A DNA stretch of 64,000 nucleotides. Origin: Marchantia polymorpha subsp. ruderalis (Eukaryota; Streptophyta; Marchantiopsida; Marchantiales; Marchantiaceae). The position numbers and the translations under genes are program-made. Under the pieces are notes generated by a model. The model had not been told where the DNA came from and did not search any database. It saw only the letters and a list, made by a program, of their open reading frames with translations. The stretch spans positions 1,079,501 to 1,143,500 of the forward strand of contig AP031355.1 in the NCBI GenBank assembly GCA_037833965.1, read 5' to 3'. Numbering within the stretch: position 1 is the first letter of the stretch; the number at the start of each line of letters is the position of its first letter. This document shows positions 1 to 64,000 of this stretch, piece after piece.

Positions 1-1313
1 GAGGTAGAGTTTTTGAGGGGACAAAGGCCTTGAAAGAAACAAAGAAGAAGATAATGAGGGATCATTACATTTAGCTGAATCAAGCTAACATGCAATTGAG
101 GAGATTAGACTTCAGTCCTTCATTTTCGAAGCTTTTTAATCCTAAGCATTAAAGTGTTATTCTTATAGCATGACTTAGAAGAAAGAATATTCATTTTTGA
201 ATACGTTACAAGAGACATATTTAAATGTCCAACGGAACAAGATAGCAGTGGTGAAGTTTGAAACAACATGATATGATATAGTCAAATACTATAGATGTGA
301 TAATATTCTGCTTTGTGATAGACAAGTCAAAACCAAGCTGAACATTACATATATATGCAAGACGAAGAGGCTAAATAATTCATCTACAACAAAGATTCCA
401 AGCATCTTTAAGTTCAGGCAATGACAATTCCTATAAAACATTTGCAATTTCTGATTTTGAATCAACTTAATGAGTGTGATGATTGTAATCTATTCATTGA
501 AACTCTTGAACAACAATTTCATTGCAAAGATTTGGTGAAATAGATTGTGTGTTTACTTGAAGCTAATGAGCTTCAAGATGGAGTATTTTTGCACAAAGAT
601 TCAAACTCGCTTGTGATAATGTTGTTTGTGTTTAAAATCTTGAAATTATATAAATGAAAAATATAAACAAAAATTTCATATAATTACAAAAATATAAAAA
701 TAATCTTTCATATCTTAAGATCATTGCTTGCATCTTCTCAGTTATTGTCACGTGTGTGTTGTTTAATCATGATAGGCACATAATCACTTACCACATGGTT
801 TTAAAAGCTTTGTTGACAGTGATTTACAACAAATAATAATGATGTCAACTTCTTCAAAAAATTTTACCAGACATGGCATTAGATGTGATTTGAGATTGAT
901 TGTGTTCACAAAATGACAAACACATTAAATTTTTTGATGAAGAGATAGATTCAAGTCTAGGAGAAAAAATTTCCAAAAAATAGGCGATAATCTGTTGAAA
1001 ATGCAATAAGAGTGCTAGCGTAAGAAAAAAATAAGTGCAAAGATCAAAACTCATGGTCATTTTGTAGGCAATGTGACTCAAGATCTTTATCTAGATGGAT
1101 ATGATTTGCTCTAAAATGGTATATAATGCCAAGAATATGTTGTATGTACCTCGTCAAAGAATAATGATGATATTAAATTCACATAATCCTTGCTTTTTTC
1201 ACATTGGTTATATTTAGTAGTTTTTAGTATCAAAAATTCCAGTATCAAAAATTTCAATTTCTTATGATGCATGATCAATCTTGTAGACTAAAAAATATTA
1301 AATAAAAAAAAAT
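1..1313 (+). pseudogene. AT-rich flank, possible decayed Ty1/copia gag to pre-integrase region
   Basis: No intact gene is visible. Two faint resemblances to copia proteins are seen in broken frames: a stretch near 250-300 like the start of a copia gag domain, and NMLYVP at about 1131-1150, like the (D)VLYVP motif before the copia integrase. Frames are riddled with stops. The reason to take this seriously is the context: clear copia integrase, RT and RNase H remnants in the same orientation follow beyond the gypsy insertion at 29071-30951 and 53221 onward. Element 1 may therefore have inserted into this copia copy. The distance from NMLYVP to the next recognisable motif is longer than usual, so the link is tentative. 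Confidence 0.4.
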
Positions 1314-1318
1314 TCAAG
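1314..1318. repeat. Target site duplication TCAAG, left copy (element 1)
   Basis: TCAAG immediately precedes the TG of LTR1 and is repeated at 29066-29070 right after the CA end of LTR3. Five bases is the usual Ty3/gypsy duplication. There is no such duplication beside the middle LTR, so all three LTRs and both internal regions behave as one insertion. Confidence 0.95.
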
Positions 1319-2564
1319 TGTGGTACCCCACTTTTGGCAATTTTGAGGAAATTAAAACATTTTTGGAAAACTGTACCCTGGCAGCATTGTAAATAGCCTT
1401 CGGTACATCAAAACAGAGTGAATCCGGAAGATCGCGGGGATTCTCGAGGGATCTTGTAGAATCTGGGATTTGGGGTGCCGCAGCACGCACAGGCACCACC
1501 CTCCCTGCGAGCTCCGCAGTTAGGATCTCAACGGCGCAAGGCGCAAAACCCGCCTTCGGAGGTTGCGGCCGCGGCTGTAGGGAAACCCCCGTAATTAGGT
1601 AAACCCTCGGGCGCCTTGACCAAGTTAGGATCCCGTTGGAAAGAGCTCGACGCGCTGATTCCAACGAGCCCAAGATCGCTTGGAACGGACGAGGACTTAG
1701 GGAGTTATCGCTACTGGAAGAAACGGAGGCGGTCGCCCCCGGCGGAAGAATTTCGCCACCGGCGCGAATTCCGCCTGCGCGGAAGGGGGATTCAAGTTTT
1801 GTCCTATGCGCGGACGAAGGCGTTCGCCTGTGCGCAGGCGAAGTAGGGTTAGGGAAGGCGCGAAGTCCGCCTACGCACAGGCGTTCGCCTGCGCACAGGC
1901 ACTTCGGCGTCGGCGGAAAATCAGCCTTGGGCCCTAGAAATGCGCCTTGTGAGGTAGAAAGTGTACGGCGCCTTCCGCGCCAGCGCAGCGCAGCGTACGT
2001 AGGAAGAGCCGCCAGAGTAATCCAATAGGTACGGACCGTGCGGACGGCACGGGTGGATGCGCTCTTGGACGGACGGAGTTGCGGCGGCGGAAGCGCCGAC
2101 GGAGAGACACGGAACGGACAGACTGGACGGAGACGGCTGACCACGGTCAACGCCTTCCGCGCCAGCGCAGCGCCGCGGACGGAATTCGCCTGCGCACAGG
2201 CGAACGCCTGTGCACAGGAGGATGTTCAAGTTCCGCGCCGGCGGAGAATCCGCCGAGGCCCCTGCCTGCGCACAGGCAGGAGTTGAATTTTTGTCCGACA
2301 TGCGGACACACGCGTCAAGGCAGAAGGAGATTGGCCGAGGGGCGGTACGAACAAGTGTACCGCGCAAGGCGGAAAACTCGCCTTCGGCGCTACGCCCCCA
2401 TGTCCGGAGGGTGACACGCTCGCGGAGTTCAAATCCGCCAAGTCGAGCGTGAGAGTTTAATCGACGACGGCGGAGCGTGAAGCCGCGCGTGAGAGCGAAG
2501 ACCGTTCCAGCGTACAGCCGGCGCGGCCATCAAGTGAGACGTTCTTCACGACCAAGAGACGACC

Positions 2565-5500
2565 ATGACCTTCGACCGGGCGGCGGAGAGCGTCCCATTC
2601 TTGAATTCGCGATTCCAATCTCTTGTGCGCGCTGCGCGCATCCATCTGCTGGCTGCGGAACATTCTCGTCGTCGTCGCACAGGAGATTTCTTGTTGATTG
2701 AGGGAGAAGTGAGTGCGCGTGATTTGGAATTGAGAGCGATTAGAGTTTGCCGAGAGAGAAAGAAACGCGGACAGTGCGGAAGTAGAATGAGCGGGCGAGC
2801 GAACCCCAGGAACGCAATGACGAGACCGAGCAGATTGCGGATGGTGCCACTTCGCCTGCCGCAGAACGGGCTGCGCGCTTTCGAAGAGCGCTTAATAGCA
2901 AGAAAGCTCGATTTCTTGCTATGGGGATGGAATTACATCTGCGCGAATATGGTGCGCGAGTGGCTAGAGCCACAGGGACCACCCTCGCGCGGATTGCGTC
3001 CGCATGTCGACCGGTGGACAGTCCAAGATTGGGCGCAGGCGTTGGGAAGATGTGCTGGCATGCCAGGGCATCTCCTCTTCGACAGCGAGAGCATCAAGGT
3101 GACCAAGCAAGAAGAGGCGCAATTTGTGGAGCTGTTCAAGACCGGGAGGTCAACCAAGAATGGGTACAGGACCCGTGATTACAAGGATCGATTTCGCCGG
3201 ACTTTGTCCGCGGCGCTGATGCAATTACTGCAGCCGCACCGCGCCTGCTACATCACATTGTGGCAGGTCTCTTTTGTGGAGTGCGTCATCGAGGGAACTC
3301 CAATTCACTGGGCGAGCATCCTGCACAGAGTGATGCGACAGCACGCGTTTGAGGAGAAGGGGGGAACGCTAAACCATCTTTCTCCTTTCCTCATCAATTT
3401 TTATCGACAGCGGAATTGTTTGACAGCGGCGGAGCTTGAACATTTTCCGCCATTGTCCATCGACCATCCCGGGAAGTATGTGCGGGAGAACGAGGTCGAC
3501 ACTGATGCGGAGGAGTCACCGACTTCTACCCCATCAAGACGGAGGGATGAAGGGAGACACACCCCTGCGGCGCGAGTGCCGCGGAAGCGGCGATGGAGGG
3601 AAGAGGCCGAAGAGGAGCAGCATCAAGAACTCTCTGCTCCCATTCGACCGCGGCCGCTGTGCGAGCCATACAGCCGGCCGAAGCAGAAGGCACGCAGACT
3701 GGTGTTGCCAGCTGACAGTGCAGACACGGCGACGATTGCGACGGAGATAGGAAGTGCGTCGCCAGAGAGACGAGAGGAAGCGCGGACGACCGCAGGAGCG
3801 ACGGGCCACGCTGCAACCTCGTCGGGAGAGAGGCCGCCTACGGGCCAAGGGCCTCCGGAGTTACCACGTGCGATGCGGACAGAGGTTCCGTTCGCGCACA
3901 GGCAAACCTCCGCGGACGGACGAGCCTCCGCGGATCGGCGAACACAAGTGGACGTGGATCTACGCTTACGCGTGGGAAGGAGCAGTCCGCCTGTGCACAG
4001 GCGCTCGCCTGTGCACAGGTCACCTGTGCACAGAACACCTCCGCACGTGCCGCCTGTGCACAGGCAAGAATCACCCCCGTTCCAACGTAGGAAGGGGAAG
4101 GAGCCGGCGGAAGAACCGCCTACGAGACATTGGCCCTCGGGGCCAGACCCACCGGCGCACCACGCGCCGCAATTCGCGCCTTCGGCGCCAGGGCCTTCGA
4201 GCCGAGGAGATACGAGCAGAGAGCGTGCGGAGGCCGCACCATCGGCGGGAAGTCCGCCGATAGATGCGCCTTCGGCGGTAGGGCCTATAGGCCAAGGAGC
4301 ATCGGGCGTGCGGCCCCCGGCCATGTCGCCTTCGGCGATAGATGTCCGCGGCGCTACGCCTGCGGCGGACAAGGCGCCGGCAAATGCGCCTGCGCACGGG
4401 CCGGGCACAGCCCCCACGGACCGATCGAGGGAGCAGCAGACGGAGGAGCGGAGTGACTGTCCGCGGGACGACATCTCGATGCGCGATGCGCAATCCAACC
4501 CCGCGCAGCCACCCTCCGCTCGATCGCCTTCGGCGACGGACGACGGCGACAGAGAGAATGCGGTGGGCAATCAACCAGCGAGCGACGGGGATGCCGCTCG
4601 GATACATTCGCCTTCCGCCTTAGACATTTTGGCGACGAGCAGCGAGGCTGCAGCCGTGCCTTCGCAGGCAGCACACGTCGAGGACGTGCAGCCCCACTCG
4701 GGGCAGTCGCCGACGCAATCAATGGCGACTGAAATTCTCCACTCGGATGATGAGGACGGAGGCTCCACGGAAGAAATGTCAGGAGCAGAAGACACCGAGG
4801 AGGAGGAGGAGGAAATTGTTGGAGCGCCGGCGGCGGCGCTCTCTGAGCAGGTGATTCCGTTGCTGCGGTACTTGGATCGCAAGGTCGATAAATACGCCGA
4901 CCCACTCCAGCCGGGATCTTACATCGAGTTAGTGCGCAGGCGGACTCGCACTAAAGTCCACACCAGCAAGCTATTAGCTAGAGTGGACCAGGAGTTGAGG
5001 GACTTGAAGGAGAAGCATGAGTGCTTGTGGGGACAGTACAAGCTTAATCAGAAATTCTACAAGCACTCCGAGAAGATGAAGGATGAGAAACTGGGCGAGC
5101 TCACCAAGGAGCAGGTGAAGGTCAAGGAAGCACTCAACTCTGAGCAGGCCGAGAATCGGATTTTGTCAGAGGAGCTCGTGCGACAGACGCGGTTGTTGGA
5201 ACAATGTCAGCTCGCACGGCAGGCGGATGAAGAATTAATCCGCAGTCTGCAGTCAGAGTGTGGCGAATTGAGGGCGCAACGTGCTGAAGCCGAATCGCAA
5301 TTAGTGACCATTGAAGAGGATCGCAGGAAGGAGGCGGATCGCACGAAGGTGGAGACGGCGAGGCGAGTCGCCCACTGTCTCAAGGGCTACGCCCACTGGG
5401 AAGTGAAGGCGCAGGAGAAACTCACACTGCGTGAGTTTGAATTGCGCGCAGCCGGGTTGTTGTCAGGCGACAGTAGGAGTCGGCGGAAGGTAGCGAAGAA

Positions 5501-5702
5501 GCTCGAGGCCTTTCTGTCGAAGGCACAGGATACCATGTCCGCCCTCGAGGGGGAGGTGTCCGCGGCGTTGCAGCGGTTGGGACTGCGTAGTCGAGCGGAA
5601 GAGTGGCAGGGTAGGGAGTTAGTGCGCGGCAGTCGGCCGCGCAGGAGACGTAGTACAGGTTCCGCGGAGTGTAGTGTAGCGTGGTTCCGTGCAGGCGTGT
5701 AG
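2565..5702 (+). CDS. U3-encoded 1,045-aa accessory protein (LTR1 copy)
   Basis: This is a single uninterrupted frame with ATG in context gacgaccATGa, lying wholly in the LTR upstream of its TATA box. Residues about 110-295 resemble the putative plant transposon protein domain found in ORFs carried by plant retroelements, with tryptophan-rich helices and a conserved-looking VRGxxPHVDRW-like stretch. This is a family-level impression only. Residues about 300-745 are rich in P, S, A and R and look disordered; PVHR repeats at about 474-502 are encoded by GC palindromes. An acidic tract lies at about 726-752, a long coiled coil at about 804-960, and a basic tail at about 1016-1033. In genomic RNA it would sit 3' of pol. 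Function is unknown. Confidence 0.8.
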   Translation: MTFDRAAESVPFLNSRFQSLVRAARIHLLAAEHSRRRRTGDFLLIEGEVSARDLELRAIRVCRERKKRGQCGSRMSGRANPRNAMTRPSRLRMVPLRLPQNGLRAFEERLIARKLDFLLWGWNYICANMVREWLEPQGPPSRGLRPHVDRWTVQDWAQALGRCAGMPGHLLFDSESIKVTKQEEAQFVELFKTGRSTKNGYRTRDYKDRFRRTLSAALMQLLQPHRACYITLWQVSFVECVIEGTPIHWASILHRVMRQHAFEEKGGTLNHLSPFLINFYRQRNCLTAAELEHFPPLSIDHPGKYVRENEVDTDAEESPTSTPSRRRDEGRHTPAARVPRKRRWREEAEEEQHQELSAPIRPRPLCEPYSRPKQKARRLVLPADSADTATIATEIGSASPERREEARTTAGATGHAATSSGERPPTGQGPPELPRAMRTEVPFAHRQTSADGRASADRRTQVDVDLRLRVGRSSPPVHRRSPVHRSPVHRTPPHVPPVHRQESPPFQRRKGKEPAEEPPTRHWPSGPDPPAHHAPQFAPSAPGPSSRGDTSRERAEAAPSAGSPPIDAPSAVGPIGQGASGVRPPAMSPSAIDVRGATPAADKAPANAPAHGPGTAPTDRSREQQTEERSDCPRDDISMRDAQSNPAQPPSARSPSATDDGDRENAVGNQPASDGDAARIHSPSALDILATSSEAAAVPSQAAHVEDVQPHSGQSPTQSMATEILHSDDEDGGSTEEMSGAEDTEEEEEEIVGAPAAALSEQVIPLLRYLDRKVDKYADPLQPGSYIELVRRRTRTKVHTSKLLARVDQELRDLKEKHECLWGQYKLNQKFYKHSEKMKDEKLGELTKEQVKVKEALNSEQAENRILSEELVRQTRLLEQCQLARQADEELIRSLQSECGELRAQRAEAESQLVTIEEDRRKEADRTKVETARRVAHCLKGYAHWEVKAQEKLTLREFELRAAGLLSGDSRSRRKVAKKLEAFLSKAQDTMSALEGEVSAALQRLGLRSRAEEWQGRELVRGSRPRRRRSTGSAECSVAWFRAGV
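3988..4063. repeat. Cluster of GC palindromes inside the U3 gene (LTR1)
   Basis: The core CTGTGCACAG, a perfect palindrome, occurs at 3991-4000, 4009-4018, 4024-4033 and 4054-4063. The first lies in the perfect 16-bp palindrome CGCCTGTGCACAGGCG. Read in frame the core gives P-V-H-R. Near-identical palindromes also occur in the noncoding part of U3, for example 1823-1842 and 2185-2204. Copy number differs between LTRs. Confidence 0.9.
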
Positions 5703-5738
5703 CGTAGTGCAGTGTAGTGCTAGGTAGGACTTAGAAGG

Positions 5739-5747
5739 TATAAAATA
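5739..5747 (+). promoter_or_regulatory. TATA box of LTR1
   Basis: TATAAAATA lies about 36 bp after the U3 gene stop codon and is conserved in every LTR (16931-16939, 28090-28098, 40868-40876, 52239-52247; on the minus strand 33371-33379). It is the best candidate for the genomic-RNA promoter. A stem-loop, CCAGGC-GTTTT-GCCTGG, follows at 5751-5767, close to the expected start site. Confidence 0.75.
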
Positions 5748-5767
5748 GTTCCAGGCGTTTTGCCTGG

Positions 5768-6714
5768 GGTTCTTTCCCAAACTCAGAAGTATAGATCAGG
5801 AACCCATTTCCTTTGCGTGTTTGTGTCCTTGAGTTCTGTCACCACGCACGAGGAGTTACAACTTAGCGTTCCGCATTTTGTAGCTGAAGGCCTGCGGCCG
5901 AATGTTCAGAGCTAGTACATTGGTTAGAGACTTGAGTAGTTCGGATCTGCACCTGCGGGTGACTGCCGATGCTCAGAGCCAGTGACTAGTTAGATACTTG
6001 AACAGTTTCGCCCCTACACCTTCGAGTGTTTCTTTCTGATTGTACTCCTTGGGATTTTTCCCCTGAATGCCAAAGTGAAGTTTTGCTACTTCGTGTAAGC
6101 CTTGGTTGTAAATTCAGGTTACGCTGCAGCAGGTGCCTTGAGGGTAACCCCTGTAGTATTTCTGGGAATGACAAGTGCCTGAGAATTCAAACTCTTCAAT
6201 AGACTGTTGTTGTGTTACTGGAATGTTTCACAGTGAGTCCTTCAGTGCGGACCTGTGTTCTCTGCGCGTTTTGTGAGTTGAGAGTGTTGTTCACCGCGTA
6301 GGAGTGACTTCGATCCGAAGTAGGCAGTCCAAACCGGGTTTCCTACACTAGCAGCAAGCTAGTGGAAGTGTTGTAAAAGCCGGAGTTGGAAGTCACTGCC
6401 CGCAGCTTTGCCGAGTGTGCTCGCGAGAGACTTTCCCCCTGAAATCTTGAAGTAGAGGTCCTAACGGATCTCTGGGTTGTGTTTCTGTAGTTTCAGGTGT
6501 GTGTGTGTGTGTGTGTTACGCTGCACTGTGCGACCTCCGAGTGCGCTCCGAGTGGACACTTGCAGTATTTCTGGGAGTGACAGTCGCCTGAGAATTCAAA
6601 CTCCTCAATAGTCTGTTAAAACGTGACACTTTGTACCCTGTGTGTTCCTCTGTCCCTGTGGGTTCGACCTTTCTACCACTATATTACAGTTTTAGCCTTT
6701 AGTGGGTTATTACA
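5768..6714 (+). promoter_or_regulatory. R-U5 leader of LTR1 with diverged internal repeats
   Basis: This stretch has no gene. It holds a 54-bp diverged direct repeat (6155-6208 and 6564-6617, both reading AGTATTTCTGGGA then CCTGAGAATTCAAACTC), a second weaker repeat (about 5905 and 5972) and small stem-loops such as GGCC-TGC-GGCC near 5889-5900 and an ACAC...GTGT stem with a TTCG loop near 6016. Several short upstream ATG frames are present. It would form the structured 5' leader of genomic RNA. No clear AATAAA signal was seen. Confidence 0.55.
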
Positions 6715-6736
6715 TAAGAAGCCGACAACTTCTTTT

Positions 6737-6754
6737 TGGCGCCGCTGCCGGGGA
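6737..6754 (+). promoter_or_regulatory. Primer-binding site, tRNA-Asp type (copy 1)
   Basis: TGGCGCCGCTGCCGGGGA fits the complement of the 3' end of plant tRNA-Asp, including CCA, with one mismatch at base 9 (compared from memory). It lies 22 bases after the LTR end. Athila-type elements are known to use tRNA-Asp. Confidence 0.8.
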
Positions 6755-6789
6755 CAGTTGCGTCAACACCGGGGTTTTTACGAGCAGCC

Positions 6790-6831
6790 ATGCTCGGTGA
6801 ATGTCGACTGGGGCTGGCGGGAGCAATCTAA
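6790..6831 (+). other. Short upstream ORF overlapping the gag start (copy 1)
   Basis: This is a 13-codon frame plus stop. Its ATG is in a better context (G at -3) than the gag ATG 11 bases downstream (T at -3). The same frame with the same stop is kept at 17982-18023 and 41922-41963. It could lower gag initiation by leaky scanning. Function is inferred, not shown. Confidence 0.4.
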
Positions 6832-9632
6832 GTGCTAGGGCTGTCCGCAAGTTCCGACGAGATTCAGAGAAGGCCGTGGAAGAGACACGGCGTCAAACCA
6901 AGAAAACACCAAAAAGAGTACCTAAGCCTAGTTCGGCCGACATCCTTGGGGAACCTACCCCCGGCGACTCGGAACCAAACTTGGTGCTTACAGTTCTACT
7001 AGATATTCCTTGCACGGACCCGCCTAGTGAAGTAGAACCGACCGCCCGAGGACCGTCGACAGACACACTGATGGCGGACGGACAAGCCAATGTGCGGCTA
7101 CCTCAGCCGATTACTAAACATTCCTACCCGAAGTACAAAGGAAGTGGGGATGACGACGATGCAGATTCATACATCAAGTTATTCGAGTCGGTGTCTATTG
7201 CCAATCGCGAGATCGCAGACGACGACCGACTAAGGATCTTTCCAAGCCTTCTGCGGAAGAAAGCGAGGAGTTGGTATAATCACGAGAGCATCGATCCGAC
7301 TGGGTTGACAACATGGGCCCAGCTGAAGGAGAAGTTCCTTCGTCGCTTTCGCGAGCTCGGCTACGACAGCCGGGTTTTGACGAAGTTACGTAATTTGCAG
7401 CGAGAGAAGAAGGAGAGTCTGCGTGACTACACTGAGAGATTTCTGGACCTCCTCGACAGAATACCGAAAACAGGACCAGGGTCCCCTTTTTCGGTACAAC
7501 AAGTTGTGGATTGGTACGTGACCGGTTTAACTCGGGAGATGGAGACTTTTTGCCGACGCAGCAAGTGCGACACTATTGAGGATGTGATTGCATCGGCAGA
7601 AGCCTTCGAAACTTCCACTCTCAACCGAAGAGGGAGAGAGAGACGGGAGTCGAAGGAGCGCAAACCGAAAGGAGGGCGAAGACGGCGTAGAGGTACAACT
7701 CCGTCATCGGAGGAATCGTCTTCGGACGAGAACCGTTCTTCATCCGAAGAAGAGGAAACCTCATCGTCGGAGGAGGAGAAGAAGAGGAAGAAGCATGGGT
7801 CAGCGAAGAAAAAGGGCATCCGACGAGTGGCTACGGACAGAGCGCCGGGAGATATAGCTTCGAAGATGGAGACCCTTGTGAAGGACTTCGCCGATCTCAA
7901 GGTTCAAGTGGTAGGCGGGCATGATCGCAGAAAATCACCCGGGAGAGTGCGAGCGAACTTATGGTGTACTACGTGCGGAGCGGTGGGACATGCAAACACC
8001 GAGTGCCTTACCACCCGGCCGTCATATCCAGTCAACGCAGTAGAGTGGGCGCAACCGTACTATGGAGAGCACCCTCAGTACTATGGAGAGGCTAGCGAAG
8101 AGACAGCCTACGCCGTCCAGTCGGTGCCTACCCCTCCTGCAGTTTCAGCAATGCAAGTCCCACGATATATTCCGGTGGATCGGGCCACTACGGTACCTGT
8201 GAGGCGGAGAGCACCTCCAGGGACGTTTGACCCACCGCCACCGCGAGCTTGTTATAATTGCGGGGAAGTTGGGCACTTCTCACCGCAGTGTCCCCATCCA
8301 AAAAGGCGAAACGATTATGCTCCGACATGTAGTAATTGCAAGAAGGTCGGGCACACTGCGCCAGAGTGTGATCAGCCACCAGTCCCTCGGCCAGTGGTAC
8401 GATTTGTGAACACTCCTGCCAAGGAGGACGTGCAAGTTAACCAGGTCGAAGTAGGTTCAGACGGGGATGGCGAAGACGAAGAATGGCCGGCTGAAGAGGT
8501 TATGTGCGCACGGGTCGAAACTCGTAGTTCCAAGAAATCGAAGGAGCAAGAGCGCGACACTCGCAAGCACGAACGGAGAACCGCCGACCGGACGGGAAAA
8601 GGAAAGGAGAAGACATCCAGCAAGTCCGACTCGCGACCTGCTCGGAAGTCTTCGACTACGCGGGAGGCACCAGCAGTGCGCCCCCAGGCAGCAGTCGAGG
8701 ACGAGCCAGTGCGCCTACTGAAACGGGACTATGCTCCGGATATCCGCAACGAGGTAGCCAACCTGTTGCAGGAAGCGATCCGCACTCAAAAGGACCCACC
8801 GCGGCCAGACCTGACATCCTCCCTTGGGGCGAAGTTGGCAGCCACCGTGGAACCTCGCAGAGCGTCGCCGACCCCGGCGCCCCAACGCGCCCACTATGAC
8901 TTGGTTGAAGATCTCGGGAGTCGAAAAGTGAACATTACGTTCAAGCAGCTCTTGGAGGACAATAAGACGTATCGGAGAATGTTGATGCTTTCGCTACGGC
9001 ATCCGCGGAAGCCGCGCGCGTCCACATCCTCTCAAGTATATCAAGTGGAGAGCGAAGACCAAGGGCCACCCGAGATCGATGTGGAGATAGCAGGATGTTG
9101 TGTACGCAGAGTGCCAATCGACTCTGGATCAGGAGTCAACATAATGACGGAGGATACAGCGAGAGCCTTGGGGTTCAGTCAATACGAACCCTCGAAGCGT
9201 GTGTTGAGATTAGCGGATCAGACGCGGAGAATGCCTGCAGGTATGCTGCGCAATGTCAAGACAACCATCGGGGGTGCGGACTTTCGGTTGACGTATATCA
9301 TCCTTCAGCCGATGATGAAGCAGGGCTATGACGTTCTGCTCGGGCGACCATGGCTATATGGTGCACAAGTCAGATGTGATTGGCGAAGACATCGCCTTAA
9401 GTTTCCTCACCCTTCGGAACCGACCAAAACCATTACGGTGCCCTGGAATAGGGTCAGGCACGAAGGAGAGACCCCATCGACAAGTGCAGGTTACACATCG
9501 GGCGAGGACAGTGAGTCGACCGCGCGATCGGATTCCAGTGGTACCGAATCCGATTACTTCGTGGGATTCGTTGCCTGCTGTTCGGTGGAAGAAGAAGAAG
9601 AGACGGAAGCTATTCAGCCGGAAGACGAATAG
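6801..9632 (+). CDS. gag-pr: Gag-protease polyprotein, copy 1 (943 aa)
   Basis: Structural protein of the virus-like particle, fused to the aspartic protease. A retrotransposon gag domain spans about residues 105-270. A serine/glutamate and lysine-rich linker follows at about 295-340. Three CCHC zinc knuckles that bind genomic RNA lie at 389-402, 484-497 and 510-523. The protease has its catalytic D-S-G at 774-776, with a later LLGRPWL helix. The ATG at 6801 is the first in frame and follows the primer-binding site. The frame ends in TAG with a leaky context and continues into pol. It is intact here; V-for-A in the QQVVDWY segment is a private difference from copy 2. Confidence 0.93.
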   Translation: MSTGAGGSNLSARAVRKFRRDSEKAVEETRRQTKKTPKRVPKPSSADILGEPTPGDSEPNLVLTVLLDIPCTDPPSEVEPTARGPSTDTLMADGQANVRLPQPITKHSYPKYKGSGDDDDADSYIKLFESVSIANREIADDDRLRIFPSLLRKKARSWYNHESIDPTGLTTWAQLKEKFLRRFRELGYDSRVLTKLRNLQREKKESLRDYTERFLDLLDRIPKTGPGSPFSVQQVVDWYVTGLTREMETFCRRSKCDTIEDVIASAEAFETSTLNRRGRERRESKERKPKGGRRRRRGTTPSSEESSSDENRSSSEEEETSSSEEEKKRKKHGSAKKKGIRRVATDRAPGDIASKMETLVKDFADLKVQVVGGHDRRKSPGRVRANLWCTTCGAVGHANTECLTTRPSYPVNAVEWAQPYYGEHPQYYGEASEETAYAVQSVPTPPAVSAMQVPRYIPVDRATTVPVRRRAPPGTFDPPPPRACYNCGEVGHFSPQCPHPKRRNDYAPTCSNCKKVGHTAPECDQPPVPRPVVRFVNTPAKEDVQVNQVEVGSDGDGEDEEWPAEEVMCARVETRSSKKSKEQERDTRKHERRTADRTGKGKEKTSSKSDSRPARKSSTTREAPAVRPQAAVEDEPVRLLKRDYAPDIRNEVANLLQEAIRTQKDPPRPDLTSSLGAKLAATVEPRRASPTPAPQRAHYDLVEDLGSRKVNITFKQLLEDNKTYRRMLMLSLRHPRKPRASTSSQVYQVESEDQGPPEIDVEIAGCCVRRVPIDSGSGVNIMTEDTARALGFSQYEPSKRVLRLADQTRRMPAGMLRNVKTTIGGADFRLTYIILQPMMKQGYDVLLGRPWLYGAQVRCDWRRHRLKFPHPSEPTKTITVPWNRVRHEGETPSTSAGYTSGEDSESTARSDSSGTESDYFVGFVACCSVEEEEETEAIQPEDE

Positions 9633-9638
9633 CAATTA
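9630..9638 (+). promoter_or_regulatory. Readthrough stop context TAG CAA TTA between gag-pr and pol (copy 1)
   Basis: The gag stop is followed by CAATTA, matching the CARYYA rule for tobamovirus-type leaky UAG codons. Pol is in the same frame directly after it and has no ATG for about 65 codons. The same nine bases occur at 20822-20830 and 44765-44773. Confidence 0.8.
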
Positions 9639-12473
9639 ACTGTGGGACTGGGAAGGAGTGAGACGAGTCACACCGAGGGCATTGTCGACCCTAGTGACTG
9701 TCACGAAGTACAACTCAGTCCCGGCAAGTGCTTGAAGGTATCAAGCGCAGTGAGAGGAGACGAGCTAAGGAAAGTACAGGCGTTCCTTAGCCACTATGTC
9801 GACGTCTTCGCCTGGAAGATCGAGGACATGAAGGGGATACCTGCACGGTATGGGGAGCACCGTATCGATTTACTGGACGACTCAGTACCCATACGACAGC
9901 GCCAGTATCGCCTCAACCCAAAGTACTCCTTGCTAGTGAAAGAGGAGATAGATAAGTACTTGAGCGCTGGTATTATTTATCCTGTGCTCAGCAGTGAGTG
10001 GGTGTCGCCGATTGTTATCGTACCCAAGAAGTTGACGGGTAAGATACGAGTGTGTCAGGATTTCCGGAAGTTGAATGCGGCAACACGCAAGGATCATCAC
10101 CCGTTACCATTCACGGATGCCATTCTAGACCATGTCGCAGGACATGAATGTTATAGCTTCCTGGATGGGTTCTCAGGTTACAATCAGGTGTCTATCCGTG
10201 AACAGGACAAGGATAAAACTACGTTCACAACCGACTGGGGAACTTACGCATACCACAAGATGCCCTTCGGTCTGTGCAACGCGCCTGCCACCTTTCAACG
10301 GATGATGACCAATATCTTTCAGGAACAACTGAGGAAGTTCCTGGAGATATTCATAGATGACTTCTGTGTCTTTGGGAAGCGGTCTGAACACCTAAGTCAC
10401 TTGAAGCAGACCTTCGATAAATGTAGAGAATGAAGTTTATCACTGCATCCCGAGAAGTGCTTTTTCTTCATGACTAGTGGGATCTTGTTGGGTCATCGGG
10501 TCTCGGCAGAAGGCATTGCGGTGGACATCGAGAAGGTCAAGGTTATACTCGAGCTTGAGCCACCCACGAATCTAAGAGAGCTGCGAGCATTCCTGGGTCA
10601 TGTGGGCTACTACCGAAGATTCATACACATGTATGCAATACTGGCGGCGGACCTGACCAAGTTGTTGAAGAAGGACGAGCCTTATGCTTGGGGTGCGAAC
10701 CAGCAGACAGCATTTGAAGCTCTGAAAGCGAAACTCACGACTGCTCCCGTACTAAGGAGTCCAGACTGGAATCGACCATTCCATGTTTACGTTGACACTT
10801 CGGCATTCGCCATCGGTGTAGTACTGAGTCAAAAGGATGACAACAAAAAGGACTACCCGATCTACTTCGCGAGCCGACAGCTGTCTCTAGCAGAGCGGAA
10901 GTACACCACGACGGAGAGAGAAGCGTTGGGGATGGTGTACTCCTGTAAAAAGTTCCGTCACTACCTAATCTGCTACGAGTTTGTGTTCCATGTGGACCAC
11001 TACGCATTGCAACACCTAGTCAAGAAAGCCGACCTATCCGGTCGAATCGCCAGGTGGGTGTTATTACTACAAGAGTTCACCTACACAGTCCAGACCAGGA
11101 AAGGGGTGCACCACGAAAATGCGGATTACTTGTCCCGATTATGGACCCAGCCGACAGAGGAGGAATTGGTGGACGATTTTCCAGATGAAGAGTTATTTCA
11201 GTTGTCTGCAGGACATGAGTCCCGCTATGCCGACCTGTATCGATATCTGCTAACCCTCCAGTGCCCCGAGGGCATGGATTTGGAACAGCGAACTGTCTTT
11301 ATTCATAAGGCAGGCCCGTATCAACTCCAGCAGGGGGTTTTGTTCAAGAAGATGGCGGATGAGCGCTTATGCAGATGCCTGGAGGAATCAGAAGTACCAA
11401 GAATAGTGAGTGCGATGCACACAGAGGAGGCGGGTGGACACTATGCCACCAGGAACACGGTCACAAAGATCCTAAATGCGGGATATTGGTGGCCGACCAT
11501 GTTTAAGGATGTTCTCGATTACATCCGCAAGTGCGACAGTTGCCAGAGGACGGGGAGACCGACGCCTACAACACGCTGGCCTCTGACTCCCATCATGCCT
11601 CTAGCACCTTTCGAAAAGTGGGGTATTGACTTTGTAGGGCCGATACAACCAGTGACTAGAAGTACACGAAGGCGCTACATTCTGGTAGCAACGGACTACG
11701 CCACCAAAATGGTAGAGGCCAGAGCCACCAGAAGGGATGATGCTGCCACAGTGGCAGCATTCTTGTTCGAGTCAATCATCACACGCTATGGATGTCCCTT
11801 AGAGCTAGTTAGCGACCGGGGCACGCATTTTCTGAATCAGATCATCGAAGACCTGACACGGTATTTCCACATCAAGCACCGGAAGACTACTCCATACAAT
11901 CCCAAGGCAAATGGACTGACGGAGAAGTCCAATGGACTGCTGTGTAAAATACTACTCAAGGTCACGGTGAATCACGCCCACGACTGGGATACGAAGTTAG
12001 CAGCCGCTCTATGGGCGTACCGCACAGCTGAGAAGATCACGACCAAACAGACACCATACTTTCTGGTGTATGGGCAACACCCGATCCTCCCGATCGAATT
12101 CGAAGTACCCACCCATCGAACGATGGATTTGCAGAGGATGGGCGCAGAGGAGAGTCAGCTCTACAGGTTACAGGAGGTCATGCTGCTGGATGAGCGGAGA
12201 AGAGACGCCGAAGATCGCACCAGGAAAATCCAGCTCCGCCGAAAGGAGAGATACGATAAAAAGATCAAACCGGTACTCCTGCAGGCAGGTGATTTGGCAT
12301 TGCTCTACGACAGCAGGCATGCCAGATTCCCAGGCAAACTGCACCTAAGGTGGATGGGACCTTACAGGGTTGTCGAAGTCTTCCCGAATGGATCCATCCA
12401 ACTTGCGGACCTGGCCGGCGATTTGTTAGGCACCCGAGTCAACGGGTGGCGGTTGAAGAAATACCACATGTGA
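9633..12473 (+). pseudogene. pol: Pol (RT-RNase H-integrase), copy 1, interrupted by a stop in RT
   Basis: In frame with gag after the leaky TAG. Reverse transcriptase shows FLDGFSGYNQ, MPFGLCNAPATFQ and the catalytic FIDDF (D at codons 242-243 after the TAG). RNase H, HHCC integrase, DDE core and a GPY/F-like tail (RWMGPYRVVEVF) follow. A TGA at 10431-10433 (codon 267) cuts the protein shortly after the RT active site; the intact copy at 44768-47608 has serine there. The change is a cluster of three substitutions over four bases. The rest of the frame to 12473 is open. Separate translation from the internal ATG at 10470 cannot be excluded but has no obvious basis. The stop is shared with copy 2. 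Confidence 0.9.
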
Positions 12474-12497
12474 GTGTTCGCGTGGGCGCTCACAATT

Positions 12498-12508
12498 GAG
12501 GAGGGGGG
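12498..12508 (+). promoter_or_regulatory. Polypurine tract, copy 1
   Basis: GAGGAGGGGGG lies two bases before the TG of LTR2 and primes plus-strand DNA synthesis. An inverted repeat, TACCACATG (12462-12470, end of pol) and CATGTGGTA (12509-12517, LTR edge), brackets it, with a second TGTGAG/CTCACA stem inside (12469-12474 and 12489-12494). Confidence 0.85.
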
Positions 12509-12510
12509 CA

Positions 12511-15500
12511 TGTGGTACCCCACTTTTGGCAATTTTGAGGAAATTAAAACATTTTTGGAAAACTGTACCCTGGCAGCATTGTAAATAGCCTTCGGTACAT
12601 CAAAACAGAGTGAATCCGGAAGATCGCGGGGATTCTCGAGGGATCTTGTAGAATCTGGGATTTGGGGTGCCGCAGCACGCACAGGCACCACCCTCCCTGC
12701 GAGCTCCGCAGTTAGGATCTCAACGGCGCAAGGCGCAAAACCCGCCTTCGGAGGTTGCGGCCGCGGCTGTAGGGAAACCCCCGTAATTAGGTAAACCCTC
12801 GGGCGCCTTGACCAAGTTAGGATCCCGTTGGAAAGAGCTCGACGCGCTGATTCCAACGAGCCCAAGATCGCTTGGAACGGACGAGGACTTAGGGAGTTAT
12901 CGCTACTGGAAGAAACGGAGGCGGTCGCCCCCGGCGGAAGGATTTCGCCACCGGCGCGAATTCCGCCTGCGCGGAAGGGGGATTCAAGTTTTGTCCTATG
13001 CGCGGACGAAGGCGTTCGCCTGTGCGCAGGCGAAGTAGGGTTAGGGAAGGCGCGAAGTCCGCCTACGCACAGGCGTTCGCCTGCGCACAGGCACTTCGGC
13101 GTCGGCGGAAAATCAGCCTTGGGCCCTAGAAATGCGCCTTGTGAGGTAGAAAGTGTACGGCGCCTTCCGCGCCAGCGCAGCGCAGCGTACGTAGGAAGAG
13201 CCGCCAGAGTAATCCAATAGGTACGGACCGTGCGGACGGCACGGGTGGATGCGCTCTTGGACGGACGGAGTTGCGGCGGCGGAAGCGCCGACGGAGAGAC
13301 ACGGAACGGACAGACTGGACGGAGACGGCTGACCACGGTCAACGCCTTCCGCGCCAGCGCAGCGCCGCGGACGGAATTCGCCTGCGCACAGGCGAACGCC
13401 TGTGCACAGGAGGATGTTCAAGTTCCGCGCCGGCGGAGAATCCGCCGAGGCCCCTGCCTGCGCACAGGCAGGAGTTGAATTTTTGTCCGACATGCGGACA
13501 CACGCGTCAAGGCAGAAGGAGATTGGCCGAGGGGCGGTACGAACAAGTGTACCGCGCAAGGCGGAAAACTCGCCTTCGGCGCTACGCCCCCATGTCCGGA
13601 GGGTGACACGCTCGCGGAGTTCAAATCCGCCAAGTCGAGCGTGAGAGTTTAATCGACGACGGCGGAGCGTGAAGCCGCGCGTGAGAGCGAAGACCGTTCC
13701 AGCGTACAGCCGGCGCGGCCATCAAGTGAGACGTTCTTCACGACCAAGAGACGACCATGACCTTCGACCGGGCGGCGGAGAGCGTCCCATTCTTGAATTC
13801 GCGATTCCAATCTCTTGTGCGCGCTGCGCGCATCCATCTGCTGGCTGCGGAACATTCTCGTCGTCGTCGCACAGGAGATTTCTTGTTGATTGAGGGAGAA
13901 GTGAGTGCGCGTGATTTGGAATTGAGAGCGATTAGAGTTTGCCGAGAGAGAAAGAAACGCGGACAGTGCGGAAGTAGAATGAGCGGGCGAGCGAACCCCA
14001 GGAACGCAATGACGAGACCGAGCAGATTGCGGATGGTGCCACTTCGCCTGCCGCAGAACGGGCTGCGCGCTTTCGAAGAGCGCTTAATAGCAAGAAAGCT
14101 CGATTTCTTGCTATGGGGATGGAATTACATCTGCGCGAATATGGTGCGCGAGTGGCTAGAGCCACAGGGACCACCCTCGCGCGGATTGCGTCCGCATGTC
14201 GACCGGTGGACAGTCCAAGATTGGGCGCAGGCGTTGGGAAGATGTGCTGGCATGCCAGGGCATCTCCTCTTCGACAGCGAGAGCATCAAGGTGACCAAGC
14301 AAGAAGAGGCGCAATTTGTGGAGCTGTTCAAGACCGGGAGGTCAACCAAGAATGGGTACAGGACCCGTGATTACAAGGATCGATTTCGCCGGACTTTGTC
14401 CGCGGCGCTGATGCAATTACTGCAGCCGCACCGCGCCTGCTACATCACATTGTGGCAGGTCTCTTTTGTGGAGTGCGTCATCGAGGGAACTCCAATTCAC
14501 TGGGCGAGCATCCTGCACAGAGTGATGCGACAGCACGCGTTTGAGGAGAAGGGGGGAACGCTAAACCATCTTTCTCCTTTCCTCATCAATTTTTATCGAC
14601 AGCGGAATTGTTTGACAGCGGCGGAGCTTGAACATTTTCCGCCATTGTCCATCGACCATCCCGGGAAGTATGTGCGGGAGAACGAGGTCGACACTGATGC
14701 GGAGGAGTCACCGACTTCTACCCCATCAAGACGGAGGGATGAAGGGAGACACACCCCTGCGGCGCGAGTGCCGCGGAAGCGGCGATGGAGGGAAGAGGCC
14801 GAAGAGGAGCAGCATCAAGAACTCTCTGCTCCCATTCGACCGCGGCCGCTGTGCGAGCCATACAGCCGGCCGAAGCAGAAGGCACGCAGACTGGTGTTGC
14901 CAGCTGACAGTGCAGACACGGCGACGATTGCGACGGAGATAGGAAGTGCGTCGCCAGAGAGACGAGAGGAAGCGCGGACGACCGCAGGAGCGACGGGCCA
15001 CGCTGCAACCTCGTCGGGAGAGAGGCCGCCTACGGGCCAAGGGCCTCCGGAGTTACCACGTGCGATGCGGACAGAGGTTCCGTTCGCGCACAGGCAAACC
15101 TCCGCGGACGGACGAGCCTCCGCGGATCGGCGAACACAAGTGGACGTGGATCTACGCTTACGCGTGGGAAGGAGCAGTCCGCCTGTGCACAGGCGCTCGC
15201 CTGTGCACAGGTCACCTGTGCACAGAACACCTCCGCACGTGCCGCCTGTGCACAGGCAAGAATCACCCCCGTTCCAACGTAGGAAGGGGAAGGAGCCGGC
15301 GGAAGAACCGCCTACGAGACATCGGCCCTCGGGGCCAGACCCACCGGCGCACCACGCGCCGCAATTCGCGCCTTCGGCGCCAGGGCCTTCGAGCCGAGGA
15401 GATACGAGCAGAGAGCGTGCGGAGGCCGCACCATCGGCGGGAAGTCCGCCGATAGATGCGCCTTCGGCGGTAGGGCCTATAGGCCAAGGAGCATCGGGCG

Positions 15501-17906
15501 TGCGGCCCCCGGCCATGTCGCCTTCGGCGATAGATGTCCGCGGCGCTACGCCTGCGGCGGACAAGGCGCCGGCAAATGCGCCTGCGCACGGGCCGGGCAC
15601 AGCCCCCACGGACCGATCGAGGGAGCAGCAGACGGAGGAGCGGAGTGACTGTCCGCGGGACGACATCTCGATGCGCGATGCGCAATCCAACCCCGCGCAG
15701 CCACCCTCCGCTCGATCGCCTTCGGCGACGGACGACGGCGACAGAGAGAATGCGGTGGGCAATCAACCAGCGAGCGACGGGGATGCCGCTCGGATACATT
15801 CGCCTTCCGCCTTAGACATTTTGGCGACGAGCAGCGAGGCTGCAGCCGTGCCTTCGCAGGCAGCACACGTCGAGGACGTGCAGCCCCACTCGGGGCAGTC
15901 GCCGACGCAATCAATGGCGACTGAAATTCTCCACTCGGATGATGAGGACGGAGGCTCCACGGAAGAAATGTCAGGAGCAGAAGACACCGAGGAGGAGGAG
16001 GAGGAAATTGTTGGAGCGCCGGCGGCGGCGCTCTCTGAGCAGGTGATTCCGTTGCTGCGGTACTTGGATCGCAAGGTCGATAAATACGCCGACCCACTCC
16101 AGCCGGGATCTTACATCGAGTTAGTGCGCAGGCGGACTCGCACTAAAGTCCACACCAGCAAGCTATTAGCTAGAGTGGACCAGGAGTTGAGGGACTTGAA
16201 GGAGAAGCATGAGTGCTTGTGGGGACAGTACAAGCTTAATCAGAAATTCTACAAGCACTCCGAGAAGATGAAGGATGAGAAACTGGGCGAGCTCACCAAG
16301 GAGCAGGTGAAGGTCAAGGAAGCACTCAACTCTGAGCAGGCCGAGAATCGGATTTTGTCAGAGGAGCTCGTGCGACAGACGCGGTTGTTGGAACAATGTC
16401 AGCTCGCACGGCAGGCGGATGAAGAATTAATCCGCAGTCTGCAGTCAGAGTGTGGCGAATTGAGGGCGCAACGTGCTGAAGCCGAATCGCAATTAGTGAC
16501 CATTGAAGAGGATCGCAGGAAGGAGGCGGATCGCACGAAGGTGGAGACGGCGAGGCGAGTCGCCCACTGTCTCAAGGGCTACGCCCACTGGGAAGTGAAG
16601 GCGCAGGAGAAACTCACACTGCGTGAGTTTGAATTGCGCGCAGCCGGGTTGTTGTCAGGCGACAGTAGGAGTCGGCGGAAGGTAGCGAAGAAGCTCGAGG
16701 CCTTTCTGTCGAAGGCACAGGATACCATGTCCGCCCTCGAGGGGGAGGTGTCCGCGGCGTTGCAGCGGTTGGGACTGCGTAGTCGAGCGGAAGAGTGGCA
16801 GGGTAGGGAGTTAGTGCGCGGCAGTCGGCCGCGCAGGAGACGTAGTACAGGTTCCGCGGAGTGTAGTGTAGCGTGGTTCCGTGCAGGCGTGTAGCGTAGT
16901 GCAGTGTAGTGCTAGGTAGGACTTAGAAGGTATAAAATAGTTCCAGGCGTTTTGCCTGGGGTTCTTTCCCAAACTCAGAAGTATAGATCAGGAACCCATT
17001 TCCTTTGCGTGTTTGTGTCCTTGAGTTCTGTCACCACGCACGAGGAGTTACAACTTAGCGTTCCGCATTTTGTAGCTGAAGGCCTGCGGCCGAATGTTCA
17101 GAGCTAGTACATTGGTTAGAGACTTGAGTAGTTCGGATCTGCACCTGCGGGTGACTGCCGATGCTCAGAGCCAGTGACTAGTTAGATACTTGAACAGTTT
17201 CGCCCCTACACCTTCGAGTGTTTCTTTCTGATTGTACTCCTTGGGATTTTTCCCCTGAATGCCAAAGTGAAGTTTTGCTACTTCGTGTAAGCCTTGGTTG
17301 TAAATTCAGGTTACGCTGCAGCAGGTGCCTTGAGGGTAACCCCTGTAGTATTTCTGGGAATGACAAGTGCCTGAGAATTCAAACTCTTCAATAGACTGTT
17401 GTTGTGTTACTGGAATGTTTCACAGTGAGTCCTTCAGTGCGGACCTGTGTTCTCTGCGCGTTTTGTGAGTTGAGAGTGTTGTTCACCGCGTAGGAGTGAC
17501 TTCGATCCGAAGTAGGCAGTCCAAACCGGGTTTCCTACACTAGCAGCAAGCTAGTGGAAGTGTTGTAAAAGCCGGAGTTGGAAGTCACTGCCCGCAGCTT
17601 TGCCGAGTGTGCTCGCGAGAGACTTTCCCCCTGAAATCTTGAAGTAGAGGTCCTAACGGATCTCTGGGTTGTGTTTCTGTAGTTTCAGGTGTGTGTGTGT
17701 GTGTGTGTTACGCTGCACTGTGCGACCTCCGAGTGCGCTCCGAGTGGACACTTGCAGTATTTCTGGGAGTGACAGTCGCCTGAGAATTCAAACTCCTCAA
17801 TAGTCTGTTAAAACGTGACACTTTGTACCCTGTGTGTTCCTCTGTCCCTGTGGGTTCGACCTTTCTACCACTATATTACAGTTTTAGCCTTTAGTGGGTT
17901 ATTACA
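12511..17906 (+). mobile_element. LTR2 of element 1 (middle LTR, 5,396 bp)
   Basis: Same length as LTR1 and nearly identical. The two differences I saw, near 12934 and in the CATCGGCCC near 15320, match LTR3 rather than LTR1. It is shared by the two internal regions, as expected for a product of LTR-LTR recombination. TATA box at 16931-16939. Confidence 0.95.
13757..16894 (+). CDS. U3-encoded 1,045-aa accessory protein (LTR2 copy)
   Basis: Open throughout, with the same architecture as the LTR1 copy: plant-transposon-like N-terminal region, disordered P/S/A/R middle with PVHR repeats, acidic tract, coiled coil, basic tail. One amino-acid difference from the LTR1 copy was noticed (R for W in the GPxPP-rich middle). 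Being in the middle LTR, it lies both 3' of pol copy 1 and 5' of gag copy 2. Confidence 0.8.
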   Translation: MTFDRAAESVPFLNSRFQSLVRAARIHLLAAEHSRRRRTGDFLLIEGEVSARDLELRAIRVCRERKKRGQCGSRMSGRANPRNAMTRPSRLRMVPLRLPQNGLRAFEERLIARKLDFLLWGWNYICANMVREWLEPQGPPSRGLRPHVDRWTVQDWAQALGRCAGMPGHLLFDSESIKVTKQEEAQFVELFKTGRSTKNGYRTRDYKDRFRRTLSAALMQLLQPHRACYITLWQVSFVECVIEGTPIHWASILHRVMRQHAFEEKGGTLNHLSPFLINFYRQRNCLTAAELEHFPPLSIDHPGKYVRENEVDTDAEESPTSTPSRRRDEGRHTPAARVPRKRRWREEAEEEQHQELSAPIRPRPLCEPYSRPKQKARRLVLPADSADTATIATEIGSASPERREEARTTAGATGHAATSSGERPPTGQGPPELPRAMRTEVPFAHRQTSADGRASADRRTQVDVDLRLRVGRSSPPVHRRSPVHRSPVHRTPPHVPPVHRQESPPFQRRKGKEPAEEPPTRHRPSGPDPPAHHAPQFAPSAPGPSSRGDTSRERAEAAPSAGSPPIDAPSAVGPIGQGASGVRPPAMSPSAIDVRGATPAADKAPANAPAHGPGTAPTDRSREQQTEERSDCPRDDISMRDAQSNPAQPPSARSPSATDDGDRENAVGNQPASDGDAARIHSPSALDILATSSEAAAVPSQAAHVEDVQPHSGQSPTQSMATEILHSDDEDGGSTEEMSGAEDTEEEEEEIVGAPAAALSEQVIPLLRYLDRKVDKYADPLQPGSYIELVRRRTRTKVHTSKLLARVDQELRDLKEKHECLWGQYKLNQKFYKHSEKMKDEKLGELTKEQVKVKEALNSEQAENRILSEELVRQTRLLEQCQLARQADEELIRSLQSECGELRAQRAEAESQLVTIEEDRRKEADRTKVETARRVAHCLKGYAHWEVKAQEKLTLREFELRAAGLLSGDSRSRRKVAKKLEAFLSKAQDTMSALEGEVSAALQRLGLRSRAEEWQGRELVRGSRPRRRRSTGSAECSVAWFRAGV

Positions 17907-17928
17907 TAAGAAGCCGACAACTTCTTTT

Positions 17929-17946
17929 TGGCGCCGCTGCCGGGGA
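17929..17946 (+). promoter_or_regulatory. Primer-binding site, tRNA-Asp type (copy 2)
   Basis: Identical to the site at 6737-6754, and again 22 bases after the LTR end. Confidence 0.8.
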
Positions 17947-17992
17947 CAGTTGCGTCAACACCGGGGTTTTTACGAGCAGCCATGCTCGGTGA

Positions 17993-20824
17993 ATGTCGAC
18001 TGGGGCTGGCGGGAGCAATCTAAGTGCTAGGGCTGTCCGCAAGTTCCGACGAGATTCAGAGAAGGCCGTGGAAGAGACACGGCGTCAAACCAAGAAAACA
18101 CCAAAAAGAGTACCTAAGCCTAGTTCGGCCGACATCCTTGGGGAACCTACCCCCGGCGACTCGGAACCAAACTTGGTGCTTACAGTTCTACTAGATATTC
18201 CTTGCACGGACCCGCCTAGTGAAGTAGAACCGACCGCCCGAGGACCGTCGACAGACACACTGATGGCGGACGGACAAGCCAATGTGCGGCTACCTCAGCC
18301 GATTACTAAACATTCCTACCCGAAGTACAAAGGAAGTGGGGATGACGACGATGCAGATTCATACATCAAGTTATTCGAGTCGGTGTCTATTGCCAATCGC
18401 GAGATCGCAGACGACGACCGACTAAGGATCTTTCCAAGCCTTCTGCGGAAGAAAGCGAGGAGTTGGTATAATCACGAGAGCATCGATCCGACTGGGTTGA
18501 CAACATGGGCCCAGCTGAAGGAGAAGTTCCTTCGTCGCTTTCGCGAGCTCGGCTACGACAGCCGGGTTTTGACGAAGTTACGTAATTTGCAGCGAGAGAA
18601 GAAGGAGAGTCTGCGTGACTACACTGAGAGATTTCTGGACCTCCTCGACAGAATACCGAAAACAGGACCAGGGTCCCCTTTTTCGGTACAACAAGCTGTG
18701 GATTGGTACGTGACCGGTTTAACTCGGGAGATGGAGACTTTTTGCCGACGCAGCAAGTGCGACACTATTGAGGATGTGATTGCATCGGCAGAAGCCTTCG
18801 AAACTTCCACTCTCAACCGAAGAGGGAGAGAGAGACGGGAGTCGAAGGAGCGCAAACCGAAAGGAGGGCGAAGACGGCGTAGAGGTACAACTCCGTCATC
18901 GGAGGAATCGTCTTCGGACGAGAACCGTTCTTCATCCGAAGAAGAGGAAACCTCATCGTCGGAGGAGGAGAAGAAGAGGAAGAAGCATGGGTCAGCGAAG
19001 AAAAAGGGCATCCGACGAGTGGCTACGGACAGAGCGCCGGGAGATATAGCTTCGAAGATGGAGACCCTTGTGAAGGACTTCGCCGATCTCAAGGTTCAAG
19101 TGGTAGGCGGGCATGATCGCAGAAAATCACCCGGGAGAGTGCGAGCGAACTTATGGTGTACTACGTGCGGAGCGGTGGGACATGCAAACACCGAGTGCCT
19201 TACCACCCGGCCGTCATATCCAGTCAACGCAGTAGAGTGGGCGCAACCGTACTATGGAGAGCACCCTCAGTACTATGGAGAGGCTAGCGAAGAGACAGCC
19301 TACGCCGTCCAGTCGGTGCCTACCCCTCCTGCAGTTTCAGCAATGCAAGTCCCACGATATATTCCGGTGGATCGGGCCACTACGGTACCTGTGAGGCGGA
19401 GAGCACCTCCAGGGACGTTTGACCCACCGCCACCGCGAGCTTGTTATAATTGCGGGGAAGTTGGGCACTTCTCACCGCAGTGTCCCCATCCAAAAAGGCG
19501 AAACGATTATGCTCCGACATGTAGTAATTGCAAGAAGGTCGGGCACACTGCGCCAGAGTGTGATCAGCCACCAGTCCCTCGGCCAGTGGTACGATTTGTG
19601 AACACTCCTGCCAAGGAGGACGTGCAAGTTAACCAGGTCGAAGTAGGTTCAGACGGGGATGGCGAAGACGAAGAATGGCCGGCTGAAGAGGTTATGTGCG
19701 CACGGGTCGAAACTCGTAGTTCCAAGAAATCGAAGGAGCAAGAGCGCGACACTCGCAAGCACGAACGGAGAACCGCCGACCGGACGGGAAAAGGAAAGGA
19801 GAAGACATCCAGCAAGTCCGACTCGCGACCTGCTCGGAAGTCTTCGACTACGCGGGAGGCACCAGCAGTGCGCCCCCAGGCAGCAGTCGAGGACGAGCCA
19901 GTGCGCCTACTGAAACGGGACTATGCTCCGGATATCCGCAACGAGGTAGCCAACCTGTTGCAGGAAGCGATCCGCACTCAAAAGGACCCACCGCGGCCAG
20001 ACCTGACATCCTCCCTTGGGGCGAAGTTGGCAGCCACCGTGGAACCTCGCAGAGCGTCGCCGACCCCGGCGCCCCAACGCGCCCACTATGACTTGGTTGA
20101 AGATCTCGGGAGTCGAAAAGTGAACATTACGTTCAAGCAGCTCTTGGAGGACAATAAGACGTATCGGAGAATGTTGATGCTTTCGCTACGGCATCCGCGG
20201 AAGCCGCGCGCGTCCACATCCTCTCAAGTATATCAAGTGGAGAGCGAAGACCAAGGGCCACCCGAGATCGATGTGGAGATAGCAGGATGTTGTGTACGCA
20301 GAGTGCCAATCGACTCTGGATCAGGAGTCAACATAATGACGGAGGATACAGCGAGAGCCTTGGGGTTCAGTCAATACGAACCCTCGAAGCGTGTGTTGAG
20401 ATTAGCGGATCAGACGCGGAGAATGCCTGCAGGTATGCTGCGCAATGTCAAGACAACCATCGGGGGTGCGGACTTTCGGTTGACGTATATCATCCTTCAG
20501 CCGATGATGAAGCAGGGCTATGACGTTCTGCTCGGGCGACCATGGCTATATGGTGCACAAGTCAGATGTGATTGGCGAAGACATCGCCTTAAGTTTCCTC
20601 ACCCTTCGGAACCGACCAAAACCATTACGGTGCCCTGGAATAGGGTCAGGCACGAAGGAGAGACCCCATCGACAAGTGCAGGTTACACATCGGGCGAGGA
20701 CAGTGAGTCGACCGCGCGATCGGATTCCAGTGGTACCGAATCCGATTACTTCGTGGGATTCGTTGCCTGCTGTTCGGTGGAAGAAGAAGAAGAGACGGAA
20801 GCTATTCAGCCGGAAGACGAATAG
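17993..20824 (+). CDS. gag-pr: Gag-protease polyprotein, copy 2 (943 aa)
   Basis: Intact, with the gag domain, S/E-rich linker, three CCHC knuckles and D-S-G protease as in copy 1. It reads QQAVDWY where copy 1 has QQVVDWY; element 2 also has A, so copy 1 carries the derived residue. The stop is the TAG CAA TTA readthrough context at 20822-20830, leading in frame to pol copy 2. Confidence 0.93.
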   Translation: MSTGAGGSNLSARAVRKFRRDSEKAVEETRRQTKKTPKRVPKPSSADILGEPTPGDSEPNLVLTVLLDIPCTDPPSEVEPTARGPSTDTLMADGQANVRLPQPITKHSYPKYKGSGDDDDADSYIKLFESVSIANREIADDDRLRIFPSLLRKKARSWYNHESIDPTGLTTWAQLKEKFLRRFRELGYDSRVLTKLRNLQREKKESLRDYTERFLDLLDRIPKTGPGSPFSVQQAVDWYVTGLTREMETFCRRSKCDTIEDVIASAEAFETSTLNRRGRERRESKERKPKGGRRRRRGTTPSSEESSSDENRSSSEEEETSSSEEEKKRKKHGSAKKKGIRRVATDRAPGDIASKMETLVKDFADLKVQVVGGHDRRKSPGRVRANLWCTTCGAVGHANTECLTTRPSYPVNAVEWAQPYYGEHPQYYGEASEETAYAVQSVPTPPAVSAMQVPRYIPVDRATTVPVRRRAPPGTFDPPPPRACYNCGEVGHFSPQCPHPKRRNDYAPTCSNCKKVGHTAPECDQPPVPRPVVRFVNTPAKEDVQVNQVEVGSDGDGEDEEWPAEEVMCARVETRSSKKSKEQERDTRKHERRTADRTGKGKEKTSSKSDSRPARKSSTTREAPAVRPQAAVEDEPVRLLKRDYAPDIRNEVANLLQEAIRTQKDPPRPDLTSSLGAKLAATVEPRRASPTPAPQRAHYDLVEDLGSRKVNITFKQLLEDNKTYRRMLMLSLRHPRKPRASTSSQVYQVESEDQGPPEIDVEIAGCCVRRVPIDSGSGVNIMTEDTARALGFSQYEPSKRVLRLADQTRRMPAGMLRNVKTTIGGADFRLTYIILQPMMKQGYDVLLGRPWLYGAQVRCDWRRHRLKFPHPSEPTKTITVPWNRVRHEGETPSTSAGYTSGEDSESTARSDSSGTESDYFVGFVACCSVEEEEETEAIQPEDE

Positions 20825-23665
20825 CAATTAACTGTGGGACTGGGAAGGAGTGAGACGAGTCACACCGAGGGCATTGTCGACCCTAGTGACTGTCACGAAG
20901 TACAACTCAGTCCCGGCAAGTGCTTGAAGGTATCAAGCGCAGTGAGAGGAGACGAGCTAAGGAAAGTACAGGCGTTCCTTAGCCACTATGTCGACGTCTT
21001 CGCCTGGAAGATCGAGGACATGAAGGGGATACCTGCACGGTATGGGGAGCACCGTATCGATTTACTGGACGACTCAGTACCCATACGACAGCGCCAGTAT
21101 CGCCTCAACCCAAAGTACTCCTTGCTAGTGAAAGAGGAGATAGATAAGTACTTGAGCGCTGGTATTATTTATCCTGTGCTCAGCAGTGAGTGGGTGTCGC
21201 CGATTGTTATCGTACCCAAGAAGTTGACGGGTAAGATACGAGTGTGTCAGGATTTCCGGAAGTTGAATGCGGCAACACGCAAGGATCATCACCCGTTACC
21301 ATTCACGGATGCCATTCTAGACCATGTCGCAGGACATGAATGTTATAGCTTCCTGGATGGGTTCTCAGGTTACAATCAGGTGTCTATCCGTGAACAGGAC
21401 AAGGATAAAACTACGTTCACAACCGACTGGGGAACTTACGCATACCACAAGATGCCCTTCGGTCTGTGCAACGCGCCTGCCACCTTTCAACGGATGATGA
21501 CCAATATCTTTCAGGAACAACTGAGGAAGTTCCTGGAGATATTCATAGATGACTTCTGTGTCTTTGGGAAGCGGTCTGAACACCTAAGTCACTTGAAGCA
21601 GACCTTCGATAAATGTAGAGAATGAAGTTTATCACTGCATCCCGAGAAGTGCTTTTTCTTCATGACTAGTGGGATCTTGTTGGGTCATCGGGTCTCGGCA
21701 GAAGGCATTGCGGTGGACATCGAGAAGGTCAAGGTTATACTCGAGCTTGAGCCACCCACGAATCTAAGAGAGCTGCGAGCATTCCTGGGTCATGTGGGCT
21801 ACTACCGAAGATTCATACACATGTATGCAATACTGGCGGCGGACCTGACCAAGTTGTTGAAGAAGGACGAGCCTTATGCTTGGGGTGCGAACCAGCAGAC
21901 AGCATTTGAAGCTCTGAAAGCGAAACTCACGACTGCTCCCGTACTAAGGAGTCCAGACTGGAATCGACCATTCCATGTTTACGTTGACACTTCGGCATTC
22001 GCCATCGGTGTAGTACTGAGTCAAAAGGATGACAACAAAAAGGACTACCCGATCTACTTCGCGAGCCGACAGCTGTCTCTAGCAGAGCGGAAGTACACCA
22101 CGACGGAGAGAGAAGCGTTGGGGATGGTGTACTCCTGTAAAAAGTTCCGTCACTACCTAATCTGCTACGAGTTTGTGTTCCATGTGGACCACTACGCATT
22201 GCAACACCTAGTCAAGAAAGCCGACCTATCCGGTCGAATCGCCAGGTGGGTGTTATTACTACAAGAGTTCACCTACACAGTCCAGACCAGGAAAGGGGTG
22301 CACCACGAAAATGCGGATTACTTGTCCCGATTATGGACCCAGCCGACAGAGGAGGAATTGGTGGACGATTTTCCAGATGAAGAGTTATTTCAGTTGTCTG
22401 CAGGACATGAGTCCCGCTATGCCGACCTGTATCGATATCTGCTAACCCTCCAGTGCCCCGAGGGCATGGATTTGGAACAGCGAACTGTCTTTATTCATAA
22501 GGCAGGCCCGTATCAACTCCAGCAGGGGGTTTTGTTCAAGAAGATGGCGGATGAGCGCTTATGCAGATGCCTGGAGGAATCAGAAGTACCAAGAATAGTG
22601 AGTGCGATGCACACAGAGGAGGCGGGTGGACACTATGCCACCAGGAACACGGTCACAAAGATCCTAAATGCGGGATATTGGTGGCCGACCATGTTTAAGG
22701 ATGTTCTCGATTACATCCGCAAGTGCGACAGTTGCCAGAGGACGGGGAGACCGACGCCTACAACACGCTGGCCTCTGACTCCCATCATGCCTCTAGCACC
22801 TTTCGAAAAGTGGGGTATTGACTTTGTAGGGCCGATACAACCAGTGACTAGAAGTACACGAAGGCGCTACATTCTGGTAGCAACGGACTACGCCACCAAA
22901 ATGGTAGAGGCCAGAGCCACCAGAAGGGATGATGCTGCCACAGTGGCAGCATTCTTGTTCGAGTCAATCATCACACGCTATGGATGTCCCTTAGAGCTAG
23001 TTAGCGACCGGGGCACGCATTTTCTGAATCAGATCATCGAAGACCTGACACGGTATTTCCACATCAAGCACCGGAAGACTACTCCATACAATCCCAAGGC
23101 AAATGGACTGACGGAGAAGTCCAATGGACTGCTGTGTAAAATACTACTCAAGGTCACGGTGAATCACGCCCACGACTGGGATACGAAGTTAGCAGCCGCT
23201 CTATGGGCGTACCGCACAGCTGAGAAGATCACGACCAAACAGACACCATACTTTCTGGTGTATGGGCAACACCCGATCCTCCCGATCGAATTCGAAGTAC
23301 CCACCCATCGAACGATGGATTTGCAGAGGATGGGCGCAGAGGAGAGTCAGCTCTACAGGTTACAGGAGGTCATGCTGCTGGATGAGCGGAGAAGAGACGC
23401 CGAAGATCGCACCAGGAAAATCCAGCTCCGCCGAAAGGAGAGATACGATAAAAAGATCAAACCGGTACTCCTGCAGGCAGGTGATTTGGCATTGCTCTAC
23501 GACAGCAGGCATGCCAGATTCCCAGGCAAACTGCACCTAAGGTGGATGGGACCTTACAGGGTTGTCGAAGTCTTCCCGAATGGATCCATCCAACTTGCGG
23601 ACCTGGCCGGCGATTTGTTAGGCACCCGAGTCAACGGGTGGCGGTTGAAGAAATACCACATGTGA
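20825..23665 (+). pseudogene. pol: Pol (RT-RNase H-integrase), copy 2, same RT stop as copy 1
   Basis: Same domain order as copy 1. The TGA at 21623-21625, including its flanking substitutions, is identical to the one at 10431-10433. This dates the tandem duplication after the inactivating mutation. Downstream RNase H and integrase remain open to 23665. Confidence 0.9.
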
Positions 23666-23689
23666 GTGTTCGCGTGGGCGCTCACAATT

Positions 23690-23700
23690 GAGGAGGGGGG
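23690..23700 (+). promoter_or_regulatory. Polypurine tract, copy 2
   Basis: GAGGAGGGGGG two bases before LTR3, flanked by the same inverted repeat as copy 1. Confidence 0.85.
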
Positions 23701-23702
23701 CA

Positions 23703-26700
23703 TGTGGTACCCCACTTTTGGCAATTTTGAGGAAATTAAAACATTTTTGGAAAACTGTACCCTGGCAGCATTGTAAATAGCCTTCGGTACATCAAAACAG
23801 AGTGAATCCGGAAGATCGCGGGGATTCTCGAGGGATCTTGTAGAATCTGGGATTTGGGGTGCCGCAGCACGCACAGGCACCACCCTCCCTGCGAGCTCCG
23901 CAGTTAGGATCTCAACGGCGCAAGGCGCAAAACCCGCCTTCGGAGGTTGCGGCCGCGGCTGTAGGGAAACCCCCGTAATTAGGTAAACCCTCGGGCGCCT
24001 TGACCAAGTTAGGATCCCGTTGGAAAGAGCTCGACGCGCTGATTCCAACGAGCCCAAGATCGCTTGGAACGGACGAGGACTTAGGGAGTTATCGCTACTG
24101 GAAGAAACGGAGGCGGTCGCCCCCGGCGGAAGGATTTCGCCACCGGCGCGAATTCCGCCTGCGCGGAAGGGGGATTCAAGTTTTGTCCTATGCGCGGACG
24201 AAGGCGTTCGCCTGTGCGCAGGCGAAGTAGGGTTAGGGAAGGCGCGAAGTCCGCCTACGCACAGGCGTTCGCCTGCGCACAGGCACTTCGGCGTCGGCGG
24301 AAAATCAGCCTTGGGCCCTAGAAATGCGCCTTGTGAGGTAGAAAGTGTACGGCGCCTTCCGCGCCAGCGCAGCGCAGCGTACGTAGGAAGAGCCGCCAGA
24401 GTAATCCAATAGGTACGGACCGTGCGGACGGCACGGGTGGATGCGCTCTTGGACGGACGGAGTTGCGGCGGCGGAAGCGCCGACGGAGAGACACGGAACG
24501 GACAGACTGGACGGAGACGGCTGACCACGGTCAACGCCTTCCGCGCCAGCGCAGCGCCGCGGACGGAATTCGCCTGCGCACAGGCGAACGCCTGTGCACA
24601 GGAGGATGTTCAAGTTCCGCGCCGGCGGAGAATCCGCCGAGGCCCCTGCCTGCGCACAGGCAGGAGTTGAATTTTTGTCCGACATGCGGACACACGCGTC
24701 AAGGCAGAAGGAGATTGGCCGAGGGGCGGTACGAACAAGTGTACCGCGCAAGGCGGAAAACTCGCCTTCGGCGCTACGCCCCCATGTCCGGAGGGTGACA
24801 CGCTCGCGGAGTTCAAATCCGCCAAGTCGAGCGTGAGAGTTTAATCGACGACGGCGGAGCGTGAAGCCGCGCGTGAGAGCGAAGACCGTTCCAGCGTACA
24901 GCCGGCGCGGCCATCAAGTGAGACGTTCTTCACGACCAAGAGACGACCATGACCTTCGACCGGGCGGCGGAGAGCGTCCCATTCTTGAATTCGCGATTCC
25001 AATCTCTTGTGCGCGCTGCGCGCATCCATCTGCTGGCTGCGGAACATTCTCGTCGTCGTCGCACAGGAGATTTCTTGTTGATTGAGGGAGAAGTGAGTGC
25101 GCGTGATTTGGAATTGAGAGCGATTAGAGTTTGCCGAGAGAGAAAGAAACGCGGACAGTGCGGAAGTAGAATGAGCGGGCGAGCGAACCCCAGGAACGCA
25201 ATGACGAGACCGAGCAGATTGCGGATGGTGCCACTTCGCCTGCCGCAGAACGGGCTGCGCGCTTTCGAAGAGCGCTTAATAGCAAGAAAGCTCGATTTCT
25301 TGCTATGGGGATGGAATTACATCTGCGCGAATATGGTGCGCGAGTGGCTAGAGCCACAGGGACCACCCTCGCGCGGATTGCGTCCGCATGTCGACCGGTG
25401 GACAGTCCAAGATTGGGCGCAGGCGTTGGGAAGATGTGCTGGCATGCCAGGGCATCTCCTCTTCGACAGCGAGAGCATCAAGGTGACCAAGCAAGAAGAG
25501 GCGCAATTTGTGGAGCTGTTCAAGACCGGGAGGTCAACCAAGAATGGGTACAGGACCCGTGATTACAAGGATCGATTTCGCCGGACTTTGTCCGCAGCGC
25601 TGATGCAATTACTGCAGCCGCACCGCGCCTGCTACATCACATTGTGGCAGGTCTCTTTTGTGGAGTGCGTCATCGAGGGAACTCCAATTCACTGGGCGAG
25701 CATCCTGCACAGGGTGATGCGACAGCACGCGTTTGAGGAGAAGGGGGGAACTCTAAACCATCTTTCTCCTTTCCTCATCAATTTTTATCGACAGCGGAAT
25801 TGTTTGACAGCGGCAGAGCTTGAACATTTTCCGCCATTGTCCATCGACCATCCCGGGAAGTATGTGCGGGAGAACGAGGTCGATACTGACGCAGAGGAGT
25901 CACCGACTGCTACCCCATCAAGACGGAGGGACGAAGGACGACACACTCCCGCAGCGCGAGTGCCGCGGAAGCGGCGATGGAGGGAAGAGGCCGAAGAGGA
26001 GCAGCATCAAGAACTCTCTGCTCCCATTCGACCGCGGCCGCTGTGCGAGCCATACAGCCGGCCGAAGCAGAAGGCACGCAGACTGGTGTTACCATCTGAC
26101 AGTGCAGACACGGCGACGATTGCGACGGAGATAGGAAGTGCGTCGCCAGAGAGGCGAGAGGAAGCGCGGACGACCGCAGGAGCGACGGGCCACGCTGCAA
26201 CCTCGTCGGGAGAGAGGCCGCCTACGGGCCAAGGGCCTCCGGAGTTACCACGTGCGATGCGGACAGAGGTTCCGTTCGCGCACAGGCAAACCTCCGCGGA
26301 CGGACGAGCCTCCGCGGATCGGCGAACACAAGTGGACGTGGATCTACGCTTACGCGTGGGAAGGAGCAGTCCGCCTGTGCACAGAACACCTCCGCACGTG
26401 CCGCCTGTGCACAGGCAAGAATCACCCCCGTTCCAACGTAGGAAGGGGAAGGAGCCGGCGGAAGAACCGCCTACGAGACATCGGCCCTCGGGGCCAGACC
26501 CACCGGCGCACCACGCGCCGCAATTCGCGCCTTCGGCGCCAGGGCCTTCGAGCCGAGGAGATACGAGCAGAGAGCGTGCGGAGGCCGCACCATCGGCGGG
26601 AAGTCCGCCGATAGATGCGCCTTCGGCGGTAGGGCCTATAGGCCAAGGAGCATCGGGCGTGCGGCCCCCGGCCATGTCGCCTTCGGCGATAGATGTCCGC

Positions 26701-29065
26701 GGCGCTACGCCTGCGGCGGACAAGGCGCCGGCAAATGCGCCTGCGCACGGGCCGGGCACAGCCCCCACGGACCGATCGAGGGAGCAGCAGACGGAGGAGC
26801 GGAGTGACTGTCCGCGGGACGACATCTCGATGCGCGATGCGCAATCCAACCCCGCGCAGCCACCCTCCGCTCGATCGCCTTCGGCGACGGACGACGGCGA
26901 CAGAGAGAATGCGGTGGGCAATCAACCAGCGAGCGACGGGGATGCCGCTCGGATACATTCGCCTTCCGCCTTAGACATTTTGGCGACGAGCAGCGAGGCT
27001 GCAGCCGTGCCTTCGCAGGCAGCACACGTCGAGGACGTGCAGCCCCACTCGGGGCAGTCGCCGACGCAATCAATGGCGACTGAAATTCTCCACTCGGATG
27101 ATGAGGACGGAGGCTCCACGGAAGAAATGTCAGGAGCAGAAGACACCGAGGAGGAGGAGGAGGAAATTGTTGGAGCGCCGGCGGCGGCGCTCTCTGAGCA
27201 GGTGATTCCGTTGCTGCGGTACTTGGATCGCAAGGTCGATAAATACGCCGACCCACTCCAGCCGGGATCTTACATCGAGTTAGTGCGCAGGCGGACTCGC
27301 ACTAAAGTCCACACCAGCAAGCTATTAGCTAGAGTGGACCAGGAGTTGAGGGACTTGAAGGAGAAGCATGAGTGCTTGTGGGGACAGTACAAGCTTAATC
27401 AGAAATTCTACAAGCACTCCGAGAAGATGAAGGATGAGAAACTGGGCGAGCTCACCAAGGAGCAGGTGAAGGTCAAGGAAGCACTCAACTCTGAGCAGGC
27501 CGAGAATCGGATTTTGTCAGAGGAGCTCGTGCGACAGACGCGGTTGTTGGAACAATGTCAGCTCGCACGGCAGGCGGATGAAGAATTAATCCGCAGTCTG
27601 CAGTCAGAGTGTGGCGAATTGAGGGCGCAACGTGCTGAAGCCGAATCGCAATTAGTGACCATTGAAGAGGATCGCAGGAAGGAGGCGGATCGCACGAAGG
27701 TGGAGACGGCGAGGCGAGTCGCCCACTGTCTCAAGGGCTACGCCCACTGGGAAGTGAAGGCGCAGGAGAAACTCACACTGCGTGAGTTTGAATTGCGCGC
27801 AGCCGGGTTGTTGTCAGGCGACAGTAGGAGTCGGCGGAAGGTAGCGAAGAAGCTCGAGGCCTTTCTGTCGAAGGCACAGGATACCATGTCCGCCCTCGAG
27901 GGGGAGGTGTCCGCGGCGTTGCAGCGGTTGGGACTGCGTAGTCGAGCGGAAGAGTGGCAGGGTAGGGAGTTAGTGCGCGGCAGTCGGCCGCGCAGGAGAC
28001 GTAGTACAGGTTCCGCGGAGTGTAGTGTAGCGTGGTTCCGTGCAGGCGTGTAGCGTAGTGCAGTGTAGTGCTAGGTAGGACTTAGAAGGTATAAAATAGT
28101 TCCAGGCGTTTTGCCTGGGGTTCTTTCCCAAACTCAGAAGTATAGATCAGGAACCCATTTCCTTTGCGTGTTTGTGTCCTTGAGTTCTGTCACCACGCAC
28201 GAGGAGTTACAACTTAGCGTTCCGCATTTTGTAGCTGAAGGCCTGCGGCCGAATGTTCAGAGCTAGTACATTGGTTAGAGACTTGAGTAGTTCGGATCTG
28301 CACCTGCGGGTGACTGCCGATGCTCAGAGCCAGTGACTAGTTAGATACTTGAACAGTTTCGCCCCTACACCTTCGAGTGTTTCTTTCTGATTGTACTCCT
28401 TGGGATTTTTCCCCTGAATGCCAAAGTGAAGTTTTGCTACTTCGTGTAAGCCTTGGTTGTAAATTCAGGTTACGCTGCAGCAGGTGCCTTGAGGGTAACC
28501 CCTGTAGTATTTCTGGGAATGACAAGTGCCTGAGAATTCAAACTCTTCAATAGACTGTTGTTGTGTTACTGGAATGTTTCACAGTGAGTCCTTCAGTGCG
28601 GACCTGTGTTCTCTGCGCGTTTTGTGAGTTGAGAGTGTTGTTCACCGCGTAGGAGTGACTTCGATCCGAAGTAGGCAGTCCAAACCGGGTTTCCTACACT
28701 AGCAGCAAGCTAGTGGAAGTGTTGTAAAAGCCGGAGTTGGAAGTCACTGCCCGCAGCTTTGCCGAGTGTGCTCGCGAGAGACTTTCCCCCTGAAATCTTG
28801 AAGTAGAGGTCCTAACGGATCTCTGGGTTGTGTTTCTGTAGTTTCAGGTGTGTGTGTGTGTGTGTGTTACGCTGCACTGTGCGACCTCCGAGTGCGCTCC
28901 GAGTGGACACTTGCAGTATTTCTGGGAGTGACAGTCGCCTGAGAATTCAAACTCCTCAATAGTCTGTTAAAACGTGACACTTTGTACCCTGTGTGTTCCT
29001 CTGTCCCTGTGGGTTCGACCTTTCTACCACTATATTACAGTTTTAGCCTTTAGTGGGTTATTACA
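23703..29065 (+). mobile_element. LTR3 of element 1 (3' LTR, 5,363 bp)
   Basis: It is 33 bp shorter than LTR1 and LTR2 because of one deletion after 26384 in the palindrome cluster. A block from 25596 to 26154 carries 17 substitutions relative to LTR1, whereas the flanking parts look nearly unchanged. Sixteen of the 17 are shared with the inverted solo LTR at 32408-37767, so LTR3 is a mosaic. It ends at 29065, followed by TCAAG. TATA box at 28090-28098. Confidence 0.93.
24949..28053 (+). CDS. U3-encoded accessory protein (LTR3 copy, 1,034 aa)
   Basis: Intact. It differs from the LTR1 copy by an in-frame loss of 11 residues in the PVHR repeat, plus a few substitutions. In the diverged tract I counted 17 base changes, of which 15 are silent (S to A and A to S are the exceptions). 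As the true 3' LTR copy, this is the one that would lie at the 3' end of RNA from the second internal unit. Confidence 0.8.
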   Translation: MTFDRAAESVPFLNSRFQSLVRAARIHLLAAEHSRRRRTGDFLLIEGEVSARDLELRAIRVCRERKKRGQCGSRMSGRANPRNAMTRPSRLRMVPLRLPQNGLRAFEERLIARKLDFLLWGWNYICANMVREWLEPQGPPSRGLRPHVDRWTVQDWAQALGRCAGMPGHLLFDSESIKVTKQEEAQFVELFKTGRSTKNGYRTRDYKDRFRRTLSAALMQLLQPHRACYITLWQVSFVECVIEGTPIHWASILHRVMRQHAFEEKGGTLNHLSPFLINFYRQRNCLTAAELEHFPPLSIDHPGKYVRENEVDTDAEESPTATPSRRRDEGRHTPAARVPRKRRWREEAEEEQHQELSAPIRPRPLCEPYSRPKQKARRLVLPSDSADTATIATEIGSASPERREEARTTAGATGHAATSSGERPPTGQGPPELPRAMRTEVPFAHRQTSADGRASADRRTQVDVDLRLRVGRSSPPVHRTPPHVPPVHRQESPPFQRRKGKEPAEEPPTRHRPSGPDPPAHHAPQFAPSAPGPSSRGDTSRERAEAAPSAGSPPIDAPSAVGPIGQGASGVRPPAMSPSAIDVRGATPAADKAPANAPAHGPGTAPTDRSREQQTEERSDCPRDDISMRDAQSNPAQPPSARSPSATDDGDRENAVGNQPASDGDAARIHSPSALDILATSSEAAAVPSQAAHVEDVQPHSGQSPTQSMATEILHSDDEDGGSTEEMSGAEDTEEEEEEIVGAPAAALSEQVIPLLRYLDRKVDKYADPLQPGSYIELVRRRTRTKVHTSKLLARVDQELRDLKEKHECLWGQYKLNQKFYKHSEKMKDEKLGELTKEQVKVKEALNSEQAENRILSEELVRQTRLLEQCQLARQADEELIRSLQSECGELRAQRAEAESQLVTIEEDRRKEADRTKVETARRVAHCLKGYAHWEVKAQEKLTLREFELRAAGLLSGDSRSRRKVAKKLEAFLSKAQDTMSALEGEVSAALQRLGLRSRAEEWQGRELVRGSRPRRRRSTGSAECSVAWFRAGV

Positions 29066-29070
29066 TCAAG
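29066..29070. repeat. Target site duplication TCAAG, right copy (element 1)
   Basis: Immediately follows TTACA of LTR3 and matches 1314-1318. Confidence 0.95.
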
Positions 29071-30946
29071 TGTTTGATAAAATTCAATAAAAATATGTCA
29101 AATTGATTCACATCAATTTGACATATGTTATGAGAACAAAACTTTTTTCTCTTGAATTGTTAGATTCAGAGGTCATTGAATGAAGTTTCAGAAAGGGAAA
29201 GTTTGAAGTTAGAATAAGTGATCATATTATCTTAAGAACTCAAACAGAAAAATCTATACATGCTAGAGTTCATTATTATTTGTAATGAAGTCTATCTAGA
29301 AATCAAATGATTCATGTATTACATTCTAGAATAAAATATATGAAAAATATGTATATAAGATTTTTTTGGCAATAAGCGCTTCTTCCTTACAGCTTAAATT
29401 TAATCAAAGTTTTGTGAGTGTTGTGTTATGTCAAAGTGTCATAGGAAAATATTTGGCGTTGAAACTCACAATTATAAATATTACTTGGGTATCAAATATT
29501 TTACTTTCTATATAGTTATCTTATATATCGATTATTGATATCATTTGTGTGACTATTTATCTATTTATTTATTTATTTATAATTATCACAAAAATTTGAG
29601 ATATTTACAACTATCAAAAGTTTGAAAGTCCAAATTAAATTTCAAATCGGACACAAAATAAAATATATACAAACCAATAATACCAAAAAAAAGATTTCAG
29701 TAGTCTATTGGTTTTTTCAAAGGGATTAAGATTCTTTGTTATCACATCATTGTTTAAATTTTTCAATATATTTATTAATCTAAATGATTAAATCAAAAAA
29801 TGTTGCAGTTTCTGCTTGGTATGCAGAGCCAATTCAATACACCATATGAATTTTGGACTAAAGCTATTAATTTTGTAGTGAATTTGATCAGCCACTCTTC
29901 TTCTTTTGCAATCAATTTTTTTACTTTTTTTGAATGAAGACACATAAATAATTATAATGGCTAAAAAAATTGGATGTACAATTAAGAATTATATATTTTT
30001 GTATTAAAAAACTCAAAATCATCAATAAACTTGAATTAAATATTGTTATGAAGCATGAAATTAATTGTTAATGGATTATAACAGTTGAAAGCTAGTAAAA
30101 CTATTAATAATTCAAACTTTGGTTGATGATATATGGGTGTTCAAGTTGAAAAAATGTAATAGATGACAAGAAAAAATGTTCAAAGCTAGTTTGATAGCTA
30201 GAGGTTACAAATTATTATTTTTCCCTTATATCAAATTGTCAGGTTATTTATTCAAGTTATAAATTTGATAAATGTAATTACAACATTTTTTTATGATTTT
30301 TTGATATAGACAATGCACATGATTAAACCAATTACTTTTTGAAAGAAGTTTAAGAGAATTCGATTTTTAGATTGTCAAAATTATTATATGGATTGCATCA
30401 AGCTTGCAAGCAATGAAATTTGATGACTTTATAAAAAAACAAATTTGTTCACAAATGTATATGATACATGTGTATACATGAAAAAGTTGAATAATAAGAT
30501 AGAATTGTTGAATTATTATATGGATTGAATAACTAGTTTGAATCATGATCAATCTAGTTATTTTCTATGTGGTTATATGTTCATTATGGAAAAATATATA
30601 TATGAGAGCTAAAATTTAAATTTAAGAAGAAAAATTTGAAGAAGTTTAAGAGTAGATTGTGAATACAGAGTTTTTTTGAATCTTTAAAAAAAAAGATTAT
30701 GGTGAAATTAAGACATGTACTGTTAATGTGCTTGACAATATTAAAATGGTAGACTTTAAAGAAGTATATATTCTTTTGGAGCAGATTTCAAATGCTCTGA
30801 AATTTAAAGTTCAATTCATATAATCAATTGAAAAGAAAAAAATCATTAATATTTTATAATAAATCTTTTGGCAGATTATGTATTTGATGATATGCAGAAT
30901 ATCTGAAATTTTTTTAGTTATAGCCAAAATGATTAGATTCATGTCA
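29071..30946 (+). pseudogene. Decayed Ty1/copia integrase and reverse transcriptase
   Basis: AT-rich, with many stops and frameshifts, but copia motifs occur in the right order on the plus strand. They are a WHRR-like block near 29450; integrase core near 29630-29730 (QIGHKIKYI, then a degraded DNGGEF); integrase end at 29821-29910 (TPYEFWTKAINFVVNLI); RT start at 30131-30215 (WVFKLKK, FKASLIARGYK); YGLHQACKQ near 30383-30412; a damaged YVDD block near 30555-30590; and RFMSNP ending exactly at the insertion point of element 2. The companion RNase H continues at 53221. Too decayed to be functional. Confidence 0.75.
29093..29126. repeat. Perfect inverted repeat, 15-bp arms
   Basis: Arms 29093-29107 and 29112-29126 (ATATGTCAAATTGAT and its complement) surround a 4-base loop, in decayed DNA just right of element 1. 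No role is evident. Confidence 0.8.
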
Positions 30947-30951
30947 AATCC
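30947..30951. repeat. Target site duplication AATCC, left copy (element 2)
   Basis: AATCC precedes LTR4 and is repeated at 53216-53220 after LTR5. It lies within the copia codons for the MSNP motif. Confidence 0.95.
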
Positions 30952-31602
30952 TGTGTTACCCCACTTTTGGCAATTTTGAGGAAATTAAAACATTTTTGGA
31001 AAACTGTACCCTGGCAGCATTGTAAATAGCCTTCGGTACATCAAAACGGAGTGAATCCGGAAGATCGCGGGGATTCTCGAGGGATCTTGTAGAATCTGGG
31101 ATTTGGGGTGCAGCAGTAAGGCCGGGCACCACCCTCCCTGCGAGCTCTGCAGTTAGGATCTCTACGGCGCAAGGCGCAAAACCCGCCTTCGGAGGTTGCG
31201 TCCGCGGCGGTAGGGAAATCCTCCATAATCAGGTCAACCCTCGGGCGCCTTGACCAAGTTAGGGTCCCTTTGAAAAGAGCTCGACGCACTGATTCCAACG
31301 AGTCCAAGAACGCTTGGAACGGATGAGGACTTAGGGAGTTATCACTATTGGAAGAAACGGAGGCGGTCGCCTACGGCGGAAAGAGTTCGCCACCGGCGCG
31401 AATTCCGCCTACGCGGAAGGGGGAATCAAGTTTTGTCCTATGCGCGGACGAAGGCGTTCGCCTGTGCACAGGCGAAGTAGGGTTAGGGGAGGCGCGAAGT
31501 CCGCCTACGCACAGGCGCTCGCCTGTGCACAGGCGCTTCGGCGTCGGCGGGAAATCCGCCTTGGGCCCTAGAAATGCGCCTTGTGAGGTAGAAAGTGTAC
31601 GG

Positions 31603-31968
31603 CGCCTTCCGCGCCAGCGCAGCGCCGCGTACGGCGGAAGAGCCGCCAGAGTAAATCAAATCGGTACGGACCATGCGGACGGGACGGGTGGATGCGCTCT
31701 TGGACGGACGGAGTTGCGGCGGCGGAAGCGCCGACGAAGAGACAAGGAACGGACAGACTGGACGGAGACGGCTGACCACGGTCAACGCCTTCCGCGCCAG
31801 CGCAGCGCCGCGTACGGCGGAAGAGCCGCCAGAGTAAATCAAATCGGTACGGACCATGCGGACGGGACGGGTGGATGCGCTCTTGGACGGACGGAGTTGC
31901 GGCGGCGGAAGCGCCGACGAAGAGACAAGGAACGGACAGACTGGACGGAGACGGCTGACCACGGTCAA
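31603..31968. repeat. 183-bp tandem duplication in U3 of LTR4
   Basis: Two copies, 31603-31785 and 31786-31968, each starting CGCCTTCCGCGCCAGCGCAG; a partial third start follows at 31969. LTRs of element 1 have one copy (from 1969). The same duplication is in LTR5, so it predates insertion of element 2. Confidence 0.92.
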
Positions 31969-32402
31969 CGCCTTCCGCGCTAGCGCAGCGCCGCGCACGG
32001 AATTCGCCTGCGCACAGGCGGACGCCTGTGCACAGGAGGATGTTCAAGTCCCGCGCCGGCGGAGAATCCGCAGAGGCTCCTGCCTGCGCACAGGCAGGAG
32101 TTGAACTTTTGTCCGACATGCGGACACACGCATCAAGGCAGAGGGGGATTGGCCGAGGGGCGGTACGAACAAGTGTACCGCGCAAGGCGGAAAACTCGCC
32201 TTCGGCGCTACGCCCCCATGTCCGCGGGGTAATACGCTCGCGGAGTTCAAATCCGCCAATTCGAGCGTGAGAGTTTAAGCGACGACGGCGGAGCGTGAAG
32301 CCGCGCGTGAGAGCGAAGACCGTTCCAGCGTACAGCCGGCGCGACCATCAAGTGAGACGTTCTTCACGAGCAGGAGCCGACCATGACCTTCGACCGGGCG
32401 GC

Positions 32403-32407
32403 GGAGA
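32403..32407. repeat. Target site duplication GGAGA, left copy (solo LTR)
   Basis: GGAGA at 32403-32407 is repeated at 37768-37772. LTR5 has a single GGAGA at the equivalent place. Confidence 0.93.
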
Positions 32408-35400
32408 TGTAATAACCCACTAAAGGCTAAAACTGCAATATAGTGGTAGAAAGGTCGAACCCACAGGGACAGAGGAACACACAGGGTACAAAGTGTCACG
32501 TTTTAACAGACTATTGAGGAGTTTGAATTCTCAGGCAACTGTCACTCCCAGAAATACTGCAGGTGTCCACTCGGAGCGCACTCGGAGGTCGCACAGTGCA
32601 GCGTAACACACACACACACACACCTGAAACTACAGAAACACAACCCAGAGATCCGTTAGGACCTCTACTTCAAGATTTCAGGGGGAAAGTCTCTCTCAAG
32701 CACACTCGGCAAAGCTGCGGGCAGTGACTTCCAACTCCGGCTTTTACAACACTTCCACTAGCTTGCTGCTAGTGTAGGAAACCCGGTTTGGACTGCCTAC
32801 TTCGGATCGAAGTCACTCATGCGCGGTGAACAACACTCTCAACTCACAAAACGCGCAGAGAACACAGGTCCGCGCTGAAGGACTCATTGAGAAACATTCC
32901 AGTAACACAACAACAGTCTATTGAAGAGTTTGAATTCTCAGGCACTTGTCATTCCCAGAAATACTACAGGGGTTACCCTCAAGGCACCTGCCGCAGCGTA
33001 ACCTGAATTTACAACCAAGGCTTACACGAAGTAGCAAAACTTCACTTTGGCATTCAGGGGAAAAATCCCAAGGGAGTACAATCAGAAAGAAACACTCGAA
33101 GGTGTAGGGGCGAAACTGTTCAAGTATCTAACTAGTCACTGGCTCTGAGCATCGGCAGTCACCCGCAGGTGCAGTTCCGAACTACTCAAGTCTCTAACCA
33201 ATGTACTAGCTCTGAACATTCGGCCGCAGGCCTTCAGCTACAAAATGCGGAACGCTAAGTTGTAACTCCTCGTGCGTGGTGACAGAACTCAAGGACACAA
33301 ACACGCAAAGGAAATGGGTTCCTGATCTGCACTTCTGATGGGAAAGAACCCCAGGCAAAACGCCTGGAACTATTTTATACCTTCTAAGTCCTACCTAACA
33401 CTACACTGCACTACGCTACACGCCTGCACGGAACCACGCTACACTACACTCCACGGAACCTGTACTACGTCTCCTGCGCGGCCGACTGCCGCGCACTAGC
33501 TCCCTACCCTGCCACTCTTCCGCTCGACTACGCAGTCCCAACCGCTGCAACGCCGCGGACACCTCCCCCTCGAGGGCGGACATGGTATCCTGTGCCTTCG
33601 ACAGAAAGGCCTCGAGCTTCTTCGCTACCTTCCGCCGACTCCTACTGTCGCCTGACAACAACCCGGCTGCGCGCAATTCAAACTCACGCAGTGTGAGTTT
33701 CTCCTGCGCCTTCACTTCCCAGTGGGCGTAGCCCTTGAGACAGTGGGCGACTCGCCTCGCCGTCTCCACCTTCGTGCGATCCGCCTCCTTCCTGCGATCC
33801 TCTTCAATCGTCACTAATTGCGATTCGGCTTCGGCACGTTGCGCTCTCAATTCGCCACACTCTGACTGTAACCTGCGGATTAATTCTTCATCCGCCTGCC
33901 GTGCGAGCTGACATTGTTCCAACAACCGCGTCTGTCGCACGAGCTCCTCTGACAAAATCCGATTCTGGACCTGCTCAGAGTTGAGTGCTTCCTTGACCTT
34001 CACCTGCTCCTTGGTGAGCTCGCCCAGTTTCTCATCCTTCATCTTCTCGGAGTGCTTGTAGAATTTCTGATTGAGCTTGTACTGTCCCCACAAGCACTCA
34101 TGCTTCTCCTTCAAGTCCCTCAACTCCTGGTCCACTCTAGCTAATAGCTTGCTGGTGTGGACTTTAGTGCGAGTCCTCCTGCGCACTAACTCGATGTAAG
34201 ATCCCGGCTGGAGTGGGTCGGCGTATTTATCGACCTTGCGATCCAAGTACCGCAGCAACGGAATCACCTGCTCAGAAAGCGCCGCCGCCGGTGCTCCAAC
34301 AATTTCCTCCTCCTCCTCCTCGGTGTCTTCTGCTCCTGACATTTCTTCCGTGGAGCCTCCGTCGTCATCATCCGAGTGGAGAATTTCAGTCGCCATTGAT
34401 TGCGTCGGCGACTGCCCCGAGTGGGGCTGCACGTCCTCGACGTGTGCGGCCTGCGAAGGCACGGCTGCAGCCTCGCTGCTCGTCGCCAAAATGTCTAAGG
34501 CGGAAGGCGAATGTATCCGTGCGGCATCCCCGTCTCTCGCTTGTTGATGGTCTACCGCATTCTCTCTGTCGCCGTCGTCCGTCGCCGAAGGCGATTGAGC
34601 GGAGGGTGGCTGCGCGGGGTTGGATTGCGCATCGCGCATCGAGATTTCATCCTGCTGACAGTCACTCCGCTCCTCCGTCTGCTGCTCCCTTGATCGGTCC
34701 GTGGGGGCTGTGCCCGGCCCGTGCGTAGGCGCATTTGCCGGCGCCTTGTCCGCCGCAGGCGCAGCGCCGCGGACATCTATCGCCGAAGGCGACATGGCCG
34801 GGGGCCGCACGCCCGATGTTCCTTGGCCTATAGGCCCTACCGCCGAAGGCGCATCTATCGGCGGACTTTCCGCCGACGGTGCGGCCTCCGCACGCTCTCT
34901 GCTCGTATCCCCTCGGCTCGAAGGCCCTGGCGCCGAAGGCGCGAATTGCGGCGCGTGGTGCGCCGGAGGGTCTGGCCCCGAGGGCCGGTGTCTCGTAGGC
35001 GGTTCTTCCGCCGGCTCCTTCCCCTTCCTACGTTGGAACGGGGGTGATTCTTGCCTGTGCACAGGCGGCACGTGTGGAGGTGTTCTGTTCACAGGCGGAC
35101 TGCTCCTTCCCACGCGTAAGCGTAGATCCACGTCCACTTGTGTTCGCCGGTCCGCGGAGGCTCGTCCGTCCGCGGAGGTTCGCCTGTGCGCAAACGGAAC
35201 ATCTGTCCGCATCGCACGTGGTAACTCCGGAGGCCCTTGGCCCGTAGGCGGCCTCTCTCCCGACGAGGTTGCAGCGTGGCCCGTCGCTCCTGCGGTCGTC
35301 CGCGCTTCCTCTCGCCTCTCTGGCAACGCACTTCCTATCTCCGTCGCAATCGTCGCCGTGTCTGCACTGTCAGCTGGTAACACCAGTCTGCGTGCCTTCT

Positions 35401-37767
35401 GCTTCGGCCGGCTGTATGGCTCGCACAGCGGCCGCGGTCGAATGGGAGCAGAGAGTTCTTGATGCTGCTCCTCTTCGGCCTCTTCCCTCCATCGCCGCTT
35501 CCGCGGCACTCGCGCTGCGGGAGTGTGTCGTCCTTCGTCCCTCCGTCTTGATGGGGTAGCAGTCGGTGACTCCTCTGCGTCAGTATCGACCTCGTTCTCC
35601 CGCACATACTTCCCGGGATGGTCGATGGACAATGGCGGAAAATGTTCAAGCTCTGCCGCTGTCAAACAATTCCGCTGTCGATAAAAATTGATGAGGAAAG
35701 GAGAAAGATGGTTTAGAGTTCCCCCCTTCTCCTCAAACGCGTGCTGTCGCATCACCCTGTGCAGGATGCTCGCCCAGTGAATTGGAGTTCCCTCGATGAC
35801 GCACTCCACAAAAGAGACCTGCCACAATGTGATGTAGCAGGCGCGGTGCGGCTGCAGTAATTGCATCAGCGCTGCGGACAAAGTCCGGCGAAATCGATCC
35901 TTGTAATCACGGGTCCTGTACCCATTCTTGGTTGACCTCCCGGTCTTGAACAGCTCCACAAATTGCGCCTCTTCTTGCTTGGTCACCTTGATGCTCTCAC
36001 TGTCGAAAAGGAGATGCCCTGGCATGCCAGCACATCTTCCCAACGCCTGCGCCCAATCTTGGACTGTCCACCGGTCAACATGCGGACGCAATCCGCGCGA
36101 GGGTGGTCCCTGTGGCTCTAGCCACTCGCGCACCATATTCGCGCAGATGTAATTCCATCCCCATAGCAAGAAATCGAGCTTTCTTGCTATTAAGCGCTCC
36201 TCGAAAGCGCGCAGCCCGTTCTGCGGCAGGCGAAGTGGCACCATCCGCAATCTGCTCGGTCTCGTCATTGCGTTCCTGGGGTTCGCTCGCCCGCTCATTC
36301 TACTTCCGCACTGTCCGCGTTTCTTTCTCTCTCGGCAAACTCTAATCGCTCTCAATTCCAAATCACGCGCACTCACTTCTCCCTCAATCAACAAGAAATC
36401 TCCTGTGCGACGACGACGAGAATGGTCCGCAGCCAGCAGATGGATGCGCGCAGCGCGCACAAGAGATTGGAATCGCGAATTCAAGAATGGGACGCTCTCC
36501 GCCGCCCGGTCGAAGGTCATGGTCGGCTCTTGGTCGTGAAGAACGTCTCACTTGATGGCCGCGCCGGCTGTACGCTGGAACGGTCTTCGCTCTCACGCGC
36601 GGCTTCACGCTCCGCCGTTGTCGATTAAACTCTCACGCTCGAATTGGCGGATTTGAACTCCGCGAGCGTGTCACCCTCCGGACATGGGGGCGTAGCGCCG
36701 AAGGCGAGTTTTCCGCCTTGCGCGGTACACTTGTTCGTACCGCCCCTCGGCCAATCTCCTTCTGCCTTGACGCGTGTGTCCGCATGTCGGACAAAAATTC
36801 AACTTCTGCCTGTGCGCAGGCAGGAGCCTCGGCGGATTCTCCGCCGGCGCGGAACTTGAACATCCTCCTGTGCACAGGCGGAAGCCTGTGCGCAGGCGAA
36901 TTCCGTCCGCGGCGCTGCGCTGGCGCGGAAGGCGTTGACCGTGGTCAGCCGTCTCCGTCCAGTCTGTCCGTTCCTTGTCTCTCCGTCGGCGCTTCCGCCG
37001 CCGCAACTCCGTCCGTCCAAGAGCGCATCCACCCGTGCCGTCCGCACGGTCCGTACCTATTGGATTACTCTGGCGGCTCTTCAGACGTACGCTGCGCTGC
37101 GCTGGCGCGGAAGGCGCCGTACACTTTCTACCTCACAAGGCGCATTTCTAGGGCCCAAGGCGGATTCTCCGCCGACGCCGAAGTGCCTGTGCACAGGCGA
37201 ACGCCTGCGCGTAGGCGGACTTCGCGCCTTGCCTAACCCTACTTCGCCTGTGCACAGGCGAACGCCTTCGTCCGCACATAGGACAAAACTTGAACCCCCC
37301 TTCCGCGTAGGCGGAATTCGCGCCGGTGGCGAACTCCTTCCGCCGTAGACGACCGCCTCCGTTTCTTCCAGTAGCGATAACTCCCTAAGTTCTCGTCCGT
37401 TCCAAGCGTTCTTGGGCTCGTTAGAATCAGCGCGTCGAGCTCTTTCCAACGGGACCCTAACTTGGTCAAGGCGCCCGAGGGTTTACCTAATTACGGGGGG
37501 TTTCCCTACAGCCGCGGACGCAACCTCCGAAGGCGGATTTTGCGCCTTGCGCCGTAGAGATCCTAACTGCGGAGCTCGCAGGGAGGGTGGTGCCTGTGCT
37601 TACTGCGGCACCCCAAATCCCAGATTCTACGAGATCCCTCGAGAATCCCCGCGATCTTCCGGATTCACTCTGTTTTGATGTACCGAAGGATATTTACAAT
37701 GCTGCCAGGGTACAGTTTTCCAAAAATGTTTTAATTTCCTCAAAATTGCCAAAAGTGGGGTACCACA
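32408..37767 (-). mobile_element. Solo LTR in reverse orientation (5,360 bp), nested in LTR4
   Basis: Reads TGTGGTACCCC from 37767 leftwards and ends TTATTACA at 32408. No internal region is attached and both sides carry GGAGA. It is therefore a solo LTR left after LTR-LTR recombination of a full insertion. It has a single copy of the 183-bp unit and a PVHR cluster like LTR3. Its TATA box on the minus strand (33371-33379) points left, towards LTR4's left part and the copia remnant. Confidence 0.94.
33416..36520 (-). CDS. U3-encoded accessory protein (solo LTR copy, 1,034 aa)
   Basis: Intact frame on the minus strand with the usual architecture: N-terminal plant-transposon-like region, disordered middle, acidic tract, coiled coil, basic tail. 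It has the same 11-residue PVHR loss as the LTR3 copy. One of its two palindrome cores is mutated (CTGTGAACAG), giving VNR in place of VHR. That it stays open in a solo LTR suggests the LTR is young. No gag or pol accompanies it. Confidence 0.75.
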   Translation of the reverse strand: MTFDRAAESVPFLNSRFQSLVRAARIHLLAADHSRRRRTGDFLLIEGEVSARDLELRAIRVCRERKKRGQCGSRMSGRANPRNAMTRPSRLRMVPLRLPQNGLRAFEERLIARKLDFLLWGWNYICANMVREWLEPQGPPSRGLRPHVDRWTVQDWAQALGRCAGMPGHLLFDSESIKVTKQEEAQFVELFKTGRSTKNGYRTRDYKDRFRRTLSAALMQLLQPHRACYITLWQVSFVECVIEGTPIHWASILHRVMRQHAFEEKGGTLNHLSPFLINFYRQRNCLTAAELEHFPPLSIDHPGKYVRENEVDTDAEESPTATPSRRRDEGRHTPAARVPRKRRWREEAEEEQHQELSAPIRPRPLCEPYSRPKQKARRLVLPADSADTATIATEIGSALPERREEARTTAGATGHAATSSGERPPTGQGPPELPRAMRTDVPFAHRRTSADGRASADRRTQVDVDLRLRVGRSSPPVNRTPPHVPPVHRQESPPFQRRKGKEPAEEPPTRHRPSGPDPPAHHAPQFAPSAPGPSSRGDTSRERAEAAPSAESPPIDAPSAVGPIGQGTSGVRPPAMSPSAIDVRGAAPAADKAPANAPTHGPGTAPTDRSREQQTEERSDCQQDEISMRDAQSNPAQPPSAQSPSATDDGDRENAVDHQQARDGDAARIHSPSALDILATSSEAAAVPSQAAHVEDVQPHSGQSPTQSMATEILHSDDDDGGSTEEMSGAEDTEEEEEEIVGAPAAALSEQVIPLLRYLDRKVDKYADPLQPGSYIELVRRRTRTKVHTSKLLARVDQELRDLKEKHECLWGQYKLNQKFYKHSEKMKDEKLGELTKEQVKVKEALNSEQVQNRILSEELVRQTRLLEQCQLARQADEELIRRLQSECGELRAQRAEAESQLVTIEEDRRKEADRTKVETARRVAHCLKGYAHWEVKAQEKLTLREFELRAAGLLSGDSRSRRKVAKKLEAFLSKAQDTMSALEGEVSAALQRLGLRSRAEEWQGRELVRGSRPRRRRSTGSVECSVAWFRAGV

Positions 37768-37772
37768 GGAGA

Positions 37773-40700
37773 ACGTCCCATTCTTGAATTCGCGATTCCA
37801 ATCTCTTGTGCGCGCTGCGCGCATCCATCTGCTGGCTGCTGAACATTCTCGACGTCGCCGCACAGGAGATTTCTTGTTGATTGAGGGAGAAGTGAATGCG
37901 CGTGATTTGGAATTGAGGGCGATTAGAGTTTGCCGAGAGAGAAAGAAGCGCGGGCAGTGCGGAAGTAGAATGAGCGGGCGAGCGAACTCCAGGAACGCAA
38001 TGACGAGACCGAGCAGATTGCGGATGGTGCCACTTCGCCTACCACAGAACGGGCTGCGCGCTTTCGAGGAGCGCTTAAAAGCAAGAAAGCTCGATTTCTT
38101 GCTATGGGGATGGAACTACATCTGTGCGAATATGGTGCGCGAGTGGCTAGAGCCACAGGGACCACCCTCGCGCGGATTGCGTCCGCATGTTGATCGGTGG
38201 ACAGTCCAAGATTGGGCGCAGGCGTTGGGAAGATGTGCTGGCATGCCAGGGCATCTCCTTTTCGACAGTGAGAGCATCAAGGTGACCAAGCAGGAAGAGG
38301 CGCAATTTGTGGAGCTGTTCAAGACCGGGAGGTCTACCAAGAATGGGTACAGGACCCGTGATTACAAGGATCGATTTCGCCGGACTTTGTCCGCGGCGCT
38401 GATGCAATTACTGCAGCCGCACCGCGCCTGCTACATCACATTGTGGCAGGTCTCTTTTGTGGAGTGCGTCATCGAGGGAACTCCAATTCACTGGGCGAGC
38501 ATCCTGCACAGGGTGATGCGACAGCACGCGTTTGAGGAGAAGGGGGGAACTCTAAACCATCTTTCTCCTTTCCTCATCAATTTTTATCGACAGCGGAATT
38601 GTTTGACAGCGGCGGAGCTTGAACATTTTCCGCCATTGTCCATCGACCATCCCGGGAAGTATGTGCGGGAGAATGAGGTCGACACGGATGCGGAGGAGTC
38701 ACCGACTTCTACCCCATCAAGGCGGAGGGACGAAGGGAGACACACTCCTGCAGCACGAGTGCCGCGGAAGCGGCGATGGAGGGAAGAGTCTGAAGAGGAG
38801 CAGCATCAAGAACCCTCGGCTCCCATTCGGCCGCGGCCGCTGTGCGAGCCATACAGCCGGCCGAAGCAGAAGGCACGCAGACTGGTGTTACCAGCCGACA
38901 GTGCGGACACGACGACGATTGCGACGGAGAAAGGAAGTGCGTCGCCAGAGAAGCATGAGGAAGCGCGGACGACCGCAGGAGCAACGGGCCCCGCTGCAAC
39001 CTCGACGGGAGAGAGGCCGCCTACGGGCCAAGGGCCTCCGGAGTTACCACGTGCGATGCGGACAGATGTTCCGTTTGCGCACAGACGAGCCTCCGCGGAC
39101 GGACGAGCCTCCGCGGACAGGCGTTCACAAGTGGACGTGGATCTACGCTTACGCGTGGGAAGGAGCAGTCCGCCTGTGCACAGGCGCTCGCCTGTGCACA
39201 GGACACCTCCACACGTGCCGCCTGTGCACAGGCAAGAATCACCCCCGTTCCAACGTAGGAAGGGGAAGGAGCCGGCGGAAGAACCGCCTACGAGACACCG
39301 GCCCTCGGGGCCAGACCCTCCGGCGCACCACGCGCCGCAATTTGCGCCTTCGGCGCCAGGGCCTTCGAGCCGAGGAGATACGAGCAGGGAGCGTGCGGAG
39401 GCCGCACCATCGGCGGGAAGTCCGCCGATAGATGTGCCTTCGGCGGTAGGGCCTATAGGCCAAGGAACATCGGGCGAGCGGCCCCCGGCCATGTCGCCTT
39501 CGGCGATGGATGTCCGCGGCGCTACGCCTGCGGCGGACAAGGCGCCGGCAATTGCGCCTGCGCACGGGCCGGGCACAGCCCCCACGGACCGATCAAGGGA
39601 TCAGCAACAGACGGAGGAGCGGAGTGACTGTCCGCGGGATGAAATTTCGATGCGCGATGCGCAATCAAACCCCGCGCAGCCACCCTCCGCTCGATCGCTT
39701 TCGGCGGCGGGCAACGGCGGCAGAGAGGACGCGGTAGACAACCAACAAGCGAGCGACGGGGATGCCGCACGGGTACATTCGCCTTCCGCCTTAGACATTT
39801 TGGCGACGAGCAGCGAGGCTGCAGCCGTGCCTTCGCAGGCAGCACACGTCGACGACGTGCAGCCCCACTCGGGGCAGTCGCCGACACAATCAATGGCGAC
39901 TGAAATTCTCCACTCGGATGATGACGACGGGGGCTCCACGGAAGAAATGTCAGGAGCAGAAGACACCGAGGAGGAGGAGGAGGAAATTGTTGGAGCGCCG
40001 GCGGCGGCGCTCTCTGAGCAGGTGATTCCGTTGCTGAGGTACTTGGATCGCAAGGTCGATAAATACGCCGACCCACTCCAGCCGGGATCTTACATCGAGT
40101 TAGTGCGCAGGCGGACTCGCACTAAAGTCCACACCAGCAAGCTGTTAGCTAGAGTGGACCAGGAGTTGAGGGAATTGAAGGAGAAGCATGCATGCTTGTG
40201 GGGTCAGTACAAACTTAATCAGAAATTCTACAAGCACTCCGAGAAGATGAAGGATGAGAAACTGGACGAGCTCACCAAGGAGCAGGTGAAGGTCAAGGAA
40301 GCACTCATTTCTGAGCAGGCCCAGAATCGGATTTTGTCAGAGGAGCTCGTGCGACAGACGCGGTTGTTGGAACAATGTCAGCTCGCACGGCAGGCGGATG
40401 AAGAGTTAATCCGCAGGTTACAGTCAGAGTGTGGCGAATTGAGAGCGCAACGTGCTGAAGCCGAATCGCAATTAGTGATAATTGAAGAGGATCGCAGGAA
40501 GGAGGCGGATCGCACGAAGGTGGAGACGGCGAGGCGAGTCGCCCACTGTCTCAAGGGCTACGCCCACTGGGAAGTGAAGGCGCAGGAGAAACTCACACTG
40601 CGTGAGTTTGAATTGCGCGCAGCCGGGTTGTTGTCAGGCGACAGTAGGAGTCGGCGGAAGGTAGCGAAGAAGCTCGATGCCTTTCTGTCGAAGGCACAGG

Positions 40701-41846
40701 ATACCATGTCCGCCCTCGAAGTGGAGGAAGATTGGCAGGGTAGGGAGTTAGTGCGCGGCAGTCGGCCGCGCAGGAGACGTAGTACAGGTTCCGCGGAGTG
40801 TAGTGTAGCGTGGTTCCGTGCAGGCGTGTAGCGTAGTGCAGTGTAGTGCTAGGTAGGACTTAGAAGGTATAAAATAGTTCCAGGCGTTTTGCCTGGGGTT
40901 CTTTCCCAAACTCAGAAGTATAGATCAGGAACCCATTTCCTTTGCGTGTTTGTGTTCTTGAGTTCTGTCACCACGCAGGAGGAGTTACAACTTAGCGTTC
41001 CGCATTTTGTAGCTGAAGGCCTTCGGCCGAATGTTCAGAGCTAGTCCATTGGTTAGAGACTTGAGTAGTTCGGATCTGCACCTGTGGGTGACTGCCGATG
41101 CTCAGAGCCAGTGACTAGTTAGATACTTGAACAGTTTCGCCCCTACACCTTCGAGTGTTCCTTTCTGATTGTACTCCCTTGGGATTTTTCCCCTGAATGC
41201 CAAAGTGAAGTTTTGCTACTTCGTGTAAGCCTTGGTTGTAAATTCAGGCTACGCTGCAGCAGGTGCCTTGAGGGTAACCCCTGTAGTATTTCTGGGAATG
41301 ACAAGTGCCTGAGAATTCAAACTCTTCAATAGACTGTTGTTGTGTTACTGGAATGTTTCACAGTGAGTCCTTCAGTGCGGACCTGTGTTCTCTGCGCGTT
41401 TTGTGAGTTGAGAGTGTTGTTCACCGCGTATGAGTGGCTTCGATCCGAAGTAGGCAGTCCAAACCGGGTTTCCTACACTAGCAGCAAGCTAGTGGAAGTG
41501 TTGTAAAAGCCGGAGTTGGAAGTCACTGCCCGCAGCTTTGCCGAGTGTGCTCGCGAGAGACTTTCCCCCTGAAATCTTGAAGTAGAGGTCCTAACGGATC
41601 TCTGGGTTGTGTTTCTGTAGTTTCAGGTGTGTGTGTGTGTGTGTGTGTTACGCTGCACTGTGCGACCTCCGAGTGCGCTCCGAGTGGACACTTGCAGTAT
41701 TTCTGGGAGTGACAGTTGCCTGAGAATTCAAACTCCTCAATAGTCTGTTAAAACGTGACACTTTGTACCCTGTGTGTTCCTCTGTCCCTGTGGGTTCGAC
41801 CTTTCTACCACTATATTGCAGTTTTAGCCTTTAGTGGGTTATTACA
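37773..41846 (+). mobile_element. LTR4, right part (5' LTR of element 2)
   Basis: Continues the U3 gene from codon 9 through the TATA box (40868-40876), R and U5 to TTACA at 41846. Its GT run near 41627-41648 is two bases longer than in LTR5. Confidence 0.93.
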
Positions 41847-41868
41847 TAAGAAGCCGACAACTTCTTTT

Positions 41869-41886
41869 TGGCGCCGCTGCCGGGGA
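41869..41886 (+). promoter_or_regulatory. Primer-binding site, tRNA-Asp type (element 2)
   Basis: Identical to the two sites in element 1, 22 bases after LTR4. Confidence 0.8.
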
Positions 41887-41932
41887 CAGTTGCGTCAACA
41901 CCAGGGTTTTTACGAGCAGCCATGCTCGGTGA

Positions 41933-44767
41933 ATGTCGACTGGGGCTAGCGGGAGCAACCTAAGTGCTAGAGCTGTCCGCAGGTTCCGACGAGATTCAGA
42001 GAAGGCCGTGGAAGAGACACGGCGTCAAAACAAGAAAACACCAAAAAGAGTACCTAAGCCTAGTTCGGCCGACATCCTTGGGGAACCCACCCCCGGCGAC
42101 TTGGAACCAAACTTGGTGCTTACAGTTCTACTAGATATTCCTTGCACGGACCCGCCTCGTGAATTAGAAACGACCGCCCGAGAACCGTCGACAGACACAC
42201 CGATGGCGGACGGACAAGCCAACGTGCGGCTACCTCTGCCGATTACTAAACATTCCTACCCAAAGTATAAAGGGAGTGGGGATGACGACGATGCAGATTC
42301 ATACATCAAGTTGTTCGAATCGGTGTCTATTGCCAATCGCGAGATCGCAGACGACGACCGACTAAGGATCTTTCCAAGCCTTCTGCGGAAGAAAGCGAGG
42401 AGTTGGTACAATCACGAGAGCATCGATCCGACTGGGTTGACAACATGGGCCCAGCTGAAGGAGAAGTTCCTTCGCCGCTTCCGCGAGCTCGGCTACGACA
42501 GCCGGGTTTTGACAAAGTTACGTAATTTGCAGCGAGAGAAGAAGGAGAGTCTGCGTGACTACACTGAGAGATTTCTGGACCTCCTTGACAGAATACCGAA
42601 AACAGGACCAGGGTCCCCTTTCTCGGTACAACAAGCTGTGGATTGGTACGTGACCGGTTTAACTCGAGAGATGGAGACTTTTTGCCGACGCAGCAAGTGC
42701 GACACTATTGAGGATGTGATTGCATCGGCAGAAGCCTTCGAGACTTCCACTCTCAACCGAAGAGGGAGAGAGAGACGGGAGTCGAAGGAGCGAAAACCGA
42801 AGGGAGGGCGAAGACGACGTAGAGGTACAACTCCGTCATCGGAGGAATCGTCTTCGGACGAGAACCGTTCCTCATCCGAAGAAGAGGAAACCTCATCGTC
42901 GGAGGAGGAGAAGAAGAGGAAGAAGCATGGGGCAGCGAAGAAAAAGGGCACCCGACGAGTGACTACGGACAGAGCGCCGGGAGACATAGCCTCGAAGATG
43001 GAGACCCTTGTGAAGGACTTCGCCGATCTCAAGGTTCAAGTGGTAGGCGGGCATGATCGCCGAAAATCACCCGGGAGAGTGCGAGCGAACTTATGGTGTA
43101 CTACGTGCGGGGCGGTGGGACATGCAAATACCGAGTGCCTTACCACCCGCCCGTCATATCCAGTCAACGCAGTAGAGTGGGCACAACCGTACTATGGAGA
43201 GCACCCCCAGTACTATGGAGAGGCTAGCGAAGAGACAGCCTACGCCGTTTTGTCGGTTCCTACCCCTACTGCAGTTTCAGCAATGCAAGTCCCACGATAT
43301 ATTCCGGTGGATCGGGCCACTACAGTACCCGTGAGGCGGAGAGCACCTCCAGGGACGTTTGACCCACCGCCACCGCGAGCTTGTTATAATTGCGGGGAAG
43401 TTGGACACTTCTCACCGCAGTGTCCCCATCCAAAAAGGCGAAACGATTATGCTCCGACATGTAGTAATTGCAAGAAGACCGGGCATACTGCGCCAGAGTG
43501 TGATCAGCCACCAGTCCCTCGGCCAGCGGTACGATTTGTGAACACTCCTGCCAAGGAGGACGTCCAAGTTAACCAGGTCGAAGTAGGTTCAGACGGGGAC
43601 GACGAAGACGAAGAATGGCCGGCGGAAGAGGTTATGTGCGCACGGGTCGAAACTCGTAGTTCCAAGAAATTGAAGGAGCAAGAGCGTGACACTCGCAAGC
43701 ACGAACGGAGAACCGACGACCGGACGGGAAAAGGGAAGGAGAAGACATCCAGCAAGTCCGACTTGCGACCTGCACGGAAGTCTTCGGCTACGCGAGAGGC
43801 ACCAGCAGTGCGCCCCCAGACAGCAGTCGAGGACGAGCCAGTACGCTTGCTGAAACGGGACTATGCTCCGGATATCCGCAACGAGGTAACCAACCTGTTG
43901 AAGGAAGCGATCCGCACTCAAAAGGACCCACCGCGGCCAGACTTGACATCCTCCCTTGGGGCGAAGTTGGCAGCCACCGTGGAACCTCGCAGAGCGTCGC
44001 CGCCGACCCCGGCGACCCAACGCGCCCACTATGACTTGGTCGAAGATCTCGGGAGTCGAAAAGTGAACATCACGTTCAAGCAGCTCTTGGAGGACAATAA
44101 GACGTATCGGAGAATGTTGATGCTTTCGCTACGGCATCCGCGGAAGCCGCGCGCATCCACATCCTCTCAAGTATATCAAGTGGAGAGCGAAGACCAAGGG
44201 CCACCAGAGATCGATGTGGAAATAGCAGGGTGTTGTGTACGCAGGGTGCCAATCGACTCTGGATCAGGAGTCAACATAATGACGGAGGATACCGCGAGAG
44301 CCTTGGGGTTCAGTCAATACGAACCCTCGAAGCGTGTGTTGAGATTAGCGGATCAGACGCGGAGAATGCCTGCAGGTATGCTACGCAATGTCAAGACAAT
44401 CATCGGGGGTGCGGACTTCCGGTTGACGTATATCATCCTTCAACCGATGATGAAGCAGGGCTATGACGTTCTGCTCGGGCGGCCATGGCTATATGGCGCA
44501 CAAGTCAGATGTGATTGGCGAAGGCATCGCCTTAAGTTTCCCCATCCTTCGGAACCGACCAAAACCATTACGGTGCCCTGGAATAGGGTCAGACACGAAG
44601 GGGAGACCCCATCGACAAGTGCAGGTTACACATCGGGCGGGGACAGTGAGTCGACCGCGCGATCGGATTCCAGTGGTACCGAATCCGATTATTTCGTGGG
44701 ATTCGTTGCCTGCTGTTCGGTGGGAGAAGAAGAAGAGCCGGAAGCTATTCAGCCGGAAGACGAATAG
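41933..44767 (+). CDS. gag-pr: Gag-protease polyprotein of element 2 (944 aa)
   Basis: Intact, with the gag domain, S/E-rich linker, three CCHC knuckles and D-S-G protease. Differences from element 1 are scattered and mostly conservative (for example K-to-T in knuckle 3, GT-to-AT in the protease region), with one extra residue in a proline-rich linker. ATG at 41933 follows the conserved short upstream frame at 41922-41963. It ends in the TAG CAA TTA readthrough context. Confidence 0.93.
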   Translation: MSTGASGSNLSARAVRRFRRDSEKAVEETRRQNKKTPKRVPKPSSADILGEPTPGDLEPNLVLTVLLDIPCTDPPRELETTAREPSTDTPMADGQANVRLPLPITKHSYPKYKGSGDDDDADSYIKLFESVSIANREIADDDRLRIFPSLLRKKARSWYNHESIDPTGLTTWAQLKEKFLRRFRELGYDSRVLTKLRNLQREKKESLRDYTERFLDLLDRIPKTGPGSPFSVQQAVDWYVTGLTREMETFCRRSKCDTIEDVIASAEAFETSTLNRRGRERRESKERKPKGGRRRRRGTTPSSEESSSDENRSSSEEEETSSSEEEKKRKKHGAAKKKGTRRVTTDRAPGDIASKMETLVKDFADLKVQVVGGHDRRKSPGRVRANLWCTTCGAVGHANTECLTTRPSYPVNAVEWAQPYYGEHPQYYGEASEETAYAVLSVPTPTAVSAMQVPRYIPVDRATTVPVRRRAPPGTFDPPPPRACYNCGEVGHFSPQCPHPKRRNDYAPTCSNCKKTGHTAPECDQPPVPRPAVRFVNTPAKEDVQVNQVEVGSDGDDEDEEWPAEEVMCARVETRSSKKLKEQERDTRKHERRTDDRTGKGKEKTSSKSDLRPARKSSATREAPAVRPQTAVEDEPVRLLKRDYAPDIRNEVTNLLKEAIRTQKDPPRPDLTSSLGAKLAATVEPRRASPPTPATQRAHYDLVEDLGSRKVNITFKQLLEDNKTYRRMLMLSLRHPRKPRASTSSQVYQVESEDQGPPEIDVEIAGCCVRRVPIDSGSGVNIMTEDTARALGFSQYEPSKRVLRLADQTRRMPAGMLRNVKTIIGGADFRLTYIILQPMMKQGYDVLLGRPWLYGAQVRCDWRRHRLKFPHPSEPTKTITVPWNRVRHEGETPSTSAGYTSGGDSESTARSDSSGTESDYFVGFVACCSVGEEEEPEAIQPEDE

Positions 44768-44773
44768 CAATTA
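44765..44773 (+). promoter_or_regulatory. Readthrough stop context TAG CAA TTA (element 2)
   Basis: Matches CARYYA and is conserved with both copies in element 1. Because gag and pol are both open here, element 2 is the copy in which readthrough would give a full Gag-Pol. Confidence 0.8.
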
Positions 44774-47608
44774 ACTGTGGGACTGGGAAGGAGTGAGACG
44801 AGTCACACCGAGGGCATTGTCGACCCTAGTGACTGTCACGAAGTACAACTCAGTCCCGACAAGTGCTTGAAGGTATCAAGCGCAGTGAGAGGAGACGAGC
44901 TAAGGAAAGTACAGGCATTCCTTAGCCATTATGTCGACGTCTTCGCCTGGAAGATCAAAGACATGAAGGGGATACCTGCACGGTATGGGGAACACCGTAT
45001 CGATTTACTGGACGACTCAGTACCCATACGACAGCGCCAGTATCGCCTCAACCCAAAATACTCCTTGCTAGTTAAGGAGGAGATAGATAAGTACTTGAGT
45101 GCTGGTATTATTTACCCTGTGCTCAGCAGTGAGTGGGTGTCGCCGATTGTTATCGTACCCAAGAAGTTGACGGGTAAGATACGAGTGTGTCAGGATTTCC
45201 GGAAGTTGAATGCAGCAACACGCAAGGATCATCACCCGTTACCATTCACGGATGCCATTCTAGACCATGTCGCAGGACATGAATGTTATAGCTTCCTGGA
45301 TGGGTTCTCAGGTTACAATCAGGTGTCTATCCGGGAACAGGACAAGGATAAAACTACGTTCACAACCGACTGGGGAACTTACGCATACCACAAGATGCCC
45401 TTCGGTCTGTGCAACGCGCCTGCCACCTTTCAACGGATGATGACCAATATCTTCCAAGAACAACTGAGGAAGTTCCTGGAAATATTCATAGATGACTTCT
45501 GTGTCTTTGGGAAGCGGTCTGAACACCTAAGTCACTTGAAGCAGACCTTCGATAAATGTAGAGAGAGCAGTTTATCACTGCATCCCGAGAAGTGCTTTTT
45601 CTTTATGACTAGTGGGATCTTGTTGGGTCATCGGGTCTCAGCAGACGGCATTGCGGTGGACATCGAGAAGGTCAAAGTTATACTCGAGCTTGAGCCACCC
45701 ACGAATCTAAGAGAGCTGCGAGCATTCCTGGGTCATGTGGGCTACTACCGAAGGTTCATACACCTGTATGCAATACTGGCGGCGGACCTGACCAAGTTGT
45801 TGAAGAAGGACGAGCCTTATGCTTGGGGTGCGAACCAGCAGTCAGCATTTGAGGCTCTTAAAGCGAAACTCACGACTGCTCCCGTACTAAGGAGTCCAGA
45901 CTGGAATCGACCATTCCATGTTTACGTTGACACATCTGCATTCGCCATCGGTGTAGTACTGAGTCAAAAGGATGACAACAAAAAGGACTACCCGATCTAC
46001 TTCGCGAGCCGACAGCTGTCTCTAGCAGAGCGAAAGTACACCACGACGGAGAGAGAAGCGTTGGGGATGGTGTACTCCTGTAAAAAGTTCCGTCACTACC
46101 TAATCTGCTACGAGTTTGTGTTCCATGTGGACCACTACGCATTGCAACACCTAGTCAAGAAAGCCGACCTATCCGGTCGGATCGCCAGGTGGGTGTTGTT
46201 ACTACAAGAGTTCACCTACACAGTCCAGACCAGGAAAGGGGTGCACCACGAAAATGCGGATTACTTGTCCCGATTATGGACCCAGCCGACAGAGGAGGAA
46301 TTGGTGGACGATTTTCCAGATGAAGAGTTATTTCAGTTGTCTGCAGGACATGAGTCCCGCTATGCCGACCTGTATCGATACCTGCTAACCCTCCAGTGTC
46401 CCGTAGGCATGGATTTGGAACAGCGAACTGTCTTTATTCATAAGGCAGGCCCGTACCAACTCCAGCAGGGGGTTTTGTTCAAGAAGATGCCAGATGAGCG
46501 CTTATGCAGATGCCTGGAGGAATCAGAGGTACCAAGAATAGTGAGTGCGATGCATACAGAGGAGGCGGGTGGACACTATGCCACCAGGAACACGGTCACA
46601 AAGATTCTAAATGCGGGGTATTGGTGGCCGACCATGTTTAAGGATGTTCTCGATTACATCCGCAAGTGCGACAGTTGCCAGAGGACGGGGAGACCGACGC
46701 CTACAACACGCTGGCCCCTGACTCCCATCATGCCTCTAGCACCTTTCGAAAAGTGGGGCATTGACTTTGTAGGGCCGATACAACCAGTGACTAGAAGTAC
46801 ACGAAGGCGCTACATTCTGGTAGCAACGGACTACGCCACCAAAATGGTAGAGGCCAGGGCCACCAGAAGAGATGATGCTGCCACAGTGGCAGCCTTCTTG
46901 TTTGAGTCGATCATCACACGCTACGGATGTCCCTTAGAGCTAGTCAGCGACCGGGGCACGCATTTTCTGAATCAGATCATCGAAGATCTGACACGGTATT
47001 TCCACATCAAGCACCGGAAGACTACTCCATACAATCCCAAGGCAAATGGACTGACGGAGAAGTTCAATGGTCTGCTGTGTAAAATACTACTCAAGGTCAC
47101 GGTGAATCACGCTCACGACTGGGATACGAAGCTAGCGGCCGCTCTATGGGCGTACCGGACAGCTGAGAAGATCACGACCAAACAGACACCATACTTCCTG
47201 GTGTATGGGCAACACCCGATCCTCCCGATCGAATTTGAAGTACCCACCCAACGAACGTTGGATTTGCAGAGGATGGGCGCAGAGGAGAGTCAGCTCTACA
47301 GGTTACAGGAGGTCACGCTGCTGGATGAGAGGAGACGAGACGCCGAAGATCACACCAGGAAAATCCAGCTCCGCCGAAAGGAGAGATACGATAAAAAGAT
47401 TAAACCGGTACTCCTGCAGGCGGGTGATTTGGCATTGCTCTACGACAGCAGGCATGCCAGATTCCCAGGCAAACTGCACCTAAGATGGATGGGACCTTAC
47501 AGGGTTGTCGAAGTCTTCCCGAATGGATCCATCCAACTTGCGGACCTGGCCGGCGATTTGTTAGGCACCCGAGTGAACGGGTGGCGATTGAAGAAATACC
47601 ACATGTGA
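44768..47608 (+). CDS. pol: Pol of element 2: RT-RNase H-integrase, uninterrupted
   Basis: Open from the codon after the leaky TAG to TGA; no ATG at the start, so it is expected only as a Gag-Pol readthrough product. Counting from that codon: RT from about residue 95, with active-site FIDDF (D242, D243); RNase H from about 385 (VYVDTSAFAIG); integrase zinc site H-H-C-C at about 596-638; catalytic D666, D728 and E764, the last two separated by 35 residues as in D,D-35-E integrases; GPY/F-like module near the C-terminus (RWMGPYRVVEVF). No chromodomain and no env-like frame follow. The RT type (LDGFSGYNQ, FIDDFCVFG) fits the Athila/Tat branch. This is the only pol in the window without a stop. 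Confidence 0.93.
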   Translation, partial: QLTVGLGRSETSHTEGIVDPSDCHEVQLSPDKCLKVSSAVRGDELRKVQAFLSHYVDVFAWKIKDMKGIPARYGEHRIDLLDDSVPIRQRQYRLNPKYSLLVKEEIDKYLSAGIIYPVLSSEWVSPIVIVPKKLTGKIRVCQDFRKLNAATRKDHHPLPFTDAILDHVAGHECYSFLDGFSGYNQVSIREQDKDKTTFTTDWGTYAYHKMPFGLCNAPATFQRMMTNIFQEQLRKFLEIFIDDFCVFGKRSEHLSHLKQTFDKCRESSLSLHPEKCFFFMTSGILLGHRVSADGIAVDIEKVKVILELEPPTNLRELRAFLGHVGYYRRFIHLYAILAADLTKLLKKDEPYAWGANQQSAFEALKAKLTTAPVLRSPDWNRPFHVYVDTSAFAIGVVLSQKDDNKKDYPIYFASRQLSLAERKYTTTEREALGMVYSCKKFRHYLICYEFVFHVDHYALQHLVKKADLSGRIARWVLLLQEFTYTVQTRKGVHHENADYLSRLWTQPTEEELVDDFPDEELFQLSAGHESRYADLYRYLLTLQCPVGMDLEQRTVFIHKAGPYQLQQGVLFKKMPDERLCRCLEESEVPRIVSAMHTEEAGGHYATRNTVTKILNAGYWWPTMFKDVLDYIRKCDSCQRTGRPTPTTRWPLTPIMPLAPFEKWGIDFVGPIQPVTRSTRRRYILVATDYATKMVEARATRRDDAATVAAFLFESIITRYGCPLELVSDRGTHFLNQIIEDLTRYFHIKHRKTTPYNPKANGLTEKFNGLLCKILLKVTVNHAHDWDTKLAAALWAYRTAEKITTKQTPYFLVYGQHPILPIEFEVPTQRTLDLQRMGAEESQLYRLQEVTLLDERRRDAEDHTRKIQLRRKERYDKKIKPVLLQAGDLALLYDSRHARFPGKLHLRWMGPYRVVEVFPNGSIQLADLAGDLLGTRVNGWRLKKYHM

Positions 47609-47632
47609 GTGTTCGCGTGGGCGCTCACAATT

Positions 47633-47643
47633 GAGGAGGGGGG
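47633..47643 (+). promoter_or_regulatory. Polypurine tract (element 2)
   Basis: GAGGAGGGGGG two bases before LTR5, with the same bracketing inverted repeat as in element 1. Confidence 0.85.
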
Positions 47644-48296
47644 CATGTGGTACCCCACTTTTGGCAATTTTGAGGAAATTAAAACATTTTTGGAAAACTG
47701 TACCCTGGCAGCATTGTAAATAGCCTTCGGTACATCAAAACGGAGTGAATCCGGAAGATAGCGGGGATTCTCGAGGGATCTTGTAGAATCTGGGATTTGG
47801 GGTGCAGCAGTAAGGCCGGGCACCACCCTCCCTGCGAGCTCTGCAGTTAGGATCTCTACGGCGCAAGGCGCAAAACCCGCCTTCGGAGGTTGCGTCCGCG
47901 GCGGTAGGGAAATCCTCCATAATCAGGTCAACCCTCGGGCGCCTTGACCAAGTTAGGGTCCCGTTGGAAAGAGCTCGACGCACTGATTCCAACGAGTCCA
48001 AGAACGCTTGGAACGGATGAGGACTTAGGGAGTTATCACTATTGGAAGAAACGGAGGCGGTCGCCTACGGCGGAAAGAGTTCGCCACCGGCGCGAATTCC
48101 GCCTACGCGGAAGGGGGAATCAAGTTTTGTCCTATGCGCGGACGAAGGCGTTCGCCTGTGCACAGGCGAAGTAGGGTTAGGGGAGGCGCGAAGTCCGCCT
48201 ACGCACAGGCGCTCGCCTGTGCACAGGCGCTTCGGCGTCGGCGGGAAATCCGCCTTGGGCCCTAGAAATGCGCCTTGTGAGGTAGAAAGTGTACGG

Positions 48297-48662
48297 CGCC
48301 TTCCGCGCCAGCGCAGCGCCGCGTACGGCGGAAGAGCCGCCAGAGTAAATCAAATCGGTACGGACCATGCGGACGGGACGGGTGGATGCGCTCTTGGACG
48401 GACGGAGTTGCGGCGGCGGAAGCGCCGACGAAGAGACAAGGAACGGACAGACTGGACGGAGACGGCTGACCACGGTCAACGCCTTCCGCGCCAGCGCAGC
48501 GCCGCGTACGGCGGAAGAGCCGCCAGAGTAAATCAAATCGGTACGGACCATGCGGACGGGATGGGTGGATGCGCTCTTGGACGGACGGAGTTGCGGCGGC
48601 GGAAGCGCCGACGAAGAGACAAGGAACGGACAGACTGGACGGAGACGGCTGACCACGGTCAA
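48297..48662. repeat. 183-bp tandem duplication in U3 of LTR5
   Basis: Copies at 48297-48479 and 48480-48662, matching those of LTR4 apart from single bases. Confidence 0.92.
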
Positions 48663-49076
48663 CGCCTTCCGCGCCAGCGCAGCGCCGCGCACGGAATTCG
48701 CCTGCGCACAGGCGGACGCCTGTGCACAGGAGGATGTTCAAGTCCCGCGCCGGCGGAGAATCCGCAGAGGCTCCTGCCTGCGCACAGGCAGGAGTTGAAC
48801 TTTTGTCCGACATGCGGACACACGCGTCAAGGCAGAGGGGGATTGGCCGAGGGGCGGTACGAACAAGTGTACCGCGCAAGGCGGAAAACTCGCCTTCGGC
48901 GCTACGCCCCCATGTCCGCGGGGTAATACGCTCGCGGAGTTCAAATCCGCCAATTCGAGCGTGAGAGTTTAAGCGACGACGGCGGAGCGTGAAGCCGCGC
49001 GTGAGAGCGAAGACCGTTCCAGCGTACAGCCGGCGCGACCATCAAGTGAGACGTTCTTCACGAGCAGGAGCCGACC

Positions 49077-52000
49077 ATGACCTTCGACCGGGCGGCGGAG
49101 AACGTCCCATTCTTGAATTCGCGATTCCAATCTCTTGTGCGCGCTGCGCGCATCCATCTGCTGGCTGCTGAACATTCTCGACGTCGCCGCACAGGAGATT
49201 TCTTGTTGATTGAGGGAGAAGTGAATGCGCGTGATTTGGAATTGAGGGCGATTAGAGTTTGCCGAGAGAGAAAGAAGCGCGGGCAGTGCGGAAGTAGAAT
49301 GAGCGGGCGAGCGAACTCCAGGAACGCAATGACGAGACCGAGCAGATTGCGGATGGTGCCACTTCGCCTACCACAGAACGGGCTGCGCGCTTTCGAGGAG
49401 CGCTTAATAGCAAGAAAGCTCGATTTCTTGCTATGGGGATGGAACTACATCTGTGCGAATATGGTGCGCGAGTGGCTAGAGCCACAGGGACCACCCTCGC
49501 GCGGATTGCGTCCGCATGTTGATCGGTGGACAGTCCAAGATTGGGCGCAGGCGTTGGGAAGATGTGCTGGCATGCCAGGGCATCTCCTTTTCGACAGTGA
49601 GAGCATCAAGGTGACCAAGCAGGAAGAGGCGCAATTTGTGGAGCTGTTCAAGACCGGGAGGTCTACCAAGAATGGGTACAGGACCCGTGATTACAAGGAT
49701 CGATTTCGCCGGACTTTGTCCGCGGCGCTGATGCAATTACTGCAGCCGCACCGCGCCTGCTACATCACATTGTGGCAGGTCTCTTTTGTGGAGTGCGTCA
49801 TCGAGGGAACTCCAATTCACTGGGCGAGCATCCTGCACAGGGTGATGCGACAGCACGCGTTTGAGGAGAAGGGGGGAACTCTAAACCATCTTTCTCCTTT
49901 CCTCATCAATTTTTATCGACAGCGGAATTGTTTGACAGCGGCGGAGCTTGAACATTTTCCGCCATTGTCCATCGACCATCCCGGGAAGTATGTGCGGGAG
50001 AATGAGGTCGACACGGATGCGGAGGAGTCACCGACTTCTACCCCATCAAGGCGGAGGGACGAAGGGAGACACACTCCTGCAGCACGAGTGCCGCGGAAGC
50101 GGCGATGGAGGGAAGAGTCTGAAGAGGAGCAGCATCAAGAACCCTCGGCTCCCATTCGGCCGCGGCCGCTGTGCGAGCCATACAGCCGGCCGAAGCAGAA
50201 GGCACGCAGACTGGTGTTACCAGCCGACAGTGCGGACACGGCGACGATTGCGACGGAGAAAGGAAGTGCGTCGCCAGAGAAGCATGAGGAAGCGCGGACG
50301 ACCGCAGGAGCAACGGGCCCCGCTGCAACCTCGACGGGAGAGAGGCCGCCTACGGGCCAAGGGCCTCCGGAGTTACCACGTGCGATGCGGACAGATGTTC
50401 CGTTTGCGCACAGACGAGCCTCCGCGGACGGACGAGCCTCCGCGGACAGGCGTTCACAAGTGGACGTGGATCTACGCTTACGCGTGGGAAGGAGCAGTCC
50501 GCCTGTGCACAGGCGCTCGCCTGTGCACAGGACACCTCCACACGTGCCGCCTGTGCACAGGCAAGAATCACCCCCGTTCCAACGTAGGAAGGGGAAGGAG
50601 CCGGCGGAAGAACCGCCTACGAGACACCGGCCCTCGGGGCCAGACCCTCCGGCGCACCACGCGCCGCAATTTGCGCCTTCGGCGCCAGGGCCTTCGAGCC
50701 GAGGAGATACGAGCAGGGAGCGTGCGGAGGCCGCACCATCGGCGGGAAGTCCGCCGATAGATGTGCCTTCGGCGGTAGGGCCTATAGGCCAAGGAACATC
50801 GGGCGAGCGGCCTCCGGCCATGTCGCCTTCGGCGATGGATGTCCGCGGCGCTACGCCTGCGGCGGACAAGGCGCCGGCAATTGCGCCTGCGCACGGGCCG
50901 GGCACAGCCCCCACGGACCGATCAAGGGATCAGCAACAGACGGAGGAGCGGAGTGACTGTCCGCGGGATGAAATTTCGATGCGCGATGCGCAATCAAACC
51001 CCGCGCAGCCACCCTCCGCTCGATCGCCTTCGGCGGCGGGCAACGGCGGCAGAGAGGACGCGGTAGACAACCAACAAGCGAGCGACGGGGATGCCGCACG
51101 GGTACATTCGCCTTCCGCCTTAGACATTTTGGCGACGAGCAGCGAGGCTGCAGCCGTGCCTTCGCAGGCAGCACACGTCGACGACGTGCAGCCCCACTCG
51201 GGGCAGTCGCCGACACAATCAATGGCGACTGAAATTCTCCACTCGGATGATGACGACGGGGGCTCCACGGAAGAAATGTCAGGAGCAGAAGACACCGAGG
51301 AGGAGGAGGAGGAAATTGTTGGAGCGCCGGCGGCGGCGCTCTCTGAGCAGGTGATTCCGTTGCTGAGGTACTTGGATCGCAAGGTCGATAAATACGCCGA
51401 CCCACTCCAGCCGGGATCTTACATCGAGTTAGTGCGCAGGCGGACTCGCACTAAAGTCCACACCAGCAAGCTGTTAGCTAGAGTGGACCAGGAGTTGAGG
51501 GAATTGAAGTAGAAGCATGCATGCTTGTGGGGTCAGTACAAACTTAATCAGAAATTCTACAAGCACTCCGAGAAGATGAAGGATGAGAAACTGGACGAGC
51601 TCACCAAGGAGCAGGTGAAGGTCAAGGAAGCACTCATTTCTGAGCAGGCCCAGAATCGGATTTTGTCAGAGGAGCTCGTGCGACAGACGCGGTTGTTGGA
51701 ACAATGTCAGCTCGCACGGCAAGCGGATGAAGAGTTAATCCGCAGGTTAGAGTCAGAGTGTGGCGAATTGAGAGCGCAACGTGCTGAAGCCGAATCGCAA
51801 TTAGTGATAATTGAAGAGGATCGCAGGAAGGAGGCGGATCGCACGAAGGTGGAGACGGCGAGGCGAGTCGCCCACTGTCTCAAGGGCTACGCCCACTGGG
51901 AAGTGAAGGCGCAGGAGAAACTCACACTGCGTGAGTTTGAATTGCGCGCAGCCGGGTTGTTGTCAGGCGACAGTAGGAGTCGGCGGAAGGTAGCGAAGAA

Positions 52001-52202
52001 GCTCGATGCCTTTCTGTCGAAGGCACAGGATACCATGTCCGCCCTCGAAGTGGAGGTGTCCGCGGCGTTGCAGCGTTTGGGACTGCGCAGTCGAGCGGAA
52101 GATTGGCAGGGTAGGGAGTTAGTGCGCGGCAGTCGGCCGCGCAGGAGACGTAGTACAGGTTCCGCGGAGTGTAGTGTAGCGTGGTTCCGTGCAGGCGTGT
52201 AG
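49077..52202 (+). pseudogene. U3 accessory gene of LTR5, broken by one stop codon
   Basis: The frame is open except for a TAG at 51510-51512, where LTR4 has GAG (ELKEK). The stop falls at the start of the coiled coil. A truncated product would keep the N-terminal region, disordered middle and acidic tract (811 residues) and lose the coil. The downstream frame stays open to 52202. It retains the 14 residues deleted in LTR4. Confidence 0.88.
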
Positions 52203-53215
52203 CGTAGTGCAGTGTAGTGCTAGGTAGGACTTAGAAGGTATAAAATAGTTCCAGGCGTTTTGCCTGGGGTTCTTTCCCAAACTCAGAAGTATAGATCAGG
52301 AACCCATTTCCTTTGCGTGTTTGTGTTCTTGAGTTCTGTCACCACGCAGGAGGAGTTACAACTTAGCGTTCCGCATTTTGTAGCTGAAGGCCTTCGGCCG
52401 AATGTTCAGAGCTAGTCCATTGGTTAGAGACTTGAGTAGTTCGGATCTGCACCTGTGGGTGACTGCCGATGCTCAGAGCCAGTGACTAGTTAGATACTTG
52501 AACAGTTTCGCCCCTACACCTTCGAGTGTTCCTTTCTGATTGTACTCCCTTGGGATTTTTCCCCTGAATGCCAAAGTGAAGTTTTGCTACTTCGTGTAAG
52601 CCTTGGTTGTAAATTCAGGCTACGCTGCAGCAGGTGCCTTGAGGGTAACCCCTGTAGTATTTCTGGGAATGACAAGTGCCTGAGAATTCAAACTCTTCAA
52701 TAGACTGTTGTTGTGTTACTGGAATGTTTCACAGTGAGTCCTTCAGTGCGGACCTGTGTTCTCTGCGCGTTTTGTGAGTTGAGAGTGTTGTTCACCGCGT
52801 ATGAGTGGCTTCGATCCGAAGTAGGCAGTCCAAACCGGGTTTCCTACACTAGCAGCAAGCTAGTGGAAGTGTTGTAAAAGCCGGAGTTGGAAGTCACTGC
52901 CCGCAGCTTTGCCGAGTGTGCTCGCGAGAGACTTTCCCCCTGAAATCTTGAAGTAGAGGTCCTAACGGATCTCTGGGTTGTGTTTCTGTAGTTTCAGGTG
53001 TGTGTGTGTGTGTGTGTTACGCTGCACTGTGCGACCTCCGAGTGCGCTCCGAGTGGACACTTGCAGTATTTCTGGGAGTGACAGTTGCCTGAGAATTCAA
53101 ACTCCTCAATAGTCTGTTAAAACGTGACACTTTGTACCCTGTGTGTTCCTCTGTCCCTGTGGGTTCGACCTTTCTACCACTATATTGCAGTTTTAGCCTT
53201 TAGTGGGTTATTACA

Positions 53216-53220
53216 AATCC
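53216..53220. repeat. Target site duplication AATCC, right copy (element 2)
   Basis: Follows the end of LTR5 and matches 30947-30951. Confidence 0.95.
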
Positions 53221-53770
53221 AAAGAACATGCATTCAAAAGCTATAAAAATAATTTTCAAATAACTAAAAAATACAAAAAGTATGATATTATGCTTGATGA
53301 TTTATTAGACAATGTAAAATCCTTGCTAGGCTATGTTGCTGCAGAATATGGCCACGAGTTAAGCACAAAAAATTTATAACTGTTATGTATTTACATTTAG
53401 TGATGGGTGCATTTTTTTAAACTCTCTTTTGCAAAAATGTGTAGCTTAGTCAAAAATGGAAGCTGAATGTGTAGCGCAAGTAGAATAAGTCAAAACAAAC
53501 TTGTTGGTTTTAAGTAACTTATCATTGAGAAAAATTAGAACTTGAGATTTTTAATTTTTATTATGCTCTATAGCTTTACATCTTGTTCCAAAGCAGGAGA
53601 TGTAAAACAAAGTCAAACACATTGACATCGTATAACATATTATAAGAATTGTAGTTCCTGATGGAAATCAGTTCTACTTGTCAAGATTGACGGTTAATTT
53701 AAGGCAGCTGATGTGTTGATCAAAATTAACTTTTTTTGAGTTTTGAGATGACATAGTGCTACTTTGCAGG
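53221..53770 (+). pseudogene. Decayed Ty1/copia RNase H (3' part of the interrupted element)
   Basis: The frame of the RFMSNP motif left of element 2 carries on here with KNMHSKAIKIIF, as in copia proteins. GYVAAEYGHEL (about 53330), a block like the copia TLGGGPISW-KSKLQK segment (about 53390-53440), SKMEAECVA (about 53453-53480), KHIDI with HIIR (about 53618-53655) and ADVLIK (about 53706-53725) follow in order. Stops and frameshifts are frequent. This is the standard C-terminal part of copia pol. Confidence 0.8.
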
Positions 53771-55018
53771 TTTGAATCATGTGGAGCAAAAATAGAGTTT
53801 AATAGCAATTTTATTATTTATTTATTTATTTATAATTATATTTATATATTGATCTAGATCAGATATCTTTCTAGAAATTTCTACAAAGTATACATGTAAT
53901 GAAGATTACAATCTCCGCAACAAAAGTTAAGGTAAAGATTATTAGGTGATAATCATGTTTTTTTATAATTCAAATTAATTTTATTAGGATTTGGGTTCAG
54001 GATTTAGATAAAAGTGTTTAAAACTCTCATAACATTGTCATCAATAAAAAGCTCACAAAACTTTTAGTCACATTTTTTTTTGAATATTTTAGAAAAGCCA
54101 AATATGTTATTGTTGAAATGATTCATATGAATGAAGTACATATGTACGTTGCGTAAGTTTGATCTTTCAAGTTTCACATATGTTTATATTGCCTATAAAG
54201 TAAATATATCAAATTAGTAAAAATAATCCAAAACATGTAACTTTTCATTATCTTATAATATTCAATCTTGGATATCAATTTTTTTCCATCAAACTATCAT
54301 TCATAAACTTGCAATATCTAAGATTAAATATTGAAAATTAATTTTTACCATAATTTTTCAAGTTAATCAAAGCTTGTAATTTTTCATTTTCCAACATTTT
54401 TTTGTTGTATCAGGTTTGAGTTTACAAAATTTATATTCTATGTTGATTGTAAGAATAATTTTATTCAAGATAAAGCTCAAAAAATAATTTTTATTAAATC
54501 AAATATTTTTCATTTTATTTTCTAAATTTATAAAATAACTAGATTGTATTTAATTTCTTCAAGATGTTATTTAATTACATACAAGAATTTTACCAGATTG
54601 AAATATAATTTCTTTTGGATTTCTTTCACAAAATTTAAGATCATTTTGTCAGATTATTCATGATTTTAATAAAGTTGTGAGAACATTCATTTGATTTAAA
54701 ATAAGATCCAAAAAAAAACACTGCGACAAAAAAATAATACCATATTTAGCAATTAAAATTTTGATTGCATTGAATTTCACACATCTCTTTATTTGAATTT
54801 TTTAGCCTTATATTTTAGTGAATTTAAATTCAACATGTAAATTTATCTATTCTTTATAAGTCATTGAATTTTAGTGAATTTAGTTAACGTCCAAATTTAT
54901 CAATGTTCGTATGTATAACTTTATTATTGACAACTTTTTTACAGCTTATAAAGAAAAATAAGTGAGTCAGTATGTTACAGAACTGCTAGGGAGAAATAAA
55001 TTACTATGGGGAAAAACA

Positions 55019-55158
55019 GCCCCAGAGATGGATGATCTTACTATTGAGAAAAAATTGCCCCGAAGATGGTCTTACCAATTGGATAGATAGCTACAAAGAT
55101 GATCTTATTAGTGGAAAAAATCAGCTACAAAATGCTCAAATTAGTGAAAAAAAACTGA
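55019..55158. repeat. Degenerate minisatellite, about four units of 33-38 bp
   Basis: Units begin at about 55019, 55057, 55090 and 55124 with GCCCC or GCTAC, then an AAGATG-GATCTTA-type core and an A-rich end. They are clearly diverged from one another. No coding role. Confidence 0.55.
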
Positions 55159-58100
55159 TAAACTGAAGAAATAAAATTTATTTCACAAGAGCCCGTATTG
55201 AGTTTCAAAAAAGCCGAAGTAACCAAAACATGAAGCCAAGTAATAAAGAAGAAGAAGTCGGTAGATTTCAAAATCGACAAAACTTAAACTGATGCCGGTA
55301 GGAATGGCAGGACAAGGATAATGTGGCGATTTTTAGTGCATGAGATGATGGAACTGCGGTGAGCTGACACCTTTAAAAAACATGAGATGACGGTATAACT
55401 AGCAGTGAAAGAATGAACCAAATACATGCCTAAGTGGAAAAAAGGCGGCAAAGGCTTTTGACAGCAAAAGAAAACGAATGCGATGGATTAAATGAGAGAC
55501 GGTTCATGAAGTTTGAAATCTTGACAAGCGAGGGATCTTTTCGTTGGATTAGTAAAAAGTTTGTGAGAATAGTGTCAAAGACGTTTGAAAAGACAATTTT
55601 ATCAGCGGATGATGCTAGGGTAGAAAAAAAATCAATTGCAAAGAGAGATTGGATATTCATTTAAAATTGAGAGTAGAAACTACAAGTAAAACCTTAGATG
55701 TATAATCTTTGTATATATTTGAATATACTTTACACCCGAAGATTTCAAATTGAGGATCATTTTTTGTAAGTTTGTATCTCAACTTAAGCGGTGTATATGA
55801 TTGAAGGATGTAGAAGAAAAAAGATTTGCCAAAAATTTTAATTCATATTTTAGCCCAAAACTCTTTTTATAAACATGATTAGCTTAATATGTTTCTTATT
55901 TTGCTTCAATAGCGTTCAATTAAGTTGTTTGTTGATATCATTTTGCTAAAAAATATATTGTAGCAATAGTATGAGTTTTTTTCTTGTTGACAATACATGT
56001 CAAGTTTTAATGTAATAATTTTTTTTGTTTTACTGCAAAATCTCATATCTCTTGCTTGTCTAGATTTTCATCTGGACATTTGTATGTTTTAAATGATTAA
56101 TTTTGTATTTTTTATATTATAAATACATGTAAATAGTAATTCATGAAATCAAATAATGAAATTTGTGAAAATAAAGAAAACTGAGAGACTTAATTTCATT
56201 CGTTTTTATGAGTATATATAATCAAGGATCTTCATAATATATGAAATACTACTCTATGAGCACTTTAATTATTTCTTTTTAACACACAATACTCAAAAGA
56301 TTTCAAATATCTTTACCATATGGTAGGATTTAGAACTTTAAAAGTTCAGATTTAACATGTACATTCTTTTTAGAAATAAAATCGTTTTTTTCTCGCTAAC
56401 GCCATTTATTCTCAAATGACAGAAGTAATAATTTGTATCTTGAAATCTAAAGTTATTTCCATTTTATTACATAAAGAATCTAGTCTTGCATAAGCATTGT
56501 TGCTTTTGTAGACCCTTTTGTTTTTACTAATCCCTTTCAAATATAATTTGTTTTATTTTAGCCATGATTTAAGGTACACCGTCAATCATTTTTCATTGAT
56601 GACCTGATACTAACGTATCGAGCAATCTTAAGTTCTTATTCAAATCATGATATGTCAAACAATTTTTTATATTCTTGAATCTTGAATTTGATACGATCAA
56701 TCATTCCTAATATAACTTACATGGATTGATAAAAAGGAAATTTTATTCATGACAGAAGATATAAACATGTACAACTTAAATTATTTTTTTCCCTCTTAAG
56801 ATGAGAAAAGAAAGTCATATTATTGAAATTATCAGGCATAATTGTTAGAAATTATTTTTGATAAGTTTATAAAGAAATTTTTTAGATTTAATAAAACTTG
56901 ATTTGTTACAAAAAATTTTCTTGAATTTTGCCTCAATTTTAACATAGCACGTTATTCTGATCTAAATGTATTTTATCTAGAAAAGAATTACTTTAAATTT
57001 GTTATTATCGTTTTTTTTTTCCTTTAGAGGACTTTTATAATTCACATTGTAGATTTGACTAAAAAATTGATCACTTAAAAAAATACAGTCATTTTTTGTT
57101 GATATAAGAAAATCTATTAAAATAACTACTGATTTTTTTTAAATTATAATTGATGCTTTTGTTAGCTTGCTTAAGGAACATATGGCATCAAGACAAATAT
57201 GATATTCAGATCAAATTCAAGAAGTTCAATTTTCTATTTCATTATTTGGATACTCACAAAATTTTTTCAAATATTTAATAAGATCATATAAGTATGTTAT
57301 TTATAAAAAGTTATTGATTATCATTTAAAAAAATATTTAAAGACAATGAAATGAAGCTTGTATTATTTGATCTAGATCAGTTGTGATATTTGTGATGAGA
57401 TTTGTCCTTTTTTTAAAATGAAATATCTACTCTCCGATAAATAAATGGTGATTGAAATAAATACTTTTATGTTTATAATCATGTTCTATATGTAATTTTA
57501 TTATTTTTTGACAGAATCTGTGATTTATTAAATTTTTTCAAATCATTAGATTTGACATGTTTTATAATAATTTTTTTCACAAAAGATAACTCTAAAGTAC
57601 ATTGCATATGTCAATGCTAAACTTGACATCATTATTTCTTATGAATCTAATCTTAATGAATCTGATCTACTTTACTCATCTAAATTAAAATTCAATGCTT
57701 TTTCGGTTTAATGCACCAATGTCCATAAGAACCAGAAGTTTGTTGTGAGTGTAAACTTTAAAATATTTGAGGACAACCTTTGACATCTATCTTTTATTGT
57801 GAAGAAAAAACTTAATGATACGAACTAGGACTAAGCTACTAGACTTTGGTTCATACCTGAATTAAATATAACATTTTGAATGAATAATTTTTTGTTTGAT
57901 ACATAAATTGATAATTAACATCAGAATGTATCTTGAAACAGACAAGGTTTATATATGAAATTGAACATCTAGTTAATTTTGCATGCGTTAGATCATGCTA
58001 CAAATTTGATTATAAAGTTACTTAAAATTCCATATGTCTATGCATTGAAAAAAAATTAATTTCACGTATAGTGATCAAGATTTTTGCATCTAGGATTGAT

Positions 58101-58178
58101 GCTTATTTAGAAAGATGAAGTAGAGCAATTTAATATCTTTGTGAATTTTTTGAATGATTTTTTATTTTTATCAAAATC

Positions 58179-58210
58179 TTTATCAACAAAATTCTACTTT
58201 TGTTGATAAA
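58179..58210. repeat. Perfect inverted repeat, 13-bp arms
   Basis: Arms 58179-58191 and 58198-58210 (TTTATCAACAAAA and its complement) with a 6-base loop. The loop segment AAAATTCTACTTTTG is repeated directly just downstream. Confidence 0.75.
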
Positions 58211-58490
58211 GAAAATTCTACTTTTGTATTTTGTATGTTTTAAAGAAAAAAAAAGTATCTTAGATTAAAAAAGCATTAAAAGAAAAATATTGTAATAGGA
58301 AAGAGTTGTTCTCTGACGTGATTGAGTTAGAATTAAACAAAATTATTTGAAAGCTTGGTACTACAAGTAGACTGATATAAGACGAGGCTGAAATGATAGT
58401 TAACGAACTTGAGAAACTAATAAAATTGTAGTTCAATGATGATTGATCCTTGCTTGTTGGATTGAGAAAAATGAAAATTAGCGTAGATGT

Positions 58491-58528
58491 TATGGAAGGA
58501 CAAAATTTTCAAATTTTGTCCTTCCATA
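58491..58528. repeat. Perfect inverted repeat, 18-bp arms
   Basis: Arms 58491-58508 and 58511-58528 (TATGGAAGGACAAAATTT and its complement) with a 2-base centre. A near-perfect palindrome inside decayed DNA; too short for a typical plant microRNA precursor. Confidence 0.8.
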
Positions 58529-61500
58529 CCATCTTTCAAATTGAGATTTTCAAATTTTAGGGAGATTATCAAATTAATTCACATTTAAAATGAATTGAAT
58601 TATTTGAATGAAGTAGAAATTTCACAGATTTAGCAAGATATAAATAGAGTTAATGTCTACTGTTGGTAATCAATGATGAATAGCGTGCTAGATCCAATTT
58701 AATTTAACCGGATGTAAATTGAAACATCATTTTCAAGAGTCATAATTCTAAGCATAACTAGAGCAAAACCTCAAATTTTAGTTGCAAAAATCTCTCACAT
58801 ATGTTGTATGAGCTTTTATAACCATGAGCTTCATGATGAACAATTATGACACAAAAAATAAGGATTAATTTAGTAATCACCAAACTCATAAATTTAATTA
58901 TTTCATTCTTGTCAATCATTGTAACATGTGTTGTTTCATCATAATAAGCAAATAATCAATCATAACAAAGTTGTAAGTGCTCTGTTTATTGAAACTTATA
59001 ATAAGAGATGATGTTGCAATATTTTCCATGATTTGATATCGTAATTTCAAAATAATCTCTGAATTAGATCTACCTCACATATCTTTTTGGTAACGCATGA
59101 TTATTTTAAAATGTTGAATATAATCTATATGCATGTATGTAAACACTCTTTCAACACAACTTTACTATCATCACTCATCACAAGTTTTAAAATTTTGTTT
59201 TTAAAAATTTAAAAATTTAAAATTTTTTTATTGATGAAATAAAAGTTCATAAAAATATCTCTAAATACTCTGCTTAAAATTTTTTCTCTATAATTTTATA
59301 CATAAAAAAATATAAATTATCATGGTCTTTATTATATAATTTAATTTCAATAAAAAAATCTTGGTAGATATAAATAATTCTCATAAAAAGTAAACAAAAT
59401 ACATATTAATTTGTTACTGACCTGCATTGACTATCGGGAAGCATCTTGATCTTTGAATAAAGATGACAACATGCTATCTGGAATCTGAAATTTCTAAAAT
59501 TTCAACTTACGCTTAATAAAAATTTAAACTTAATTCAACTAACGACAATCTTTCTTATAAAATCAATCCAGATTTTTTAAGACTGAAAAATTAAATTTTT
59601 TTATTATTTTATAAATAAAAATTTATATTGTGTTTTAAACCAAAATATATTCTAAAGAAATTTTTCATTAGATCTTTCTTTTGATTTTTATGACTAAGTT
59701 GCCAAATTTTATATTTTTTAAACTAAGTCTAAAATTTTGATTTGATGTCAAATTGATGTTTTAGAATTTTCATATTTTATTATAATTTGATTTTAGTTAA
59801 AGTACAAAGAAGCTTTTGAAAAGTCTAAGTAAACCAATTGCATGATGTCTCATGTAACATTTTTTATAAAATTTTAACATACCACGCAAGATTAATTTTT
59901 GTGAAAACAATTTAGATAATACTGATCATGAGTTACGGTGATAAAATTTCAAAAGAATAAAATAGTGGAGGTAAAAAATAGGATTTCAGGCAAGTTTGAA
60001 GATACCTTTGAGAAATAACTTTTTTCATAAATTAAGGATTTGGATTTATAAAATATCTTGGAGTGTCAATGAATTTCGTGTTGAGTAATAAGTAGAAATC
60101 TTATGAAAAAATGTGTTTTACACATAGACATGTAGATGGAAGTCAACAATCTAGTATCATCATGAGCTAAAAGAAATCATGTGAGGTTAAGTTAAAAAAC
60201 AGTCAGTCCGGATATCACAGACCAAAATTTTCCAGATTAATCAATACAAAGAAAAATCACAATTAATATAAATGTCTTATGTCAAATCTCTCAGAAACAA
60301 ACTCACATTTGATGAATTTTAAGAATGAACCATAAGAACGCAATAGACCAGATTTTTTCAAAGCACACATAGTGTGAATCTAATAGTTGGCATCCTCTAG
60401 ATTTTTATTGATCTATTTCATGTCTTCTTTTCAGTATTTAGAAAGTAATCTATTAAAGCCGTACCTCATAAAACAAAAACTGAAAATTTAGTTCTGCGAT
60501 GCTTAATTTTCAAATATTTTCCCAGATATTGTACGTAGTTGAAATAGCAGATGATGATGAAATATAAATCTCAGATTCAAATTTATAACTTGTTAACTAT
60601 GTTGTCTAGATCATCTCAATTTGTAAGCATCTTTGTTAAGCCATTGATAGGGCATGGTGAGATGGAGGAAGTGATTTTAGGTTGATAATTGTGGGAGCAT
60701 TTGTTTGAGCCATAGATTTTCTTACTGTAGCTGAACTAGAGGATTGGCAATATTATGAAAAATTGCGTCATACAAATTGCCGCTGGAAGATGTGTTATTT
60801 AACAAGTTCAATAGGATTCTCGACTTCCTTGATTTCATTAAAAAAACTGTGAATCCAAGCATAATTAACATAAGTATGTTCAATCATACAATAAGTAAAT
60901 TAAGAAAACAGAAGTCAAGGTAATCCATCTTAGGGAGAATCAAGAAAGAGTACGATATTTTCGAGTGTAACATATTTGTATTCATTCTAATTTGAAAGTG
61001 TTTCAAGCTTAATAAAAGTCCAAGTTGTTCATGAGCTCATTATTGTCTTATGTATAAGATTGAATCATTGTTAGTCAATTTAATTACAGTAGACTTCTCC
61101 GTAAGTAAGCATCCGTTTAAGCAGGCATTTGTTTTCTAAAAAATAGGGGGAAGATTTATAATCTTCACTTAAAATCTGTTTTCAATTTAGATGAAATGAA
61201 TGATAAATATTTTGTTTTTGCGATGGCAGAATAAGAAGACTGGCATTAGGCATGTTGTAAATCCATATGTAATGCATGTCTTCAAGCTCAGTACACTAAC
61301 CAACAATATTATTCTCTTTAGATCTTCATCAGATCTTTTTAGCATTTGCTCCGGCTTGTTTCACACAAATCTGATAGATGATTCACTAACATAGTACGTA
61401 AACTCTTATACTGAAAGCATTGGTGTTGCTCAGCTTGTCTAATATATCGCATCGATGGGAATCATTTAGGCGTTCCGGTTCGGTTTATTTGACATTGCAC

Positions 61501-61714
61501 TCGAAACAAAAGATTAGGAAATGATTGGTCTAAGTACGCATAATCCTCGTAGGTTCAAGGTGTGTATTCAGGCGGTAGACTATTGTATTGACGCGTTTAT
61601 TTGTGATATATCACATATTTTATGCTAATATAAACGGTGTCTTGTTGATTGAAGACACACTTCTTTTTCATTCCATGATTTCTAATATATATCTCTTTTT
61701 CTTGGTCGTATTAA

Positions 61715-61942
61715 ATGACTAGTAAGCAAAGACAACTTTCGTTCAAAAGACTGAGAGACGCTTTAATTCAATGGCACCATCAAGCCGGTGAAAGAGACTC
61801 ATTATCCATGAGGCGACATTGTAGATTCGGTGTGGCATCACAATTCACGTGGAATGCAAGGTGGAAGGTTAGCATGAAGGCACCACAAGAGGGCATATAC
61901 TTCCCTTCTGGAGAGGTCAGACTAGTGTTTGTTGAGTTCTAG
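61715..61942 (+). CDS. Small open frame, 75 aa, unrecognised
   Basis: ATG-initiated frame with mixed composition (basic, with several W, R and S). No domain, signal peptide or membrane segment is apparent. It stands alone, with no neighbour to suggest a role. It could be an exon piece or chance; length alone is weak evidence. Confidence 0.2.
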   Translation: MTSKQRQLSFKRLRDALIQWHHQAGERDSLSMRRHCRFGVASQFTWNARWKVSMKAPQEGIYFPSGEVRLVFVEF

Positions 61943-63056
61943 TAGCTTTATACAATCAAATACGACGTTTGCTGAGAAACTGGCTCGTGTGGGGACATAT
62001 ATTGGGAGGACGAGACATTTTGGTGAAATAAAATAATGGAAAAAGTCCACTCGTCTGTCTTAGTGGAACTTTTTTATGTTTGACTTTCTTTGAACAAGTA
62101 AGAGTGAAGACTCACCGACACGAGAACTCTATGGAAAGTGTCTGAATTATCACCAGGAAGATGCGTCTCCACATCTTTATACGATGTCTATTATATTTAT
62201 GAAAATATTATACTTATTTTGAGAAGAAATACCAAATAATATAGCAAAATTATGGACGCCACATAAGTTCTCACAACAACAAACCTAGGCCATCAGATAT
62301 TTAAATACCTGCTTTTTCTACTGACTTTGTACTTTCGAAATCATGGCCGTCCCTGTTTTAGACATCAATAATTTCTATGCTGCATGCTGCTCGCAATTCC
62401 CATTAAGTATACGCGAGTAAAGATAGGCGAACGTCGATAAATCGTACTCTTTGTTTCGAGTCGATAAATCACAGATGGACCTGATCTTATTCGATGACTT
62501 ATATAGTCGAAGGAAAGTATAATAAAAATCGTTTGCAAATAATTACAAGATATGTTCTCAGTGATCGCAGATCTGTTGAAGTGTGGATAGTTCCTCACGA
62601 ATATACTCTCCCATTCGTTTGCGAATAAGAGGCTACACACGTGAATATATTCTGGATTTCTATCTAAAGCAATCCATGTGTTGGCCCGACGTACTAGACT
62701 AGGGACAAGGTTGCTTCCTAGATCGAAAATGTCATAGATAGAAAGATTTTAGAATGCAGGAATGGCACTGATTGAAGAGTACAAGAAGCCAATCATGCTC
62801 ACATAGCTCTAAAAGGTTATATATCCAAAAAACGATATCATTATATATAGATAGATTATTTTTCTATTTAACTCGTAGACTCCATGTCTTGCATATTCGA
62901 TAATTGCTAGAAAAGGGGACTAAGACAACATCAAGGAACACGAAGAATAGTGTCATATATATATAAAGATGAAAAAAACACAAAAAGCGTTGAGGGTTCG
63001 AAGCTGCACATTTAGTAGATCTGCAACCACGTCACGTTTGGAATCAATGTTATGTT

Positions 63057-63356
63057 TTGGCTGACTATCGACGAAGAAAATCAGCAATTTTGTTGGAAAG
63101 GTCAGCCGATGAAGGATCTGCCGCGTATTTATTCAAGAGCGTTCAACTGCTAATCACCGTGGTTGGTGATCGACAAGAACCAAAGAACACTGTTTTTGCA
63201 AATAAGTTCAACCAGATGAGACATAAAGAAACGGATTCTTCTACTCATGTGAAGGTGAATCTTTCAGGGGTAAACGAGGCAAGACGACAAACTGCTCTTT
63301 TACTATTTGGTACTTTAGCAAAAGGAAAAACTGTTACCTGTAGATGGCAGTTGTAA
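63057..63356 (+). CDS. Open frame of about 99 codons without ATG, possible exon
   Basis: A stop-free stretch with balanced amino-acid composition (YLFKSVQLLITVVGDRQEPK within it), unlike the surrounding AT-rich DNA. No in-frame ATG begins it, so if real it would be an internal or terminal exon. No family is recognised. A TATATATATA run lies upstream at about 62956-62965. Confidence 0.25.
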   Translation: MADYRRRKSAILLERSADEGSAAYLFKSVQLLITVVGDRQEPKNTVFANKFNQMRHKETDSSTHVKVNLSGVNEARRQTALLLFGTLAKGKTVTCRWQL

Positions 63357-64000
63357 AACTATATAAATTTCAAAAGTTTCTTTTTCAAAGTTGAGTGCTT
63401 ATCGTAATTAAAATGGTAATTTCTCATTGGCCCTTACATTGGATATGGGCAAGATTTATGTCGGAGGTGGAACTATGTCACACTAGTGGTCTCGACAATT
63501 ACACTGTATAGAGACTCTCATACATGGGGTTTACTATCATAACATCTTTGCCCCAATATTTAGCTTTCCGTATACAAACACACCATTGTCTGGATGCTTA
63601 ACCTTCAACACATATAATATCCACGTTCATTTAATTATAACATTTGTTCCATTATAACCATAATGGGTGACAATCAATATAAATATATATAAATAAATCA
63701 CGTAGTATAATATAGATAAAGCAATTTCTGTTCAAAACTTTCTGTCAGTTAAAATGAAACGATAAATTTCTATCATATAATCCATGTATTTAAGATGGAG
63801 GGGTATAGAATTCACGTTGTGATGTTATTGGGGACCATCCCTATCCTCGCCCTCTTGGTTTCATCCATTCTTGACATTATAGGGTTTTGCGGTTGTTTGC
63901 TCTATATGACTCAAATCCTTGATAGTCTCATAAGGTAGTATGCTGTATATATGTTATTTCTTAGGTAGAAGACAATGGGATGTGAGAATTCAACAATAGA

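What the first reader, a model, noticed from the sequence alone, without database searches (positions are those of the whole stretch)
2565..5702. A 1,045-codon gene encoded entirely within U3 of the LTR
The frame lies between the LTR start and the LTR TATA box (5739), so it is U3 sequence, present in both LTRs and placed 3' of pol in genomic RNA. The nearest known parallels by position are MMTV sag and, partly, lentiviral nef. I know of no described plant element whose LTR is mostly a gene of this size. It also explains LTRs almost as long as the internal region. The domain order (plant-transposon-type N-terminus, disordered middle, coiled coil) suggests a DNA- or particle-associated partner protein, but that is inference.
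Basis: partly seen in the sequence, partly recalled or inferred. Interest (0 to 1): 0.9.

Follow-up and report, generated by a model that had tools for sequence, protein, structure and literature searches.

The report
Retrotransposon gene inside its terminal repeats
An abundant retrotransposon in this plant genome carries a large, selection-maintained gene of unknown function entirely inside its terminal repeats, a place where such elements normally keep only control signals, so each newly made terminal repeat is also a new copy of that gene.

Summary
Confirmed, with refinements. The window holds a Ty3/gypsy-type element with 5,396-bp LTRs (TG...CA, 5-bp TSD, PPT, PBS-like motif). A 1,045-codon sense frame lies at 2565-5702, upstream of the LTR's only TATA box (5739), hence in U3, and recurs in all three LTRs of the tandem element. 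It is no GC artefact: longest chance ORF 399 aa in 2,000 simulated LTRs. Between two window subfamilies dN/dS is 0.17-0.19 (gag-pro 0.145), with 14 synonymous and 0 nonsynonymous changes in residues 85-310. A second family (about 40% identical) has an intact 851-codon frame in the same place; 46 of 53 scored matches form 23 LTR-spaced pairs. Family comparison puts the conserved start at 2817, so the protein is probably about 961 aa: a conserved N-terminal domain without Pfam or PDB match, a low-complexity middle with basic runs, and a long C-terminal coiled coil; no membrane span. Older copies are often broken. Best reading: a nuclear accessory protein of the element, at the env position of genomic RNA but engulfed by the LTR. 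Expression is untested.

The parts
1319..6714 (+). LTR1 of element A (5,396 bp, TG..CA)
   Evidence: self-comparison; borders and TSD TCAAG (1314-1318; repeated after 29065)
2565..5702 (+). U3 open frame, 1,045 codons from the first ATG
2817..5702 (+). probable protein (961 aa) from the start codon shared by the compared families
   Evidence: the family C ORF begins at the homologous ATG; codons 1-74 near-neutral among A copies but not in A-B
2817..3494 (+). conserved N-terminal domain, residues 85-310, unknown fold
   Evidence: A-B: 14 synonymous and 0 nonsynonymous changes; 33-64% aa identity to other families; no relevant Pfam or PDB sequence match; AF2 pLDDT 41
3495..4817 (+). low-complexity, Pro/Ser/Ala/Arg-rich middle with basic NLS-like runs
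   Evidence: composition and motif scan, (meaning of the motif recalled)
4968..5465 (+). long C-terminal coiled coil, residues about 802-967
   Evidence: AF2 helix 51-216 of window:4818-5699
5739..5747 (+). TATA box of the LTR promoter, 37 nt downstream of the ORF stop
   Evidence: TATAAA in all 8 rows
5751..5767 (+). inverted repeat CCAGGC-GTTTT-GCCTGG just after the TATA box, kept by a paired change in other families
6737..6754 (+). primer-binding-site-like motif (tRNA-Asp type by recall), 22 nt after the LTR end
6801..9632 (+). gag-pro ORF, 943 aa, ending in TAG CAA TTA
9642..12473 (+). pol (RT, RNase H, integrase), interrupted in this copy by an in-frame stop at 10431-10433
12498..12510 (+). 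polypurine tract directly before LTR2; 37 bp lie between the pol stop and LTR2
12511..17906 (+). LTR2 with U3 frame 13757-16894
23703..29065 (+). LTR3 with U3 frame 24949-28053 (1,034 aa)
32408..37767 (-). solo LTR, TSD GGAGA, with intact U3 frame 33416-36520 (1,034 aa), inserted in the 5' LTR of element B
30952..53215 (+). element B (subfamily), TSD AATCC; 5' LTR split by the solo LTR; U3 frame 49077-51512 ends at a premature stop (811 aa); pol open as one 943-aa frame

Best explanation
The LTR carries a real, selection-maintained accessory gene of the retrotransposon. In genomic RNA (starting, by inference, about 30 nt after the TATA box at 5739) the gene lies once, 3' of pol, where env-like or extra ORFs of other elements lie; here the polypurine tract sits directly after pol, so reverse transcription copies the gene into both LTRs at every cycle. 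The protein (about 961 aa) combines a strongly conserved N-terminal domain, a flexible basic middle with NLS-like runs and a long coiled coil. I infer a multimeric nuclear accessory factor that acts on the element's own RNA or cDNA complex (nuclear export of unspliced RNA, or entry and integration), made from a spliced or separately initiated short mRNA. Shown: position, conservation, selection, both-LTR presence; predicted with confidence: the coiled coil. Inferred: nuclear site, multimerisation, the step it serves, and the mRNA.
For: Anatomy. Selection: A-B dN/dS 0.173 (B2) and 0.194 (B1), core 0 of 525 nonsynonymous sites changed. Between families third codon positions change most in 12 of 12 comparisons; dN/dS is 0.11-0.34 in the 9 of 12 where synonymous sites were not fully saturated. 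Window-copy indels: 4 of 4 distinct ones in the ORF are multiples of three, 1 of 6 outside. The two LTRs of element B differ by 1 synonymous and 3 nonsynonymous changes in 799 codons: few, but no sign of constraint after insertion, so selection seems to act in the element's life cycle. Family C: 53 of 53 scored matches span all 851 residues, 52 without a stop; 46 of 53 in 23 same-strand pairs, 21 of them 10,588-10,684 bp apart; one pair of LTRs 100% identical over 4,870 bp. Coiled coil. Basic runs in A, C and the most distant family D; highest 19-residue hydropathy 1.14 (A) and 1.22 (C), too low for a membrane span.
Against: No transcript, peptide or localisation data. N-terminal fold not predicted (pLDDT 41). 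NLS and function are read from motifs only. Older copies are often broken (4 of 6 PBS-picked LTRs; B2 in the window). The match lists hold only the best 44 and 53 of over 13,000 candidates each, so they favour intact copies, and the within-A dN/dS and the indels of fetched A loci come from that list. Synonymous divergence between families is high (pS 0.28-0.69 where used), so those ratios are rough.
Confidence: 0.62

Rival explanations
1. Each LTR is a self-contained gene: a promoter in the first 1.2 kb of U3 drives the frame and the R region ends the mRNA, so that solo LTRs also express the protein and can supply it in trans.
For: A solo LTR in the window keeps an intact 1,034-aa frame. LTR-end motifs outnumber those that continue into TAAG, the start of the internal region, 5,748 to 1,314, so solo LTRs seem to be commoner than full elements. 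The frame lies 1.2 kb inside the LTR, leaving room for a promoter.
Against: No TATA[AT]A upstream of the frame in A; in C only a TATAA at LTR position 225 (other families not scanned). No promoter activity was tested.
Confidence: 0.25
2. Transcription starts upstream of 2565, so the frame is in the 5' leader (R/U5) and is read first from genomic RNA.
For: No start site has been mapped here.
Against: TATAAA begins 37 nt (A) and 34 nt (C) downstream of the frame's stop and is in 8 of 8 leader rows aligned.
Confidence: 0.06
3. The open frame is a by-product of G+C-rich, stop-poor sequence or of conserved regulatory DNA.
For: G+C of the LTR is 58%; several shorter overlapping frames exist on both strands.
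Against: Chance maximum 399 aa in 2,000 simulations; codon-phased substitution; in-frame indels; amino-acid identity to distant families.
Confidence: 0.01
4. The frame is a host gene captured recently and now merely carried along.
For: Some plant elements transduce genes (PMC7264820, parts 1-2 of 3 read).
Against: It sits at the same place in families with 33-64% core identity, so it is old, and it stays under purifying selection. No search for a host homologue apart from the element copies was made.
Confidence: 0.06

Closest known systems
Extra ORFs of plant Ty3/gypsy elements between pol and 3' LTR (aORF-3S/3R, eORF; Athila, Bagy2, Grande gene23, RIRE2, Retand)
   Same: Position 3' of pol in genomic RNA, element-specific protein of unclear function; Grande's protein localises to the nucleus (PMC7264820, parts 1-2 of 3 read).
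   Different: Those lie in the internal region; here the whole gene is in the LTR and thus in both LTRs. Grande, RIRE2 and Retand ORFs are antisense; this one is sense. No Transposase_28, PMD or ATHILA domain matched the protein.
MMTV sag (and, in part, lentiviral nef)
   Same: Protein gene lying in U3 of the LTR (recalled; PMC9412291 seen only as a search listing).
   Different: Different host kingdom and element class; no sequence comparison with sag was made; the frame here is much longer (sag length recalled).
Cer1 CERV (C. elegans)
   Same: Env-position accessory protein, nuclear, predicted coiled coils, needed for export of unspliced RNA (passages of PMC10309623 read).
   Different: [quoted passage not shown] no sequence comparison was made.

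Membership tests
Ty3/gypsy LTR retrotransposon, non-chromovirus | Domain order PR-RT-RH-INT | tested here: met
Ty3/gypsy LTR retrotransposon, non-chromovirus | No chromodomain | tested here: met
   none at E up to 1
Tat lineage (Ogre, Retand) | Second RNase H (aRH) domain (PMC6317226 section 13 read) | tested here: not met
   only one RNase H region, residues 74-203 of P0004
[quoted passage not shown]
   ORF is inside the LTR; pol stop 12473, LTR2 start 12511
Env-like protein | Transmembrane segment | tested here: not met
   maximum 19-residue hydropathy 1.14 (A) and 1.22 (C)
Transposase_28 / plant mobile domain / ATHILA ORF-1 type eORF | Pfam domain match | tested here: not met
   PF04195 gave 3 genome matches, none over the cut-off; the PF10536 genome search did not complete
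MMTV sag-like U3 gene | Gene within U3, upstream of the LTR promoter | tested here: met
   by TATA position only
MMTV sag-like U3 gene | Expression from the 3' LTR copy | not testable with these tools
   no RNA data

The most novel reading that the evidence does not exclude
The LTR itself has become a stand-alone protein gene: promoter, coding frame and terminator in one 5-kb repeat. Solo LTRs, apparently commoner than full elements, would then be thousands of dispersed accessory genes (those still intact) that can act in trans on full-length elements, a genome-wide shared pool of an accessory factor.
Probability: 0.22. Interest if true: 0.88.

Novelty: new variant of a known kind. Interest (0 to 1): 0.74.

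Why it matters
LTRs are commonly treated as non-coding control repeats and solo LTRs as remnants (general knowledge). Here most of U3 is a conserved gene, in a group of families with 1,327 PBS-motif sites and 5,748 LTR-end motifs in the genome. It offers a direct test of what env-position extra ORFs of plant retrotransposons do, a question that PMC7264820 calls unresolved, and shows a simple layout (polypurine tract right after pol) by which such a gene is duplicated in each insertion.

Tried and rejected
Rejected: GC artefact and regulatory-only conservation; selection on resident host copies (B1-B2 changes look neutral but are only four); Transposase_28 kinship; env-like membrane protein. 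Led nowhere: PDB sequence searches with P0001 and alignments A1, A2 (no match at E up to 1, 10 and 1); N-terminal structure (pLDDT 41), so no fold search was run; splice-site hunting by eye (candidate pyrimidine-AG stretches, not convincing); LTR start of family D not found. Paper searches whose listings (titles and starts of abstracts) showed no report of an LTR-resident plant gene. The library holds open-licence PMC papers only; Steinbauerova 2011 was seen only as a citation.

Full report
Setting. The window is G000:C6:1079501-1143500 of a 241.47-Mb genome in 9 contigs. Contig C1 is 5.59 Mb and C2-C9 are 24-33 Mb. Eight similar chromosomes plus one small one suggest a liverwort of the Marchantia kind; this is recall and inference, not a test.

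Element. Self-comparison and border reading give LTR1 1319-6714, internal 6715-12510, LTR2 12511-17906, a second internal region, and LTR3 23703-29065, flanked as one unit by the TSD TCAAG. LTR1 and LTR2 differ at 2 of 5,396 bases and the two internal regions at 1 of 5,796. Pfam finds gag, zinc knuckles, protease, RT, RNase H and integrase, no chromodomain and one RNase H region. The PBS-like motif starts 22 nt after the LTR end. A related element B (30952-53215, TSD AATCC) carries a solo LTR of the A type (32408-37767, TSD GGAGA) in its 5' LTR.

The frame. ORF 2565-5702 (1,045 aa) begins 1,246 bases into the LTR; TATAAAATA begins 37 nt downstream of its stop, at 5739, the only TATA[AT]A on that strand of the LTR. 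In family C TATAAA begins 34 nt downstream of the stop. The frame is therefore U3 by promoter position. Simulated LTRs gave no ORF above 399 aa (2,000 runs).

Is it in both LTRs, genome-wide? Family C (L039) has LTRs of 4,870 bp, 100% identical between the two ends, with an 851-aa frame in the same place; L043/L046 agree (99.73% over 4,869 columns). A protein search with the L039 frame scored 53 of 13,440 candidates; 53 of 53 span residues 1-851 and 52 lack stops. From these coordinates 46 of 53 form 23 same-strand pairs 8.9-11.1 kb apart, 21 of the 23 at 10,588-10,684 bp, that is, LTR spacing. For family A, 44 of 13,269 candidates were scored; 44 of 44 span 1-1045, 43 without a stop, and 16 of 44 form 8 pairs, 7 of them 10.8-11.2 kb apart and one 14.3 kb. 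These lists hold the best matches only, so they say nothing on the broken fraction. Copies not picked by the protein: in the window 4 of 6 LTR copies are intact (LTR1-3 and the solo LTR; B's 5' copy is split by an insertion, B's 3' copy ends at a premature stop); on C1, of the 8 PBS loci held I fetched the LTRs of six, 2 of 6 intact.

Selection. A against B in the window, not chosen by the protein: U3 frame dN/dS 0.173 (B2, 810 codons) and 0.194 (B1, 1,014 codons), gag-pro 0.145, RT 0.034, RNase H-integrase 0.065; residues 85-310 have 14 synonymous and 0 nonsynonymous changes. A against the solo LTR: 0.181. Between the two LTRs of B: 1 synonymous and 3 nonsynonymous changes in 799 codons, no sign of constraint after insertion, though the number is small. 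Across 465 pairs of 31 A copies pN/pS is 0.19 overall and 0.009 for columns 110-310, but 29 of those copies were ranked by protein similarity. Between families, 12 region comparisons were made: in 9 dN/dS is 0.11-0.34, in 3 synonymous sites were saturated and the ratio is not usable; third positions change most in 12 of 12. Some rows are broken copies, which raises the ratio. Indels against LTR1: in four window copies 4 of 4 distinct ORF indels are multiples of three, 1 of 6 outside; in 21 fetched A loci (22 tried) 2 of 2 and 5 of 17, the former again biased by the ranking.

Depth of conservation. Core-domain identity to A is 58% (C), 64% (L042), 61% (fragment of L055), 56% (L041 and a fragment of L053) and 33% (L054, family D). 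In D the homologous sequence lies upstream of a PBS-like site, as expected if it is in the 5' LTR, but the LTR start was not found and the copy is broken.

Start codon. L039, L041, L042, L053 and L055 have the ATG homologous to 2817; C has no earlier ATG in its open frame. Codons 1-37 and 38-74 of A have pN/pS of 0.71 and 1.00 among A copies. Against this, A-B in codons 1-74 shows 6 synonymous and 2 nonsynonymous changes and the A start ATG is shared by B, L042 and L053. So an N-terminal extension in the A branch is possible; the conserved protein is about 961 aa.

Protein. No relevant Pfam match and no PDB sequence match. AF2: C-terminal 294 residues mean pLDDT 76, one 166-residue helix with 12 of 17 blocks above 90; N-terminal domain pLDDT 41, no usable fold. 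Residues 311-740 are 63% P/S/T/A/G/R. Basic runs (RKRRW in A, KRKW in C, KKRKV in D) follow the core domain in all three; calling them NLS-like is recall. No membrane span.

How it may work. Pol ends at 12473 and the LTR starts at 12511 with the polypurine tract between them. In genomic RNA the frame occurs once, 3' of pol; strand transfer in reverse transcription then places it in both LTRs (established LTR-retroelement replication). A gene at the env position has thus been engulfed by the LTR; that the tract moved, rather than the gene, is inference. Translation needs a spliced or separately started RNA (inference). Closest functional parallel by design: Cer1 CERV, a nuclear, coiled-coil, env-position protein needed for export of unspliced RNA (PMC10309623, passages read). 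Grande's nuclear gene23 product is the closest plant parallel (PMC7264820, parts 1-2 of 3 read). In Retand elements 57 of 104 antisense ORFs carry Transposase_28 (PMC11963269, passages read); this protein does not match that domain.

Abundance. PBS motif with up to 2 mismatches: 1,327 sites, 0 in the reversed-pattern control. LTR-end motif 5,748, of which 1,314 continue into TAAG. If each of the 1,314 has one 3' LTR, about 3,100 LTR ends remain, so solo LTRs look commoner than full elements; this is a rough count (exact motifs only; arrays and broken elements blur it).

Literature. Neumann et al. 2019 (PMC6317226, section 13 and passages read) report LTRs up to about 5 kb and eORFs in non-chromoviruses, without mention of genes in LTRs in what I read; 'Marchantia' and 'liverwort' do not occur in its text. 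Six phrases for an ORF in an LTR found one paper, on MMTV; the listings showed nothing on plants of that kind.

Verdict. New variant of a known kind: an extra ORF of a plant Ty3/gypsy element housed in U3.

Noticed in passing
9630-9641 and 44765-44776: gag-pro ends in TAG CAA TTA and the same frame runs on into RT. This is the TMV-type leaky stop context (full motif recalled; PMC2754532 passages describe TMV readthrough and its flanking CAA codons). A pattern with the stop codon left free gave 539 sites; 100 of the 100 listed have TAG there.
   Followed up: partly
1319-29065; also G000 C2 about 31.35-31.38 Mb, C3 about 20.84-20.88 Mb: Tandem LTR-internal-LTR-internal-LTR layout with constant spacing (11,192 in the window; four junction sites 11,184 apart and four 11,092 apart elsewhere).
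   Followed up: no
LTR1 against LTR3 (1319-6714, 23703-29065): LTR3 differs from LTR1 by 18 mismatches in its first 2.7 kb but by 1 in the last 2.7 kb, a mosaic.
   Followed up: no
G000 C1, about 2.34-2.88 Mb: Five pairs of LTR junctions lie at an exact offset of 406,369 bp, which suggests a large segmental duplication on the small contig, or an assembly artefact.
   Followed up: partly
5751-5767: Inverted repeat right after the TATA box; other families keep it with a paired change (CCAGGC/GCCTGG to CAAGGC/GCCTTG).
   Followed up: partly
10431-10433 and 21623-21625: Pol of both tandem copies of element A is interrupted by a stop at the same place, while their U3 frames are intact; element B has an open pol but a broken 3' U3 frame.
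   Followed up: partly
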